Under the pieces are notes generated by a model, which saw only the letters and a list, made by a program, of their open reading frames with translations, searched no databases and was not told the DNA's origin. A stretch of 64,000 nt of DNA from Capitulum mitella. Taxonomy: Eukaryota > Arthropoda > Thecostraca > Pollicipedomorpha > Pollicipedidae. The stretch is taken from positions 1,116,001 through 1,180,000 of the forward strand of contig CP099841.1 of the NCBI GenBank assembly GCA_030062745.1, read 5' to 3'. Below, one piece after another: positions 1 through 64,000 of this stretch. Every line of letters begins with the position of its first letter. The stretch's first letter is position 1. The translations under genes were made by a program, and so were the position numbers.

Positions 1-3000
1 GGCGTCTAAAACACAACTGCTGCTCGGAGTCTGGCGTTTGCGTCCAAAGATAAAAAGGCCACAGAGCACGGCGTCATTTCAGGGTAGGATGAAATAACTG
101 CACAGAAAGCTACACAAACAGCAGGCAGAAAAAACTCACAGAGTCGACCCTCTCCGCAGCTGTAATAACTGCAATTTAGTGGCCAATTACGCGAATGAAG
201 GGTGAGACGGATGTGGCTTGTTTACTGCGTCATTGGATAAACCAGCAGAAATGGCATAACTGACGACGGTGCGGCGGTGTTGGCGCCTGGACGGTCGTCC
301 TCCGTGCTGAGCGCGGTTGGTGCCGGAGGATGGAGAGGGCAGGGAACCCGGGATGGTGCCAGGCACCTCACGTGAAACTGGATAGGCTGTCCGCTTAGTG
401 GGAGAAGGTTAAAGCTAACCCCACAATGATCGTGGGGATGCATTAGATCCAAACCAAATCGGTAAGATCGTGGCTATCCCATGGCAATCATGGCTATCCC
501 AATGATTTCATTTGATCCATATCAATCGTGTCACATGTTTGTTTCGTGAGAAACACAAAATCAAACTTCTCGCTTGCTCACGAACCTAATATGTGTCGTG
601 TCCTAGAGGGATCTTGGACGCTGGACTGGTGCAAAGAAATAAACGGAACCTGGAGACAAATAGCATATGATCTTTCGTAGTAATCGATTATTCTTATCGT
701 GGCCTTTGCCTGGTCATGTTTGGAATTATCGCCAACTTTTATCTTTGCTACGTGTACAACAAAATCTACAAAACAGGCAACATTTTAAACTGCACAAAAT
801 TGTATGGTTAAAGGCTGTTCTGTTCGCAGAGTTACAGTAGTAAATGAACAGAAAACTGAGTCATATTATGCTTTGGCACTTCCCATGGCACCATGTTTAC
901 AGCTTTGAGCCCTTGGCTGCACATCTTTGGTAGACATAAACAGATGTATTATACCATACAAACATTGCGAATGCATGTGTGAAAATTAATATGTTCGAGC
1001 TCGTTTCAAACTATAACCGACCAGGATTATACCTCAGATCAAGTTCAGACTTACTTTCTCCACATCCTGTACTAAACCGACCAATATTTGCAACTTTGAT
1101 AGTCTCGCCAGTCAAGCCAGGGAATTGACTCGATGTCGCTGTGCGAATGTTGTGGCCAGACGGTTTGAATCACTGTCTTTCCCCCTCCAAAGTCTGTCTT
1201 TGAATCCCCTACATTTGTTAAAATGGATGGCGTGAGCAGCCCTTTTTCAACACAACCTAATGTAAACCCGACAGTTAATGGGGGTATGTCACCATAGCAT
1301 GTCCCTCTTGGTGGAGAGGGGGGAGGGGACGTCAGGCAACCCCACTCAATAAATCCGTAACCCATGGACAGATCTTCCTGATTCGAAAGGTAATCGACTG
1401 CCTTCTTTGAACTTTAAGATTACATATCAAGTTATAAGTCACTTCAAAGGTCAATAGGCCAATATTTGACCAATTTAAGGAAGTTCTACATACGATAGCA
1501 ATACACTTTGGACGCAAGGAAACGTCAGAGGTCAAGGTATGTAATGCCATATTAAGAATTCAGCTATACTGTATTTTTTAAGTATGCCTAAAAGGATGCA
1601 CACGGCATAAATATCAGTCATGAAATGCCATAAAACGACACAAATACCTCTAAAAACTTGTGCTCGCTGCTTAAAGAAAATCTTTAAGTGGTTGTCACAA
1701 CTGGTTTTATGGTTTATAATGATCTAAATTCGGCCCAGGATGGCATTGTGTGAGGTCATGGGTGGCCTACAATGATCTCGTGACATCATAACACATGTGG
1801 AACATTCCCGGTTATTTGAAAACACTGGTGCATCGGTAAGAAAAGAGGAAAACTGAAAATGGCAAAATTATAAAACGGGTGTCTTTATAACGTAACCTTT
1901 ACAGTTTCCGCAACTGCGCAATACCACTGTTCAAAATTGATTCAGAACCATGGAAAACTTGACAATGCTGCGTTTCATGGTCACAGAGTTAAACGGTGGA
2001 GAAACGAGTGATGGCATCCACTCCAACCCCTTGCAGCTGTCGCAGATTAACATTTACATGCATACATGCATAACATAACATAACATTGCCGTGTGGGACG
2101 GCAAGGAGCTCGCTTGTGCACTTCATTCACCGGGAGTCTCAACCACCCGCTGCGCTCTCATACCGGCGTAGGCGGATGTGGGTGGCCAGAAGGGATCAGG
2201 TTAAAGCTACATGTTACCAACATTTCGTTATTAAATGGTTATTAAATTCGGCCACAATGATAAGTTCACCGGTGGCCGAAGTTTTCGACAAGAATGTAGG
2301 CAAACGCGCGACCAGATCACTCGGGAAAAGGCTACAGCACCCCCAGCTTACTACGCTTTTTCATCATGACGGCAGATCAGGAAGGGACATATGTAGTTCG
2401 TGGAGAATCCTCTTTTCGGAGACTGCTTTCTGGTACTGCGCTTCGAGAGAGAGAGAGAAAAAAAACACGTCGCAAAACACGGGGAAGAAACGTTTCCCAG
2501 CAGCCGCCAGCGGAATGGACCGAAATCGACCTGACGCTGAGGGAAAGCCGGCCATAATCGGCCTCGTTCGTGGGGCCGATTCAAGGCCAGTGGAGCGTGC
2601 TCTCCGCCAGATGTCAGTTTCCGCTATTTAAATCCGTCCGCTGCGGCCGGCCGGCCGGCCCGGCTCGCATTGTTCCGGTCGGCCTGCGCCGTCGCCCGGT
2701 CACGCGAGCCCGCCTCCCGCCGGTCGGCTGCAGCCTGCAATGCGACGCGTGCTGCAAAGGCGTCGGCCCCAGCTGCCGAAGGCCGGCCTCTCAGGCCTGA
2801 CGAAGACAGGCAATTTGTGGCGCGAATTAAGTGGGCGTCCGGGCGCCGGCCGGCTCGGGACAGGCGCCGACTGCCACCGCCCGACGCTCACCGAGCGCCT
2901 GCGGCGGAGCTGACACAGCTGGCATACAGCTGGCACGGCTGACGTACAGCTGACGTAACGGACAGAACCGATATACTGTTGATATAGCCGACACAGCTGA

Positions 3001-6000
3001 CACCGCTGGCATGGCCGACACAGCCGACATAAAGCCGACATAGACGACAGAACTGATATACACCTGACATAGCCAACACAGCCGAGATACGGCCGGCATA
3101 GCCGCTAGATCTAACATACAGCTGACGCAGCCGACTCAGCTGAATAGGCTAACAAAACTGACAGAGCCGCTGAGCTGGAGCCAATGGAGCAGGCATGGCT
3201 GACAGAGCCGGCATGCTTGACGGGTTTGAACGGGACGAGGGAGTTGACGCATCTGACTGATCTGAGGAATCCCGCAGAGCCAAGACAGTCGACGGCGCCG
3301 ACATGCCGGACGGGACAGTCAGAGCTGCCGAAGGCGAGCCGACGGAGCCGGCGTGGCTGGCCTGGCAGAGCTGAGAGAACAGACAGCGAGAGCTGCACCA
3401 GCAGCAGGCGGCTCAGCGACCGAAGCCGTCACTGAGACCACAAAGCGCCCAGCAAAGGGATCATGGTCAGATGCGTGGACCTGTTGGAGTGCAGGCTCAG
3501 AAGCTTCCTACGAAGAAATCACCGGCGATTTCGCAACGAGAGTGAATCCGCACCCGACCCGTCATTAACGACCGCCTCGAATCGCTGCTCACCGCCAACA
3601 CTCTCGCCTAGTGTTGTCACGGAGCACGCAACACCGGTAAACCAGGCGTGGACTACATGCCCGGTGCGTGAAGTGCCTCAGCGTCAAACATTGGTAGCCT
3701 CTGCCGGTTCTGACTGTTGGAAACTCTGTTCACCTCACCACGAACGATAACCTCTCCCGCATTCCTAGTTCTGGATCACTCCGCACCAGGTCTGTAACGT
3801 GTTCCCGGTCAGACACCCGGAGTGGCCCGGTACCGTTCTCGACGGCAGGGCGTCCGTGCCCCAGCCGGACTCTTCCGGCTTCGAGCGCCGGCGGCGCAAT
3901 CTAGCGGCCAAAACGCGAACACAGCCGCCGCCTCGGGCCCAGAACCGGGCCCTAAATTCGGCGCGATGACTGCCAGGATTTCGGCGCGCCTCGTCCCCGG
4001 CCTGCGGCCGCAAGGCTGGCTGGCAGGAATAAATCGGACACGAGCACCGGTCGCAGTCGCTACCAGCCGCAGCCGTCACGTGACGCCACGTCAACGGCGT
4101 GACGTCACGGGGAATCTCGGTGTGGTCGGCGCGTGCCGGGTGACGCTGTCACGTCCGCCGCCGTCGGCGGAGCGGACGGAAGCGTGGCAGGCACTGCTCA
4201 TCTGAAAGAACGTGATTCGCCGCCTGCCCGGCGCATCTGCCATTCAGTCTGTCTATTTGCCTCGACAGTATTGACTCAATACTGCTTTCATGCTATTAGC
4301 GCGGACGGCATACGGCCCCCTGCAATAACACGAAGTGTTTTCTCTCGCATGGGGCTGGGAGGGAAATCGCTCATGGAAAGACGTGGTAACTTTGACGGCG
4401 GCTGCCGGACTCCGGACGCAGAGAAAGGAACACTGCGCATTGCCGGGAAACCACTGCCGTTTGGGACAGAAAAGCCAATTAAGTCTTTGTTCCTTCAGAA
4501 GACTACCCATTGATATTTGTTGGTTCGATTTTGGGTTCTAGACAATGGAAGCAGGATGGGTTTGGACACACGTCTTCGTCTTGTCAAAGAGCAAGTGCTA
4601 AGGGTCATCTATAATTGTAACAAAGGCTTCAAAGCAATCCATAAAGACGCTCCTTTAAAGATAAAAACGCAGCCATAAGTCGGTCAGGATTTTCGGAAGC
4701 CTAAGCCACTTTCCCGGTCATGCCGGACATGTGGCGACACAGGTTCAATCGGACACTATGTACTGTCTGGTTTTCTCTCTCGGGCGACGACCAGGCGCTC
4801 TGTGACTTAATCGTGGATCTATTTCCATGACAGAAAGGCGACACATAAGCTATGCTGGACGCCTAAAACTGCTGACAAATTGGGGCATGTATGGCGTAAA
4901 GCAAACGTTGAGAACAGTTGTCCAATGCGTCATTACGAACTCCTGGCCAATCAGCCGAATCAGTGAACTGATAACCGATGGTGGAAGGAAAAATGTTAAG
5001 TTCTTTACCGTTACCGCAAATCTGTTTTCATCTATAATCAATGGGTATCTGACAGCCAGACCACTTGTTCAAGGGTTGTCGAAACAAAATGAACCGTTTG
5101 TTATGTCATTACCTCATGTCATGTCGGTGGAATTAGGCCCTAAGAACAATTCCTTTTCCTGTGTAGGATATGCCAGGAGAATTTTATAACTTAGTTTGGG
5201 ACAAATGGTTTCGAGGTGGTTAGAATTCCATGGAATTTTTGTAAAGGAAGTTGTGCATTGATTTCTATTAGCAACGAAACAACCATAAACTTATTCAAAC
5301 TTATTTCATAAAGAAATTCAGGAGAGAAAATAGTTTACCTTGGCTGTAAATGGATTTCTTTGTTACTTTTTCAACAATGTTATCAGCTTAAATCTAGCCC
5401 AACTGCTGTATAGTTTTGGGACATTGTCCCGGTCCGGGCCAAGGGTATCAAGATTATTTATCGAAGAAGCGTAGTTCAAGAGATATCTGTGAAAGCATTT
5501 AATCTGTCCATAAAAAAACATAGTTCAAAAGATATCTGTAAAAACATTCAATCCATCAATGAATCAATCAAGCAAACAAACATTCGTAACCATGGTTTTT
5601 CATCCAGTGTACGACTGAAATTCGTCCACTGCGCTCACTCCGTTTCAGCACATGGCGACCTGCTGCCGATGATGAACGGAATTCTATTAGCCGATCCAAA
5701 TGATCCTTGCTCTGCTCACTGTTGCTGTCAGGGCGCATTGCATGAACTGGGGACGCCCTGGCACATACATCGAAACTCGGAGTGTCTCATTCGATGACGT
5801 AAGAAACCACTGGAAATGAAAAACGAGCTATCGCTGATGTTGGAATGGCATCTCGTTACACGGCTCACTTATCCGAATGGATGAGGAGAGGAATTGCTCT
5901 CTATCTTTTTACCATTTCTGCCTGGCAGCGCAGAGATCTGCTGCAGGCTGACAGGAACTGCGTCTTGCCCGGGTGATGATGCTGGCACGAACTGCACGAA

Positions 6001-6069
6001 CTGGCAGGCTCTCGAGCAGCTTAATACGCTTCAGAGATTACTGCGGTGACCATCCGTTCTGCCAGATGA
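1..6069. other. upstream region without a recognised gene
   Basis: No conserved coding exon was recognised here. The missing beta1 signal-peptide exon may lie here or further upstream; I could not identify it. Contents: a TATTTAAAT element at about 2626 next to a GC-rich block (2630-2890), decayed minisatellite (2905-3430) and another GC-rich block (3820-4200). The open frames at 2086-2631 and 4827-5189 have no family signature. Confidence 0.45.
2905..3430 (+). repeat. decayed short-period minisatellite
   Basis: Many diverged 11-12 bp units of the type agccgacatag / acagctgacac run through this stretch, with insertions. Frames on both strands here are low-complexity by-products. Confidence 0.6.
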
Positions 6070-6290
6070 TGGTCTGTTGGGCTGACGGACAGTGTACTCT
6101 CCCAGGGTGATGGGAATACGGAGTACTGGACTGTCGGACAGTGTACTCCCCCAGAGTGATGGGAATACGGAGTACTGGACTGTCGGACAGCGTACTCCCC
6201 CAGGGCGATGGGAATACGGTGTACTGGACTGTCGGACAGTGTATTCCGCCAGGAAATACGGAGTAATGGACTGCCGAACAATGCAGTCCG
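6070..6290 (+). repeat. 49-bp minisatellite next to beta1 exon 2
   Basis: Units start near 6091, 6140, 6189 and 6238 (49-bp period), each containing gggaatacggagtactgg and ctgtcggacag. The last unit is truncated. The array ends about 100 bp before the exon 2 acceptor. Confidence 0.85.
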
Positions 6291-6389
6291 TTCCGGAAAT
6301 GATGGCACGATGCACGGCCCGGCACGGCCAGTCTGTACGGGTGACTCGCTGCCTATTTGCGTGTGCTGATTCGTCATGTGCTGTTTCAG

Positions 6390-6526
6390 GGATGGGCTCA
6401 GAGGACGAGGAGAGATTAGTCGCCGACCTCTTCTTCGGCTACAACAAGCTGATTCGGCCTGTGGAAAACATGACCAAAACCGTCAATGTTGAATTCGGCC
6501 TCGCGTTCATCCAGCTGATCAGCGTG
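6390..6526 (+). CDS. nAChRbeta1: nAChR beta1 exon 2 (N-terminal helix)
   Basis: The acceptor ctgtttcag ends at 6389 and the donor gtgaga starts at 6527. The exon has 2 nt completing a split codon and then 45 codons, beginning GSEDEERLVADLFFGYN and ending LAFIQLISV. This is the conserved first helix and beta1 strand of beta1 subunits. NMT is a potential N-glycosylation site. The ATG at 6392 is probably internal: no signal peptide follows it, and the exon opens in phase 1, so a signal-peptide exon should lie upstream. A 49-bp minisatellite ends about 100 bp before the acceptor. Confidence 0.93.
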
Positions 6527-9500
6527 GTGAGATCCGTAGCGAAGTTCAGGGAAAGGCTTGTTTGCAACACGCAAGCTTTGTGTGATTTTGATCATGTCTT
6601 ATCACGTGTTCGCTTTCTGAAAACTGGTGCTGTCTGTTTCATGTTTGGAAAGATTGCATTGCAACAATTGAGAAGAATCAGTTTGAAATCCGTAAAAAAT
6701 GCAATGAAATCTTTAAAAAGCATTAGACCATTTCAATACCCCATGGTGATGTGATTTGTTCCGAAAAAGTCGGCAATATCTGCCAAGTTGAGGTGCAAGA
6801 CCCTTGCATACTTCTGGATAGGAATGGGTCAGGGGCCGGGCCATGGTTCTCATTTGGCGGAACTCATGTCTTGCACTGGAAGGCAGACAGCCAAGACAGA
6901 TGGCTACTTTTTTGAGCGATTTAATATCAGGGGCAGGAATCATTAGGATCTGAATTGCAGGATTTCCAGTCCTGAATTGTAGCTTGCAGTTGGGATGAAT
7001 TCCTTAAAAAAATCCGATTGTGGGTTTTACTACATTTTTCTGCAATGCTTGTTGCAATCCTTGCACACTCCCGTTCATTTGTAACGTCCGTGAATGTAAA
7101 CCGTTACTTTATGGCGTTACACAAGCGAAGGACCCAACGACGCGGTTTCAATGTAAAGTTCGCTCGCTGTCGATCTGAGCGTCGGCCGTAGCTGTGGTGG
7201 TGATAGCGGGCAGAGTTTCTTATCCCCTGCGCGTCAGAGTGTACTGTCCGGTCAGGGTAACAGCCCTGATCGGACGCGCACGTCAGCGAGTCGGGAGAAA
7301 GACTGCCTAGCTCTAGGTGACAAGCTACTGAGGTCAGCTGGGGGCATCTTGCTAGGTCAAAGGTCAGTCTGCCGATGAAAGAGAGAAAATGGGCGGAAAT
7401 AAAACGGCACACGGAAGTAGTAACAAAACTCGACGCAACAGCTCAGACAGAACCTGTTCTGCTCGCAAGACTAGCGAGACCCATTCCATCCAATCATTTT
7501 GACACGAGCGACCGTATGTAACACCACAGGAACAGTGTAGTATGCAAATTGTCATTTATCATGATGTTCGTATACTTTTTTTGAACCATGAAATAAAATA
7601 GACAAGATTTGGAACATTTCCCTAATTTGGGGTTGGCTGGGGTAGAGCTAAATCTGCATTCTCCTTTTTCTAGACCAAATCTTGTTTACGCCACGGACCA
7701 CTGCCAGCGAGTTCAGTCTGCATTGACCAGTGATGCTGCGTAACAAGATTTTCAGGAGTCTCAGAGCACAGAAACTCCACTCGGAGCTGGCCGTGCTGAC
7801 AGGCATTGCCAAACCTTGGAGGGATCGTCCCACTCATCAGACGTTGGGGGAAACGTCTCCTCCGTCTCTCCCTCTGCTCTGTATCCCATGTATTCAAGAG
7901 GACAGAAGTTGGCCGCGACGTAAGGAATTGTGTGAAAATCGAGAAATGTTTTTCCTCAACCGAAACAAAATGCTTAATTTTAAGGACAGGAGATTATGAG
8001 ATTATGACCAAGATTATGACATTATGAGATATGGTAATTCAATCGGGTTATGAGAAAATGTCCTTCCAAATGTTTGTTACTTAACCCGGAACCACCCAGG
8101 GGGGAGTGTCAGATGGGGCACCCCCTCGGTTTTTCGTGAATAATTCCTTATCGTCACGGCCAGCCCACCCAAATTTTCATACCTGTTCATCAATCAGCGT
8201 TCCATATTTTGACATCAGAATCATTTACATGCTAGGTCAGGTCATGGAGATATGACTTGATAAATGATTCCTTGCATGCATGTTTTTGCCTCTCTGGGCA
8301 GCAGCGCGAACATGCTTCGTTTTTTTCTATGACGTTCGCGAATATAATGCATGGATTATTTAGATTTACATAGGACACAGTCCCCAAAAGGATATACAAC
8401 CGTCACACGGCAACATTAGAGGTCGTGCTAAGTAACATGTATGATGAAAGTTGGACTGCTGCCTTGTGGGTGATAGAAGAGGCTGCCGCTGGCCTTCCCA
8501 CATCATTCAAACCAGAGAAGCAAATCTATGTGCGGCTCTTAGCAAGTTGAACAAATGCAACGGAAGATCATGACAAGGCACGTCATAGGTATATGTCAAA
8601 ACGAAATAAAATACAACATTGCCTACAGAAGACTGTTCAGAACAGCAGAGAGCGCTCATTGCCGTTAGTCAGAAAAAGAAAAAATGACTTATCTGACCTG
8701 ATCTGACTTGAACTTGTCTCGATAAAGAGCTGACAGATCACAGCAGACAGATTCCTTGATTCCTTGGATTCTCCTTGATCCTTGATTCCTGGGATTCCTT
8801 GACGCAGTCAGGAATCCCAGCGGTTATTTATTGCTCTTTGGCAGGAAAAGTAATGCAGTCTTATGTGACCTGACCTGGACTTACCGTGACTGGATGAAAA
8901 GCATAAAATGCAAAACTGATGATCAAAAGGCTTTATTCAGTCCTTGTCACATGGACTAAACGGCTGCGAATAAGTATCGATCTTTGGCATGTAAAATAAG
9001 ACTAGTACTCATCCGGCCTAGGCTGACTTTGACCGGGCCTTTTTTAACATTTTAGCATGTTTCTGATCCACAAGGTCGCGACTTTTCTTCTGATACCCAG
9101 ATGAAGGCTCTAAGACCAGTATCGCGGATAATACGATGTACGAACCGATGTTAGTTTTTCCGACGTCGTGTTATGCGTTTTACGCGACCTGTGATACCAT
9201 CATTCACGTGACCAGGGCTAACACAGTATTTTCTGAATTGCGCGAAACCCGGGGCTATCGATTGGTTGTAGCCTGGTTCTACCCTTAAGATCGATTGGTG
9301 GTAGAAGGGTTCAAATCCGACCGTCAGATCCTGAGATAACAGGGGGAGGGGTTGCCCTTTTTGACACCGTCCAGGCGGTGGCGGCTACGTACAAATTCAT
9401 GAAAGCGTCAACGTTTATCGTGCGATTACTGATGCTCATCCTCTGTCACAGACGATGAACACCGTGGTGCGTTTCGTTGTGGTTGTTTCAGCGAAAATGT

Positions 9501-10598
9501 ATTATTCTAAGAAAGGACTCCAAAATGGATTGCGGATTGGATTTCATTCCTTTCGGTTTTGGAGATCTGGGATTTAGTAGCACTCCTGTTGGTGCTAAGG
9601 ACTCGGGGATTTAATTACATTCCTTTTTAAAAGCATTTTGACTATCCACGGCCAATGGATAGACATAATGCGTAATCTTCAGCGACTGGGCAGTTTAGTT
9701 TAGTCCTAACATTGTGTGAAATTTCTTGCCTTTCAATGCTGGTTTGTCTTTGTGATCAGATATCATCTCGCGGCCGACGCGAATTCATTATTCAGAAGAC
9801 TGTTCCGAAGCCGGACCTGCCGCTCAGCTGCACGAACTGGCTGGTTTCAGGAGAAAACTCAATGAAAAAGATCCCCTTCATTTGCTAAGCCTGCGCCTGC
9901 ATAGAACGTGATAGTCGAGACCAGAAATGTTCTTGCTACATTGCAACACGTTTCATTTTTAAAAAGAAACTAATTTGTTTTCTTGTTTCAGAACGAGAAG
10001 AACCAGATCATGAAGTCAAACGTTTGGCTCCGGCTGGTGAGATATGACAGTATTCGCGACAAATGGTTTTACGTATGTTTCGCAAGCTTCTTCAAAGGGT
10101 TTTTTTACTGCGTCAGTTCTTGTAAAAATCCTTTTTTTAGCTGCAATAACTCTGGTTGATTCTTTCCGATAGACTCAGTTCTCGAGCCCATAAATCTTGT
10201 CACTGCAATCAGTTTCACGGGCGAACAAAACATGTTTCTGGTAATGTTTGGAATATGCGTCATGCATGAATATACATTATTTACAGTTAAATACATACTG
10301 AATTCGTTTAGCTTGTACCTGTTCTCTGTCTTGTTTCAAACTTGTTCTCTGCCTTATCACAGAATATGGCTATGGCACAAAACATTTCGTGCCAACTGCT
10401 TCATCCCAGCAACATTTAATGCTTCACATAATATGTGTCATTAAAGTCGCAAGACTCAGTTCATTTTTCTTCTGGCTTAAAAAAAAAACATGTGTGGAAG
10501 TACGTCGAGCCATTTTGTCATATTTTGTACCAATCATTTTCCTCATTACCGCTTTACTAAAAAGAAAAAACAACCCTAACAGCATATACGCACATATG

Positions 10599-10632
<34 letters not shown>

Positions 10633-13600
10633 CATAGGTGAAGTGGATTACGACTGCTCTCTCATACGTAACCTTAGAGAATTTAAATCATCTGCACACT
10701 CCATATGGCCCCAGGTTAGACTCAAATCTGTGGCGTAGCCAGTCAACATTGGACGTGCTGGAGCACCAACAAAAGGATAAAAAAGTACACATATACATAC
10801 AACATATATGAAGTTTTATGGTTACATGGATGTTCTGCTTCTATTCAAGAAAAGCATTTTCGTTAAATTCTGATCAGCTATATGTCCATTCAGATCAATG
10901 CCAACTGTTCTCGCAGCTGGAGCAATGGCCTTTTAAATGCCGAGAATTGTTGATGCTGTCCTATTTTGAAACAAAGCGTCCATTCATAATTTCTCTGGGT
11001 CTAGAGAATAACTGACATTTCTAGCCTGAATGACCTTTGCATTCGACGCGCCATTTATGCTGATCTGAGTTTTGGTTCAGAGAACACTGATAATATCCAA
11101 TGACAGGGAAATTGGAGAGCGCTGTCATGAAACGGCCATGAATAGTACCAGCTTTCCAACGACAAAGGTTACGGGTATATCGCAAGGTCGTACTTAGACT
11201 ATTTTGTAACGGGGAGAGGGGCGTGCGATTCGTCCCGATTCATTCCGCCATATTTTTCAGAGGCCAAAACCAATCCATTTGCGCCATCGCGCTCAAATCT
11301 GGCGACTATCCCTACGCATCCTTCCTAGACATTACACCAAATTTTCGACCTTCTTCGCGGGGCCAGGAATGGGTCCAATATTTGTTTCTGGCAGGCATTT
11401 CAGGCTACTGTGCGGTCGTACCAGACGAATACTCTTCCCTTTACATATCAGTGCCGCGAGCTAATACTTAGTACTACTATGACTTCAATGAGTGCCATCT
11501 GTGATAACATCGATCCATTTCGTCCACAAAATGTCCGAACGCTGCTAAGTGCGGACTCAGGGGGACATCGCAAGGGGCAATACAGCGTCATGTGTAAACG
11601 GGTTCTGCATACTGAAAACAAGCCATGGCTTGATAAATGAACATTTTAAAATGTCGAACACTTATAAGGACACGTTCTGCATAGGGAGCATAATTAAGGA
11701 TCAAGGGCAGAGCAAAGGTACAGGACTTTGTGAAGCTTGGACTTGCATCCATACACACTAATGGTTTACCTCACTGATTTTAACGAAAACAGTGACATGG
11801 AAAATACGTGACATGCACTTCTACACACATTGGTATGTGTACAACGACCGAAATGCAGAGAAACGAAACAAGGAAATAAGAACGATCGCTAGTTTCCTTG
11901 CATATTTAGCCATGTCTGTCTGCGCCGCTGTTCCGTATCCGACGAGAACAGATGCGTTTTCCGAATGAACTCTGAAGCGGGCTGCACAGCTTGTGTGTGG
12001 GCCCATTGGACTAGAAAAGACGAGGTCTCTCGATGCTCATCCGCGCTCAGGTGCAGTCTCTGTAGGTGTTACTCTAATCCAGAATTAGCACTCTTCGACG
12101 TGTGTCTAAACTAGACTGTATACTTCTCATCGACCGTCGAGATTAGTTTGAACTAGAGCTGAGACTCGACTGGACGGCTGTACAGTCCCCTCGCTGGTCC
12201 TACGGAGATGTCAGCCTTTTGCAAGGGTACGTAATGAACAGCTCTATAGAGGTCCGTCTAGGCCAGACCGTACAGACCCCGTGGAGGTCCGCCAGAACCA
12301 GACTGTACGGTTCTAGTGGAGGTCCATCTGGACACGACTGAATAGTCCTCGTGGAGATTCTTCTTGGTCAGGGACGGCTTTCAAAGACAGACAATGTGAA
12401 CAATGCTTATCTGCCGAAACACCATGTTTTTTTTCTTTTTTTTAGCGAGCTTGTTTAAGATGTATGAAGTATTACTGGAGACAAAGGGGCACAAAATTCT
12501 GAAGCAAATTCCGTGACCTTTATCTTGACATACTTATTTTTCAGTTTAGAAGCCCAGTCAAGGGACAATAAAGTAGTTGCATCTTGCTCGCCGAATAGAA
12601 AGACGACTATGCTGTCACTTTGCTCTATGCTGAGTGTTGCTAAGTCTGCAACAAGTTTCGCACTAAATTTTTCACATCATTTGGATCATTAACTACTCCA
12701 GTCAGTTATGAACCTATCACTTCAACACAAAATAATTTTTATATGTAGTGCTGGCCTTTCAAAACTGGAAAATATTTCTTCCTTTAAACTTATTCCGCCA
12801 TCATTTAGTGGACTTAAGCCACACAGAAGCTTTTAGTTGAGACTAACACATTTTAGCGACGCGGGCAAAACAACATCTTGACAGATATGACGCAGGTCAA
12901 CAAATAAGTCCGATGTAGAAATCATTGTAGATTTATGAAATTCGTGGATTGCAGCAGTTTTTGGTAATGCGGTAATGCAGGTCTGGCGCAAAGTACTCGA
13001 ATGAACTCTTGAATGGTACAAGCCAGTCAGTGATAGTTGGCTCAAACTGTACAAGTGGGCCTGTGGCTTTGCCACATTCGCATCACTGCCTGAATTTCCC
13101 CCACTTTACTTCTGAAATTAGTTTTAACTATTCCTTCTACGTCACTGAGTAATACAATACCTAAGACCTTCATCTTGTCAACCCAACGCATAGCAGAATC
13201 ATGGCAGATTGGTTGACGATCTGTTTGAAGCCCAGCCCACATGGCTTGGGTTCTTTTAATGCTAAGAAAAAGGCCCCAAGTACTTCGCAGCCACACCAAG
13301 GTCATGAAACAATGCCCTGCATGTTCACGGAACCGTCCAACATGCAGAGAGTGTCATCTGTGTAACAAGGTACTTTGATTTCTTCTTCCCCTATACGAAC
13401 GCCTCTTACGATGGGCTTATTTTTATCTTCAAAATCAGGCATTCGACCACCAGCAAAAGTAAAAAGCTTAATGAGTCCCCTTGTCTACAAGTTCTTTCTA
13501 AACTGATAGTTTCAGAAATGTGCCCATTGTATACTTTTCTCACCACTGAGTTTTCTTAAAGTATTGCCACGTAATTATTTCAGGAGTAAAACCCTACCTT

Positions 13601-16600
13601 TTTAATGCCGCTTTGATGAGCTCCCAGCCCACTGAATTAAAGGCAACCTCAAAATCTAAACATATAAACAGGCCTGTTCGGCGTTCCTGTCGTAAGTACT
13701 GTGCAGTGTCAGCCGCGTACGAATATTTTCCCGACAAATCTTCCCTTTATAAACGTCGTTTGACTAGCGTCAGTCAGTTTAGCCATGACTCCCTTGAATC
13801 TGTTTACGAGTGTACCAGAAATTATTTTATAGCAAGTGTTCGACAATGTGCTTGGTCTGTATGAGTAAATTAAATGCCTGGGCTTATTGCGTTTATGGAT
13901 GAGTGTTCCTATTCCATTTCTCAGGGTTGTCGGTAGCGTTGCTCTTTGAAAGCTTTTTCGATACATGCAGAATATTATTACCTTTAAATGCAGCCGAAAG
14001 AACTTAAAAACCCCGGTCGAAATCCATCATTCCCAGGGGATCTGTTATTCTTCATCGAGAAAATAACATTTTATATGTCTGTCATCGTAGTCGGACGACT
14101 TAGTTCATTACAGTCCGAGACATTTAACTTTTTCATATCCCATCTTTCAAAAAAAGGGACTCAAGTCGTGTTCCGCGTCATGGTTTCTGAAGGTATCCCT
14201 GAAATGGTTTGCAAGACACTTCAGTATGTCTGGCTAATCATGTATTTCAACCCCGTTAGGTAGCTTTAGAACAGGAATGGGCTTATTAAGAAGGTTGCTT
14301 TTCCCAAATTAAAAAAAAAATGTTCGATTCCTCTGAATGCTCGTACCATCTAGCCTTTAAACGGGCAATTATCCCTTCGAACTAAAGGTTTCCTGACCTC
14401 TGCAAGCTGTCTTCCTTAAGTCTAGCTCCTCTGCAAGATCATCAGAGGGCTGGAGATCCAACCGTCTTTCCCAACCCTCTGTCTCGTTCTGAAGGGATTC
14501 CTCAGCTCGTTTTGAAAGTTTTCGCCTCCTGGTGCCATAAGTTGTGCTTTCCGCCCTGATGTTGATAAAAAGTGTTTCATAAAACAGCAAGGCGTCTGTC
14601 ACAAATTGCATTTCATGCATCCTTTGGGTACGAAGAGACTCTTCCAAAAAAATATCCTCATAAACCGGAATATCATTCTGGTATGCCGCTCAGATCACCG
14701 TTTTAATGTGTTCGACATACCTTTCATCTGGCAAAATGGAAACATTCATTTTAAATAAACCTCCTCCCCTACTTTGCACCACCCGTGGCAGTTCCATCGT
14801 CATCATACAATGGTCTGTGCTGCAACCCGGACTATCCAGTTGAAACTACCGCACCGTTCAGACCTTCAGGCACTAAGAAAAAAATCTTACCTCGCTTGTT
14901 TAATGACAGGCCTACGTACTCGCCACATATATCTCCGAGCGTTTTCATTCCTCCCCGCAAGAAATGCCTACTAATTTTTTCGTTCTAATTATTTCAAGAA
15001 GCCTGCACCGAGCGCTCATATTATTTTGGCCCGTTCGGTGTAACTGAATAAATGGTGCAACTGAACGACTCAAGATTGCTATCCAAAACTAAGTTCCAAT
15101 CTCCAGCTAATATAACAGGGACTCCGTCTCCGATTTCCGTTAGATATTCTGTTATAGCATTCCAAAAATTCCGGCGAATTGAGATTTGGTGAATAAACAA
15201 TAGCCAAGGGAGTGCCGAGCACCCCATTAAAGAATGCTTTTGTCATGTTGAGGTCATCATCGCTGCTGATATATGTATTACAAAATTTAACATCTGCAGT
15301 ATTGGACAATATAGCTGTTCCTCTTGCGTTGTTGGTAAAAGGTGCAATGAGGATGTCTTCTCCCCAACGGTTTCTAAAGGTGCTCTCTAACTGCTCATTG
15401 GATGTCCTGCAGCAAAATGATGTAGTTTTTCTGCCTTAACATGTTAAACGCGTACTTTCTCCTTTTCCAGTCGGCTAGACCCGTGCAGTCCATCGAGCAT
15501 ATTTTGATTCTGTCCGTGATAATTACGAGACGTCCAGATACCGGCCGCGCGACAGCGGCCAACCACAGATATTACCGGAGACAGCTCGCGACGATCACGC
15601 GGGGCTGAGACGACCACCCGCTACTCGCCCCCCAGCGTCCGTGGCAGAGCCAAATGACAACGAGCACTGTTAAGGCAGAGCTGGTTGTACATTTCACCCA
15701 AGTCAATTCACCTCCTAATCCCCTAAAAAGGGGTGGTGGCCGCACCCGAGAGATAGGCTCTGGCGGCGCAAGCGAGAGTGGCGGCAGCAACGGCGACAAC
15801 TGGGTTGCTGCCAGGTTGCTGCTAGAAGCGTCCAGATACGTCGCAAATGAAACGACTTTAACGAGCTCCGAAGGCACTACAAAGGACGAACGAAAGTCAA
15901 CAGCCCACAGTGCGAATGGGCGTTCAAAAAGTAAGGAACGGGCGAAAAACTTAGGCAGCAGAGAAAGAAGGGACGAAAAGACCAAAAAGCTATATATATT
16001 TATATTTATATATATATATACATATATATATAGCATAACAGCGTAATATAAACATATATTAAGATATATTTAACATTATCGTATTTAGTAATTAATTGAA
16101 ATATATAAATAATTAAATATTATTAATTAATTAAAATATTATTAATTAATTAAATATATGTTAATTCCTAATTATTAAAGTATATTTAAGATATATTTAA
16201 CATCGTAGTATAAGCATAGATATCTGTATATATAAATATATAATACACACACATATATATATATATATACACATATATATATATATATATATATATATGA
16301 ACATATATATGTATATGTTTATAATACGATCAGGTTATGGGACCTAAGAACAATACTTAAGACGTATGAGCAAAAGAGACAGGCAAAGCCAACTTCATTA
16401 AAAATGATATCAGAACCACGGTGAATCCGAGGCTCTGCAGTTTATAGCGAGTCCACGCGCTTGCTCACCCCATACCTTTCCGGTCTACAGAACACTTGCC
16501 CTCCAAGTGTGTAGACGGTGGTGTAGTTTTCCTGCCTTCTTGGTGCCAAGTAGGCTTCTGAAGATCCTTCCCCTGAAAGGGATGAGGCTCTCGCTGATGT

Positions 16601-18215
16601 AGAAGATCCTCGTCCCGGAGTTCGAGACGACTCCTGCTTGGTCACGACTGCTGCCCGATCGCGTAAAGCGCACAGTAATCTCGTGGTTTGGACCGGGCAG
16701 CCTGCGTGCCCGGTCAATGTAATCATTCGTTGTCTCCAGACCAGGGAGGTAGCAGTTCAGTGCATCCACTACGAGCTGATTGATGGATTCACTATCCACA
16801 TAGCCACCCGCACCATGTCGCGTCGGCCCAGCCGCGCTAGCCACCCCGCCACTCGCCCCCGCACCCGCAGGCCGAGACCAGGGCGCAGCGGCGGCGGCGG
16901 CCGACCCGGCAGTCAGCTGATCCCTTGCCGAACCGACCGCCGCCAGCGCGCGGTCAACAGGCTGCAGTCCGGTCACGCCGGAGGCACCAGCAGCAACAGA
17001 GGTGGATCCAGCTGGGCGGAGTTTCCGACACGGGGCGAAAACCCCTCCTCCCCAGAAAGGACGAGACAAGACAAGAGATCAACGATTTCTGCTTCCTCCA
17101 GTCTCGCTTGCAATGCGGCCACCTGATCTGTCTGCTTCAGCTGCTTGGTTAAAGCGTCTATCTCCTCATCCTTATACTCTATATGCTTCCCATATCCGTT
17201 ACTCACGTTTCCAAATTCACGAACTGGGGCTGAATAGAAGCGCTGGATTCTTGGAGTTCTTTCGACAGTGAAGATAGCAGTCTGTCCTGCTTCTCCAGCG
17301 CTGCGTCTAGGTGACCGCTGTCAGACGGCTGCGGCCAGCCTCACCTCGCCGGTGTGTTCTTCTCTGTCCTAATGGTAAGGAATCTCCAGATTCGAAGCGG
17401 TCACGTTTACGTTGACCGTCTCCGGGAGCATCGCTGAGCTGTCTGACCAACTCGCTGACGGGAGGCCGTTTGCTGAGCGACCGCTCCACGCCTGAGGCAG
17501 CTGCCACAGCCTCTTTACCTGTACTGTCATTCGGACGGCGCTGCATTTGGTCGTTGGTCCCGAAATGTGCAGAGCAACTTGTTCCGCATGTACCGTATTC
17601 CTCACAAAGTTTAGCAGGTCATAGCTATGAACCACGGAAAACGGTCTCCTCCGCCCCTGGACACGCCGGCGCAGAGCTCGCCGGACACGTCCGACCGCGG
17701 CGGAGGTCACCGGTCGACTGTCCAGTAAGAGCAGTTTGGTGGGCAGCTTTTCATCGTGTTTCACTTGGCGAGTTGTAGATGAAAGATACACTTAAGGCAT
17801 TTTCACGTTGCGAATGTTTACCGGAATTCGTGGAAAGATGTTGTGAAGAAAGCCACATATGCCAAGCACTTGAAATGTCGGCGGCGTCGTGTCAGGTACG
17901 GTGTTCAGAGAATTGACTGAATGAAGAAGATACCATTGGAGAGTGGTACCCTAGTGGCGCCCCTGGTCTGGACACTACAGTCTCTGCAGAGGCCCGTCTG
18001 GACCAAACGGCACAGCCGCTATGGAGGTACGTCTGGAGCAGACTGCACAGTGCTGTGGAGGTCTGTGTGGACCAGACTGTTCAGTCTCAGGAGAGGTCTG
18101 TTCAGGCTGTTGTCAGTTACCAGGAGAGGACCGGCCGGAACTGCGGACCCGTACGCGGTCTCCCGAGAGCGAAGAGGCACATCGTGACTCGAACTGTACA
18201 TTCGCCGGAACGATA

Positions 18216-18294
<79 letters not shown>

Positions 18295-21200
18295 GGGCGG
18301 CAGGAAGTCCCGGCGCGGCGGCCGCCACCCATTGATCGGGGCAGGCCACGCCGGACCGAAAACCGCCGTCCAGACTGGAAACAAGCGGTGTCCTGTTGTG
18401 TGGCTCGCTACATCCTGTGCGCCGCGCACCGCCGCCAGCGGGCCGCGTCTGCGCGTCACCAGTGGATCTGCCGCCGGCGGTTACCGTTACGTCGCGGGAC
18501 GAGTCGTATTCGCACTGTTGCCAGGACAAGTTCACAGGCCTCTGGCTGAACTCAATTATCGAGATTCTTTGCAGGAGTACATATGACACTGACTAGGTCA
18601 ACTCGTACAGCGACAGCAAAGAAAGGCGCCATTACCCAATGGAGGTGGCACCACCGGCCTGACCCAGCCTCGTTGGATAGCCCGGTGTCCCTGGCTTCTG
18701 ACCTGTGCCGCAGCAGCCGCCGACGGCCGTCCGCGCGCCAGCCTCGGGAGCTCCTTAAAGCCGCCTGAGCCGCCAATCGCCTGCACCGGCCCGGCCGGGC
18801 TGTTGATGGATGGTCCTGCCCCGTCGACGTTCGGAGCTCAGCGATCGTAATTCACGGCGAAAGACAAACAAACGCTGATTGTTTTGGCGGCTCAGACATT
18901 TGCAATCTGTCCGAGTCGCTGAAAAGCAGCTAGGAAACTTACTATCGAGGATCCGGCGCTGATCGGCTCAGCTCAGCTTTCCCCCAGTCTTCAGCCAGCT
19001 TCGACATTGGAGACGCAATCTTTAGTCATAACAATTTCTTATCCTCACGCCAATCTAAGGGTCGACGGATGCAAATGCGTTATCTGCAAGTTATCTTTTC
19101 CATGGCAGCAGACTTCTAGAAGTTCATGTACAAGTTCAGAGCAGTCATAGAGAACATCTCCTGGTAATAACACGCAGGGTTTTTATCAATATTTTGGACG
19201 TTACGACATATCACTCTGACGGCAGGCGGGGAAAAAGTACTTCTCCTAAAAACAGGCGGGAATGCGTTTTTTTTTTGGGGGGGGGGCAGGGGACACATGC
19301 GTCGCTTTTGTGTTAGGATTGGAAGAGTAACTGAATCTCATAACATCTGGAAATCTGACAAAATATATAAGAATATGGTTTTGGTGTGTTAATGCTTATA
19401 GCCTTGCCTAAATGTAGCCTATCAATGGGAACGTCTCCAGCCGATGATATGGGTGAACATGACTGTATTTCTCCTAATTACCGTCTCAGGTGTAATATGA
19501 TTACATTTTTTAATGTTTGTGAACGCGCACGTTTCAGAAATGGACAGACTACCAGCTAATGTGGGATGAGTCCGATTACCGGGGGATTCAGGTGCTGCGA
19601 CTGCCTCCCGATAAAGTGTGGAAGCCGGACATCGTACTGTTTAACAAGTAAGTGGTGCCTGAGCTTCGAAATGACATCTGCTTGCCATTTTCAGCATATC
19701 GTGCTTTCCGTTTCAGAAGTATTTTCTTCGCACTATTGACAGGTTGGCTAAGATCCATCGCGATAACCCTCTTTTTGCCTTCTTCCTTTCTCCATTGCTT
19801 TCTGTCTTCTGTCTGTTTCCCTCTCTTTTTCTTCCTCTCTCCGGCTTCTTGCTCTATTTTCCCCTCTCGCCCTTGTCTTTTTCGTGCCCTTTCCCTCTTT
19901 CTTTTTTTCTTTCATATTCCGTCGTCCGTCTTTATTTTTTCTTTCTCCCATAGACATGGTTTTCTCTCCGTCAGAAATTCCATCGTTCGGCTGTGCGCGA
20001 TGATTTGTCAGATGGTTAGCTTTCGCCTGCTGACTGCGTTATCATTCGTTTAGTCTCGATCCTCTTAAGTCTTTACACCGTTCCAGCCTTCATTTTCTGG
20101 GACATTTGTCATGTCCTTTAATGGCTGATGTCTTTATCCTTAGTGCTGACGGCAACTACGAGGTCCGGTACAAGTCCAACGTGCTGGTCCATCCAAATGG
20201 CCAAGTGCTCTGGATTCCACCTGCCATCTATCAGGTACATGATCAGTTATTCAGATTCGCACCATTTTGCTTGAACCACCGCCAATAGGAAGACTAATAT
20301 AAACAATACGTAATGCACATTTCCTTTCGTGATTAATTTACCCCTTTTCCTAACCAGGAAAATGCATATTGTAGCTGATAGCTGATGACGAAGAGCACTT
20401 CACGTCCCGGTCACTCGCACGCTTACTCAGCTGACTCATAATTGCTATTTTCCTGAACTGCGGATATATTGAACAGTAGAGCAGCGCATGGGAGACCGAC
20501 TTGTGGAAGCAGACGTAGAGCGCTAGACTGCAACGGTGAGAGTCAGAGAGGGGTTTGACGTCAGCCTTACGTGATGACGTCTGCCCGCGGCCACCACAGG
20601 CCAGGCGGACTCCTGAAGCACAGACTGTCCGGTCTGGCACACGGAGGAAGTCATCATACGCAGAGGAGCAGCCTCCTTCAGACAAAAGTGCCCGTCTCCC
20701 TCAGACAGGATTAACCGTCTTCCTCAGACGGTGGTGACCGTCTCCTAGTGAGCCAGGAGATGCTGTTTCCCGCTGAGCGGCCGTCTCGCTCCGTGCCTCT
20801 GAGCGGCCGTCTCCCTCCGTTCCGCTGAGCGGCCGTCTCGCTCCGTGCCTCTGAGCGGCCGTCTCCCTCCGTTCCGCTGAGCGGCCGTCTCGCTCCGTGC
20901 CTCTGAGCGGCCGTCTCGTTCCGTACCGCTCAGCGGCCGTCTCCCTCCGTACCGCTGAGCGGCCGTCTCCCTCCGTGCGTCTGAGCGGCCGTCTCCCTCC
21001 GAGCCTCTTAGCAGCCGTCTCCCTCCGAGCCGCTCAGCGGCCGTCTCGTTCTCGAGCCGCGTCGTCATGGATACGCCCCCGGACGGCGCGGCGCTTTGAA
21101 GAGGCGTGGAGCTATTGATCTGGTAACGCAGGCCTTGTGCCATAATGACACAGAGGTGGATGCATCAGCTGTCAGCTGGCTGTGGCAGGGCGCGGGCCTG

Positions 21201-24200
21201 GATCGCGGCTGAGCAGCGGCCCGCTGGCTGCCGCCAGCAGCGGCTGGCTCCGCCGTCTGGAGGCGGCCCGCGCGGCTGGGCGGCCGGCGGCGGCTGCCGG
21301 CGGGCCCGCCGCTCGTCGGCGCGTCCGCCGGCCTGCTGCCGGGGTTCCAGGTTCACGCCGCGACCGTGACCCATATCGGGCCGGGCTGAGAGGCTGCGCC
21401 AAATGCCGGCCATTTCAGCCCTGGGATATGATTGGTCAGAAATAAGGGACGGAAGTATGCTGATGTTCTCTTGCACATCGTTATTCCTATGTCAGTCACC
21501 GGTCTGTTTGAAAGTGGGACCAGAACAAGACAGCCGGATCCAGGAAAGACCTGCTGTTTACACCTGCTATAGCATGTTTGTCTAACGTTTCTGAACCTAG
21601 TCCGACCCACAAATGACCAATGCGAAACTAAACCAGTGCCGTTCCACAGATTAACTAGTTCTTTTGATATGATGAAAGCTCGCACTGACTTCTAGACAAA
21701 AGTGCCTGACCAAACCATCAGTAGAAAATGTTATTGGTCATAAAGTACCATTAACAGCAGGCTAGGGTCTATAGAGGTCGCCCCTTAGTTTCGGCTGTAA
21801 AACACAAAGGTAAAGAAATCCACTTTAGGTGGATCGGGAGGCCAGCTACCAGGACCGTCCTATACCCGTCCATCTAATGTGCTCAGTCTGCTCCTGTGGG
21901 CTGTTGGTGAACGCCTGATCCCAATCATCCTGAGGTCTCAACACTGTGGGACGCAAATGGTTCGCTAAATTTCCGTCACCGTTTCTGCAAATAGCTTAAC
22001 GATTTATTGCTCTTCGGGTCGTTCTCATTGATGATACATTTGAGATAAAGCTGTCTGGAACCTTTTCTAGCCAATTTTTAATCGGCTGTCTTTATTCGGT
22101 CTGACTGTTTTGCGTCAGAAATCGTGCTGAGACCCTGAGTCAGCCGTCACTGTTCTGCTTCCGAGAACGGCATGTTGGCCGACTGGCTGTGGCCGGCACC
22201 GGACCGTGACGGTCCCACTGCTCGCTGGACGCGTTCGCCGTCAGACGGCGGCCTGTCCGACGTCGGGCAGGCCTACTGTTCCCAGAACAGACGGCCGAGC
22301 CACGGAACGGTCTGCAGCGCAGCGTTCCCGGCCTCCTCTCCGTCGGGGATTCGATCGCTGTTAATTAGTTCCCAGCCCCTCGCTCGCGGCTCTGCGTACC
22401 GCTCATGCTTTCGGACTGGCCCATCTGCGGAGTCCTTTTCTGGGGTGTCCCCTTGTTCGGCGTCCACGTGATCGGCAGACCAGCTGCCTGGCCGCCGGGC
22501 AGCTCACCGCCAGTCGTCGGCTGGCTGCCGCTGTGAGCGGGCACTGAAAAGCTGCATGTTCCGATTCTGCTGTTAAATCAATGCAGACTGCGGCAGTTCA
22601 GGAGCTCTGATCGCCCGAGATCGCGGAGGAGATTCCCCAGACGTGCTGGCGGCCGGATTTCAATGACGCTCTCGGCTTCGCCCGTTCGCCAGAGTTCGCT
22701 GCTGGCCAAGTTGTCGACAGCAGCCGGCAGACGGGGCCCGGGTGGTGCGTGTCTGGCCGGACGGCCGGCGTCGGCAGGATGTTTTCGCCGCGTCTGTCTG
22801 ACAGTTTGCAGCCGTCGGACGCTCTTCGGCCGAGTGTTGGCGTGCCGCCGCGCCGCCCGCGGAACGGCGCCCGGCAGCAAAATCACAAACGCCACCGGCT
22901 GCCGCGGCCGGCTGAAGACGGCAGCGGCGACGCAAAGGGAGAACGTGAGAGAGGGAAAAGCAAAAAGAAAAGGGAGAAAGAAGGAAACAGAAACTAGAAA
23001 GATAAAGAGAAATGGAGATGATTCCAATGAAGCCGATGACGTGAAATCTTTCCTATTCCACCATCGCTGTCGTTCACCACCGCGCTGAACTGCTCGTCAC
23101 CAGCCGTGTTGAGCAGAACAGTTAGAGTGCTGAGCTGGAGCCGGACCGTCCTTCTTAAACACTCTAGAACCGCAAAGAAAAACTGATGGCAGTGGCAGAG
23201 GTGCGTCTAGGTTTAGCGCCGTCCCACTGAGGCTCCTGGCCGTGCAACCAGTCCTCATTAATTTTTTCGAGAGGACCAAGGCAACGGCCGCCATCTGACT
23301 TCCAGAGCGAGCGGTTGTGGCGAAACAAGAAGTGAAGAACTAAAGAAAAGCGCCAGCAGGAAGATCGGAAGGAATGGAAGGCATTTTCTAACTGAATCGC
23401 ATGCATGTTGTTATCAGTCTTTTGCGGTTTGTTTTTGTCGACTGTGCTTGTGTTTTCTTCGAAGCGATAATGCTAGACTTTCAGAATAGATGCTAAGATT
23501 CAGATGTTGTTTCTTTAAAATGGCTGTTGGCCGCTTCGGACGGCGTATGTGTTCGCTCACAGACATCTGTATTGTATTTCGACCAGCGTATTGTTTTCGC
23601 TGACGCAAGACAAATGTCCCTTTTTTAATGAAATATTGTATCCCTGACGTACGGCGGTCTTCTCTCTTGCAGAGCTCATGTACCATCGACGTGACGTACT
23701 TCCCATTCGACCAGCAGACGTGTGTGATGAAGTTCGGCTCGTGGACGTTCAACGGCGCGCAGGTGTCGTTGGAACTCTTCAACAACAAGGAATTCGTCGA
23801 CCTCTCTGACTACTGGAAGTCGGGCACCTGGGACATTGTTGAGGTGCCCGCGTACCTCAATACCAAGGACCAGACAAACCCGAAGGAGACCGACATCACA
23901 TTCTGGATCACGATCCGGCGCAAGACACTGTTCTACACGGTGAACTTGATCCTGCCGACCGTGCTGATCTCGTTTCTGTGCGTGCTCGTGTTCTACCTGC
24001 CGGCCGAGGCCGGGGAGAAGGTCACGCTCGGCATCAGCATTTTGCTCTCGCTGGTCGTGTTCCTGCTGCTCGTCTCCAAGATCCTGCCGCCCACGTCGTT
24101 GGTGCTGCCACTGATTGCCAAATACCTGCTCTTCACGTTCGTGATGAACACCGTCAGCATCCTGGTAACCGTGGTTATCATCAACTGGAACTTTCGGGGG

Positions 24201-25192
24201 CCGCGCACCCATCATATGCCAAACTGGATACGCGTCGTCTTCCTCAAATATTTGCCTATTTTCTTATTTATGAAGCGTCCGAAAAAGACTCGCTTGCGGT
24301 GGATGATGGAGGGCCCGGGCGCCGGTCCGGCCGGCGGCCCGCCGGGTGGCCGCGTGCCCTCCTACAGCAGCCCGGACCTCTCCGCCAAGTACACCAAGCC
24401 CAAGATGGAGGCCATGGAGCTGTCCGACCTGCACCACCCCAACTGCAAGATCAACCGCGGCGGGCTGGAGCACGCCACGGACGTGCGACGCGACAGCGAG
24501 CTCTCCGACTCGATCTTCCTCACGGCCGAGGCGTACAAGGCCACCGAGGCCGTCGAGTTCATCGCCGAACATCTGCGCAACGAAAACGAGTACATCCAGG
24601 TAACGGGCCGCCGGTCCGGTGGCGAGCGACGAGCCGGACCTCTTCCTTCAGACCCGATCTCGGCTTTCGGCGCAGCAAACTCCGCGACAGCTACGACGGC
24701 CATACGTTCACGTGTTTTCATTAGCCGAGGCACAGCGCCGATGCAGTCCAGATGTCGTTTGATGAGTCATGCAGCTTTCGTGAAATTGTAACTGTCTGTA
24801 GATTAGTTGGTTGGTTCCATGCCACTTTTATGGAACGTTCCAAAGGTCAGTTAGGCAACAGCTGGCAGTCGCTTGGACTGAAAGACACCGAATGACGTCG
24901 TTCCTCTGTGCTCTCAGACCGCTGTTCTGCCCTGTTCTGCCCGATTCGGCAGCCCCAGTGCTAGTGCATGTCTAGTCTGTCCAGTCTGTCCAGTCGTATT
25001 CAGACAGCGTTACCGTGGGGCCGACAGATCCGCGAGGACTGGAAGTACGTCGCCATGGTGATAGACCGGCTCCAGCTGTACCTCTTCTTTGCCGTGACGA
25101 CGGCCGGCACTATCGGCATCCTCATGGACGCACCCTTCATCTTCGAGTACGTCGACCAAGACCGGATCATCGACTTCTACCAGGGCAGATAG
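6390..25192 (+). CDS. nAChRbeta1: nicotinic acetylcholine receptor subunit beta1 (gene span, 6 visible exons)
   Basis: This is a non-alpha subunit of the pentameric acetylcholine-gated cation channel of the neuronal plasma membrane. The coding exons read are 6390-6526, 9992-10036, 19538-19647, 20144-20234, 23673-24599 and 25028-25192. They join in frame at GT/AG sites into about 491 residues: N-terminal ligand-binding domain, Cys-loop, TM1-TM3, a long cytoplasmic loop and TM4. Insect beta1 proteins are about 520 residues, so only the start/signal-peptide exon is missing. Loop C lacks the Cys-Cys pair, so this is a non-alpha subunit. Segments such as GEKVTLGISILL in TM2, MELSDLHHPNCKINR in the cytoplasmic loop and IFEYVDQDRII at the C terminus are specific to arthropod beta1. 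The loop D Arg (WLRL) that is mutated in neonicotinoid-resistant aphids is intact. The gene runs tail to tail with the alpha6 gene. Identification is from remembered family sequences and not from a search. Confidence 0.95.
6527..9991 (+). other. beta1 intron 2
   Basis: A 3.5-kb intron with no recognised gene. It contains a GATTCCTTG repeat with a hairpin at 8752-8820 and a possible Pol III B-box (ggttcaaatcc at about 9308). Confidence 0.7.
9992..10036 (+). CDS. nAChRbeta1: nAChR beta1 exon 3 (loop D)
   Basis: This is the 45-bp exon typical of nAChR genes. The acceptor is tcttgtttcag and the donor is gtgaga. It encodes NEKNQIMKSNVWLRL and is phase 0 at both ends. The WLRL segment is loop D of the complementary agonist face. 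Its Arg corresponds to the residue (R81 in Myzus beta1) whose change to Thr reduces neonicotinoid affinity, and here it is Arg. After splicing the next residue is Lys (RLKW), where insects usually have Val. Confidence 0.93.
12249..12370 (+). repeat. 35-bp minisatellite, left of LINE
   Basis: GAGGTCC-type units start at 12249, 12284, 12319 and 12354, an exact 35-bp period. The unit core reads gaggtccgtctggaccagac with variation. Weaker, more decayed units extend upstream to about 12030. The same unit recurs at 17955-18125. Confidence 0.75.
12830..15480 (-). mobile_element. degenerate LINE (L1-like) endonuclease and reverse transcriptase remnants
   Basis: On the minus strand, fragments in shifted frames line up in LINE order. 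First come endonuclease pieces at about 15430-15021, with YIILLQDIQ, NNARGTAILSNTADVKF and VILAGDWNLVLDS. A linker follows at 14700-14369. Reverse transcriptase follows at 13970-13040, with GIGTLIHK, YRPSTLSNTCYKIISG, SQTTFIKGR and the catalytic CYTDDTLCMLDGS at about 13365-13320, then MRWVDKMKVLGIVL. Stops and frameshifts separate the pieces, so this is a dead copy. RT and endonuclease motif spacing is as in L1/Tx1-type elements; the exact clade is not resolved. Confidence 0.82.
15960..16330. repeat. AT-rich simple-sequence tract
   Basis: This is nearly pure A/T with (TA)n runs. It separates the LINE ORF1-like and endonuclease parts and probably expanded after insertion. Confidence 0.85.
16440..17550 (-). 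mobile_element. LINE ORF1-like remnant, probably the same element
   Basis: The minus strand encodes an acidic/basic segment (17206-17090, DEEIDALTKQLKQTDQVAAL, a coiled coil). It then reads NQLVVDALNCYLPG, DYIDRARRLPGPNHEITVRF and GTRIFYISESLIPFRGRIF, and after a frameshift near 16560, VYTLGGQVFCRPERYG. The order coiled coil, HRL-like motif, vrF, nESLtp, then Wt-GqvfvR is that of ORF1 proteins of LINEs. It lies 5' of the endonuclease/RT part on the same strand, separated by an AT-rich tract. The two are probably one roughly 4.7-kb insertion in beta1 intron 3. Confidence 0.65.
17955..18125 (+). repeat. 35-bp minisatellite, right of LINE
   Basis: Units start at about 17989, 18024, 18058 and 18093 (34-35 bp period), with the same core and orientation as the array at 12249-12370. 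Confidence 0.75.
18219..18295 (+). repeat. (CT)n microsatellite
   Basis: About 75 bp of almost perfect CT dinucleotides with one G interruption. Confidence 0.97.
19538..19647 (+). CDS. nAChRbeta1: nAChR beta1 exon 4 (loop A region)
   Basis: This 110-bp exon has the canonical length for this position. The acceptor is cacgtttcag and the donor is gtaagt. It encodes KWTDYQLMWDESDYRG, then VLRLPPDKVWKPDIVLFN. The W-K-P-D motif is the loop A core. The exon ends in phase 2 and the last Asn codon is completed by the first base of the next exon. Confidence 0.94.
19648..20143 (+). other. beta1 intron 4, pyrimidine-rich
   Basis: A 496-bp intron whose middle (19760-19955) is strongly C/T-rich on the coding strand. 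The reading frames in it are low-complexity artefacts. Confidence 0.8.
20144..20234 (+). CDS. nAChRbeta1: nAChR beta1 exon 5 (loop B/E region)
   Basis: The acceptor is tatccttag and the donor is gtacat. One base completes Asn, followed by 30 codons: ADGNYEVRYKSNVLV, then GQVLWIPPAIYQ. These match the conserved outer beta strands of beta1 subunits. It ends in phase 0 directly before the Cys-loop exon. Confidence 0.94.
20235..23672 (+). other. beta1 intron 5
   Basis: A 3.4-kb intron. It contains a 23-bp tandem repeat (20750-21060) and GC-rich islets at 21170-21420 and 22140-22930. No coding exon was recognised. Confidence 0.7.
20750..21060 (+). repeat. 23-bp minisatellite
   Basis: About a dozen units of gagcggccgtctccctccgt type, alternating between 'ccgct' and 'gcctct' joints, giving a 23-bp unit or 46-bp dimer. 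Confidence 0.85.
23673..24599 (+). CDS. nAChRbeta1: nAChR beta1 exon 6 (Cys-loop, TM1-TM3, cytoplasmic loop)
   Basis: This is a 309-codon exon, phase 0 at both ends, with acceptor ctctcttgcag and donor gtaacg. The Cys-loop cysteines are at exon residues 3 and 17 with FPFDQQT between them. TM1 is at about 85-110, TM2 at 116-138 (GEKVTLG, then LLSLVVFLLLVSKILPP), TM3 at 148-171, then MKRPKKTRLRW and the cytoplasmic loop to 309. There is no vicinal Cys pair before TM1. The loop after LRWMMEG is Gly/Pro-rich and diverged, then returns to the conserved MELSDLHHPNCKINR and ATEAVEFIAEHLRNE. Retention of the following intron would end translation at 24791 without TM4. Confidence 0.96.
25028..25192 (+). 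CDS. nAChRbeta1: nAChR beta1 exon 7 (TM4 and stop)
   Basis: 54 codons plus TAG at 25190-25192: IREDWKYVAMVIDRLQLYLFF, TM4, then MDAPFIFEYVDQDRII and the end at YQGR, the usual beta1 C terminus. The acceptor is ggccgacag at 25027, phase 0. A second in-frame acceptor, cgtattcag at 25003, has a somewhat better pyrimidine context and would insert eight residues (TALPWGRQ). The shorter form matches the family. Confidence 0.93.
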   Translation: MREDWKYVAMVIDRLQLYLFFAVTTAGTIGILMDAPFIFEYVDQDRIIDFYQGR

Positions 25193-25365
25193 ACGTGCGA
25201 CCGGCGTTAGCCCTGGCCACCGGCCAGCTCCGCCGGCCGCCAGCAGCAGCTGTCAGCGACGGTTCCGCAGGTCTGCCGGAAACGCGACCGGTGGCCGGCC
25301 AAACCCCCAGCAGCCATGCTCTCCGGAGAGAGCACCGACGCCCGAACCTCTGGCCGGCCGGGTGG

Positions 25366-25610
25366 GTCTACCGCTGCCAGCAGAGTCGTCACCGAGTGCT
25401 GCGTCCTGCTCCACCGGCTCCCGGGGCGGTGGCCGGCCGGGTCTACCGCTGTCCAGCAGAGTCGTCACCGAGTGCTGCGTCCTGCTCCACCGGCTCCCGG
25501 GGCGGTGGCCGGCCGGGTCTACCGCTGCCAGCAGAGTCGTCACCGAGTGCTGCGTCCTGCTCCACCGGCTCCCGGGGCGGTGGCCGGCCGGGTCTACCGC
25601 CGCCGGCTGA
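25366..25610 (+). repeat. 75-bp tandem repeat after beta1 stop
   Basis: Three near-identical copies and a partial fourth of a roughly 75-bp GC-rich unit containing ggccggccgggtctaccgct and gtcaccgagtgctgcgtcc. Confidence 0.9.
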
Positions 25611-27707
25611 GGACCTCCGCCGAGCATGCTACCGTTCAGCGGAGCTCGGCGCGGTCAGCTGCAGCCGAAGGGACGGCTGGTGAGGCTGGGTGCGCGGGCG
25701 GTACGCCCTCAGAGTGATAGACCCAGTGGACCCTGGCCGGGCCGGGCTGGCCATGGACTTCTCTTGTGGCGATATGGACCTGCTGAAAATGTCAAAATAT
25801 CTGCGTGTCGCGTACATTGTGCATGGAACGTGCATTTAGAATGTCACACACAGAAACGAGCATGTCTACAGACCAAGGTACGCGCCCGCTAATCAAACTT
25901 ACATGAAAATCTACAGCACGCTTGCCGTTGTACCGGCATCGTAAACACGATTTCATTATTTGAATCCAAGCAATGAATCTACCACAAAATATAATCATGC
26001 ATACACTGAGGCTTTCACCACGTACGCATGCCTGCGCGCGTACGCAAGCAGGCATCTGCAGTGCATGAACACCACACTGGAGCGCGCGCGCGTGCGCGAG
26101 CCACCATTGGCAATGCACGCAGATCTGCTCACCCCGGTCACCGTTCAACGACCGTAGAGAGAGAGACGCCGAGCTCCGGAGGCGGTGCTACTAGCGCTAG
26201 TCTGTGTCGCCAGGTAGTCAGGTTAGCAGCCGGCTAGCCGACATCTAGGTAGGCCGCCGCCGAGTAGCGGACCCGTGTAGCGTAGCGTAGCGGATTCTTC
26301 AGTGCGAGTGCCACTGGTGGGATGCATAGCTCTAAGGGAAACTGCTCAATGCGCCGCTGGGTCCGCCGACTGCCGGCCGGCCGCGGCTCCGGCTTGGCGG
26401 CCGATGACCGGCCAGGGCGGGCCGTTTTTTACTGGTATACGGGTGCGCCGCTGTTGGGACTTTGGCGCCGGCGGCGGTGAGATCCTGAGAGGGGCGACCG
26501 GCAGCCTCCTGGCTGGCAGGCGCGCTAGTGGCAGGCGGCGCCGCGCGGCCGCCACCGAACGTTTATTGTCGAGCGCGACCGCGCCACCGGGCGCACCCGC
26601 AACGCTGGCGGTGCTGTGACGTCATCTCGGAGAAATGTGGTGACGCCATCGTTGACTGGTTGTTTGTGGGTCACCCGAGATAAGTTGCCGCGCGATCCGG
26701 CTGAATATATCACGGGGCTAGACAGTGTTGTACGTTGTTTCTCATCAGCTAGCCGATTACAAGTAAGTTCAACAATTTTCTAATTTGTACTGTTCGGTGC
26801 CGGTGAGCTGAGCGCTGCTGTACACCCAGACGTGCTGATTTTTACTCGTGCGTCTGCGCCGTTGCCGGCGCTGTAGCGGTGTCCGGCCGGGGGCCGATGG
26901 CGGTGACGTGCGAGTGTGTCGGGCGGCCGCTCCGGTCCTGCTGGCCAGCGCGGCTGGCGCCTGTCACCGGCCGGGGACCGCCCGATGACTGTGTGTTGTC
27001 GCCGGCGCGGTGACGGCCGCCCGGAGAGGCGGCGCCAACGCCGAGCGTCGACTCGGACCGCCGCCACCGCGGCTGGAAACTCTGTTATTGGTAAATTGTT
27101 CTGTCGCTTTGCAAGGGCCGAGAGCTGGGCTGGGGACACACCGCTGCAGACTCGCGTGAAGCTCCCGACATTTCCCGCTGATACGCTTTCAGTCAGTCCG
27201 AGTCTAATCGGCCCGGAACAGCTGCGGCGCGTGGCGGGCCGGGAACTGCGAACGGGACGTCGGCGCCCCGGTTTCGGCTTCCTGTCGCGCCGGGGCCCCG
27301 GCGAGGGCCGCGGCTCCGCTGACGTCATCCGACATTGCTCAAAGAATGGTCTGATCCACGAGTCCATAACGTTTCCCTGGCCGCCGACGAGCCGGCGCGG
27401 CCGGCCCCCGGGCGCCGGCCGCTCTCCGCGCCCAACTGTGAGCGAGAGAGAGAGCGTGAGAGCGTGTGACTGCCGACTGGTGTGCGCGCGTCTGCCGTTG
27501 TGCTGGGGCGGCCGTTGCGGGGGCGCCGCTGAACTGTGCACGGCCGGCGGCAGCCTGCCTGCCCGGGCCCTGCCCGACCTGGCGGCGCCGCTGCCCGCTG
27601 CCCGCTGCCCGCTGCCCGCGGCCGCCGGGCTCGGCCAGAGAGCCGTCGGTTGGTGCAGACGTCAACACGTTTTGTACCGTAGTGTAAGTAGAGCCGGTTG
27701 TTTAAGC

Positions 27708-27713
27708 AATAAA
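27708..27713 (+). terminator. AATAAA polyadenylation signal candidate
   Basis: A canonical hexamer in gcaataaag sits at the downstream edge of a GC-rich block. A T-rich element (tcgtttctttt) follows at about 27737. It is the best poly(A) candidate found after the beta1 stop on this strand. Confidence 0.4.
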
Positions 27714-28745
27714 GAATGCGAAAACTGCGCTGCTGTCGTTTCTTTTACCCCTGATTCAACCATCAAGTCCTACAGCTTATTGGGAACCCAGTTGTAGCAC
27801 GGCGAGATAAGTCGACCGATCAAGAGAGAAATTATCCACCATCTTTCTCACGCTGTCAGATTGTGATGCATGGTCCCATGGTTTGCTGTGAGTGATCAGA
27901 ACGTTGTAACATTAGGGCTGGTTTTTGCCATTATGCCCTGGTTTTGGAGTAACGGACTATTAAAATATGAGTCATCCTGTTGTTGGAATATTTTGTTAGT
28001 CAAGAAGCCTCGCAAGATTTGTCATTTTTCATTTTATGCCACTAAATGCATCATGAACTAACCGTAATCAGGAGAGCTATGTCTGGTATTGGCTTGCATC
28101 ATGCGTCGATTTTCAGGCATCGTATGGGATTAGGACAAATGACCTGTCATGGCTCCTGGAGGCGCGAAGTTTGCGGTTCTTTCGTCATAACCCGGGACGA
28201 AGCCAAATCTGTGTCATCCATTGCAAAGCCATGCATGAGTGTCACGATGGGTGTGATATGACTTTTCCTGATTTGCATAATGTACCAAGAGGCTGCTAGT
28301 ACACATATATTCTGCTAGCAGTGTGTAAAGCGTGCTATGAGCTATAAAATGGCCCGGACGTTATTGGTTCCGTCCATTTTCATTTCGTAGTCATGGATGG
28401 ATCGTATACTTTCGATTTCATGTTTACAATGGAAGTGTATATTGTACAATGCCTGATGAGTTTTTGGTGGTCTCGCAATGTCCAAATCTTTTTTCTGTAT
28501 TGCGGCAAAAAAATTCATCTCGAAATGTTGGTAATTCACAGTTTAGTGAAGTCCTGCTTCCGGAGCAAACGAGAGATTGACAATCACGGCACGATAAAAT
28601 GTTTCAAAACCTCTTGTAATAACAGCTGATCCACAAAGGATACAGAGCACGCTGTGGAACGTGGGGAAGTCGTTCTAGTATAAGCACAGCCAGAACACTA
28701 AAAGCCACCGTCCGTCACATGGACGCTGACGCATGAAACAGCGTC

Positions 28746-28880
28746 CACGTGTACGTCCATCAGGTACGTCCGTCCATCAGGTACGTCCACCAGGTACGTC
28801 GTGTACGTCCATCAAAAACAGGTCCATCACGTACAGTCCAAGTGTACGTGATGGACTCGTACACTTGTCCATCACGCCGG
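28746..28880 (+). repeat. short GTACGTCCATCA-type repeats with a hairpin
   Basis: Tandem units of 13-17 bp (cgtccatcaggta) end in a perfect 14-bp inverted repeat: arms 28822-28835 and 28843-28856, 7-nt loop. Confidence 0.75.
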
Positions 28881-30469
28881 TGCCCTATCGTTGACTGGAG
28901 ATGGCAGATACGATTTCTACTTTTTGTAGCAGATCTTCCGGACGGTGCTAGCTCTGCCCACTTTCTGACGTCAATTCTTCCAAAAACAGCGACAGTTGCG
29001 CGTTTCCACCGCCTGGGCATCGTCGGAGAGAAGTGGCTGCCGGAATTCTGACGCCTGCAGTCATCGGCAAACGGCCGCTGGGCTCCGAGCGGGCCGGGCA
29101 CTGAATGGACGCAATCAGCCGAGTGATTGCGGTTTGCCCAGGCCGGCTGCCGGCGGCGGCCGAGCGTCCGTCCTCGGCCGGAGGCGGACTTCATAGCGGC
29201 CCTCGTCTCGCCGCCCGAGCAGGAGGTGCTGCTGGAGGGACGACCTTCCATCGCTCATCACGAGCGTCGCCAGCGGCGGCTGTTCGGGCCAGTCAGCTGA
29301 GCTCCAGCCGGGACCGGACCACTCCCCAGCACCTCACCAGCCGGTGGGCCATGTATGGCGGTGGCGCGGGCGCGCCTCGTCGTCCGCATTGCCGCCGGCC
29401 GCCGCCGGCCGTGCGGCGGTGCGAGCTGACATGTTGACGGGCTGGCCGGCGGTCGAGCCGGCGCAGCTGGACGGCTTGGTCCCACTCCGGAGACGGTCCC
29501 GGCCGCCGGCCCCGTACCGATGTTCCCGGTGACGGCGCACGTGACTGGGCCAGACCCGCAGGCACCGATCATACCGGCAGGTCCAAAGCTAAAAACGTCC
29601 CAAAATAAAACTCAGTTTCCTGCGTCTTTTGGGTTCATTTGTGTTTATTTAGTTCCAGCCAAGGCAATGAGAACAAACTCCGAACGTCCATTTCGATATA
29701 ATGTCTTTTCATCAAACACCATAGCTCTCATGTTAACTGTCATCTAGAACTGATAGAGCCGCCGCCCTATCTGCCCTATGGGGTTTCACATCCATGCATC
29801 CGAGGTACAAACTCTAGAAGTCTTGAATGCTGAATCCACAATGAGAAATATATTGCTCATTTTACATGTCTGAAAAGCTACAGCGTCGAGACAGCAGTTC
29901 AGTTCTTAGCCTTTCAAATCAAAAGGGGTTTATGATACACAACACGTCACAGCTCTTGGCTAGCAAAGCCCACACCCACATCTGGAAAAGATCCAATAAA
30001 TCACCCTAATCAACGGCGTTACCGTAAAACGTCAATCGATGTAAAAAAAAAAAAACCAGGGACACTATTCCCGTGTAACGAAGGACAGAGGCACGGGCGT
30101 CAAATGTAGCAGTCAGACCATGCACCTCCCTTTGCTGATAAGTGTACTGTAAAGGCTTAGTCCCCTAACGAAGTTGGCTTTTCAGGCCTTGAAAAGTTGT
30201 GCAGACATGAAATTCATAAAAAAACATGCAGGCTTCCTGTATTGCACGAATAGATAATTGTCTGTATCGTTGATGAGGATAATTTGTTTACTTGTAAAAT
30301 TGCCAGTTTGTTTGTCTTATGTCTGACACTCATCTTTACTTCCATACATGCTTCACATTTCAGCAAGCGCCGTAATAGTCGATCTCTCAAGAAGAGTCAA
30401 ATAAAGCCCATCAATCGCATTTCAGGGGTACATGTGTATGTGTGTACAAGAGCGGAATGGAGATAGATA

Positions 30470-30535
30470 GACACAGATAGAGAGGGGGAAGAGAAGGAAA
30501 GAGAGAGGGAGAGAGAAGGAGAGAGAGAGAGAGAG
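30470..30535 (+). repeat. GA-rich simple repeat
   Basis: A purine tract with (GA)n runs. Confidence 0.85.
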
Positions 30536-32276
30536 ACTGCAGCAGGACTGAAATCCGGGTGAGATACTGTATTATTACAATGTTTAACAGAGCTGTAGCA
30601 AGACGGACATTTGGGCCGCATGTGGCAACCCTGTGAAACAGAGAGCACGCATGAGTTCATGAATAAGTGACCTCGATAACAAAATTACCAAAAAACCTTC
30701 ATCAGTTTCGCATGGTTCTCAGAAATGCCATCAATTTCTGTCGTTTCGCTGATCTGAGGAGATTCTTCCGAAACATATACTTTTGTCTCGAAATCTGGAA
30801 AATTTGAGGGCCAGGCATATGGCAACCACGTGAACCACCTATGACAAAAAAGCATTACGTCCGGCGGTGAGCTTTCGAGGCTTACGGCATTCGAGGCCAA
30901 AGTCGTATGCCACGGTCTCAAAATAGAAACGCGTGATCTGACTTCAAACTGTCTAATATTAAAGATACAGACTCCACGATGTTTTTGGGTGGAATGGGTG
31001 TGCTTAACCCTACTCCAGGAGGGATGGACGGTATGGCCTATTCCAGGTAGGGGGGGGGGGCGAATTCGGCCCTCCCCGAGATTTCGAAAACTACGCATCC
31101 GATTTCATCGCAATAGACGGCAATCGATTCGCCGTGACGCAAACTACATTTTGACAGAAATAAGTTTCCAAAATTCTGAAAGGAGTGGACACAGGAGGAA
31201 AAGTCAAATGGGGGATATTTTTGGACTTCTTATAACTCCATTGTCTATGGACCGATTTTAACGAAATTGACCAGAATCGAGAGATCATGGATGGGGCTTT
31301 TACCATTGGTTCATGTAGTAGAGATTTTGAAAAAAACTCATAGGTGTTTACAGGATTTCGGGAATAGGAGGATCAGCTTTCCAAAAGCCGAGTTAACAAA
31401 AAATATAAAAACACTTTTTTGGATTCTTCTAGTCATGTTGTGCTGAAGAGGTGCAAATCGCATTGCAGTGTTTGTAAATAGTTAGCAGAGACGGTGCCAG
31501 GGACATGAAAAGGGAACTGTCCTGATCACATGTTCTTCAGATCAGCTTGCGGCCTTTTACCTTAAATGACCTCCAATGACCTCAGCATCACTTGGAATGA
31601 TCTCGTGTGCATGCAATACTTTATGGAAAAGTTTACAATCATTTGAATTTACTCTGTTTCTGAAATTCCATTTTACGGCTGTTGCGATACAGAGTATGCG
31701 CGCCGACATGTTAGATCATAGTTCCGTGACCCGAACTGATATCAAGCTGAAACTTGGTAGACAAGTAGAGGGCAGCCTTCTACGTCATATACATTCCGGG
31801 TTTGGTATTTGAAAAAAGCGCCGAAATTACTTTTATGAAACCGAATTTGATTTTTGTTCTTGACCTGATCTCGTAAAGTGACCTCAGACGTACAAAATTG
31901 TATTTGTATGTCGCCCGGCTATTTACCTGTACATCCTTATAAATTCGTAAGTTGTATCTTTAAAAAATGCCATTTTTGGCAGACATTTTCCTTTTACTCT
32001 CAACAGGACCAAAAATGGCATGAGGTGCCTTCCAGAAACGTTGCCTGGCTCTGCCCCTGAGTAAAATAGAATTACGAAATTTTGTCAAAGTACGTAGAAA
32101 GAATAGCTAGGAAGTCACCATGTTTCGCGAAGCTGCGTTAAAAAACCTGGAATTAGCAAGCAAAAAACCCGAGGGGGCAGATTCAACCCCCTTGCTGGGA
32201 ATAGGGTTAAATAAGGAAAAAATAGACTTTGTTAATAGACAACCTTTTTCATAGCGGGAGAAATTTGGATTTACTC

Positions 32277-32280
<4 letters not shown>

Positions 32281-32341
<61 letters not shown>

Positions 32342-32397
32342 TTCATGTCATTTCATCAATATATCATTTATTATATGCATATATATATATATATATC
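32281..32397 (+). repeat. (CA)n(TA)n microsatellite
   Basis: A CA run at 32281-32307 continues as (TA)n to about 32338, with another (AT)n at 32378-32397. Confidence 0.95.
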
Positions 32398-34557
32398 CTT
32401 TGTGAGTGAGCCCAAGTTCCTCCCTGTTTGAAAAATATAGCCCATTTTCACAATCATACCCAAAACCCGGGAGCCTGTAAAGATCTTTTTTGGCCCTATG
32501 AAGTAAAGCACAAATAAATAGAAAATGAAAGTCCTCAAAGCGAATAGATGGAATTTCAAAGTAAACCAAAGTAATATGTTTTAAAAGCTCCGTGCACTTT
32601 CTGCTTGAAGAAACTTAACACGTGGATCTGGTCAGTGGTGGTGGTAGTAGAGTAGAGATGGCTGATGTGGAGATAAGATACTTGGTAATAAGTCAGGTTT
32701 CACATTCTTTGAACGCGTTCGTCTGTGGCTCGTGATCCGCAGGGTTTATAATTTTCGCGCGTTTCAGAGAAGCCTATGACCCCCACTGGTCTCCCCCAAC
32801 CCTGTCTGAGTCGCACCTGGTGACCAGGTAGTTCTTGGATGACTACTGTTGTTATGTCTGAGGGTGTAAATGGAAGGCTGTTGGAACCAAGTTGTCTGAA
32901 CTACATACAGACAAATTTTAGCAAGTCTTCACGCAACTGTTGGAAGCATATGTTTGCCAGATTAGTCATCAGACTCCGTGATAGTCGCCTTGCTTTGTAT
33001 TGAAACGGACATGAAGATGGTCTCTAACAACCCGAGAAGTTGTTAGGATTATAAAGGATATCGTAATAATGCACAATATCTACAGTATATTCACACGCGT
33101 TTGCACTGCACCCACAATATGGTTCGATTCTACAGGTACGACAATGCTGTAGCAAACGCTGCTGTAGTCGAACCATTTGTCCCAAAGTGAGCAATATGGA
33201 CTTTTTCTGCGACCTAGCCGTCTTGTCAGTATCAATAAAATGTTGCATCTGAATTCTAACAAAGAGCAGAACGAACGTTTAAATCATGTCGTCTGAGAAA
33301 AATCACATATTTCAGCAACACTTTCATGATAATGTTTTCTACAGATGTTAATGCATGAGGCTTATAAAGCAATCATTCATTTCGTTCATTGAATACCATA
33401 AAGCGAACAGTAACACTCTCACACACGAACAAACAATATCACATTATTCATGTGAAATTTAGCTAGGGCGCATATCATTTATTCTCGATCCAGACAGACA
33501 TATCCCGCACCACAGTAAGAGTAAGGGAGACGATAGTTTGGCTACTCTAGCTACAAGACGTAGGTAGTAGCTATGTTCCTAAGATTGAGCATAAAATTCA
33601 CTGAGCTGTAGTTCTTATGTTTATAGCCTGCTAGTATGAAGTGAAAAATATTGATGTTAATAGAGTAATAGTATAAGATAGCGTAACCAGAGCATTGAAC
33701 AATATGTGCATACACCGTAGATTGTAGAACAGCTGACCAAAAACGCAAACTCGAATAGAAATACGTGAAGCCGACAAGGTGATTCTGGGCTGTAGTGAAG
33801 AAAAACCGTTACAAATGTTTCGTAACATGCAAGGCGCCTTAGAAATCCGTACAGGTTATAATTTTCGAGACGTAGGCTAGAGAAGAAAGGATTGTCCTGG
33901 TTCTAAGATCGTCATGCAGCCCAAATATTACCGTTCGATGTTGTCCTGCAGTCAGCGTGCTCAGACGGGTATAGCGCTACAGCAAAATAAAGGATTGGTT
34001 GGCTGGGTTTTCATCCAGAAACTGACTACAGGCTGATCAAAATCTGGCAGACAGCACATCGCAAACAAGTTAGAGAAAGATGCAAAATATTTTTTCTCCT
34101 CAAAAGTGGGAAATATAAATTATCGATCCCTCTGGGACTTGTAAAAAATATATTTTTAGTCAAGCAAAATTCAGGTGGAATGCTTCTCAGTCGCTTTCGC
34201 GAGTTTACTACTTATTTAGCATGGATTCCACAAGGATAGTTATAAGCAAGATTTAATTTGCACCGTAGTTGGTTTTGCCGCGACTGTTAGCGATGTTTTG
34301 TTTTAAAATGCATGCAACACCAACGGAAAAGTATGAATGCTACGTATATAATGTTCTGATTTTCGTGGTGCGGTTAATTCCGCATAAGTTGCTTAATTTA
34401 CAGTGTCAACTACTTGATTTAATCCGCAGTTTAATTTTCGTGGCTAATGGTACACACTAACTGTCCGGAATGGATGTAGTCAGTTCAGGACGCAAGGGGA
34501 CTAACTTTCCAAAACGTCCTCAGACACGTCCTGCCGTGTGGGCTCTGGTCTGTAAAC

Positions 34558-34975
34558 TGTGAGTGTTCGGTCAGCTGGAGGCGGAGTCTCTGAGTGCCCG
34601 GTCAGCTGGAGGGGGGTTTATGAGAGTCCGGACGTCAAGAGGCAGAGTCTGCGAGTGTCCGGTCAACAGGAGATGGAGTCTGTAAGTGTCCGGACGTCGG
34701 GGTGCCGGGTCTGTGAGTGTCCTGTCCTGTCCTGTCCTGTCCTGTGGGGCTGAGTCCAGGAGTGTTCGGTTAGCGGGATGCGGGATCTGTGAGTGCCCGG
34801 TCGGCGGGGGCTGGATCCAGGAGTGTCCGGTCGGCGGGAGGTGGGATCGGGGAGTGTCCGGCCGGCGGGAGGTGGGATCGGGGAGTGTCCGGCCGGCGGG
34901 AGGTGGGATCGGGGAGTGTCCGATCGGCGGGAGGTGGGATCGGGGAGTGTCCGGTCGGCGGGGGCGGCGCCGATC
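34558..34975 (+). repeat. 31-bp minisatellite
   Basis: GAGTGTCCGG-type unit starts recur at 34561, 34592, 34622, 34653, 34684, 34715, 34760, 34791, 34821, 34852, 34883, 34914 and 34945. The period is 30-31 bp throughout, except for one 45-bp step caused by a (CCTGT) expansion at 34724-34745. Later units are nearly identical and earlier ones are diverged. Confidence 0.92.
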
Positions 34976-35532
34976 GGCTCCTCCCCCGCCGCGGCCGCCG
35001 GCGGGGGGCGGGCGGTGCTCAGCCGGACGCCGGCCGGTATTGATCGCCGCCGACAGAGAGCGGCGCACGGCCGGGGCCGGCGCTCTCTCGCAGCCCGGCC
35101 TGCCTTCCCGGCGGCCGCCGGTCTCTGTCGGCGACCGCGGCGAGCGGCCCCGCCACCGTCGCATACCAAACACCCGGCCAGCGTCGGCACCCGGCGACGG
35201 CGGCACAGACCGCCGCCTCCCGCACCGCCCCGAACCAGGACAAATCGGAATCTCGGGAAAATGAGCCGCTGAAAAGAAACAAAAATGGTTCTTTTAACCA
35301 CATTCCATTTAAATATAATAAAACAAAGTTTGACAAAGCCTTACTGCAGGCATGTTTTTCTTCGAATTCTTGCTGAGCTTCTTCTTGCTAGTATCGTTTA
35401 CACGTACCAATACAGCAAATCCGAAATTAGGTTCCACGCCGGCTTCATCGCTAAAGATGTTTAGATTTAGATTCTAGCTGAGCAAATCCAATAATTTAAA
35501 GCTGATACGTGGATGACACTGGGAAAAGTGCA

Positions 35533-35565
35533 GGGTCCGGGTCCGGGTCCGGGTCCGGGTCCGGC
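35533..35565 (+). repeat. (GGGTCC)n hexamer array
   Basis: Five perfect tandem copies of GGGTCC/GTCCGG. Confidence 0.95.
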
Positions 35566-36546
35566 TTTAAATGCACCCAGAATGCAATAGCCATGATAAA
35601 GAGGCAATGGAGCAGTCGGCTGCACGGAAAAAAAACTGCAGCAAGTCCATGATTTAAACCGAAAACAGAGGCAGCCGACCTTCTGACTCCGATCTCGGGA
35701 AGCGCTTTCGACTGACAACTTGGAGTGAAGACACATCACAGATGACAGACCGTTTCAATGTGTGTAACAAGTCATCCTGACGGCAAATCGGGTTGTTGTA
35801 ATCTTTGGTATGCTCGGGCTCCTTAGCTTTTCGGTAAACAATGACAATTGAATACTTGCCGGTTTGACGGTTACGCCTTGTTAGCAGTCTGATGTGAACG
35901 ACTGAATGGTCGAGGGTCAATAATGTTCAACAATCAGCTCGGTCTTCATAGTTACATTCTGAACCCAAACTGACTGGAGTGTCAAAAAGCAAGAGAAGAA
36001 GACTTGCTGGCAAAACATAATAACATAATAAAGACAGTCATATGCGGACACTCTGATATCAGGTATGGAAGATATTACGGCACTATAGTTAGCTGCGGAA
36101 GTGGAAGTACGTTGGCGCTGCAGAGTGACTTTCATCATGGGAACAAACGGAAGATGCCTCGCATCTGTTCCTCGCGCCTTGACACGCGGAGAAGACTTAC
36201 TGGCAGCATGCCATCACGGACCGCACTCTTAGACCGGGCAGCCGTCAAGAGGGGACTTGAGAGGCAGCGCTGCCCGCGGCAGGGGCCGGTCGCCCGCGGC
36301 TGAACAGTAGAGGCCTCTGCGTCCGCCGCTCCGTCTGGCTGGCTCGCGCCGGAAGCCCGTGTCCCGGCCGACATGGCGACACCGCCGCGGCTGCCGCTGC
36401 TGCTGCCCGGCAGGCACCGGGGTCGGGCTGCCCTCCGACGGAGGTGGCGGCTCTCCTGCTGCCGCTGCGGCCGCGGGCGGCGACGCGTCCAGCGCGTTTG
36501 GCACCGACCGGAAGAGGGCTGTCTGCAGGCGGCGGCGACCGGCCCG

Positions 36547-37023
36547 TCATGGCACGATAATGTGCGGCGCCGACAGCAGCACGGCCACCGTCGCCACGAT
36601 CGTAAACAGCGTGAACACGATCAAGCACATGCGGTCCACCACCATGGCTGCGAACTTCCAGTCACTGGTGACGTCGGCCTCCTCGTCGTCGCGGCGCATC
36701 TTGTCGGTGATAGTCCGCAGCTCGCGGAGAATGAGCTGCAGCTCACGGCTGCAGCCGGCCAGGCAGCCGTGCACGGCCAGGTCGTCGGCCGACTGGCCCG
36801 GCAGCCGAATGTAGCTGGCCGAGTTGGCCTGCAGCGCGCCGGCGCCGCCGCGAAAGTCGTCGTCCATGTCCAGCACGTTGGCCAGCAGCGACTTGGAGGA
36901 GCGCTCCTTGAGCTCCAGCTCCTTCATCTTGTTGTTCATCATGATGTTTTTGCGGGTGATCTTCTCGCCGGGCCGCGACATGCGCAGCAGCCACGGCATC
37001 CACTGGAGGAAGACGCTCCGCAC
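36547..37023 (-). CDS. nAChRalpha6: nAChR alpha6 exon 10 (cytoplasmic loop, TM4, stop)
   Basis: 158 codons plus TGA, acceptor catcggcag, phase 0. It opens [20 protein letters not shown], then [27 protein letters not shown] and DMDDDFRG. A diverged stretch follows, then [18 protein letters not shown] (amphipathic MA helix, about residues 93-125), [11 protein letters not shown] and TM4 at about 131-151, ending SAPHIIVP. This is the typical alpha6/alpha7 C terminus. It is strongly GC-rich at third positions. The frame is open throughout, which argues against an old pseudogene. Confidence 0.95.
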   Translation of the reverse strand: MRSVFLQWMPWLLRMSRPGEKITRKNIMMNNKMKELELKERSSKSLLANVLDMDDDFRGGAGALQANSASYIRLPGQSADDLAVHGCLAGCSRELQLILRELRTITDKMRRDDEEADVTSDWKFAAMVVDRMCLIVFTLFTIVATVAVLLSAPHIIVP

Positions 37024-40000
37024 CTGCCGATGACGCCAGAGGAATTAACGGGCACAGCCTCACACTGCCGCTGACGGGATGCGTTCTTATCAAATTTATC
37101 ACTAGAGCAAAGTACCGGAGTATTGCGTTATGACGCTGCAGGGCGCAGAAACGGACCGGGGCTCATTCAGTTGAACTGGGGCAATTACTCGCGTCATTTC
37201 TCTTGGGGAGAGGCACTCATCCATCAGCGCAATTCAGCTGCCTCCTTTCCTGGTGGGACTAGGGCAGATTCTACAGTCAGCACAGATCACTAGTTCCTCA
37301 GCACTGGCAGAACAAATGTCTCTTCATCAACAAACATTATATTTCTGAACATTGGTAATAGGGAAAGGGCGACCTTTTTAAATCAACACTAGACATGATT
37401 TGGCCCGGCGTTCTGTGGAAACCTCAAACGACAGGCTAAGTTAGCAAAATGAAGAAAAGTAGCGGCTAAGCAGGACACATTTCAAAAGGTCCCCTGTTCG
37501 CCAGACTACCATGTCGCATTCAACATCACCGAAACTTGCTCTCAGATAAAGGCGACGAACATCCTACGAAGGCAGACGACAACAGGCGTGTGTTTACACT
37601 AAGTTTCAGTTCTGCGACGAGTTCAGTACACAAAGAGTGAGATATCGCACTGCTTCTCTACGGAGTTCTTCGCCTCTCTGATCAGAGGATGACTGCTTCG
37701 CAACTTTGGCAGATACTTAATCAAGAAAGTGGACAACAGCTTAGGACGCAGGGAGACCTGGCCTGGCCGTGGCGTCAGGCCGTGGTGCCAGGCCAGGCTA
37801 CGGCCAGACCGTGGTGTCCGCCACATGCCGCGGACACGGAACCTCTCGCCATCAGCCAGCGATGGTCGCCGGTAGGATAGTCCGGTCCGGTCCTGTTCGA
37901 TAGGTCCATCCACTTACCCAGGGCGCCATCTCGTGTGTCTCTCCGGACCGGTGGTGGTAATTGAGGATCAGCACCGGTGCTGACCACCGACGACGCCACC
38001 ATGAACATTATGCAGTTAAAGTATGTTCCTACAAACATAGATGGCGTTAAAAGCAGCCCGCCGCAGGCGAGGCCATCGTCTGTGTCGGCACTGGGCCGGC
38101 GCTCACGAGGTTCTGACGGTGTCGCCAGAGGGCTCTGCCAGCAGTGGCAGGCCGTCATTCTGCGACTTCTGATCAAGGACCCGCTGCCCAGGCAGTGAGG
38201 AGACCCGTTCTCGTGAGCGGCGACAAAGGACCTTCACGTTTCGGATGCCCGTCGCGATCAGGAGAGTTTACCATCTTACTGAATCGAACGTGATTCATCT
38301 TGGTATTTTCTTGGAAAGAATGCAAACGTTTGGAGTCCTATTAGGCTTCAACTCTGTCTTGAAGAAAAAGTTTAGAGAAAAGGTGACGTCAACTGTCCAA
38401 ACTTTGGAAGTTTTACTGCGGTCATTTCAAATGTATGACAGTCGAAACCAGAATAAGATAGAGTGGTTCAAAACAGCCACGAAAACCAAAAGATATGGCC
38501 ATTGAAAATGTTGATTTAAGTAAATGGTGTTATAACTTACTGAAAACATCCGCAATAGCTAATTTCGCCGGCATTTCTCACTGCCAGCGTACTTTGTTAG
38601 CAACTTGTAAGTCCGCAACGAAAATACCCAGATGCCTCACGAGAATACGTCCCAGGATGGTGGCAATGACGATTTACTCGAATGTCCGCGTTATTCACCA
38701 CGCACTTTGAGTGAACTTATTCAGCAAACATTTTGTCATCTCACACACCGAGCACCCAGCTAGCATTAAGGCCCGCTGATCGGCATTCGTCTGCCAGCAT
38801 GTTGTGCCCAGGCGGGACAGAATATGCATGCATCAGACCATTCGATGATGAGAGCCATGCGCCTCAGGGCGGTGGCAGAGCGAGAGCGCGGCCGACCGTG
38901 GAGCCGGGGGCGGGCCGAACGGGGGCCGCAGCGCCGGCGACGTCACCTCAGACAGCCGCCGCCCGCCGCCCGCCGGCCCGCCACAGGTCGGAATTTAGAG
39001 CACCGGTTTAATCCATGCATATTTATGGTCTGATTAGCTTATTTATCGGCAGTTATTTAGTCCCTTTCTGGCGTCGGCGGGCTCGTGGCTGTAGTCGTGT
39101 GACGGTTTTATCGATGAGGCCCGACAGTGGCCTGATTGAGCCGGAGCCGCCGCCCGCCAACCGCGAAAGGGACTGAACGAAGGCACGCGCGAACTGGCGA
39201 CTCGCTTAGCCAACGGTCATCAACCAAGAGAACCTTGCTTTGAAGATCGGAGGGGACACCACAAGTCCGCAGGGCGCGCCGCGTGGGCGGCACCCTCGAC
39301 AGGAGGCGACCAGAGCGCCAGCGACGGGAGGGCCCGGCCGTCGTCAAACCAAGGCCCGCTGGAGGGCCCTTGGCCAAGGAGACGCTTGGCAAGACGTGGC
39401 TGCTTGGAGTCGCAGAGGGGACGGGCCGGACACGGCCGGCTTATGGGGGCCAAAAACCACGCCAAATTTACGCGCCGAATTATCGCGCGTCCTTCCCCAG
39501 AGTCCGACCAAAGTTTTGAGCCTCCTCGTCGATGCTCTAGAGAGTCACCGAGCGACTGACTCTGAGGACAGGACACGGGTCTGTCTGATTAGCTTTTAGT
39601 TAATCAGATACATTGCCTGTTCTTGTGAACGATGCAGCGCATGGTCAACAAGCATGCGTGTGTCCATGCCAAGCCATGCACAGTAAACATTCACTAACCG
39701 CGTGTGTATTGAGGATGTTTGTGAAGACAAGCAGAACCTTTGTGTGCGTTTGAATCGGTTATGAATGATATTAAACATTATTTAGATGCGGAATGGGTTG
39801 CATTGAAAGGTAGGAATCATTGTTGAATGCACTGCGGAACGGACTTCAGCTAGGGCAAAAAGGATATCGTCACATTGTCTATTATAATTGTAATTATAGA
39901 CATATATAGACATATAGACATAAAATAGACATTATAGACATATAGCCATTATAGTAGCTTTACCATCTTAACAAAAATTGGCTTAATGACCCACATATTT

Positions 40001-43000
40001 CGTTGATAAAAGACATCACGTTTCCTTCAAGACATTCATCTCCTTCATCTTCTTCAAACCTCGCAGGAATATAAGCACTGGCTTTGCATGTTTTCGCTCG
40101 ACCCAAAATAAAACCCGTTCATTTTCTCCCCAGGCAACCTATCATTCGATGGAGCAGGTACGTGTCGTCAGTAACCCAGTCAGTCTATTGCTTCACTTCA
40201 TCGTCATCCACTAGTTACCTCAACCTTTCCCCGGCACATTTGAGTTTCATGCTTAAAGGCAGCCCAGTACTTTCCGGCTGCTTTTCCAAACATCAACGCT
40301 GTTGATCAACTACAGTCCATTGCCAATTTCATCCTGACCCATCATTCGTTCAGCAATCCCTCGGTGCAACGTCTATCCAAGCAAAAGTTAAGGCTCATTT
40401 AATCACCCAACACCACCCTGTTCGTCCAGGAAATGACTTTTTGTTCTTTGGCCACATGACTTACTTCTATAAAGGAAGTCCTGCTCAGTCGACTAGGATT
40501 CGCTGTCCGGAAAAGAGGCGCATTGTTACTGAACTCTATATACATTGTTTCCACCGTGGCACCGCTTGTTTCCAGATCGGCTTTGCAATATCGTGAACCA
40601 TATTATTAGGCGAAGCTGCCATTGCATATTCTCCCATCTCGCCTAGCTGTCTGGTTTCGGTCATGTTGGCCCGCTGGCTCAATTTGGAACGTTTCTCTGA
40701 GGAACAGTGGAACCCCGCTTTCAACGGGTCGCGGCTTCAGATGATTCCCCAGGCCCCCCACAGCCGTGACTTCAGACCGGGTCTGCCAGGCCTGTCTCGG
40801 GGAAACATAACGCCTTTTTGGGCAGACTCAGCGACAGCACGCCTTAAATTCCGGACACCCCGCCGCAGGCCATGCACTGATTCACCCTAATGTCGTCCGT
40901 CCCCTCCACTCTCTAGTGATACCGTCCCCTCCATTCTTTAGCAGCAATGTCTTCCGTCCTCTCCATTCTCTAGTGGACATTGTCGTCCGTCCCCTCCACT
41001 CTCTAGTGACATTGCCGTCCGTTCCGTGCCCTTTCTAGTGACATAGTCGTCCATCCCATGCAATCTCTAGTAATACTGTCGTCCGTCTTCTGCATTCTCG
41101 AGTGATACTGTCGCCCGTCCCCTGCACCCTCTAATGACACTGTTGTCTATCCCCTGCATTGTCCTACTACGTCGCCAGCCAATCCAGTGCCGAGTGAAAT
41201 TACGAGTCGTTGGTCCACACGGGCGGATCGAGAAAACATCAAAACTTCTGACCTTATCAGCAGATTCGGGAAATCTGTCACGGGCTATCAGCCGTCTGGG
41301 TTTTGTTGCAGTTTGGTCTGACAAACAGCAACTCAAAGTCCTCTCCAGTTCGAAGACATTCGTCTCAGAGTTCCTTTTGTTGACGAATCCCAAATGTTAT
41401 GCACATTTTCAGGATCGTTATTTTCGACCGAAAGTTTTCGCCGATGTTAGATGATTTACGTTGAAAAGAAGTTACGACAGATTTCATAGACTTAAAAATC
41501 TGTCGTTGCCAGAAGACCCAAAATAACTGGCAACTGGGCAACTTCCGGCACCAAGTCCTTCAGCCGGAAACTGAAAAAGCACCCCTAGAAGCCAGTGTAC
41601 GTTAAGCAGAACCCTGGCGAGAAATTAGCCAGTGTCGAAATTTGGAGGAATACTTCGTTCTCACTTCAAAAATGCGATTACCACTTGATTCGAAACCCAT
41701 CTTTTTCATCTTTTCCATCTTTTTTCATCTTTTTCATCTTTTCATCGATTTTCATTTTTTGTTTCGTTATTTCGTCTTTACATTTACTTTTTTTATTTTT
41801 ACATTTATTGTAATCTTTACATAATTAATTCCTTATATTTAAATTCTAAAAAAAATATATTTAAACTTGTCCTGGGGTCGGATGCAAGGCGTGATGTACT
41901 GCCGGCATTGAAACACCCAAGCCTCTCCCTCCAAGCCCCAAGGAGAAAAAAACAACAACTTCTCTGCGTAACAGTCTCGTTTCAGTTCACAGCTGGCTTT
42001 GTTGTGTGATCGCAGTGAACAGCTACTGGTAATAACATAAAAGTGCAGAACTGAAACATTTCATCACTGCAGTTGTTTCGGAGAAGGCTCCCCGTCTTGC
42101 ACGAACTCGCATAAGATTAGATACGTTTGTGTGTGTACGTGCACATAGCAGACTAGCGTTGCTGCATCCGACATGGATATACAGCAGCTCATCAAGCGGT
42201 TTACTGTGAAAAAATTATACCTTTTATATTTATGGAAATTTTCCGTCAGAGGGGGTTAAACAAATCATTTCATTTTCAGTCGAATAAAACGTCATTATGG
42301 TGGGAGTGGGTGTTCTGTTTACGGACTGGTTTTCGAATGGGAAGCATGTGTTTGTGAGAAAACTTTATCGTGAAATGTGGTAAGTGGTCGAAATTTAAAA
42401 TGTCATGTGATCATGATCATAATAAGCTAAATGACTGAGCTTTTGTGCTCAGATGTGCTGTATCCGAGATCAGTAATGATGCTCTCAATTTGAAAATCAC
42501 GCATGAAATAGAAACAGGAAACAAGAAACTGCTTGTTGGTTTGGGGAGGGGGGTTAGGGCATTTACAAACTGAGGAGTGCATTGCATATGGTTTTGTGCA
42601 AAGGCACCCAAGAAAACACACGTGTTGCGTACTATTTTACTCTGCATATCTCGCGGGAAAACACCTGCGCTGCCAGAATAAAGTACATGACTTGAAGAGG
42701 AAGAAATCGGTGGCGAGAAAGGCTGACAACTGAGAGGAAATCACCCCGGGACACTTGTCAGAATACCCAGAATATACTTTTTCTGGTCATGTAGGAGTTC
42801 GTAAACTGGGATTCCGCGTCAGGATATTTTGGAGCCTGGTCATTCCATGGTAATGAACTTAACACATCGGTATCACTTTACCTTCATCATATGTTTCAGA
42901 TGGCATGGGATGCTCGTGGCGAGCTAAATAGAAGAACAATGTTTGTGATGCCCGATTAGAGCCATGTGGCTTCCGTTCGAGCCTATAGCTTGACGAGAAT

Positions 43001-43426
43001 GCCATACTCAGAAGCCGTAAGCGGCGTTTTTCGTCGACACTTCTGAAAGGTCCTTAGTGCACGAAATACCTCTGGCATGAAAATTAAAGGAAAGGTTATA
43101 CTCCTAAATAAACAGAAGCAATCAGGCGTGGAAGCAGCCCTCCCCTATGTCAGGAAATACTTTTTAGCACTGAGTAACACGGCTGCGGTGTGGCCGGGTA
43201 CATCTGTGGGTGCGGGGCTGTAGCGGCTGCGGCGGGGCCGGGTACATGTGTGGGTGCGGGGCTGGAGGGGCTGCGGTGTGGCCGGGTACATCTGTGGGTG
43301 CGGGGCTGGAGGGGCTGCGGTGTGGCCGGGTACATGTGTGGGTGCGGGGCTGGAGCGGCTGCGGTGTGGCCGGGTACATGTGTGGGTGCGGGGCTGGAGG
43401 GGCTGCGGGGTGGGGGGGTATATTGT

Positions 43427-43460
<34 letters not shown>

Positions 43461-46400
43461 GGGGGGGGGGGGGGGGGGGGCCGGGTCGTTGTGGGTGCGG
43501 GGCTGGAGGGGCTGCGGTGTGGCCGGGTACGTTTGTGGGTGCGGGACTGGAGGGGTTGCGGTGTGGCCGGGTACGTGGGTGCGGGACTGGAGGGGCTGCG
43601 CTTGCTGGCGCCTGATCCTGCTGTCTTTACGCTGTCCAATTCGATTTCACTTAAACACCTCCGCGACACGCCAACCGCCTACGTTTCCCTCCGCCACGCT
43701 GCAGCCGTGCTTCTCCATGAATGATGTAGAATGCAGTACATGCGCCATCATAGGCGCCTCGGGGCTAAAACAGGGACTGCCCAAATGCCAGCAGGGCTGG
43801 AAGTGTCTTTAAAGGACTTATTTTACTAAAGTTTACCTTACTAAGGGCAGTGGCGTAGCGAAGGGGAGGCCGAAGGGGTCATGACCCCTTGGAGGCCAGG
43901 CGGGGCCTCCTGGCGGCCGAGCGGGCCCCCCTGGGGCCGAAGGCTCCAGTTCTTTGGATAGCGTGAGGCGCCCGCAGGACATCTCTCACTGTCCGGAACA
44001 GACAATTAAAGCAAAATAAGAGCATTTTAAGCCATAAAAAACAGTTTACGAACTTCAAGGAAACGTACTCCGAATATACAAGAAGTCTTTGTGTGCTATG
44101 AAAAGAGGTCCGTGGTCTGAATGAGTGTTTAGGGGTCCCTGCTAGCTTGTAGGGGAGTTCACTGCTTGTCTGGGGAGGGCCCCCTGCCGGCCCATAAAGG
44201 GTCCTGTTAGCCTCTGAAGGTACCTCGTTTCGGCCTGAACGCTATGAAGAAGGCCCCTGCCCCTTCCTCCAGAGATCGACAGGGGCCCTTTACAGGCGGA
44301 TAGTGTGCCCTCACAGACAGGCAGTGACCTCCTTGGCCAACAGGGGCCCCTAAACTATCATTAAGGGGCCCTTGCTTTCCTGTTAAGATGTCCCTGCAGA
44401 CCTGTAACAGGCGCCCGCCAGGTCGGTAGGAACGTCTTTACAGGCGAACGTGGGTTCCCTTTACAAACCTAAAGCAATTTTCACCACATGGGACCCCACT
44501 GATTCCAAGGGCCGGGCGCGGGTCCAAAGGGGGAGCAATTGGGGCGATCGCCTCCTCCTTCCCTGGGGCCTGAGAAGGGGCCCCTGTCAGATTTAAAAGG
44601 GGCCCCGAAGGGGCCCCGTATGAACTTCACGGGGTCTCTAAAAGAACGTGAGGGGCTCTTAATGCAAGTCAGGGAGGCCTGCTGGAGGGTTAGATGACCT
44701 CTGAGACGCACAGAGGGCCCCTGAGGTTCCCAAAGGGCCCCTAAGACCACAATAGGGCCCCGACACGGCAGAGTGTCCCTGAGACCCCAGATACCGCCAT
44801 AGGGCCCCTGAGACGGCCAAGATGAGGACTGAGTCCCTAGGGCACCCCTGTGAGTGAAAAGCTGAAGGTTCTTGATGTAGTCAGAGGGCCTCCGGGAGGC
44901 TTAATGAGACCCTGACACGGTAAGATGGCCCCTAAGATGGAAAGAAGGGCCCTTGAAACTCTTCAAGGGCTCCTGGGACCACAAGGGACCCCAACACGGC
45001 AAAGGGTCCATAAGGCCGCTGAAATTGCCAGAGAGGTACCTGAGACGGAAAGAACTTAAGAGGGTGCCTAGCACGGCACAAGGAGACCCTGGCCAGCCAG
45101 AGGGGCCCCTTGAACGGGGATTCGTCGGTGACCTTCTCAACCTCGAGAGGAGTCACAAATGGGCTATAATGGCCTTTCTGAAACCTTGAGAGATTCTTGA
45201 TGCTGTCAGGGGCCTCCGCAAGGCAAAGACGATAATGAGGGCCTCTGAGACGGTATTTGGATCTTATGGGGGCGCTGGAAGGCCAGAGGGTCCCCAAGTA
45301 TAATAAACGGACTCCTGGCACGGGCAAGGTCCCCCTGAGACTGCCAGTGAGGCTCCTAAAGCGCCAACAAAACGGCTAGAGTTGTTCAGGCTAGGAGGGG
45401 CCCTGAAAGACTGCCAGATATATCTCATGTAACAGAGGAAGACCCCTGATACAGCCATGGGGACCACCGGAGACGTTCAGCGGGCCTATGACACTGCACA
45501 GGGTCCCTGAAATTGCCAAAAGGTCTTTTGTAACTGCCAGAGGGCCCCCGAGACGGCCAAAATGTCTCCCAGAGACGATAAGAGGGGTACCCAGAACCAC
45601 AGGGGGTCCACTTAGACTGCTAGAGAGACCTACGAGACTGCTAACTAGAAGTCTCTAGCAACAGGGGCCCCTGGCAACGACCAGAGGGATTTCTGAAACT
45701 ACTAGACCTGGAGACGTCCAGACTGTTCCTGAAACGGCCAAAGGACCAAGGGGATTGCCAGAGGCGTCTCTGTCACAGCAGAGAGAGACTGACACAGGGC
45801 CTTTTTTAGTGCCTGAGGGACTCTTTAAACGGCAAAAACGCCCCAGGAACAGCAGGAGGGAATCCGAGATGGCTCAAGCGTCCGTGAAACTGCCAGATGG
45901 GTCCCTGAGACTGTCCGAGGTGCCCCTGAAACTGCCAAAGGAGCGCCTGAGACGTCCCGCGGGATACGTGAAACTGTAAAAGGAGCCTGAGACCACTAGA
46001 GGGTCCTGGAACGACAGACGGCTAGAGACCACCAAAAGTGCCCCTGTGACTGCAAGAGGGAACCTAAACTAAGCTTACAAAAAAATCCCCCAAAGCTACG
46101 GGATGGAGGGGGGTCCAGGAGACGGCCCTCCTGGACCAGATACAGACACGACCTTTGAAATAGAGGGAGGGACGGAACCGTTGAAAGTCTCGCCGTTTTT
46201 GTCATATTTTGGTCACTTTGTTCGGGAACAAAACGTAGAATTCCCCCAAATAAGGTGGCGCGTTTGAATTTTTGTCATTTCATATCGTAAAAAAACAAAA
46301 TTACGTCATTTTTTCTCATCTGAAGGGCAAAAACATAGGGTCCCCGCGCGGACCATTCGCCTCCACCTTTCCCCTTCCCCACCTTGGCGAAATCCTGGAT

Positions 46401-49400
46401 CCGCCCTTGGCAAGGGCTCCCATGGGTTACGGGGGCCCCTTGATCCGATTTGCCCCCCGCCCTGGGCGGAAACCTGAATCCGTCCCTGGCCAAGAGATAG
46501 AGTAGTAAAGCACTGCAGCCAAATCAGTTGATGTCAGAAGCCAAAATTACAAGCGTGGATAATAAGGGTAGAAAGAGTACCAAGTCAAACACGCAAATTT
46601 CAATTCTGACACGTGGCAACTTAATCCGGACCATGACTTGGTCATAGTCATTGGATCTTACTATTCTGTGGTTCTAACGACATTAGCAATAAGCTCATAA
46701 CCATTGCCGAACTTGACACCGAACATATTCCAATACTGCTCACTTTTACGATGTTCATTTGGAGACTGAAATGTTTTTCATCAAAGAAAATAGTTTGTAT
46801 GTTTTAGCAGGCACATATGACTAATCAATAACGGCAAGATTTTGGTCTTTCGGTGCGCTTGTCGTCTGTGGGTGGTAAACGGGAAAAATATAAAACCCTG
46901 GCTCAACAAGTTAAAGTGGTCCTCAAAAGCATGCCATCCATTTTAAGCTATACACATCAAATGTAAAATCCAGGGCGCGGCAAGGATTTTCTTAAGGGAA
47001 GGGGCAAGAGCTCAGAGTGAATTGAAATCATACGAAAACTGCCTGCTGGGAAGACGACGTGTAATGACTTTCACAAAAATGCGGGCCTAAGGGGTGCCGG
47101 GCTCCCCTTTGGCTGCTCTAGTGGCAAAGTTCCTCACAACGCGGTAACACGTTACATTTAAGGATAACGTTCCTCATCAGCGGGGCATTTGTCCTGTTTT
47201 GACCGAGCTGCACCAACCAGAGGAGTGTGCGGGAAGCGTTGTCAAGACACAGGCCAGCGGTAAGGGGCGGCGGTGAGGTGTTAGCGTCTCTTTAGCGGGC
47301 AAGTGTTAAAGTAGGCGGTTTCTGCTGTCGGCTGTTGGTCAGTGGCGGCCGATAGTCCAGCATGCCATTCCCGGTCTAGTGGTGGGAAAGTGGCCCGTCC
47401 ACCCGCACGCATTCGGCCCTGGTTCGCCGTCGCCGGCCGCCGTCTAGCTTCGTCCACTGCTGCTGCTCTATGGCGGCACGGCCAGGCCCGGCAGGCTGGC
47501 GCCAGGAGGCCCCGGGGCAGGTGCCCGGCGGTCAGCGCCGCGGCCGCAGCGGGGGCCAGTCGTGGAGCCAGTCAGTGCACCCAATGCAAGGCGGCGAGCG
47601 CGTTAGGCCAGCCGTCCGGACCGCCGACCGGAACAGCTGATCGCCGCAGAGCGATAGAGAGAGACAGAGGCATGCGGGGTGACGATCTGCTGACCTATCA
47701 GGGGTACCGCGTCTGACGTCTCCGGCAAAGCATCGCTTATCATTAGAGAAAACACAGTCAGCGAGAGGAGGATGGTTACGCCTGGAAAACAAGGCCAGGT
47801 CAGGCGCAGTGCCAGCTGCTCGGTGACGGGTGACTGAAGCGTGGCAACCCAACGTGAACAACCATGCGCCCGACACGGAGCAGACACTATCGGGAAATCG
47901 GCTCACAGTTCGACAGATGTATAGATATGAAACGGAGAGGTGGGCGTGTAAGAAAAAGGAAAGAGTAAGAGAAATAGTGAAAGAAAGAAGGATAGAGAGG
48001 TGTGGAGAGAGAGGGGGAGGGAGAGAGCAAGGAAAAGGGCAAAACAGAGAGAGAGAGAGAGAAAGGGGAGAGACAAAGAGAAAGAGAGAAAATACACTGC
48101 GCAGAAAAGAGAGAGTGGACGAGACAGCGGAGTAGGGACGCCAGGGTATCGACAAAAGCGGCGCGGGTATAAACACTGCTCTGTACACGCCTATTATGGA
48201 CATCTACCGCCAGCTGGTCTCTTGGACACAGACGTCTCGCGTGCTCAGCTGACGACCCTGCGGCGTTAGCTGCGCACATGAGGCAAGCGCTGCGCTGACG
48301 GTCACCGGCCGGCCGGTCCAGTGTTCTCTACCTAACACAGGCATTGCATCTGACACTTGCGGGAGAGTCTCAGCGACTAGATTGTGGAACACGGTCAGGG
48401 AAAGAAGAATCGTAACCCCTGAAATCAAACAAATGATAATGAAGTTGGCGTAAGTGTCGGCTGTTTAGCTCGGCTGGTCGTGCCTCCTCTTGCGTTGCAA
48501 TTTGGAACGAACATTCTGTGGTGTCCCCTCGGGTCCAGCCGGACTAAAAGCAGCCTCAGCCGACTACACAGCGGTGTTTACCTATGAGTGGCACTGCGTC
48601 GGATGTAGTAGGCATACTCTCGGCCACCATGTTTAGAAAGACAGTGAGTGATAGCAAAACTGTGACACCTAAAACAGGAATGGAAACAGTGAGCCGTGGA
48701 TTTTCTCGCACCTGAAGGGTTGTTGGAAAAAACTATCTGGAAGGACTTCAGATGCTAGACTCAAGCACAATTTCAGAAGACGGGCAATGATTCTGAAAAG
48801 GAGAGTCGAGGATGATGTAGGAATTTATGTAAAAATATGAGACAGGGATCAGTGGCGCATGCGTCTTAGAAAGAAAACACAAAACACAGCATGCATGATG
48901 CCCTGTAATCCTAATATAGAACAATGTGTAAGACAGGCATGAATTTATGTTTGCTTTATCTGTCTGTTCGCTGGTTTTCAGCAGAACCACTGCTTCCTGA
49001 ATTTACGCGGTCGGTCGTTACACGACATCGAATCGGGCAATGTATTTGGTGGGAGCGTCAAACCCTCTGGGAGTCCAAGTGCGATTTTTACTTGGGGTTA
49101 CCTAGTAGAGGCACAGCCTCTGAGGTCTCTGGCATATTCGCAGCGACTTGGTTGAGAAATACGGTCAGAGATAGTAGAACAGTGACCCCTGGCGATAGAG
49201 GACATGGTTAACTACCCGACTGGACGCTGGCCTCTCGCCCAAACAGAGCACGTGGTCCTAGCCGAAGCTGCCGCGGATGAAAGAATCACACAGATACGGA
49301 GCAAATAACGGGGAAGAAGCAGAGCAAGGAAAAGAGAGAATGAGACAGAGGGTGGAAATAGAGCTTGAGAGAAAGAGGTCCAGAGACAGAAAGATGTACA

Positions 49401-52400
49401 CAGATAAGATATGAGAATAGGCGGACAGAAAACCAAACGCCAGCATCCAAACTTAGGCAACACAGTCGTATTGAGGTGGCTTGTCAAGGGCCACAGAGGA
49501 ACCAAAGGAGGAAAGAACAAGAGACGAAGCAGCATGAGGGCAGAGCATGCCGAGGCGCAGGACAGGTAAACGCATTGGAACCGATTAACGTGGTCAGGGG
49601 TGACTGAGCCAACGGTTTCCAACCTGCAACAAGTGAGCCGTTTTCAATGTCAGTCATGAACAACATATGACAATTGATCACACACAGCGTGAAATCACTC
49701 TGGACAGATCCACGAATTGACTGGACTGAGTTGACTAGACACAGCCGACAGTTATCATGTTATCATGTCATCATGCTATCATGTTGTCATGTCATATTAA
49801 TTATCATGCGCGACTCAGGCGCTTGTGCAAGCCAAAAAAGAGGGTATCGAGAGGGGAATTTATGAATGGGTCAAAATCTATAGATCCGTTTCCATCTGAA
49901 AGACAAAAAAAGCAGCACCACCCATGACGACGGTCATTTACTACATGAGCAACATACATGTAACTGCACAATGAAAGCGAGTCCACAGTGCTCTTGCTTG
50001 AGATGAGGCCGAAATTGCACAGCACGATTCTCACTGATCACCTATGCGCTCCTGGTATTAACAAAGGTAAAATTAAGACATAGGTCTCAGAAAAAGGACA
50101 TTTTACTGAAACACTTGTGTGCCACTTCATAAATTGACTCTGTTCATCAGGATGACACTGCAGATGCACGAGAACATGAAAATGGGACAAATTTTGTGTG
50201 TACTTTAAGCCTAAAATTTCGTTTCAACACGATTTTACCAAGCAAAAGAAGACGTCTTCACAACAATGCAAATTTCCAGTCAATGGTCACAAAAGAGCCT
50301 CCAGGACACTTATGTTCCAAACAACAGGAAACGAGGCAAAACGCGTTTTTGACAAATCCCACTCGTAATCGACCAACCTGCGTACCTGAACATTCAGAAA
50401 AATGAAACCAAACAGAACTACAAGATAATGCTTGTAACACTTAAAAATGCTGACATACAAGATCCGAAATGAACTGTCTCGACGTCTGAGGTAATCCTTA
50501 ATCGCCGTTACCGCCTCAGGGATTGGGGGCTGCGTTTGGCCGCGCGCGCTCGGCGCCGGTCGGCAGGGGAGCGTGGCCGCCGGGCCCGCCTGCCTACCTA
50601 GCGTCAGCTTCTCCCCGGAGTCCGGCGGCAGCGTAAAGGCCAGCAGCACCATGGTGGATATCAGGATGCCAGGCAGGACCAGGTTATGAAGGTAGTAGAG
50701 CGTGCGCCGCCGGATCCGCACTTTGTACGTTATGTCGAAGTAAAGCTCGGGACAACAGGCGTACGATATTTCATTGCGCTTTCCTGGAATACCTGGAAAA
50801 TTGTGCACAGGGCGTCATACAGGAGCACACACTGGGCCGGGCCGTAGGGAGGTGCCAGAAGGGACTCAAGCGCCATGCCGCTTCGGGTTACCGATCGAAC
50901 AGGGAACAGGCGGGGACTCTACATCAAACAGGGAACAGGCGGGGTCCTGTCCGTGCCGACTCCAGAGAAAGACGCCGGAAAATGACAACAAACCTGAGCT
51001 CGGTTCGATAACCATGCAAAATCAGGCGCGCTGAGACTACGGCCAACTGCACGGCTCTGCCGGTGCCGGCGCACGGTTACACAGCGGTCGGGGTACTCCG
51101 TCCGGGGCTGGAGGGGGAGCTCTGACCGTGGGCGCCCGATTCGGCAGCGTCCACTCTGGCACCTCCCCAGGACGGCGGCGAGCCGCGGAGCCGGGCAGCG
51201 CGCAGCTCGAGAACGATGGTTTACCTAAGCTCAGCTTTTCGCCGCTGTCCGGCGGGAGCGTGAACCCCAGCACGGCCATGGACGCAATCAGCACGCACGG
51301 CACTATCAGGTTGGAGAAATAGTACAGGGTCCTTCTTCTGATCAAGATCTTATACGTTACATCGATATATGTTTGCGGACAACAGGCGTACGTTATTTCG
51401 TTTCGCACCCCGGGCACACCTAAAACAGAGAGAAAGAAGGAGATAGAGAGAAGAAACATACAACACGTATTTAGATGACAGTTTTACGCACAGTTTACGC
51501 TTGCCATTACTATGTCATGTTCTCATCTCTTGGTCAAAACGTGTTCAAACCATTTGCAAAACTGAGTAAAACATATCTTGTTACTCTGCTTAAATTTAGC
51601 GAGAATTGAATTATTTTGCATTATTTCTATTTATAAGCATTGTTCAGCAGCAGCAAATATGTCTTGACCAAAGTTCATAGAGCAATGGTGGTCGTATGAC
51701 ACTTCAGAACAAAAAAAGCAACGGAATACATGTTTTCTCCGGATGTGTAATTTATATGTTAATATTTTATATATATAACACATAACATATAACATGTTTT
51801 ATGACCGACTTTATGCCTCACAAAACACAAAATGACACAGACCAAGAAGCTAGAACATCAATCATCACTCAAGCATTTGTGAACATTGCAAATATCAATG
51901 AACCATTGCTCGATGAACATTTCAGATGAATGCATGACAGACACACATGTACGATCAATTAGGAACTTTCCTTTTTAGGTTAAGACTGAATTATGATGGA
52001 AGGAGAAAGACAACGACAGTGATCGGATTCGGTCAACGCTGCAGGCTGTTGACATCTGACTGTCACCCAAGTTCCAGCGCCTGCTCATTTATTCGACATT
52101 AACGCTCTGTGAATGTCAGGGCAATTGGCGACTGACTTGAGCCTTGCTGGTCTCCCACATAACCTGTCCAACTGGTAACAGGCCATCGTTGCCTGCGCCA
52201 TACAGCGTTTTCATTTTCATTTCATTCATTTCTTAGCGTTTTCGTCAAAAAGTAATCCTTCGTTTCGTGATATTTGACCGGTGTTCACCGGGCAAGTGTT
52301 CTCGGTGGTCGGTGTGTGGTGCACGCCGCCTGCGAGTGTCCAGCCTGCAGCGGCGCCGTCCGTGTCGACACCAGAGCAAAGCCAGACCGACCTCCGCCGG

Positions 52401-55400
52401 TCGCACACGTACCCAACAGAGTCCACTCGCCGTTCGGCAGAAAGCTGCTGGCGTCTCCCTCCTCGGCCGGCAGGATCAGGTCCAGCTGCGACCAGAGGGA
52501 CGGCGTCAGAGACAGCTGCGGCAGATAGACAGAATCAGAGACAGCTGCGACCAGAGGAACACAGCCAGAGACAGCTGCGGCAGTGAGGTAGAACCAGAGA
52601 CATCTGAAGCAGGGAGACAGAATCAGAGCCAACTACGGCAGATAGATGGAAGGTCTCCGCCGTAACGAGAACAGATTCAGGGACCATTTCAGTGACGGGG
52701 CTGAACAGGTCCAGCCAGGATCAGCTCCAGCAGTAGGAAAAAATATGATCCAGATGGCAGGTCAAATGACAGCAGCAGATTAGGATCAACCCAAACTGAA
52801 ACAGAAGGACAGGATCGGTCCAACTGCAGCGGTGAGGCAAGATCAGGCTCGAAAACGGGCGACCAATCCCCTCCATCTGCTGCCGCCCGGAAACCAGCTT
52901 CTTTTACGACCGACGAACGGCGATCCATTAGTCTAAAATGACGTTTTATGGGCCCACGTTGTCCACTGCGACCTTGGGTCGGCTTTGGACTTCATTGAAA
53001 ATCGAGACCGAAGTTAGGCGAATGGGAGAAGTCGGCTGGTGACATTATTGTGAAGCTGGATGACTGCGTGACAGCCTCTGGAGATCTGAAAAAAATATCT
53101 GTGAAACTGCCATCAACCTGAAAAGATGAAACCTTTGCTTTTATCCCTGCACTGCATATTAACACGCACACTGGAAGGGGATCTTTTTGTGCCCCCACCT
53201 GTTTCCCTTGAAAATCTCGAGAACGGATCGGAGCTGGTTGCTGCTACTTTGTGACGTTTATTGCAATTAAATAACTCGTCGATTGACGCAGAAAAAAAAT
53301 CGGCCGGAAATTTTTCAAGTTTCAAGCATTTGAAGTCAAGCAAACAGAACGAAAATAACGGTTGTAGCTGACAAATGGGAACTTTGTGAAAGGACTAGCG
53401 TTCTACCTAAGACTGCTGCTTGAACACAATCAGGCTACGTCATTTGGGCATAAGTGATGGATGCACCAAGACCAAAGCCAGGGTCAATAAGGGTCAAGGT
53501 AACCAAAGGTCAGGTCAACCACCTGGTGACCTGACCCAAATTTGCTTTCCAACATTTCGTTTTGTATCAAATATACACTCAGACACCCTAACAAAAACAC
53601 GCCTGCGCACACTGATGCGCTTACATCTACCAGGGCCAGTCAAGGTCAAGGTCAAATATCTTGTGGTCTGGTCCAGATTTGCTTTGCGACATGTCGATTT
53701 GTAAGAAATATGAATTCAAAAACCCTAATAAAAACACGTGTGCGCACATGGATAAGCTTATATATACCAGGGTGAGCGCAAGTCAAGTTCATCAAAGGTC
53801 AAGGGTAATTATTTTGTGACCTGGTCCAGATTTGCAATATGTCGATTTGTATGAAATATGCATTCAAAACCCCTACTAAAGACACGTCTGGCACATTGAT
53901 GTTCATATATATATATATGCATATATGCAGATACATACATACATAAATATAAATGCTGGAAGCGATCAAATGTACCGATGGCATTCGATTCTATCTGCGC
54001 TGAAAACACGCCAAAAGACACGTGTAGCGCCCTGATTTACATTCAAGCTTTCCCTCATTGCTCGAAATCTGATCTGCAAAAGATAAAAATGACTGCATAA
54101 ATCAATGACCTGACATGACCTCGGCCCAAAATCCTCAGCCAAGACGTCAAATGAACGGAAGTTGTCGTATGCCACGTTTGAGCGCTCAAGCAAACACCCT
54201 TTCCATTTCGTTCGAAAAGTTGTACGGAATGGCTTGTACGGACCGAGAAAGTGTCCAAAGTTGACCTTTACGACCCTATTTGACCTTGAAGGTATCGACC
54301 TAGGGTCATGAAAACTGCACACAATATAAATCGTTATGCTCTATCCTGTCCACAAAATTTGATGCCTCTAACTCTTTCAATTTCCGAGATCGGAAGGGGG
54401 TCCTTTTGGACCCCCTTCCAGTGCGCGCTAGCGCGAAACCCCCTTCCACTGCGCGGGTTAAGGACAAACTTCATTGGCTCAAACTTAGCTTCATGCGAGT
54501 GCTGTTTCGAAATTACGATATTTCAGGCATTTTAGGCTAAAGTATGCCTCGGAAAGGCCAAACTGGATAATCTGTGAAATCAGTACATTGACAGCAGGAA
54601 TGTGGCTGCTTGTAAACAGCACACTTTTTATGCAAGCCTTTGGAGCCGAGTTCCATATGCAATCTTCAGACTTGGCCAGAGGACAGGCGCCATTTCTTAC
54701 AGTGCATTTGACACACCATTTAAGGAAAGACAGGGCCCCGACCAGGCCCTATGCGGCCGGCTCCCGTCTCCTTTCGCCGCTCATCGAGAGTTCCGTCGCA
54801 GTTTCGCCGGCTGTGTCGTCCCCAGTGCTGCCCTCCAGCCCACAGCGCGACAGCAGGGCGACGCCGCCGCAGCCGGCTGACCGCGACAGCGGCCGGTCGG
54901 CCCCGTTTTACAGGGCTTTTTACGAGCGGTGCCGGTCACGGTCGGTCCGGCCGGCCGCCGCCCGAGAAGCCTCATAACGGTGGCGGAGGCGGCGGCCGGT
55001 CGGCTGGCCGCCGCGCCGGCCAGAACGAATTTATCAGCCGCTCCGAGAGACGGTCGGCGTTATGAGCGCCGGCGCCGGCGGCCGCGGACAGGGCCGCGAA
55101 GAGCGGCGGCTGGTGGGCCGCTCAGGCCCAGAGCAGAACAGCTCCGGCTCAGAGCAGGGTCGCTCCGATCAGAACAGCGGCCCTCCGATCAGAACAGCAC
55201 CCCTCCGGCTCAGAACAGAACTACTCCAGCCCAGAGCAGGGCCGCTCCGGCTCAGAACAGAGCCACTCAAGCTCAGGATGGCGTGGAGAGCTGCCGAGCC
55301 CGGGGAGACGTGTAGGCAGAACAGCTGGAGCAGGACGGTGGTGAAAACTGAGTGTCTCATCGGAGCGATACTGGCTGAACGATCGGAGCGGGACGCTAGA

Positions 55401-57991
55401 GATACCGATAAATTCATGAGACGGATACTGAGGCCAAACAACTGAGACATGGCCATTAGACGCACCGACGGCCCCGGGATCAAACGGCAGAGACAGGACG
55501 ATGAGATATCGAAGACGAATAGTGGGACGCACTGACGTGCTTCAGGAAAGAAGTTTCAGACAAAACAATGAGACAGAATGACGAGCAAACTTTCCGGACA
55601 GGGCCGCTTACAGGCATGACAGCTAAGGCAGAACGCTGCAGGCAGAAGGTTTTCAGGCGATATAACTTGCTGGTCTTTTTCAAGCGAAACAACTGATGCA
55701 AAAAGTTTGGTCTGGGTTGGAAACTTTGAAACTTGGCAGATAGTATTTGCTCGTGCCTCTAACTCACTATTTCCAGCACGACCCAACTTTCGGGGCAACC
55801 TAAGTTCCGATAAAGGTTAACTTACAATGTAAGTCAGATTTGTGTTGAGTTACTGCGCGCTCTTCAGGAACAGGAAAAACAGTAAAAAATGGACGACAAT
55901 TAGTGTTGCAAGGCTGCATCATTTTTCTCGATGAGATTTCCGTCAGTTTAGGCAACACTTCAGTGCCGCACAGATCTTCAGCTTTGCAGAGAACTTCTGA
56001 GAGGCTCAATCTAGGTAAAAGCATAATGGTTACGATCCAAATATTGTTCCGTTTCAATGCTATGCAATTGCAGGTGCAAGAAAGCACATGTTTTGCATGG
56101 AAACAAGAAGCCGCACCAATTAGCTCACATGCAATGCTTGCGAACATATGGGAATTAAATCGTCGTCAAAAATTTGGTTCATTTATCTTGGAGCTACACC
56201 AATTTTGAATGAAACTAATTAAGAATACGAGAAACGAACTAAATCAAGCACGGCCAGTTCCAGACCGTGTGGTCAGCTGTCACACAGTTAGCTGACACAG
56301 CGTGGTCAGCTTCTGCGTAGATTATTCAGCTGCTACACGGCGTGGGCAGCTGCCATTGCTGCGTCGTGCTCAGCTGCCATGTAACGTGGTCAGCCGCCAC
56401 ACAGTACCGTCAGCTGCTACACAGCGTGGCCAGTTGCGACACAACACGGCCATACAGGACATGATATTTCCCTCTAAGCGGTGGCTCACGCTATCAGTGG
56501 TCGACCTTACCTGCCAGCCATCGTACGTCCATGATCCGAACTTCATGTTGCACTCCTGGTCGTCGAAGGGAAACCATGTGATGTCTATCTTGCACGTGGA
56601 TTTGAAAATACCCGGAGGCACGTACAGACAGCTGCCGTTGTTTTTCAGCACAACATTCGTCGGATACGTGCCGTCAAATTTCTCATCCGCGCTGTGGAAA
56701 CAAGATGGTTAATTGCTCTGGTGTTGAAAGCGTGAAACTTCCACCGACTCGAAGTATTCCTTCCGCACGTAGCCCAAGACAAGGGTGTTACATGGAGCCA
56801 GATCAGATCCACTGAGCTTGGAGTAGAAGTAGCTTTAGACATACTGGCGTTTCTCAACGGACGTTGGATTTCCACACTAATGTTTGTCATCAAAACCGCA
56901 AGAAAGTCATAAGAATATCTGCGAACGGACTATGGACAAAATGCGGTAATAAGATACTACGGCTATGGTGAATATCGTCGATGGGACTCGTTGTATCGAT
57001 AACCAGTACAATACCAGTGAGGGTAGTCGAAATACGTCCAATATTGAAAACAGCGTTTAACGTTATGTTTCGTGGCAAACCCTGGTCACGCTTTTTGAAC
57101 TCACCTGTTGTACAAAAGAACGTCCGGTTTCCATATTCGATGCGGAGGAATTCGGAGGTCTTGAACATTTCCAAATTCGGATTTATTCCATCGTAAGTTC
57201 ACATCATTCCACTCCTGGAGTCGAAAGTGAGTGATAGTTGAGCGATGAGTGGTGATAATTGCACATTTGCTATCGGTAGATTTCGAACATACAACTGACT
57301 TCGCAGCATTTTGTCAACACATGCACCACAATGCATGTGGTCCAAACGTATACATACTTTACAGTTAACAAACGTTAGAAACGTGCATGGGCGCATAATG
57401 AACTCCGGAATGCCATCGGCTTCTTGATCTCGCGTTTATTATGATGAGAGGACGAATTTCAAATTATCACATACCCTTGAAAATGATAACATGATAACCT
57501 CACGCACGGATGTTGTAACACATTTGGTTTTCGTCACTTCACACGTCTTCAACAACTTCAAACAACGTCTGCAGATCACGACTAGAGCCATGCATCTGGA
57601 TACAGGTAAAAATCATGGCATGCAGAAGCTACAAGCAACCCTTTTTGTTACGATTTCCATCGACGAGATGAACAGCAGTCCCAGATGTCACATGCTCATT
57701 ACTGTCTGGCACGAATGTGTATGTTCACATCGCTCATTTGCGCAGCCACCTTCGCAGCACTGTGCTGTAGAAGACTGCTTTAGAAGTGCCTCCATAGCTC
57801 GGCGTTTCAACACCCTCGGAGTGACACTAACTTCGTCATTGGGAGGCCAGCGCCATCAGAAACGTACAGCCCATCAAGATATTTGGGATCGACTGAAAAA
57901 CGTTGCAAGAATGCGCAAATGTGAGACGTTTGACAGGATTTGCTATATTGAGAGCGGGTCCAGAATGCTCTCTCTCTCTCCCCCTCCCCTC

Positions 57992-58044
<53 letters not shown>

Positions 58045-61000
58045 GCAGATGACGTCTCGGGCCTAGAAAATTTGCGAGAGCTGAATTACGTGAAGATTTT
58101 TTTAACGTAAAGGTGTTTTTTCGATTTAGACCATTCAATTTTTTTTTCTAACATTTGTGTTACTGGTAGCGGTCGCTTGAAACTGTGCCCGTTCCTCGCC
58201 AGGTACGGGAAAAATGCAAAGTGCTGTCCACGACGAATGTGTCTGTGTGTGTTTCATTACAGAGTGTTAGACAGCAGAACATGGTTAAATATGAAAATAT
58301 CTTTAAAGCGTTGAACACTTCCTTATTAATACCATAAAACTGCAATGGAAAAGTCATCGCATGGATTTTGTAGCACCACGGACTATAAAAGTAACTGAAG
58401 GGCTGACAGAGTAGCCTGGAGAACTAGCACAGAATAAACCCCGTACATCCCAAACAAATTTTCATCGCCAAAATATGCCGGGAACTGGACCACATTTCAG
58501 AGGACGCAGCCACCTTATCCCTCTCCCTTCCCCACAACTGCAGCCTCTCTCCACTCCTGTCCCTGCCCCTGCCCCTGCCCCTGCCCCTGCCCCTGTCTCT
58601 ATCCTTCTACAGTGGTGGCGTCCCAGTAAACGTTGTGATCGGCTGTACAAGCTGCGTAGAAAGTGAGCGGTCGTAGATCCAGCGTAGAAGGTCATAACGT
58701 GCTGCCTCGAAAGAAATGTTTTAACCTACCTTTGACTATACTGACTTTAAAAACACCTCTGCATTGAAGCGTATAATCATGATTTTTCACAAATTAAAAT
58801 CGTTTTAGCCATTTAATCGTTAAAAACACACGATTATTGCAGAATACAGTAGAACAGTTTGTAGATTTTCACGTGTTGCACGATAAGGATGAAATATTTC
58901 CGATTTTTTTTTGAATATTTGCTGTAAAGAAAACGAAATTGTAAAATGGAAAATGACTAAAATCGCGTATAGAAACGAACATTTTTAGGCCGCATCATTT
59001 AAGCTGGAATGGCCGCCCTCAGGATCTCTTCGAAAACAATGGATCTCACCACATGTACGGAAATCGAAACTGGGTTGAAGGTGCCGCGAAATTCGTGCTT
59101 ACACCGGCGAGGCAAGTCGGTAGGCACTCAACTCCGAATTTAATACCACTACACAGTCACTACTCTTATTATAAATCAGTTTTCTCTTCAGATTTGCAAC
59201 ATAGCTCAAGTAGTAAGTCTAATTCCATCCTGATCAACAGAAAGGAAATGGGTTTCGAGGAGCACGCCACGAAATCGATGTGGCCTCGATGCGTAACAAA
59301 GCAGGATTAAATGCCATAATTACTATGCCTATTTTTGGGGAATGTTTAGAACTTAACTGAGAAGGACGTGTCCAAAGGTTTTGTTATTATTGATAAATTT
59401 GATGTGTATTTATGAAACGTTTTGAATGGTGATGCAATGCATGACTCATGCTCATTCCTTGCCTAACGACACTTTATGATTTCTACGGGTCCGATTACTC
59501 TGATCCTGTTTTCTGCTCAAGCCGCCAGCATTTGGGTGATCTCGTCCTTTTTCAGGTCAAAACATGCCAAAGGCCAGCATAGTTCACGATGCTGTCTGTG
59601 CTGACTGCACCGTGCAGTCAGCACCAGGCGCCCTTGGGTCGGCGCCTGGTGGCCGCTGTCCGCTCCGGTTGGCCACGCTGTCCGTGCGGCTCCGCCGTGA
59701 TCACCTCGGCCCGCAATCTCTGCAGCGGCGTCAGCTCGGCCGGCTATCTGTCAGGAGCGTGGGAACGGGCGCCGGCCGACCCGACTCCCCACCGCCAGCG
59801 TCTGATCGGAGCCCGCCCCGGCAGGGACGCTGGCTGAGACAGCAGGGCATTCAACGCACCCAGATGTGGGCAACTACCAAGGCGATAATTGCAGCTTAAA
59901 AATGAGTTCAGCTACGCCGCCTCTGAATAACCTTGACGACTGAATCTCACTCTGACGTCTGGGGAAAGGGTGATCGTGACGTTGGCACACGCGCCGCTAA
60001 TTGGGCCGCTAATGGAATGAGCCTGAACTTTCAGGTCACCAGATAAAGTTTCCTTCTGTTGGGAGAAGCGGAATTTCTCACTTAAAAGATATACTATGAT
60101 ATTTCCCTCTAAGTTCCATCTCGAGGCCACTTTTAGAGATCCCTAAAGATGGCCCAGAGGTGGTCATCTTACTGTACTGTATTGTACTGAGCATCCTTTG
60201 GGTGATCCATAATAAAACACGAGGCTAAAATGTACAGCGTTAATGACTTCTGTACATGGCCCAGATCTGAAACGTTGAATCGAGTATAAGTACATATTTT
60301 TGATGCGTGAAACCCAGCTTCTCCTGGTATGAGGAAGGTTGCTTGTCTTAAATCAAGCTATACTTATTAAGATCCTGTAAAATATATACTTATGTTTGTA
60401 GACACAGGATTGCAACTTTCTTCAACTGCACAAAGGATTTGATTTCATACAGTTTTACCCAAGACTGAAGCGCTTTGCCATGTTGCCAAGCCCTCCGGAA
60501 TTTTCAGCCCTTGCCCACGATCGGAACTGAACGGGCCACTTTGTACCCATCCATGTAGAGCTGCCGCCCGTCAGGGCTCCATAGCCGGAGAAAGAGTGCC
60601 GCGAGCCGAATACCAAGCTGCCGGGAACGAGCCCAATGAAGACTTATCGAGCATGCTCGGGCGAAATGGAAGTGGGTCTAGACAGACCGAGAATGGTGTA
60701 TTCTCACAACTGACGCCTGGACTGACAGAGGCCGGAGTGTCGTTGAAGCGAGGGTGTCTATTCTGGCTGCTCCTCCGGTGGGACAAGTGTTTTCTTTCAA
60801 TGAACTTAGCGCGAACAGTCTGAAAGCATGATTTTTGGGCGCTGGGTTCGTGCTGAGCATATCATGTTGCACGAGCACGGACCCCATATTCGGTTGTTCA
60901 GTTCCAGCTGACGACCTATTTTTGCTTTAAAACGTTCTGCGCTGTCAAAGATACGAGATAATCGTGTGATAAGGCCCTTTGTTGGCTTCCTATATTCAAC

Positions 61001-63324
61001 ATGGCCATCTATTGGCATGTTATCAGGTGACCCGCGGACCGAATATTGAGCGCAGCAGTGACTCGAAACCATTTTTCCTGTCGAGGGACGGAAGACCAAG
61101 GTTCTCTGCACCTTGGTCATGGACTTCCCATCACGGTCGGACCACTTTTGTGCTGCTCCTCCGACAGGACGGTCGTCTTTTGAGCGCAGCCCCAGCCAAA
61201 TGGATAATGCCCTTCCCGCCTGTTCATTCCCAAAACAGGACAGTTCTCATCCGACTGCCAAGCCCCCGAACGACAGGGTCCTCCTGACTGCTCTTCTAGC
61301 AGGACGGCCTTGTTCTGATGGTCACTTTGGCAGGGCGGTCATGCTCTGACGGCTCCTGTCTGAGGAAAACAATATTCCTACTGCTGAGCCAACTAGACTG
61401 TACTGATCGCTCCCTGGTAAAAAAGACATTTTTTCAGAAAGTCTTTGTCTCATTGCACTAGAGTCCGGACGCTCATTAATTTTATTTATAAATTCACCGC
61501 GAGTGTGTTAAAGTGGGCCAAAGACCATGACAAGCCGAGATTGCTGCCGGACGCTGATCCCCGACCCATTGTTTTCGAATAAGGGATAATTTTGCCCAGA
61601 CGCCGAGCCAACTGACCCTGAAGGTATTTTTATAGTGTTGTGCGATTTAATGACACGGCCGCCACGTGACCGTCTGATCCTTCCACTCTGGAACTCGAGC
61701 CCAACGTCCGTCACGCACAGGACTCTGATGTCTGGCTCCTTATCTATCAAGCCAAGGCGGCGGCAATCGTTGCTCTTTAGAGACATTACCACCGTTGCTG
61801 GTCCTCGGGCTGGTCTGTCACGTCCACGGCCGCACAATTATTGTCCCTCCAGCAGATCACGCTTGTTACATGATCATTCCTGTTGCAGTTTAAACTGTCA
61901 ACGGTCCATTGGGTCACGGTCGCACAATAACTGCGCCACCACCACAGAACTGGTGTACAGTAGTTGCTTCACCAGTACGTAATGTGACTTTAAATTTTAA
62001 GTTTACGTAATGCGACTTTACGTAGTGTGTACAATGACTGCTCCCCCAGTAGATCATGAACATGTAATAGTTGTGCCTGCGGTAAACCATGGGCGCACAC
62101 TAGCTACTGATTTCATATGACTCTACAGCGGACACTTCGGTAGCACACTGTTTCACTGACTGCTTTGTTTCTCATATCTTTGGACGTCTTTGATAATTTT
62201 ATGGCAGGCTCACGCCGAAATATGGAATGCCATGCGGGGAGTTCTTATGTCTTCAACCTGCGTAGTGTCAATTATCCGCGTTAAAAAAAAAAAAAAAACG
62301 ATACCCAAGAGATGTCTTTTTTTTGGTGATAAACGTTTCTCTCTTCTGACCGGTGAATTGTTTGCACCGTTGTATTGATACAGCACATGAGATATGCTAA
62401 AAAAAAATAAAAAAAACAGGCAATGTAACCGTACCCTCAGTGTTTTCGGACAGCTCACTGCAGGATAAACACTCGAGTATTCAAGCGGTGCGTGCTCCTT
62501 TGAAAGTCGCGAACTGCTTGGGAGCATTCTAAGCTTTCCAGGGAAGGGCCGAGCTTCAGACGTCCTCTTTCCGAGGTGCTGTACTGATTCCACACATCAG
62601 TGATAGCTAACTGCGGTTAACTGTGGTAAAACATCCCGATACGGACTTCAGCGTGGCACTCGCGCTGTAAAGTGAAGAAAAAAACTTGTGCTATGCGGCT
62701 AAGGGTTTCAGTTAACGAACTCAGTTGACCAACGACATGAACTGTGTGTCTCGTAAGCCGACACTGGTGACAACAGGCCTCCCAATCGACTTCTAACGGA
62801 CTCGTGCCACTCCAGCAGGGTCTGGCCGGTGTCCCCCCCCCCCCGTGAGCAGCAGCGACCAGAGGCAGGCGGAGGTCGCCGCCGCCGCACACGTCCCCAA
62901 CGCCTTCCATGCAGCATGCAGACGAGGTAGACGTGCAGGTCTACGAGGCAGACCACATTAGAAGGCCGCCGCCGACCGCCCGAGCCCATTAGCCGTGTAA
63001 CCGTCAGACGCCAGCCTCAAACACTGCGCCAGCTGAGATCTGACAGTTCGAACAGCTCACTGGCTGTACCAACTGTCAGACAACTCACTGGCTGTACCAG
63101 CTGGGGTCAGACAGCTCACTGGCTGCACCAGCTGCGGTCAGACAACTGACTGGCTGCAACAACTGCAGCCAGACAGCTGACTGGTTGCAACAACTGCTGT
63201 CCAACAGACGGCAGAGTACGAGCCGCCGGGCTCAGATGGGGCAGCGCCTTGTCTATTTAAATGCAGGCCAGCAACTTACCAAATTTAACCAAATATTCGT
63301 AATTAGCAGCTGGTTCTTCTCATC
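36547..63324 (-). CDS. nAChRalpha6: nicotinic acetylcholine receptor subunit alpha6 with duplicated alternative exons (gene span)
   Basis: This is an alpha-type nAChR subunit of the arthropod alpha5/6/7 (vertebrate alpha7-like) group, most like insect alpha6. In transcript order the exons are 63280-63324, 57105-57214, 56511-56691, 52413-52485, then one of 51225-51419 or 50598-50792, then one of 49102-49188, 48582-48668, 48332-48418 or 47695-47781, then 37918-38028 and 36547-37023. One isoform gives about 425 visible residues. The signal peptide and first helix lie beyond the window. [20 protein letters not shown] followed by [17 protein letters not shown] is the alpha6 signature. Insect alpha6 has alternative exons 3 and 8; here exon 8 is fourfold, exon 7 is also duplicated, and only one exon 3 was found. 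The TM3 exon has a one-base frameshift, so the gene may be an assembly error, a polymorphism or an early pseudogene. Confidence 0.93.
37024..37917 (-). other. alpha6 intron 9
   Basis: An 894-bp intron between the TM3 exon and the last exon. Nothing else was recognised. Confidence 0.75.
37918..38028 (-). CDS. nAChRalpha6: nAChR alpha6 exon 9 (TM3) with one-base frameshift
   Basis: The acceptor is tatgtttgtag and the donor is gtaagt. The first two bases complete the Gly that opens [18 protein letters not shown], the start of TM3. This Gly corresponds to the residue (G275) changed to Glu in spinosyn-resistant thrips. In the next frame the exon continues [19 protein letters not shown] up to the donor. 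The exon is 111 nt where 110 are needed. One extra base lies in the palindrome gcaccggtgc at 37971-37980. As written, translation leaves frame inside TM3, and exon 10 would be read in the wrong frame without MA helix or TM4. The flanking splice sites and codons are otherwise perfect. Confidence 0.88.
40890..41170 (+). repeat. 32-33 bp minisatellite
   Basis: Units of tgtcgtccgtcccctccact type start at 40891, 40948, 40981, 41012, 41045, 41078, 41109 and 41141. Confidence 0.8.
43190..43610 (+). repeat. 44-bp minisatellite interrupted by poly-G
   Basis: GTGGGTGCGGGG starts at 43206, 43250, 43294, 43338 and 43382 (exact 44-bp period), with further units after the G tract at about 43490-43600. The proline- and glycine-rich frames on both strands are by-products of this array. 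Confidence 0.93.
43427..43480 (+). repeat. poly-G tract
   Basis: A run of 32 G, then TT, then 20 G. The length may be unreliable in any sequencing technology. Confidence 0.9.
44100..46130 (+). repeat. decayed satellite of about 30-bp units
   Basis: Roughly 2 kb made of strongly diverged units of the type cctgagacggccagagggcccc. The period is about 30 bp, mutation is heavy, and the units are hard to phase. Frames across it are repeat artefacts. Confidence 0.7.
47695..47781 (-). CDS. nAChRalpha6: nAChR alpha6 exon 8, copy 4 (TM2, divergent)
   Basis: 87 bp, phase 1 at both ends, acceptor cttgttttccag, donor gtcagc (weaker than the gta donors of its sisters). It encodes [20 protein letters not shown] and ETSDAVPLI. 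The outer half of TM2 is the most diverged of the four: Leu 16' replaces Asn and Asp 20' replaces Glu. It lies 9.7 kb before the TM3 exon in transcript order. Confidence 0.93.
47930..48120 (-). promoter_or_regulatory. long polypyrimidine tract upstream of exon 8 copy 4
   Basis: On the transcribed (minus) strand this is about 190 nt of mostly C and U, located 150-340 nt before the acceptor of TM2 copy 4. Such tracts bind PTB-type splicing repressors. That role here is inference from position and composition. Confidence 0.4.
48332..48418 (-). CDS. nAChRalpha6: nAChR alpha6 exon 8, copy 3 (TM2)
   Basis: 87 bp, phase 1 at both ends, acceptor tttgatttcag, donor gtagag. It encodes [20 protein letters not shown] and QVSDAMPVL. 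The ETLPQVSDA segment resembles one of the three insect alpha6 exon 8 variants. His at 15' is unusual. Only 163 bp of intron separates it from copy 2. Confidence 0.94.
48582..48668 (-). CDS. nAChRalpha6: nAChR alpha6 exon 8, copy 2 (TM2)
   Basis: 87 bp, phase 1 at both ends, acceptor cctgttttag, donor gtaaac. It encodes [20 protein letters not shown] and TTSDAVPLI, essentially the canonical insect alpha6 TM2 (Glu 20', Asn 16'). By similarity it is the likely ancestral or major form. Confidence 0.95.
49102..49188 (-). CDS. nAChRalpha6: nAChR alpha6 exon 8, copy 1 (TM2)
   Basis: 87 bp, phase 1 at both ends, acceptor tctatcgccag (poor pyrimidine tract), donor gtaacc. It encodes [20 protein letters not shown] and ETSEAVPLL. 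The gate Leu 9' and Val 13' are kept. Position 17' is Gln and position 20' is Ala, where the other copies have Glu or Asp. It is first in transcript order. Confidence 0.93.
49189..50597 (-). other. alpha6 intron between exon 7 copy 2 and the first TM2 cassette
   Basis: 1.4 kb. It contains the tract above and a 9-bp tatcatgtt-type repeat at 49753-49808. No further cassette was recognised. Confidence 0.7.
49290..49410 (-). promoter_or_regulatory. polypyrimidine tract upstream of exon 8 copy 1
   Basis: A C/U-rich stretch on the transcribed strand, about 100-220 nt before the acceptor of TM2 copy 1, whose own pyrimidine tract is weak. A role in choosing this cassette is inferred only. Confidence 0.35.
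50598..50792 (-). CDS. nAChRalpha6: nAChR alpha6 exon 7, copy 2 (loop C and TM1)
   Basis: 195 bp, phase 1 at both ends, acceptor caattttccag, donor gtaggc. It encodes [31 protein letters not shown] and TM1, then [11 protein letters not shown]. Loop C keeps the Cys pair and its tyrosines, so it should bind agonist. It differs from copy 1 in residues around the Cys pair (Q/T against E/L), in TM1 (Cys against Gly after NLxxP) and at pore position 2' (Thr against Ser). No stop codon or broken splice site is seen. Including both copies would keep the frame but duplicate TM1, so exclusive use is inferred. Confidence 0.94.
50793..51224 (-). other. intron between the two exon 7 copies
   Basis: 432 bp with normal donor and acceptor. 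It is long enough that steric interference alone would not prevent joining the two copies. Confidence 0.75.
51225..51419 (-). CDS. nAChRalpha6: nAChR alpha6 exon 7, copy 1 (loop C and TM1)
   Basis: 195 bp, phase 1 at both ends, acceptor ctgttttag, donor gtaaac. It encodes [17 protein letters not shown] (loop C with the vicinal Cys pair and flanking tyrosines), [14 protein letters not shown] and TM1, then [11 protein letters not shown]. The residue at TM2 position 2' is Ser. It keeps 44 of 65 residues of the second copy at 50598-50792. Both lie in the right order between exon 6 and the TM2 cassettes, so they should be alternatives. Confidence 0.94.
51420..52412 (-). other. alpha6 intron 6
   Basis: 993 bp, AT-rich, with nothing else recognised. 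Confidence 0.75.
52413..52485 (-). CDS. nAChRalpha6: nAChR alpha6 exon 6 (pre-loop C)
   Basis: This 73-bp exon has acceptor ctctggtcgcag and donor gtacgt. It encodes [18 protein letters not shown], then GEWTLL and the first base of Gly. Insect alpha6/7 subunits have a D-L-SDF-NGEW-L-G pattern at this position. It ends in phase 1, matching the start of either exon 7 copy. Near-copies of its acceptor and first bases recur just upstream in the intron (see findings). Confidence 0.9.
52486..52850 (-). repeat. diverged repeats carrying copies of the exon 6 acceptor
   Basis: Units with gacagctgcgaccagagg / cagagacagctgcggcag recur at 52509-52590. More diverged units at 52700-52835 include, on the minus strand, gcag followed by TTGGACCGATCCTG, close to the true exon start gcag CTGGACCTGATCCTG. 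Confidence 0.6.
53480..53900 (+). repeat. three copies of a 138-153 bp satellite
   Basis: Each copy has AGGTCA motifs, then tggtccagatttgc, tgtcgatttgtatgaaatat and ccctaataaaaacacgtctg. The copies are anchored at about 53540, 53678 and 53831. Confidence 0.85.
55130..55285 (+). repeat. 21-bp minisatellite
   Basis: About seven units of the type cagagcagggccgctccggct. Confidence 0.88.
56262..56450 (+). repeat. decayed minisatellite beside alpha6 exon 5
   Basis: Units of 22-24 bp of cacagcgtggtcagctgcc type. The array ends about 60 bp from the exon 5 donor. Confidence 0.75.
56511..56691 (-). CDS. nAChRalpha6: nAChR alpha6 exon 5 (loop B/E, Cys-loop)
   Basis: This 181-bp exon has acceptor ttgtttccacag and donor gtaagg. 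It encodes [45 protein letters not shown] and [12 protein letters not shown]. The Cys-loop cysteines are at exon residues 33 and 47. NGS is a potential glycosylation site. WTYDG is the loop B core. It ends in phase 0. Confidence 0.95.
56692..57104 (-). other. alpha6 intron 4
   Basis: 413 bp, nothing else recognised. Confidence 0.8.
57105..57214 (-). CDS. nAChRalpha6: nAChR alpha6 exon 4 (loop A)
   Basis: This is a 110-bp exon with acceptor ttcgactccag and donor gtgagt. It encodes [15 protein letters not shown], then [17 protein letters not shown], with the loop A W-K-P-D motif. It ends in phase 2 with AG, and the next exon supplies C to complete Ser (LYNSADE). Length and phase are identical to exon 4 of beta1, as expected for paralogous subunits. 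Confidence 0.94.
57968..58040 (+). repeat. (CT)n microsatellite
   Basis: CT dinucleotides with short C interruptions. Confidence 0.95.
58561..58594 (+). repeat. (CCCTGC)n array
   Basis: More than five perfect hexamer copies. Confidence 0.95.
63030..63200 (+). repeat. about 30-bp minisatellite near alpha6 exon 3
   Basis: Four to five units of the type gtcagacagctcactggctg with caccagctg, diverging towards the right end. Confidence 0.85.
63280..63324 (-). CDS. nAChRalpha6: nAChR alpha6 exon 3 (loop D)
   Basis: This 45-bp exon encodes [15 protein letters not shown], with acceptor ccgtag and donor gtaagt, phase 0 at both ends. Length, position and sequence match exon 3 of insect alpha6, where two alternative versions exist. 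I found only this one copy between here and exon 4. A minisatellite lies about 80 bp downstream in the intron. Confidence 0.92.
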
Positions 63325-64000
63325 CTACGGCGGAATCAGAAACAATGCGTGTTAATGCAGTTTAGTATCTGAATTAGCGGACCGCAGAAGCCAGGGAACC
63401 GGGAGGAAGGTAGAGAGGGAGAGAGAGCTGGTCCCCATCACCAGTCTCTCTCGCCGCAGAACTGCAATCTCTACCAGACCAAAAGGCAAGGGAACCGAAC
63501 GCATCCAGATAAAACATCGCTGCTGCATTGCAGTATTTTGTGTTATCCGATATTCAAAAGGGCACTCAGATTGTCCACACACCGGACTTTCACACACTCG
63601 GAAATTCCCACATACCTTGCAAACCTGAAATTGGAAACGTCTGAATGCAAGGAAATCGGTATCGGGAATTTATATGAAAACGGTCAAGGAGTTTAAATTT
63701 GGCCTTCGTTTGTGGGTCAAATGGAACAAATCGCACGTCAAATTCCACGTCAAATCGCACAAGACTGAGCACTTCTTGGCCCGACTTTTTTCGATTTTGA
63801 TGAAATTTAGTGGGTTCGTAGCTCCTGTGGAAAAAAGACATCCGCTAATTTTCAGCCCTGAGTGACCTGTGAGGTCAAAGTTACAGGTCACCAAAGGTCA
63901 CCGATTTTTGCAGGCATTGCGTGATTCAAATGTTCTGTGATAGATTGCCAAAGAAAAGTACGATTAACGCGATTCGATACAGAATGTTCCAGCTTTCATA
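63325..64000 (-). other. alpha6 intron 2, partial
   Basis: No first-helix or signal-peptide exon of alpha6 was recognised up to the window edge. AGGTCA-type motifs cluster at 63865-63900. Confidence 0.7.

Follow-up and report, generated by a model that had tools for sequence, protein, structure and literature searches.

Does one nAChR gene of the barnacle Capitulum mitella offer a choice at two successive exons, and to which subunit type does such a gene belong? In the window, that is, the whole stretch of 64,000 nt analyzed, six cassettes lie on the minus strand between exon 6 and exon 9, two of 195 nt followed by four of 87 nt. We consider it likely that they belong to a barnacle alpha7-type nAChR gene with two adjacent alternative-exon clusters, from which one of two exons 7 and then one of four exons 8 would be taken, giving at most eight subunits.

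Gene Structure and Cassette Anatomy

The following parts of the gene were located:
63280..63324, minus strand: exon 3, 3b-like, 45 nt, the sole exon 3 seen in the window
57105..57214, minus strand: exon 4, 110 nt
56511..56691, minus strand: exon 5, Cys-loop, 181 nt
52413..52485, minus strand: exon 6, 73 nt, ending in phase 1
51225..51419, minus strand: cassette 7a, 195 nt, loop C, TM1 and TM2 start, 2' Ser
50598..50792, minus strand: cassette 7b, 195 nt, loop C, TM1 and TM2 start, 2' Thr
49102..49188, minus strand: cassette 8a, 87 nt, TM2, 20' Ala
48582..48668, minus strand: cassette 8b, 87 nt, TM2, 20' Glu
48332..48418, minus strand: cassette 8c, 87 nt, TM2, 15' His and 20' Glu
47695..47781, minus strand: cassette 8d, 87 nt, TM2, 16' Leu, 17' Met and 20' Asp
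37918..38028, minus strand: exon 9, TM3, 111 nt, with a one-base frameshift
36547..37023, minus strand: last coding exon, 477 nt, TM3-TM4 loop, TM4 and stop

Exons 1-2 fall outside the window, and a further copy of exon 3 could lie past position 64000. Over its constitutive exons the gene shares 95% identity with a Pollicipes pollicipes gene model, which identifies the window as barnacle. The cassettes, with their splice sites and phases, are established: each of the six is preceded by AG, followed by GT, and entered and left in phase 1, in agreement to the base with the coordinates, splice sites, phases and lengths given in a first-pass annotation. Its proposal of two consecutive alternative-exon clusters, loop C/TM1 and then TM2, is upheld by the cassette anatomy, and its expectation that any pairing stays in frame, giving eight combinations, was confirmed by translation, in which 8/8 pairings were open from exon 3 to exon 8. 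Two of the eight pairings, 7b-8a and 7a-8d, were scanned against Pfam, and both Neur_chan_LBD and Neur_chan_memb were found in each. When aligned to human alpha7, 7a and 7b both contain YACCP and GEK, which we take to be the Cys-Cys pair of loop C and the -1' Glu of cation channels, respectively. A beta-type receptor gene adjoins the cassette gene.

Age and Constraint of the Cassettes

The likeness among the exon-8 copies is not due to chance, since a BLOSUM62 scan of the whole window with 8a gave scores of 143, 117, 97 and 96 for the four copies and 39 for the top unrelated stretch; the TM2 of the adjoining beta-type receptor gene scored 67 in the same scan. At the DNA level, 7a and 7b are 67% identical, and the exon-8 copies are 57-69% identical among themselves. 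By Nei-Gojobori estimates for the cassette copies, pS was 0.58-0.87, with dS starting at 1.1 and in part too large to be estimated, and pN was 0.14-0.29. The cassette copies are old and constrained. Intron-versus-intron BLASTN returned, besides self-matches, short matches alone, and an Rfam scan of the window at the gathering threshold gave no match. In a single-genome scan for pairing RNA elements (docking site/selectors) under three settings, the observed score did not stand out from shuffled sequence, being reached by 21, 9 and 15 of 30 shuffles.

Cassettes in Crustaceans and Insects

Homologous cassettes are likewise established in other crustaceans and insects, many of which have parts of the exon 7/8 set in their gene models. 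Cassette 7a is identical to P0002 across the 64 compared residues, and 7b is 95% identical to P0124. All 29 residues of 8a were matched in six barnacle models and 28/29 residues of 8b in eight, while 8d was matched at 29/29 in P0002 only; 8c, seen in none of the retrieved barnacle models, is identical at 29/29 in six insect models. As judged from gene models, both exon-7 types occur in 19 of 275 relatives and four exon-8 segments in 4 of the 275. A mayfly gene model has four exons 8, and three Timema gene models have two exons 7 together with four exons 8. In addition, Amphibalanus P0005 carries a 3a-like exon 3.

The Timema models, along with automatic barnacle models that already pair 7a or 7b with 8a, 8b or 8d, weaken the earlier suggestion that the arrangement may be undescribed. 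No published description was found: the literature search, for which subscription papers were mostly outside reach, yielded alpha4 exon 4, alpha6 exons 3 and 8, and Bombyx alpha8 exon 7 as alternative exons, and no description of an exon-7 cluster in an alpha6- or alpha7-type gene.

In the exon-7 analysis (41 rows, Macrostomum dropped), barnacle and malacostracan 7b formed a clade with support of 95/87; p-AU was 0.53 for all 7b copies as one clade and 0.139 for a barnacle-only origin of 7a and 7b. Most forks of the exon-8 tree, built on 29 columns, were without support, and a single origin for 8a of the barnacle and the additional copy of insects was neither favored nor disfavored by it. These comparisons suggest that the arrangement is not peculiar to barnacles but old and common to crustaceans and insects, and we infer that most of the cassette set predates the crustacean/insect split.

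Subunit Identity and Integrity of the Gene

The first-pass annotation had named the gene alpha6, whereas exon 7a, TM3 and the constitutive-exon tree favor the alpha7 type. The gene is probably alpha7-type because, in the exon-7 tree, 7a clusters with insect alpha7-type, malacostracan and Artemia exon 7 (support 96/98) and because its TM3 reads SVVST. This motif was found in 41/41 readable relatives with a 7a-type exon, and a 7a-type exon was found in 0 of 193 SVVLT proteins. The alpha6-type features, namely an alpha6-type exon 7 and SVVLT in TM3, are absent in the window, where a 7a-type exon 7 and SVVST are present instead. The constitutive-exon tree with all 33 rows did not resolve the alpha7/alpha6 placement; with Darwinula, Danaus and the second Nilaparvata row dropped, the gene fell into an alpha7-type grouping with decapods and Artemia at a support of 92/92, not starred, and the insect group that it joined is presumably Dalpha7. 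In the best constitutive tree the gene does not lie with alpha6, and a grouping of the barnacle with alpha6 is disfavored (p-AU 0.097). An alpha6 orthologue that gained a fourth exon 8 and had its exon 7 duplicated in the crustacean line would nevertheless fit the closeness of 8b and 8c to insect alpha6 exons 8a and 8b (differences at 2/29 and 3/29 residues, respectively) as well as the indecision of the first constitutive tree, and it is allowed by the AU tests, by the values given above for the barnacle with alpha6 (0.097) and for 7a and 7b as a barnacle-only pair (0.139) and by that for barnacle 7a with alpha6 exon 7 (p 0.32). Set against the alpha7-type clade of 7a, the SVVST of TM3 and the reduced constitutive tree, we regard this origin as improbable.

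The condition of exon 9 raises another possibility, that the copy is a pseudogene or that the cassettes were brought together by the assembly. Exon 9 measures 111 nt where the flanking phases require 3n+2, so that the gene as assembled is frameshifted by one base in TM3, and the intron that separates 8d from exon 9 contains a G-rich run of 54 bases (43427-43480), a hint of poor local sequence. However, the other exons found are all open, the six cassettes all appear constrained, and intact orthologues exist. Moreover, a Pollicipes model has 7a-7b-8a in the same order, an Amphibalanus model has 7a-7b-8a-8b, and the same cassette types occur in insect models. Since the cassette copies and their order are found again in other species, mis-joined paralogues are unlikely; a dead or artefactual copy was dropped as the main account on the same ground, and its probability appears very small.

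Exon Choice and Its Possible Meaning

In the alpha7-type gene proposed here, exon 6 would be spliced to one of the two exon-7 cassettes, each with loop C, TM1 and the pore residue at 2'; the chosen exon 7 would then be joined to one of the four exon-8 cassettes, which encode the greater part of TM2 together with the TM2-TM3 linker, and the chosen exon 8 to exon 9. Up to eight subunits could so arise from one gene, with differences in TM1, in the neighborhood of the agonist site and in the outer pore, where positions 15', 16' and 17' vary and 20' is Ala, Glu or Asp; such swaps of exons 7 and 8 would be expected to alter gating, conductance and calcium permeability. Within each cluster the cassettes are homologous, stand in tandem, share one length and phase and have intact splice sites, and one copy of each cluster would presumably enter a transcript. 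Note that the frame does not enforce one of each, because double inclusion and skipping of cassettes likewise keep it. Gene models of relatives display both single and double cassette use, and, since five barnacle models (P0001, P0006, P0011, P0047 and P0121) string two cassettes of one cluster together, exclusivity may be less than strict.

The cassettes may also be real without forming a free two-by-four code, if one pairing dominates, if the choices of exons 7 and 8 are coupled, or if some copies are hardly used. The lack of 8c in the retrieved barnacle models is in line with this, as is the analogy of insect alpha6, whose usage follows the order 8b > 8a > 8c with 8c rare, according to the available part of PMC1919356. 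On the other hand, disuse of 8c is hard to square with its 29/29 conservation to insects, and five of the eight pairings (7a-8a, 7a-8b, 7a-8d, 7b-8a and 7b-8b) are seen in barnacle models, across two genes. In Tribolium alpha6, all six exon 3 by exon 8 combinations were detected by RT-PCR, as given in the accessible portion of PMC2064938. A restricted code is less likely than not, although it keeps considerable weight.

It is quite possible, if somewhat short of an even chance, that the crustacean-insect ancestor had an alpha7-type gene spliced by a two-stage code (loop C/TM1 by TM2), which set agonist response and pore properties independently within one subunit and was kept in barnacles, malacostracans and hemimetabolous insects and lost in flies; such a loss would explain why alpha7 has been taken for a gene that is not alternatively spliced. 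The barnacle gene suggests that insect alpha6 exon 8 is one remnant of an older and wider system that included alpha7-type genes, and that gene counts understate receptor diversity in crustaceans and hemimetabolous insects, a diversity that bears on judging nicotinic insecticides for non-target arthropods. With the agonist-site/TM1 exon and the pore exon separately swappable, natural cassette variants kept for a very long time would allow tests of what each exon contributes to gating and calcium permeability. Dalpha7 has been expressed in Xenopus oocytes together with RIC-3 (PMC3444433).

Comparison with Known Systems

Insect alpha6 has two exons 3 and up to three exons 8 in the available parts of PMC1919356 and PMC8505678 (Table 1), as the first-pass annotation had stated. 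Like this gene (Dalpha6, with mutually exclusive exon 3 and exon 8 clusters), the barnacle gene has tandem copies of a 29-residue TM2 exon, and barnacle 8b, 8c and 8d correspond in type and order to insect alpha6 8a, 8b and 8c. Unlike insect alpha6, it has four exon-8 copies rather than two or three, an exon-7 cluster, a TM3 and an exon 7a of the alpha7 type, and one exon 3 seen in the window. The alternative exon 7 of Bombyx nAChR alpha8 is similarly a duplicated channel-domain exon of an nAChR gene; however, as described in the accessible part of PMC2045683, it belongs to another subunit, where it spans TM2-TM3, and the 86% identity between its copies marks a recent event.

Isoform models of Pollicipes and Amphibalanus (P0001-P0011, P0047, P0121, P0124 and P0125) share cassettes 7a, 7b, 8a, 8b and 8d with the window gene and come from two paralogues; in contrast to the window gene, the retrieved barnacle models are without 8c and none has the whole set. 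Gene models of the alpha7 type from Timema, mayfly, termites, locust, bugs, lobster, isopod and amphipod (P0012-P0023, P0122, P0211-P0214 and P0219) likewise contain both exon-7 types. The 7b of insects has kept PCVMISSM, and that of the barnacle reads PGILISTM instead. Insects have the additional exon 8, of FLNM type, in second place and the barnacle has it in first, and because of this difference in position the two may be independent copies. Timema and Ephemera resemble the barnacle in having four exon-8 segments, among them 8c and 8d of the same types.

Gene Layout and Cassettes

The nicotinic acetylcholine receptor subunit gene lies on the minus strand, from beyond 64,000 to 36,547 of the window. 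GT/AG sites were placed for exons 3 to 9 and the fused last coding exon, and the splice phases were consistent across the gene, exon 9 excepted; no exon 1 or 2 was located in the 64-kb window. The interval between exons 6 and 9 holds two 195-nt cassettes (7a, 7b) and four 87-nt cassettes (8a to 8d), exactly at the coordinates given in the first-pass annotation.

51419-51225, minus strand: cassette 7a (loop C/TM1)
50792-50598, minus strand: cassette 7b (loop C/TM1)
49188-49102, minus strand: cassette 8a (TM2)
48668-48582, minus strand: cassette 8b (TM2)
48418-48332, minus strand: cassette 8c (TM2)
47781-47695, minus strand: cassette 8d (TM2)
38028-37918, minus strand: exon 9 (TM3)

Introns between successive cassettes from 7a to 8d are 432, 1409, 433, 163 and 550 nt, and that from 8d to exon 9 is 9666 nt. 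All cassettes are phase 1 in and out and all eight pairings are open through exon 8, in agreement with the first-pass statement that any pairing stays in frame. The frame is also kept by double inclusion or by skipping a cluster, indicating that single use would need regulated splicing, not frame.

The cassettes are more than chance resemblances, since whole-window scans set them clearly apart from unrelated sequence. DNA identity is 67% between 7a and 7b and 57-69% among the exon-8 copies, with pS of 0.58-0.87 against pN of 0.14-0.29 in the copy comparisons, and Pfam recognised both receptor domains in both pairings tested (of eight possible).

The acceptor of exon 6 (52485) lies inside a short tandem array (window 52483-52646, 29-30 bp unit), with acceptor-like GCAG|CTG copies 30, 59 and 89 nt upstream; the nearest, if used, would add 10 in-frame residues. 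A second nicotinic receptor gene, presumably beta1-type, lies tail to tail with this gene on the plus strand at about 6398-25150.

Exon 9 is 111 nt long, whereas its flanking phases require 3n+2, so that the assembled gene is frameshifted by one base in TM3 in every isoform. Orthologous proteins are intact. The shift may come from a sequencing fault or mark a null allele, and a fault in sequencing seems more probable than a dead gene. In the long intron between 8d and exon 9, a 44-bp GC-rich tandem array (43180-43600) is broken by a 54-base G run, which suggests a hard-to-sequence stretch.

Assignment to Alpha6 or Alpha7

The first-pass annotation had named the gene alpha6. We compared it with 275 relatives in all (the best 120 each of 4227, 201 and 563 matches), from which tree rows were hand-picked. 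In the exon-7 tree (42 rows), barnacle 7a was one of 12 rows in a clade (96/98) that also took in 7a from insect alpha7-type genes, malacostracans and Artemia; insect alpha6 exon 7 fell outside it. The window's TM3 reads SVVST. TM3 was readable in 246 of the 275 listed relatives: SVVST stands in every one of the 41 that have a 7a-type exon, and no such exon occurs in the 193 reading SVVLT. These counts lack independence, many of the proteins being isoforms or closely related. The remaining readings were six ST (barnacle or decapod models with the other exon 7), five MT (chelicerates) and one FT.

The constitutive-exon tree lacked resolution with 33 rows; with three rows dropped, barnacles joined decapods, Artemia and the insect alpha7 type (92/92). 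AU tests rejected neither barnacles with alpha6 (p-AU 0.097) nor, for exon 7, barnacle 7a with alpha6 exon 7 (0.32); barnacles with insect alpha7 alone gave 0.066. The 7a-type exon 7, SVVST and the 92/92 tree thus favour an alpha7-type gene over the alpha6 name, an assignment we hold on these sequence comparisons with fair, not full, confidence. We take the insect alpha7-type group to be Dalpha7 proper.

Barnacle Relatives

The top protein relatives among the matches listed are barnacle. Over the constitutive exons, identity to P0002, a Pollicipes pollicipes model located on a 56-Mb record, is 95%; the tree built from these exons unites the window with P0002, Amphibalanus P0005 and a second paralogue from barnacles (100/99). 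Automatic models of two barnacle genes contain the pairings 7a-8a, 7a-8b, 7b-8b, 7a-8d and 7b-8a (the last from a model beginning inside 7a), so that five of the eight are predicted, spread over two genes. Five models (P0001, P0006, P0011, P0047, P0121) join 7a and 7b or 8a and 8b in one protein, and 8c is in no barnacle model among the matches listed. P0005, the Amphibalanus model nearest the window gene, has a 3a-like exon 3 versus the 3b-like exon in the window, suggesting that exon 3 may form a further, third alternative cluster lying partly beyond 64,000.

Age and Spread of the Cassettes

Both exon-7 types were detected by pattern in 19 of the 275 listed relatives, including Homarus, Armadillidium, Trinorchestia, Anabrus, termites, Schistocerca, Periplaneta, Nilaparvata and Rhodnius, and by eye in Polyplax P0123. 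The simplest account, judged from short exons, is that 7a and 7b probably arose before barnacles, malacostracans and insects diverged; a barnacle-only origin of the pair was not rejected (p-AU 0.139).

In the exon-8 tree, 8c grouped with insect alpha7-type copy 3, alpha6 exon 8b and decapod, copepod and ostracod copies (97/99), and 8d with insect copy 4, alpha6 8c and copies from Artemia and an ostracod (80/97, not starred). Cassettes 8a and 8b lay near FLNM-type copies in forks without resolution. Among the matches listed, 8c is identical (29/29) to six insect models and one residue off in three decapod models. The barnacle gene, ostracod P0216 and insect models of both the alpha7 type and alpha6 share one order: FLNM type, then 8c type, then 8d type. 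Most simply, again from short exons, the exon-8 triplet would predate the alpha6/alpha7 split.

Four exon-8 segments occur in four of the 275 listed relatives, namely Timema P0013-P0015, each with both exon 7 in the same predicted protein, and mayfly P0219; these models string cassettes together and are evidence of gene order, not of transcripts. The fourth exon 8 may have more than one origin. Tick, spider and mite models (P0245, P0248, P0255) have two tandem exon-8 segments each, so that duplication of the TM2 exon may predate Pancrustacea. Flatworm P0220 (Macrostomum lignano) strings together two exon-7-like and two exon-8-like segments, which may be of independent or of ancient origin.

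Proposed Effect on the Channel

Residues were placed by alignment with human alpha7. Exon 7 spans loop C, TM1 and TM2 to 3', and exon 8 begins in the split 4' codon; the choice of exon 7 therefore fixes 2' (Ser in 7a, Thr in 7b). TM1 differs by cassette (PCVLIASM in 7a versus PGILISTM in 7b), and the loop-C Tyr and Cys-Cys are kept in both. Positions 6', 9' and 13' are identical across 8a-8d.

Pore residues by exon 8 (in the order 8a, 8b, 8c, 8d)
15': Leu, Leu, His, Ser
16'/17': NQ, NM, NL, LM
20': Ala, Glu, Glu, Asp

Positions 16'/17' and the -1' Glu influence calcium permeability in vertebrate alpha7. Among the four exon-8 choices, 8d would be expected to give the calcium permeability closest to that of alpha7, and 8a to give receptors that conduct less. 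For Tribolium, it has been proposed that conductance may be affected where exon 8c of alpha6 has lost the conserved Glu (PMC2064938).

Comparison with Known Systems

The first-pass statement that insect alpha6 has two exon 3 and three exon 8 variants agrees with PMC1919356 (up to three exon 8) and, for Dalpha6, Table 1 of PMC8505678 (likewise up to three), where Dalpha7 alternative splicing is entered as 'Not Reported'. Its suggestion that the arrangement may be undescribed is weakened by the Timema models, which carry the layout of two exon 7 and four exon 8. A literature search, with most subscription papers outside its reach, found no published report of the exon-7 cluster. In the portions available, PMC2064938, PMC7017565, PMC10906874 and PMC3644170 are confined to splicing at exon 4 of alpha4, at exons 3 and 8 of alpha6, or at both; a paper on the cloning of cockroach alpha7 (PMC7221154) does not contain the terms exon, splice, splicing or isoform; a survey of decapod transcriptomes (PMC5096308) includes nAChR subunits but names no splice forms of them; and the receptor terms sought are absent from PMC6497305, on barnacle sensory receptors, and from PMC3303723, on splicing motifs. 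Bombyx alpha8 has a recent duplicate exon 7, but that exon spans TM2-TM3 (PMC2045683), unlike the loop C/TM1 cassettes described here.
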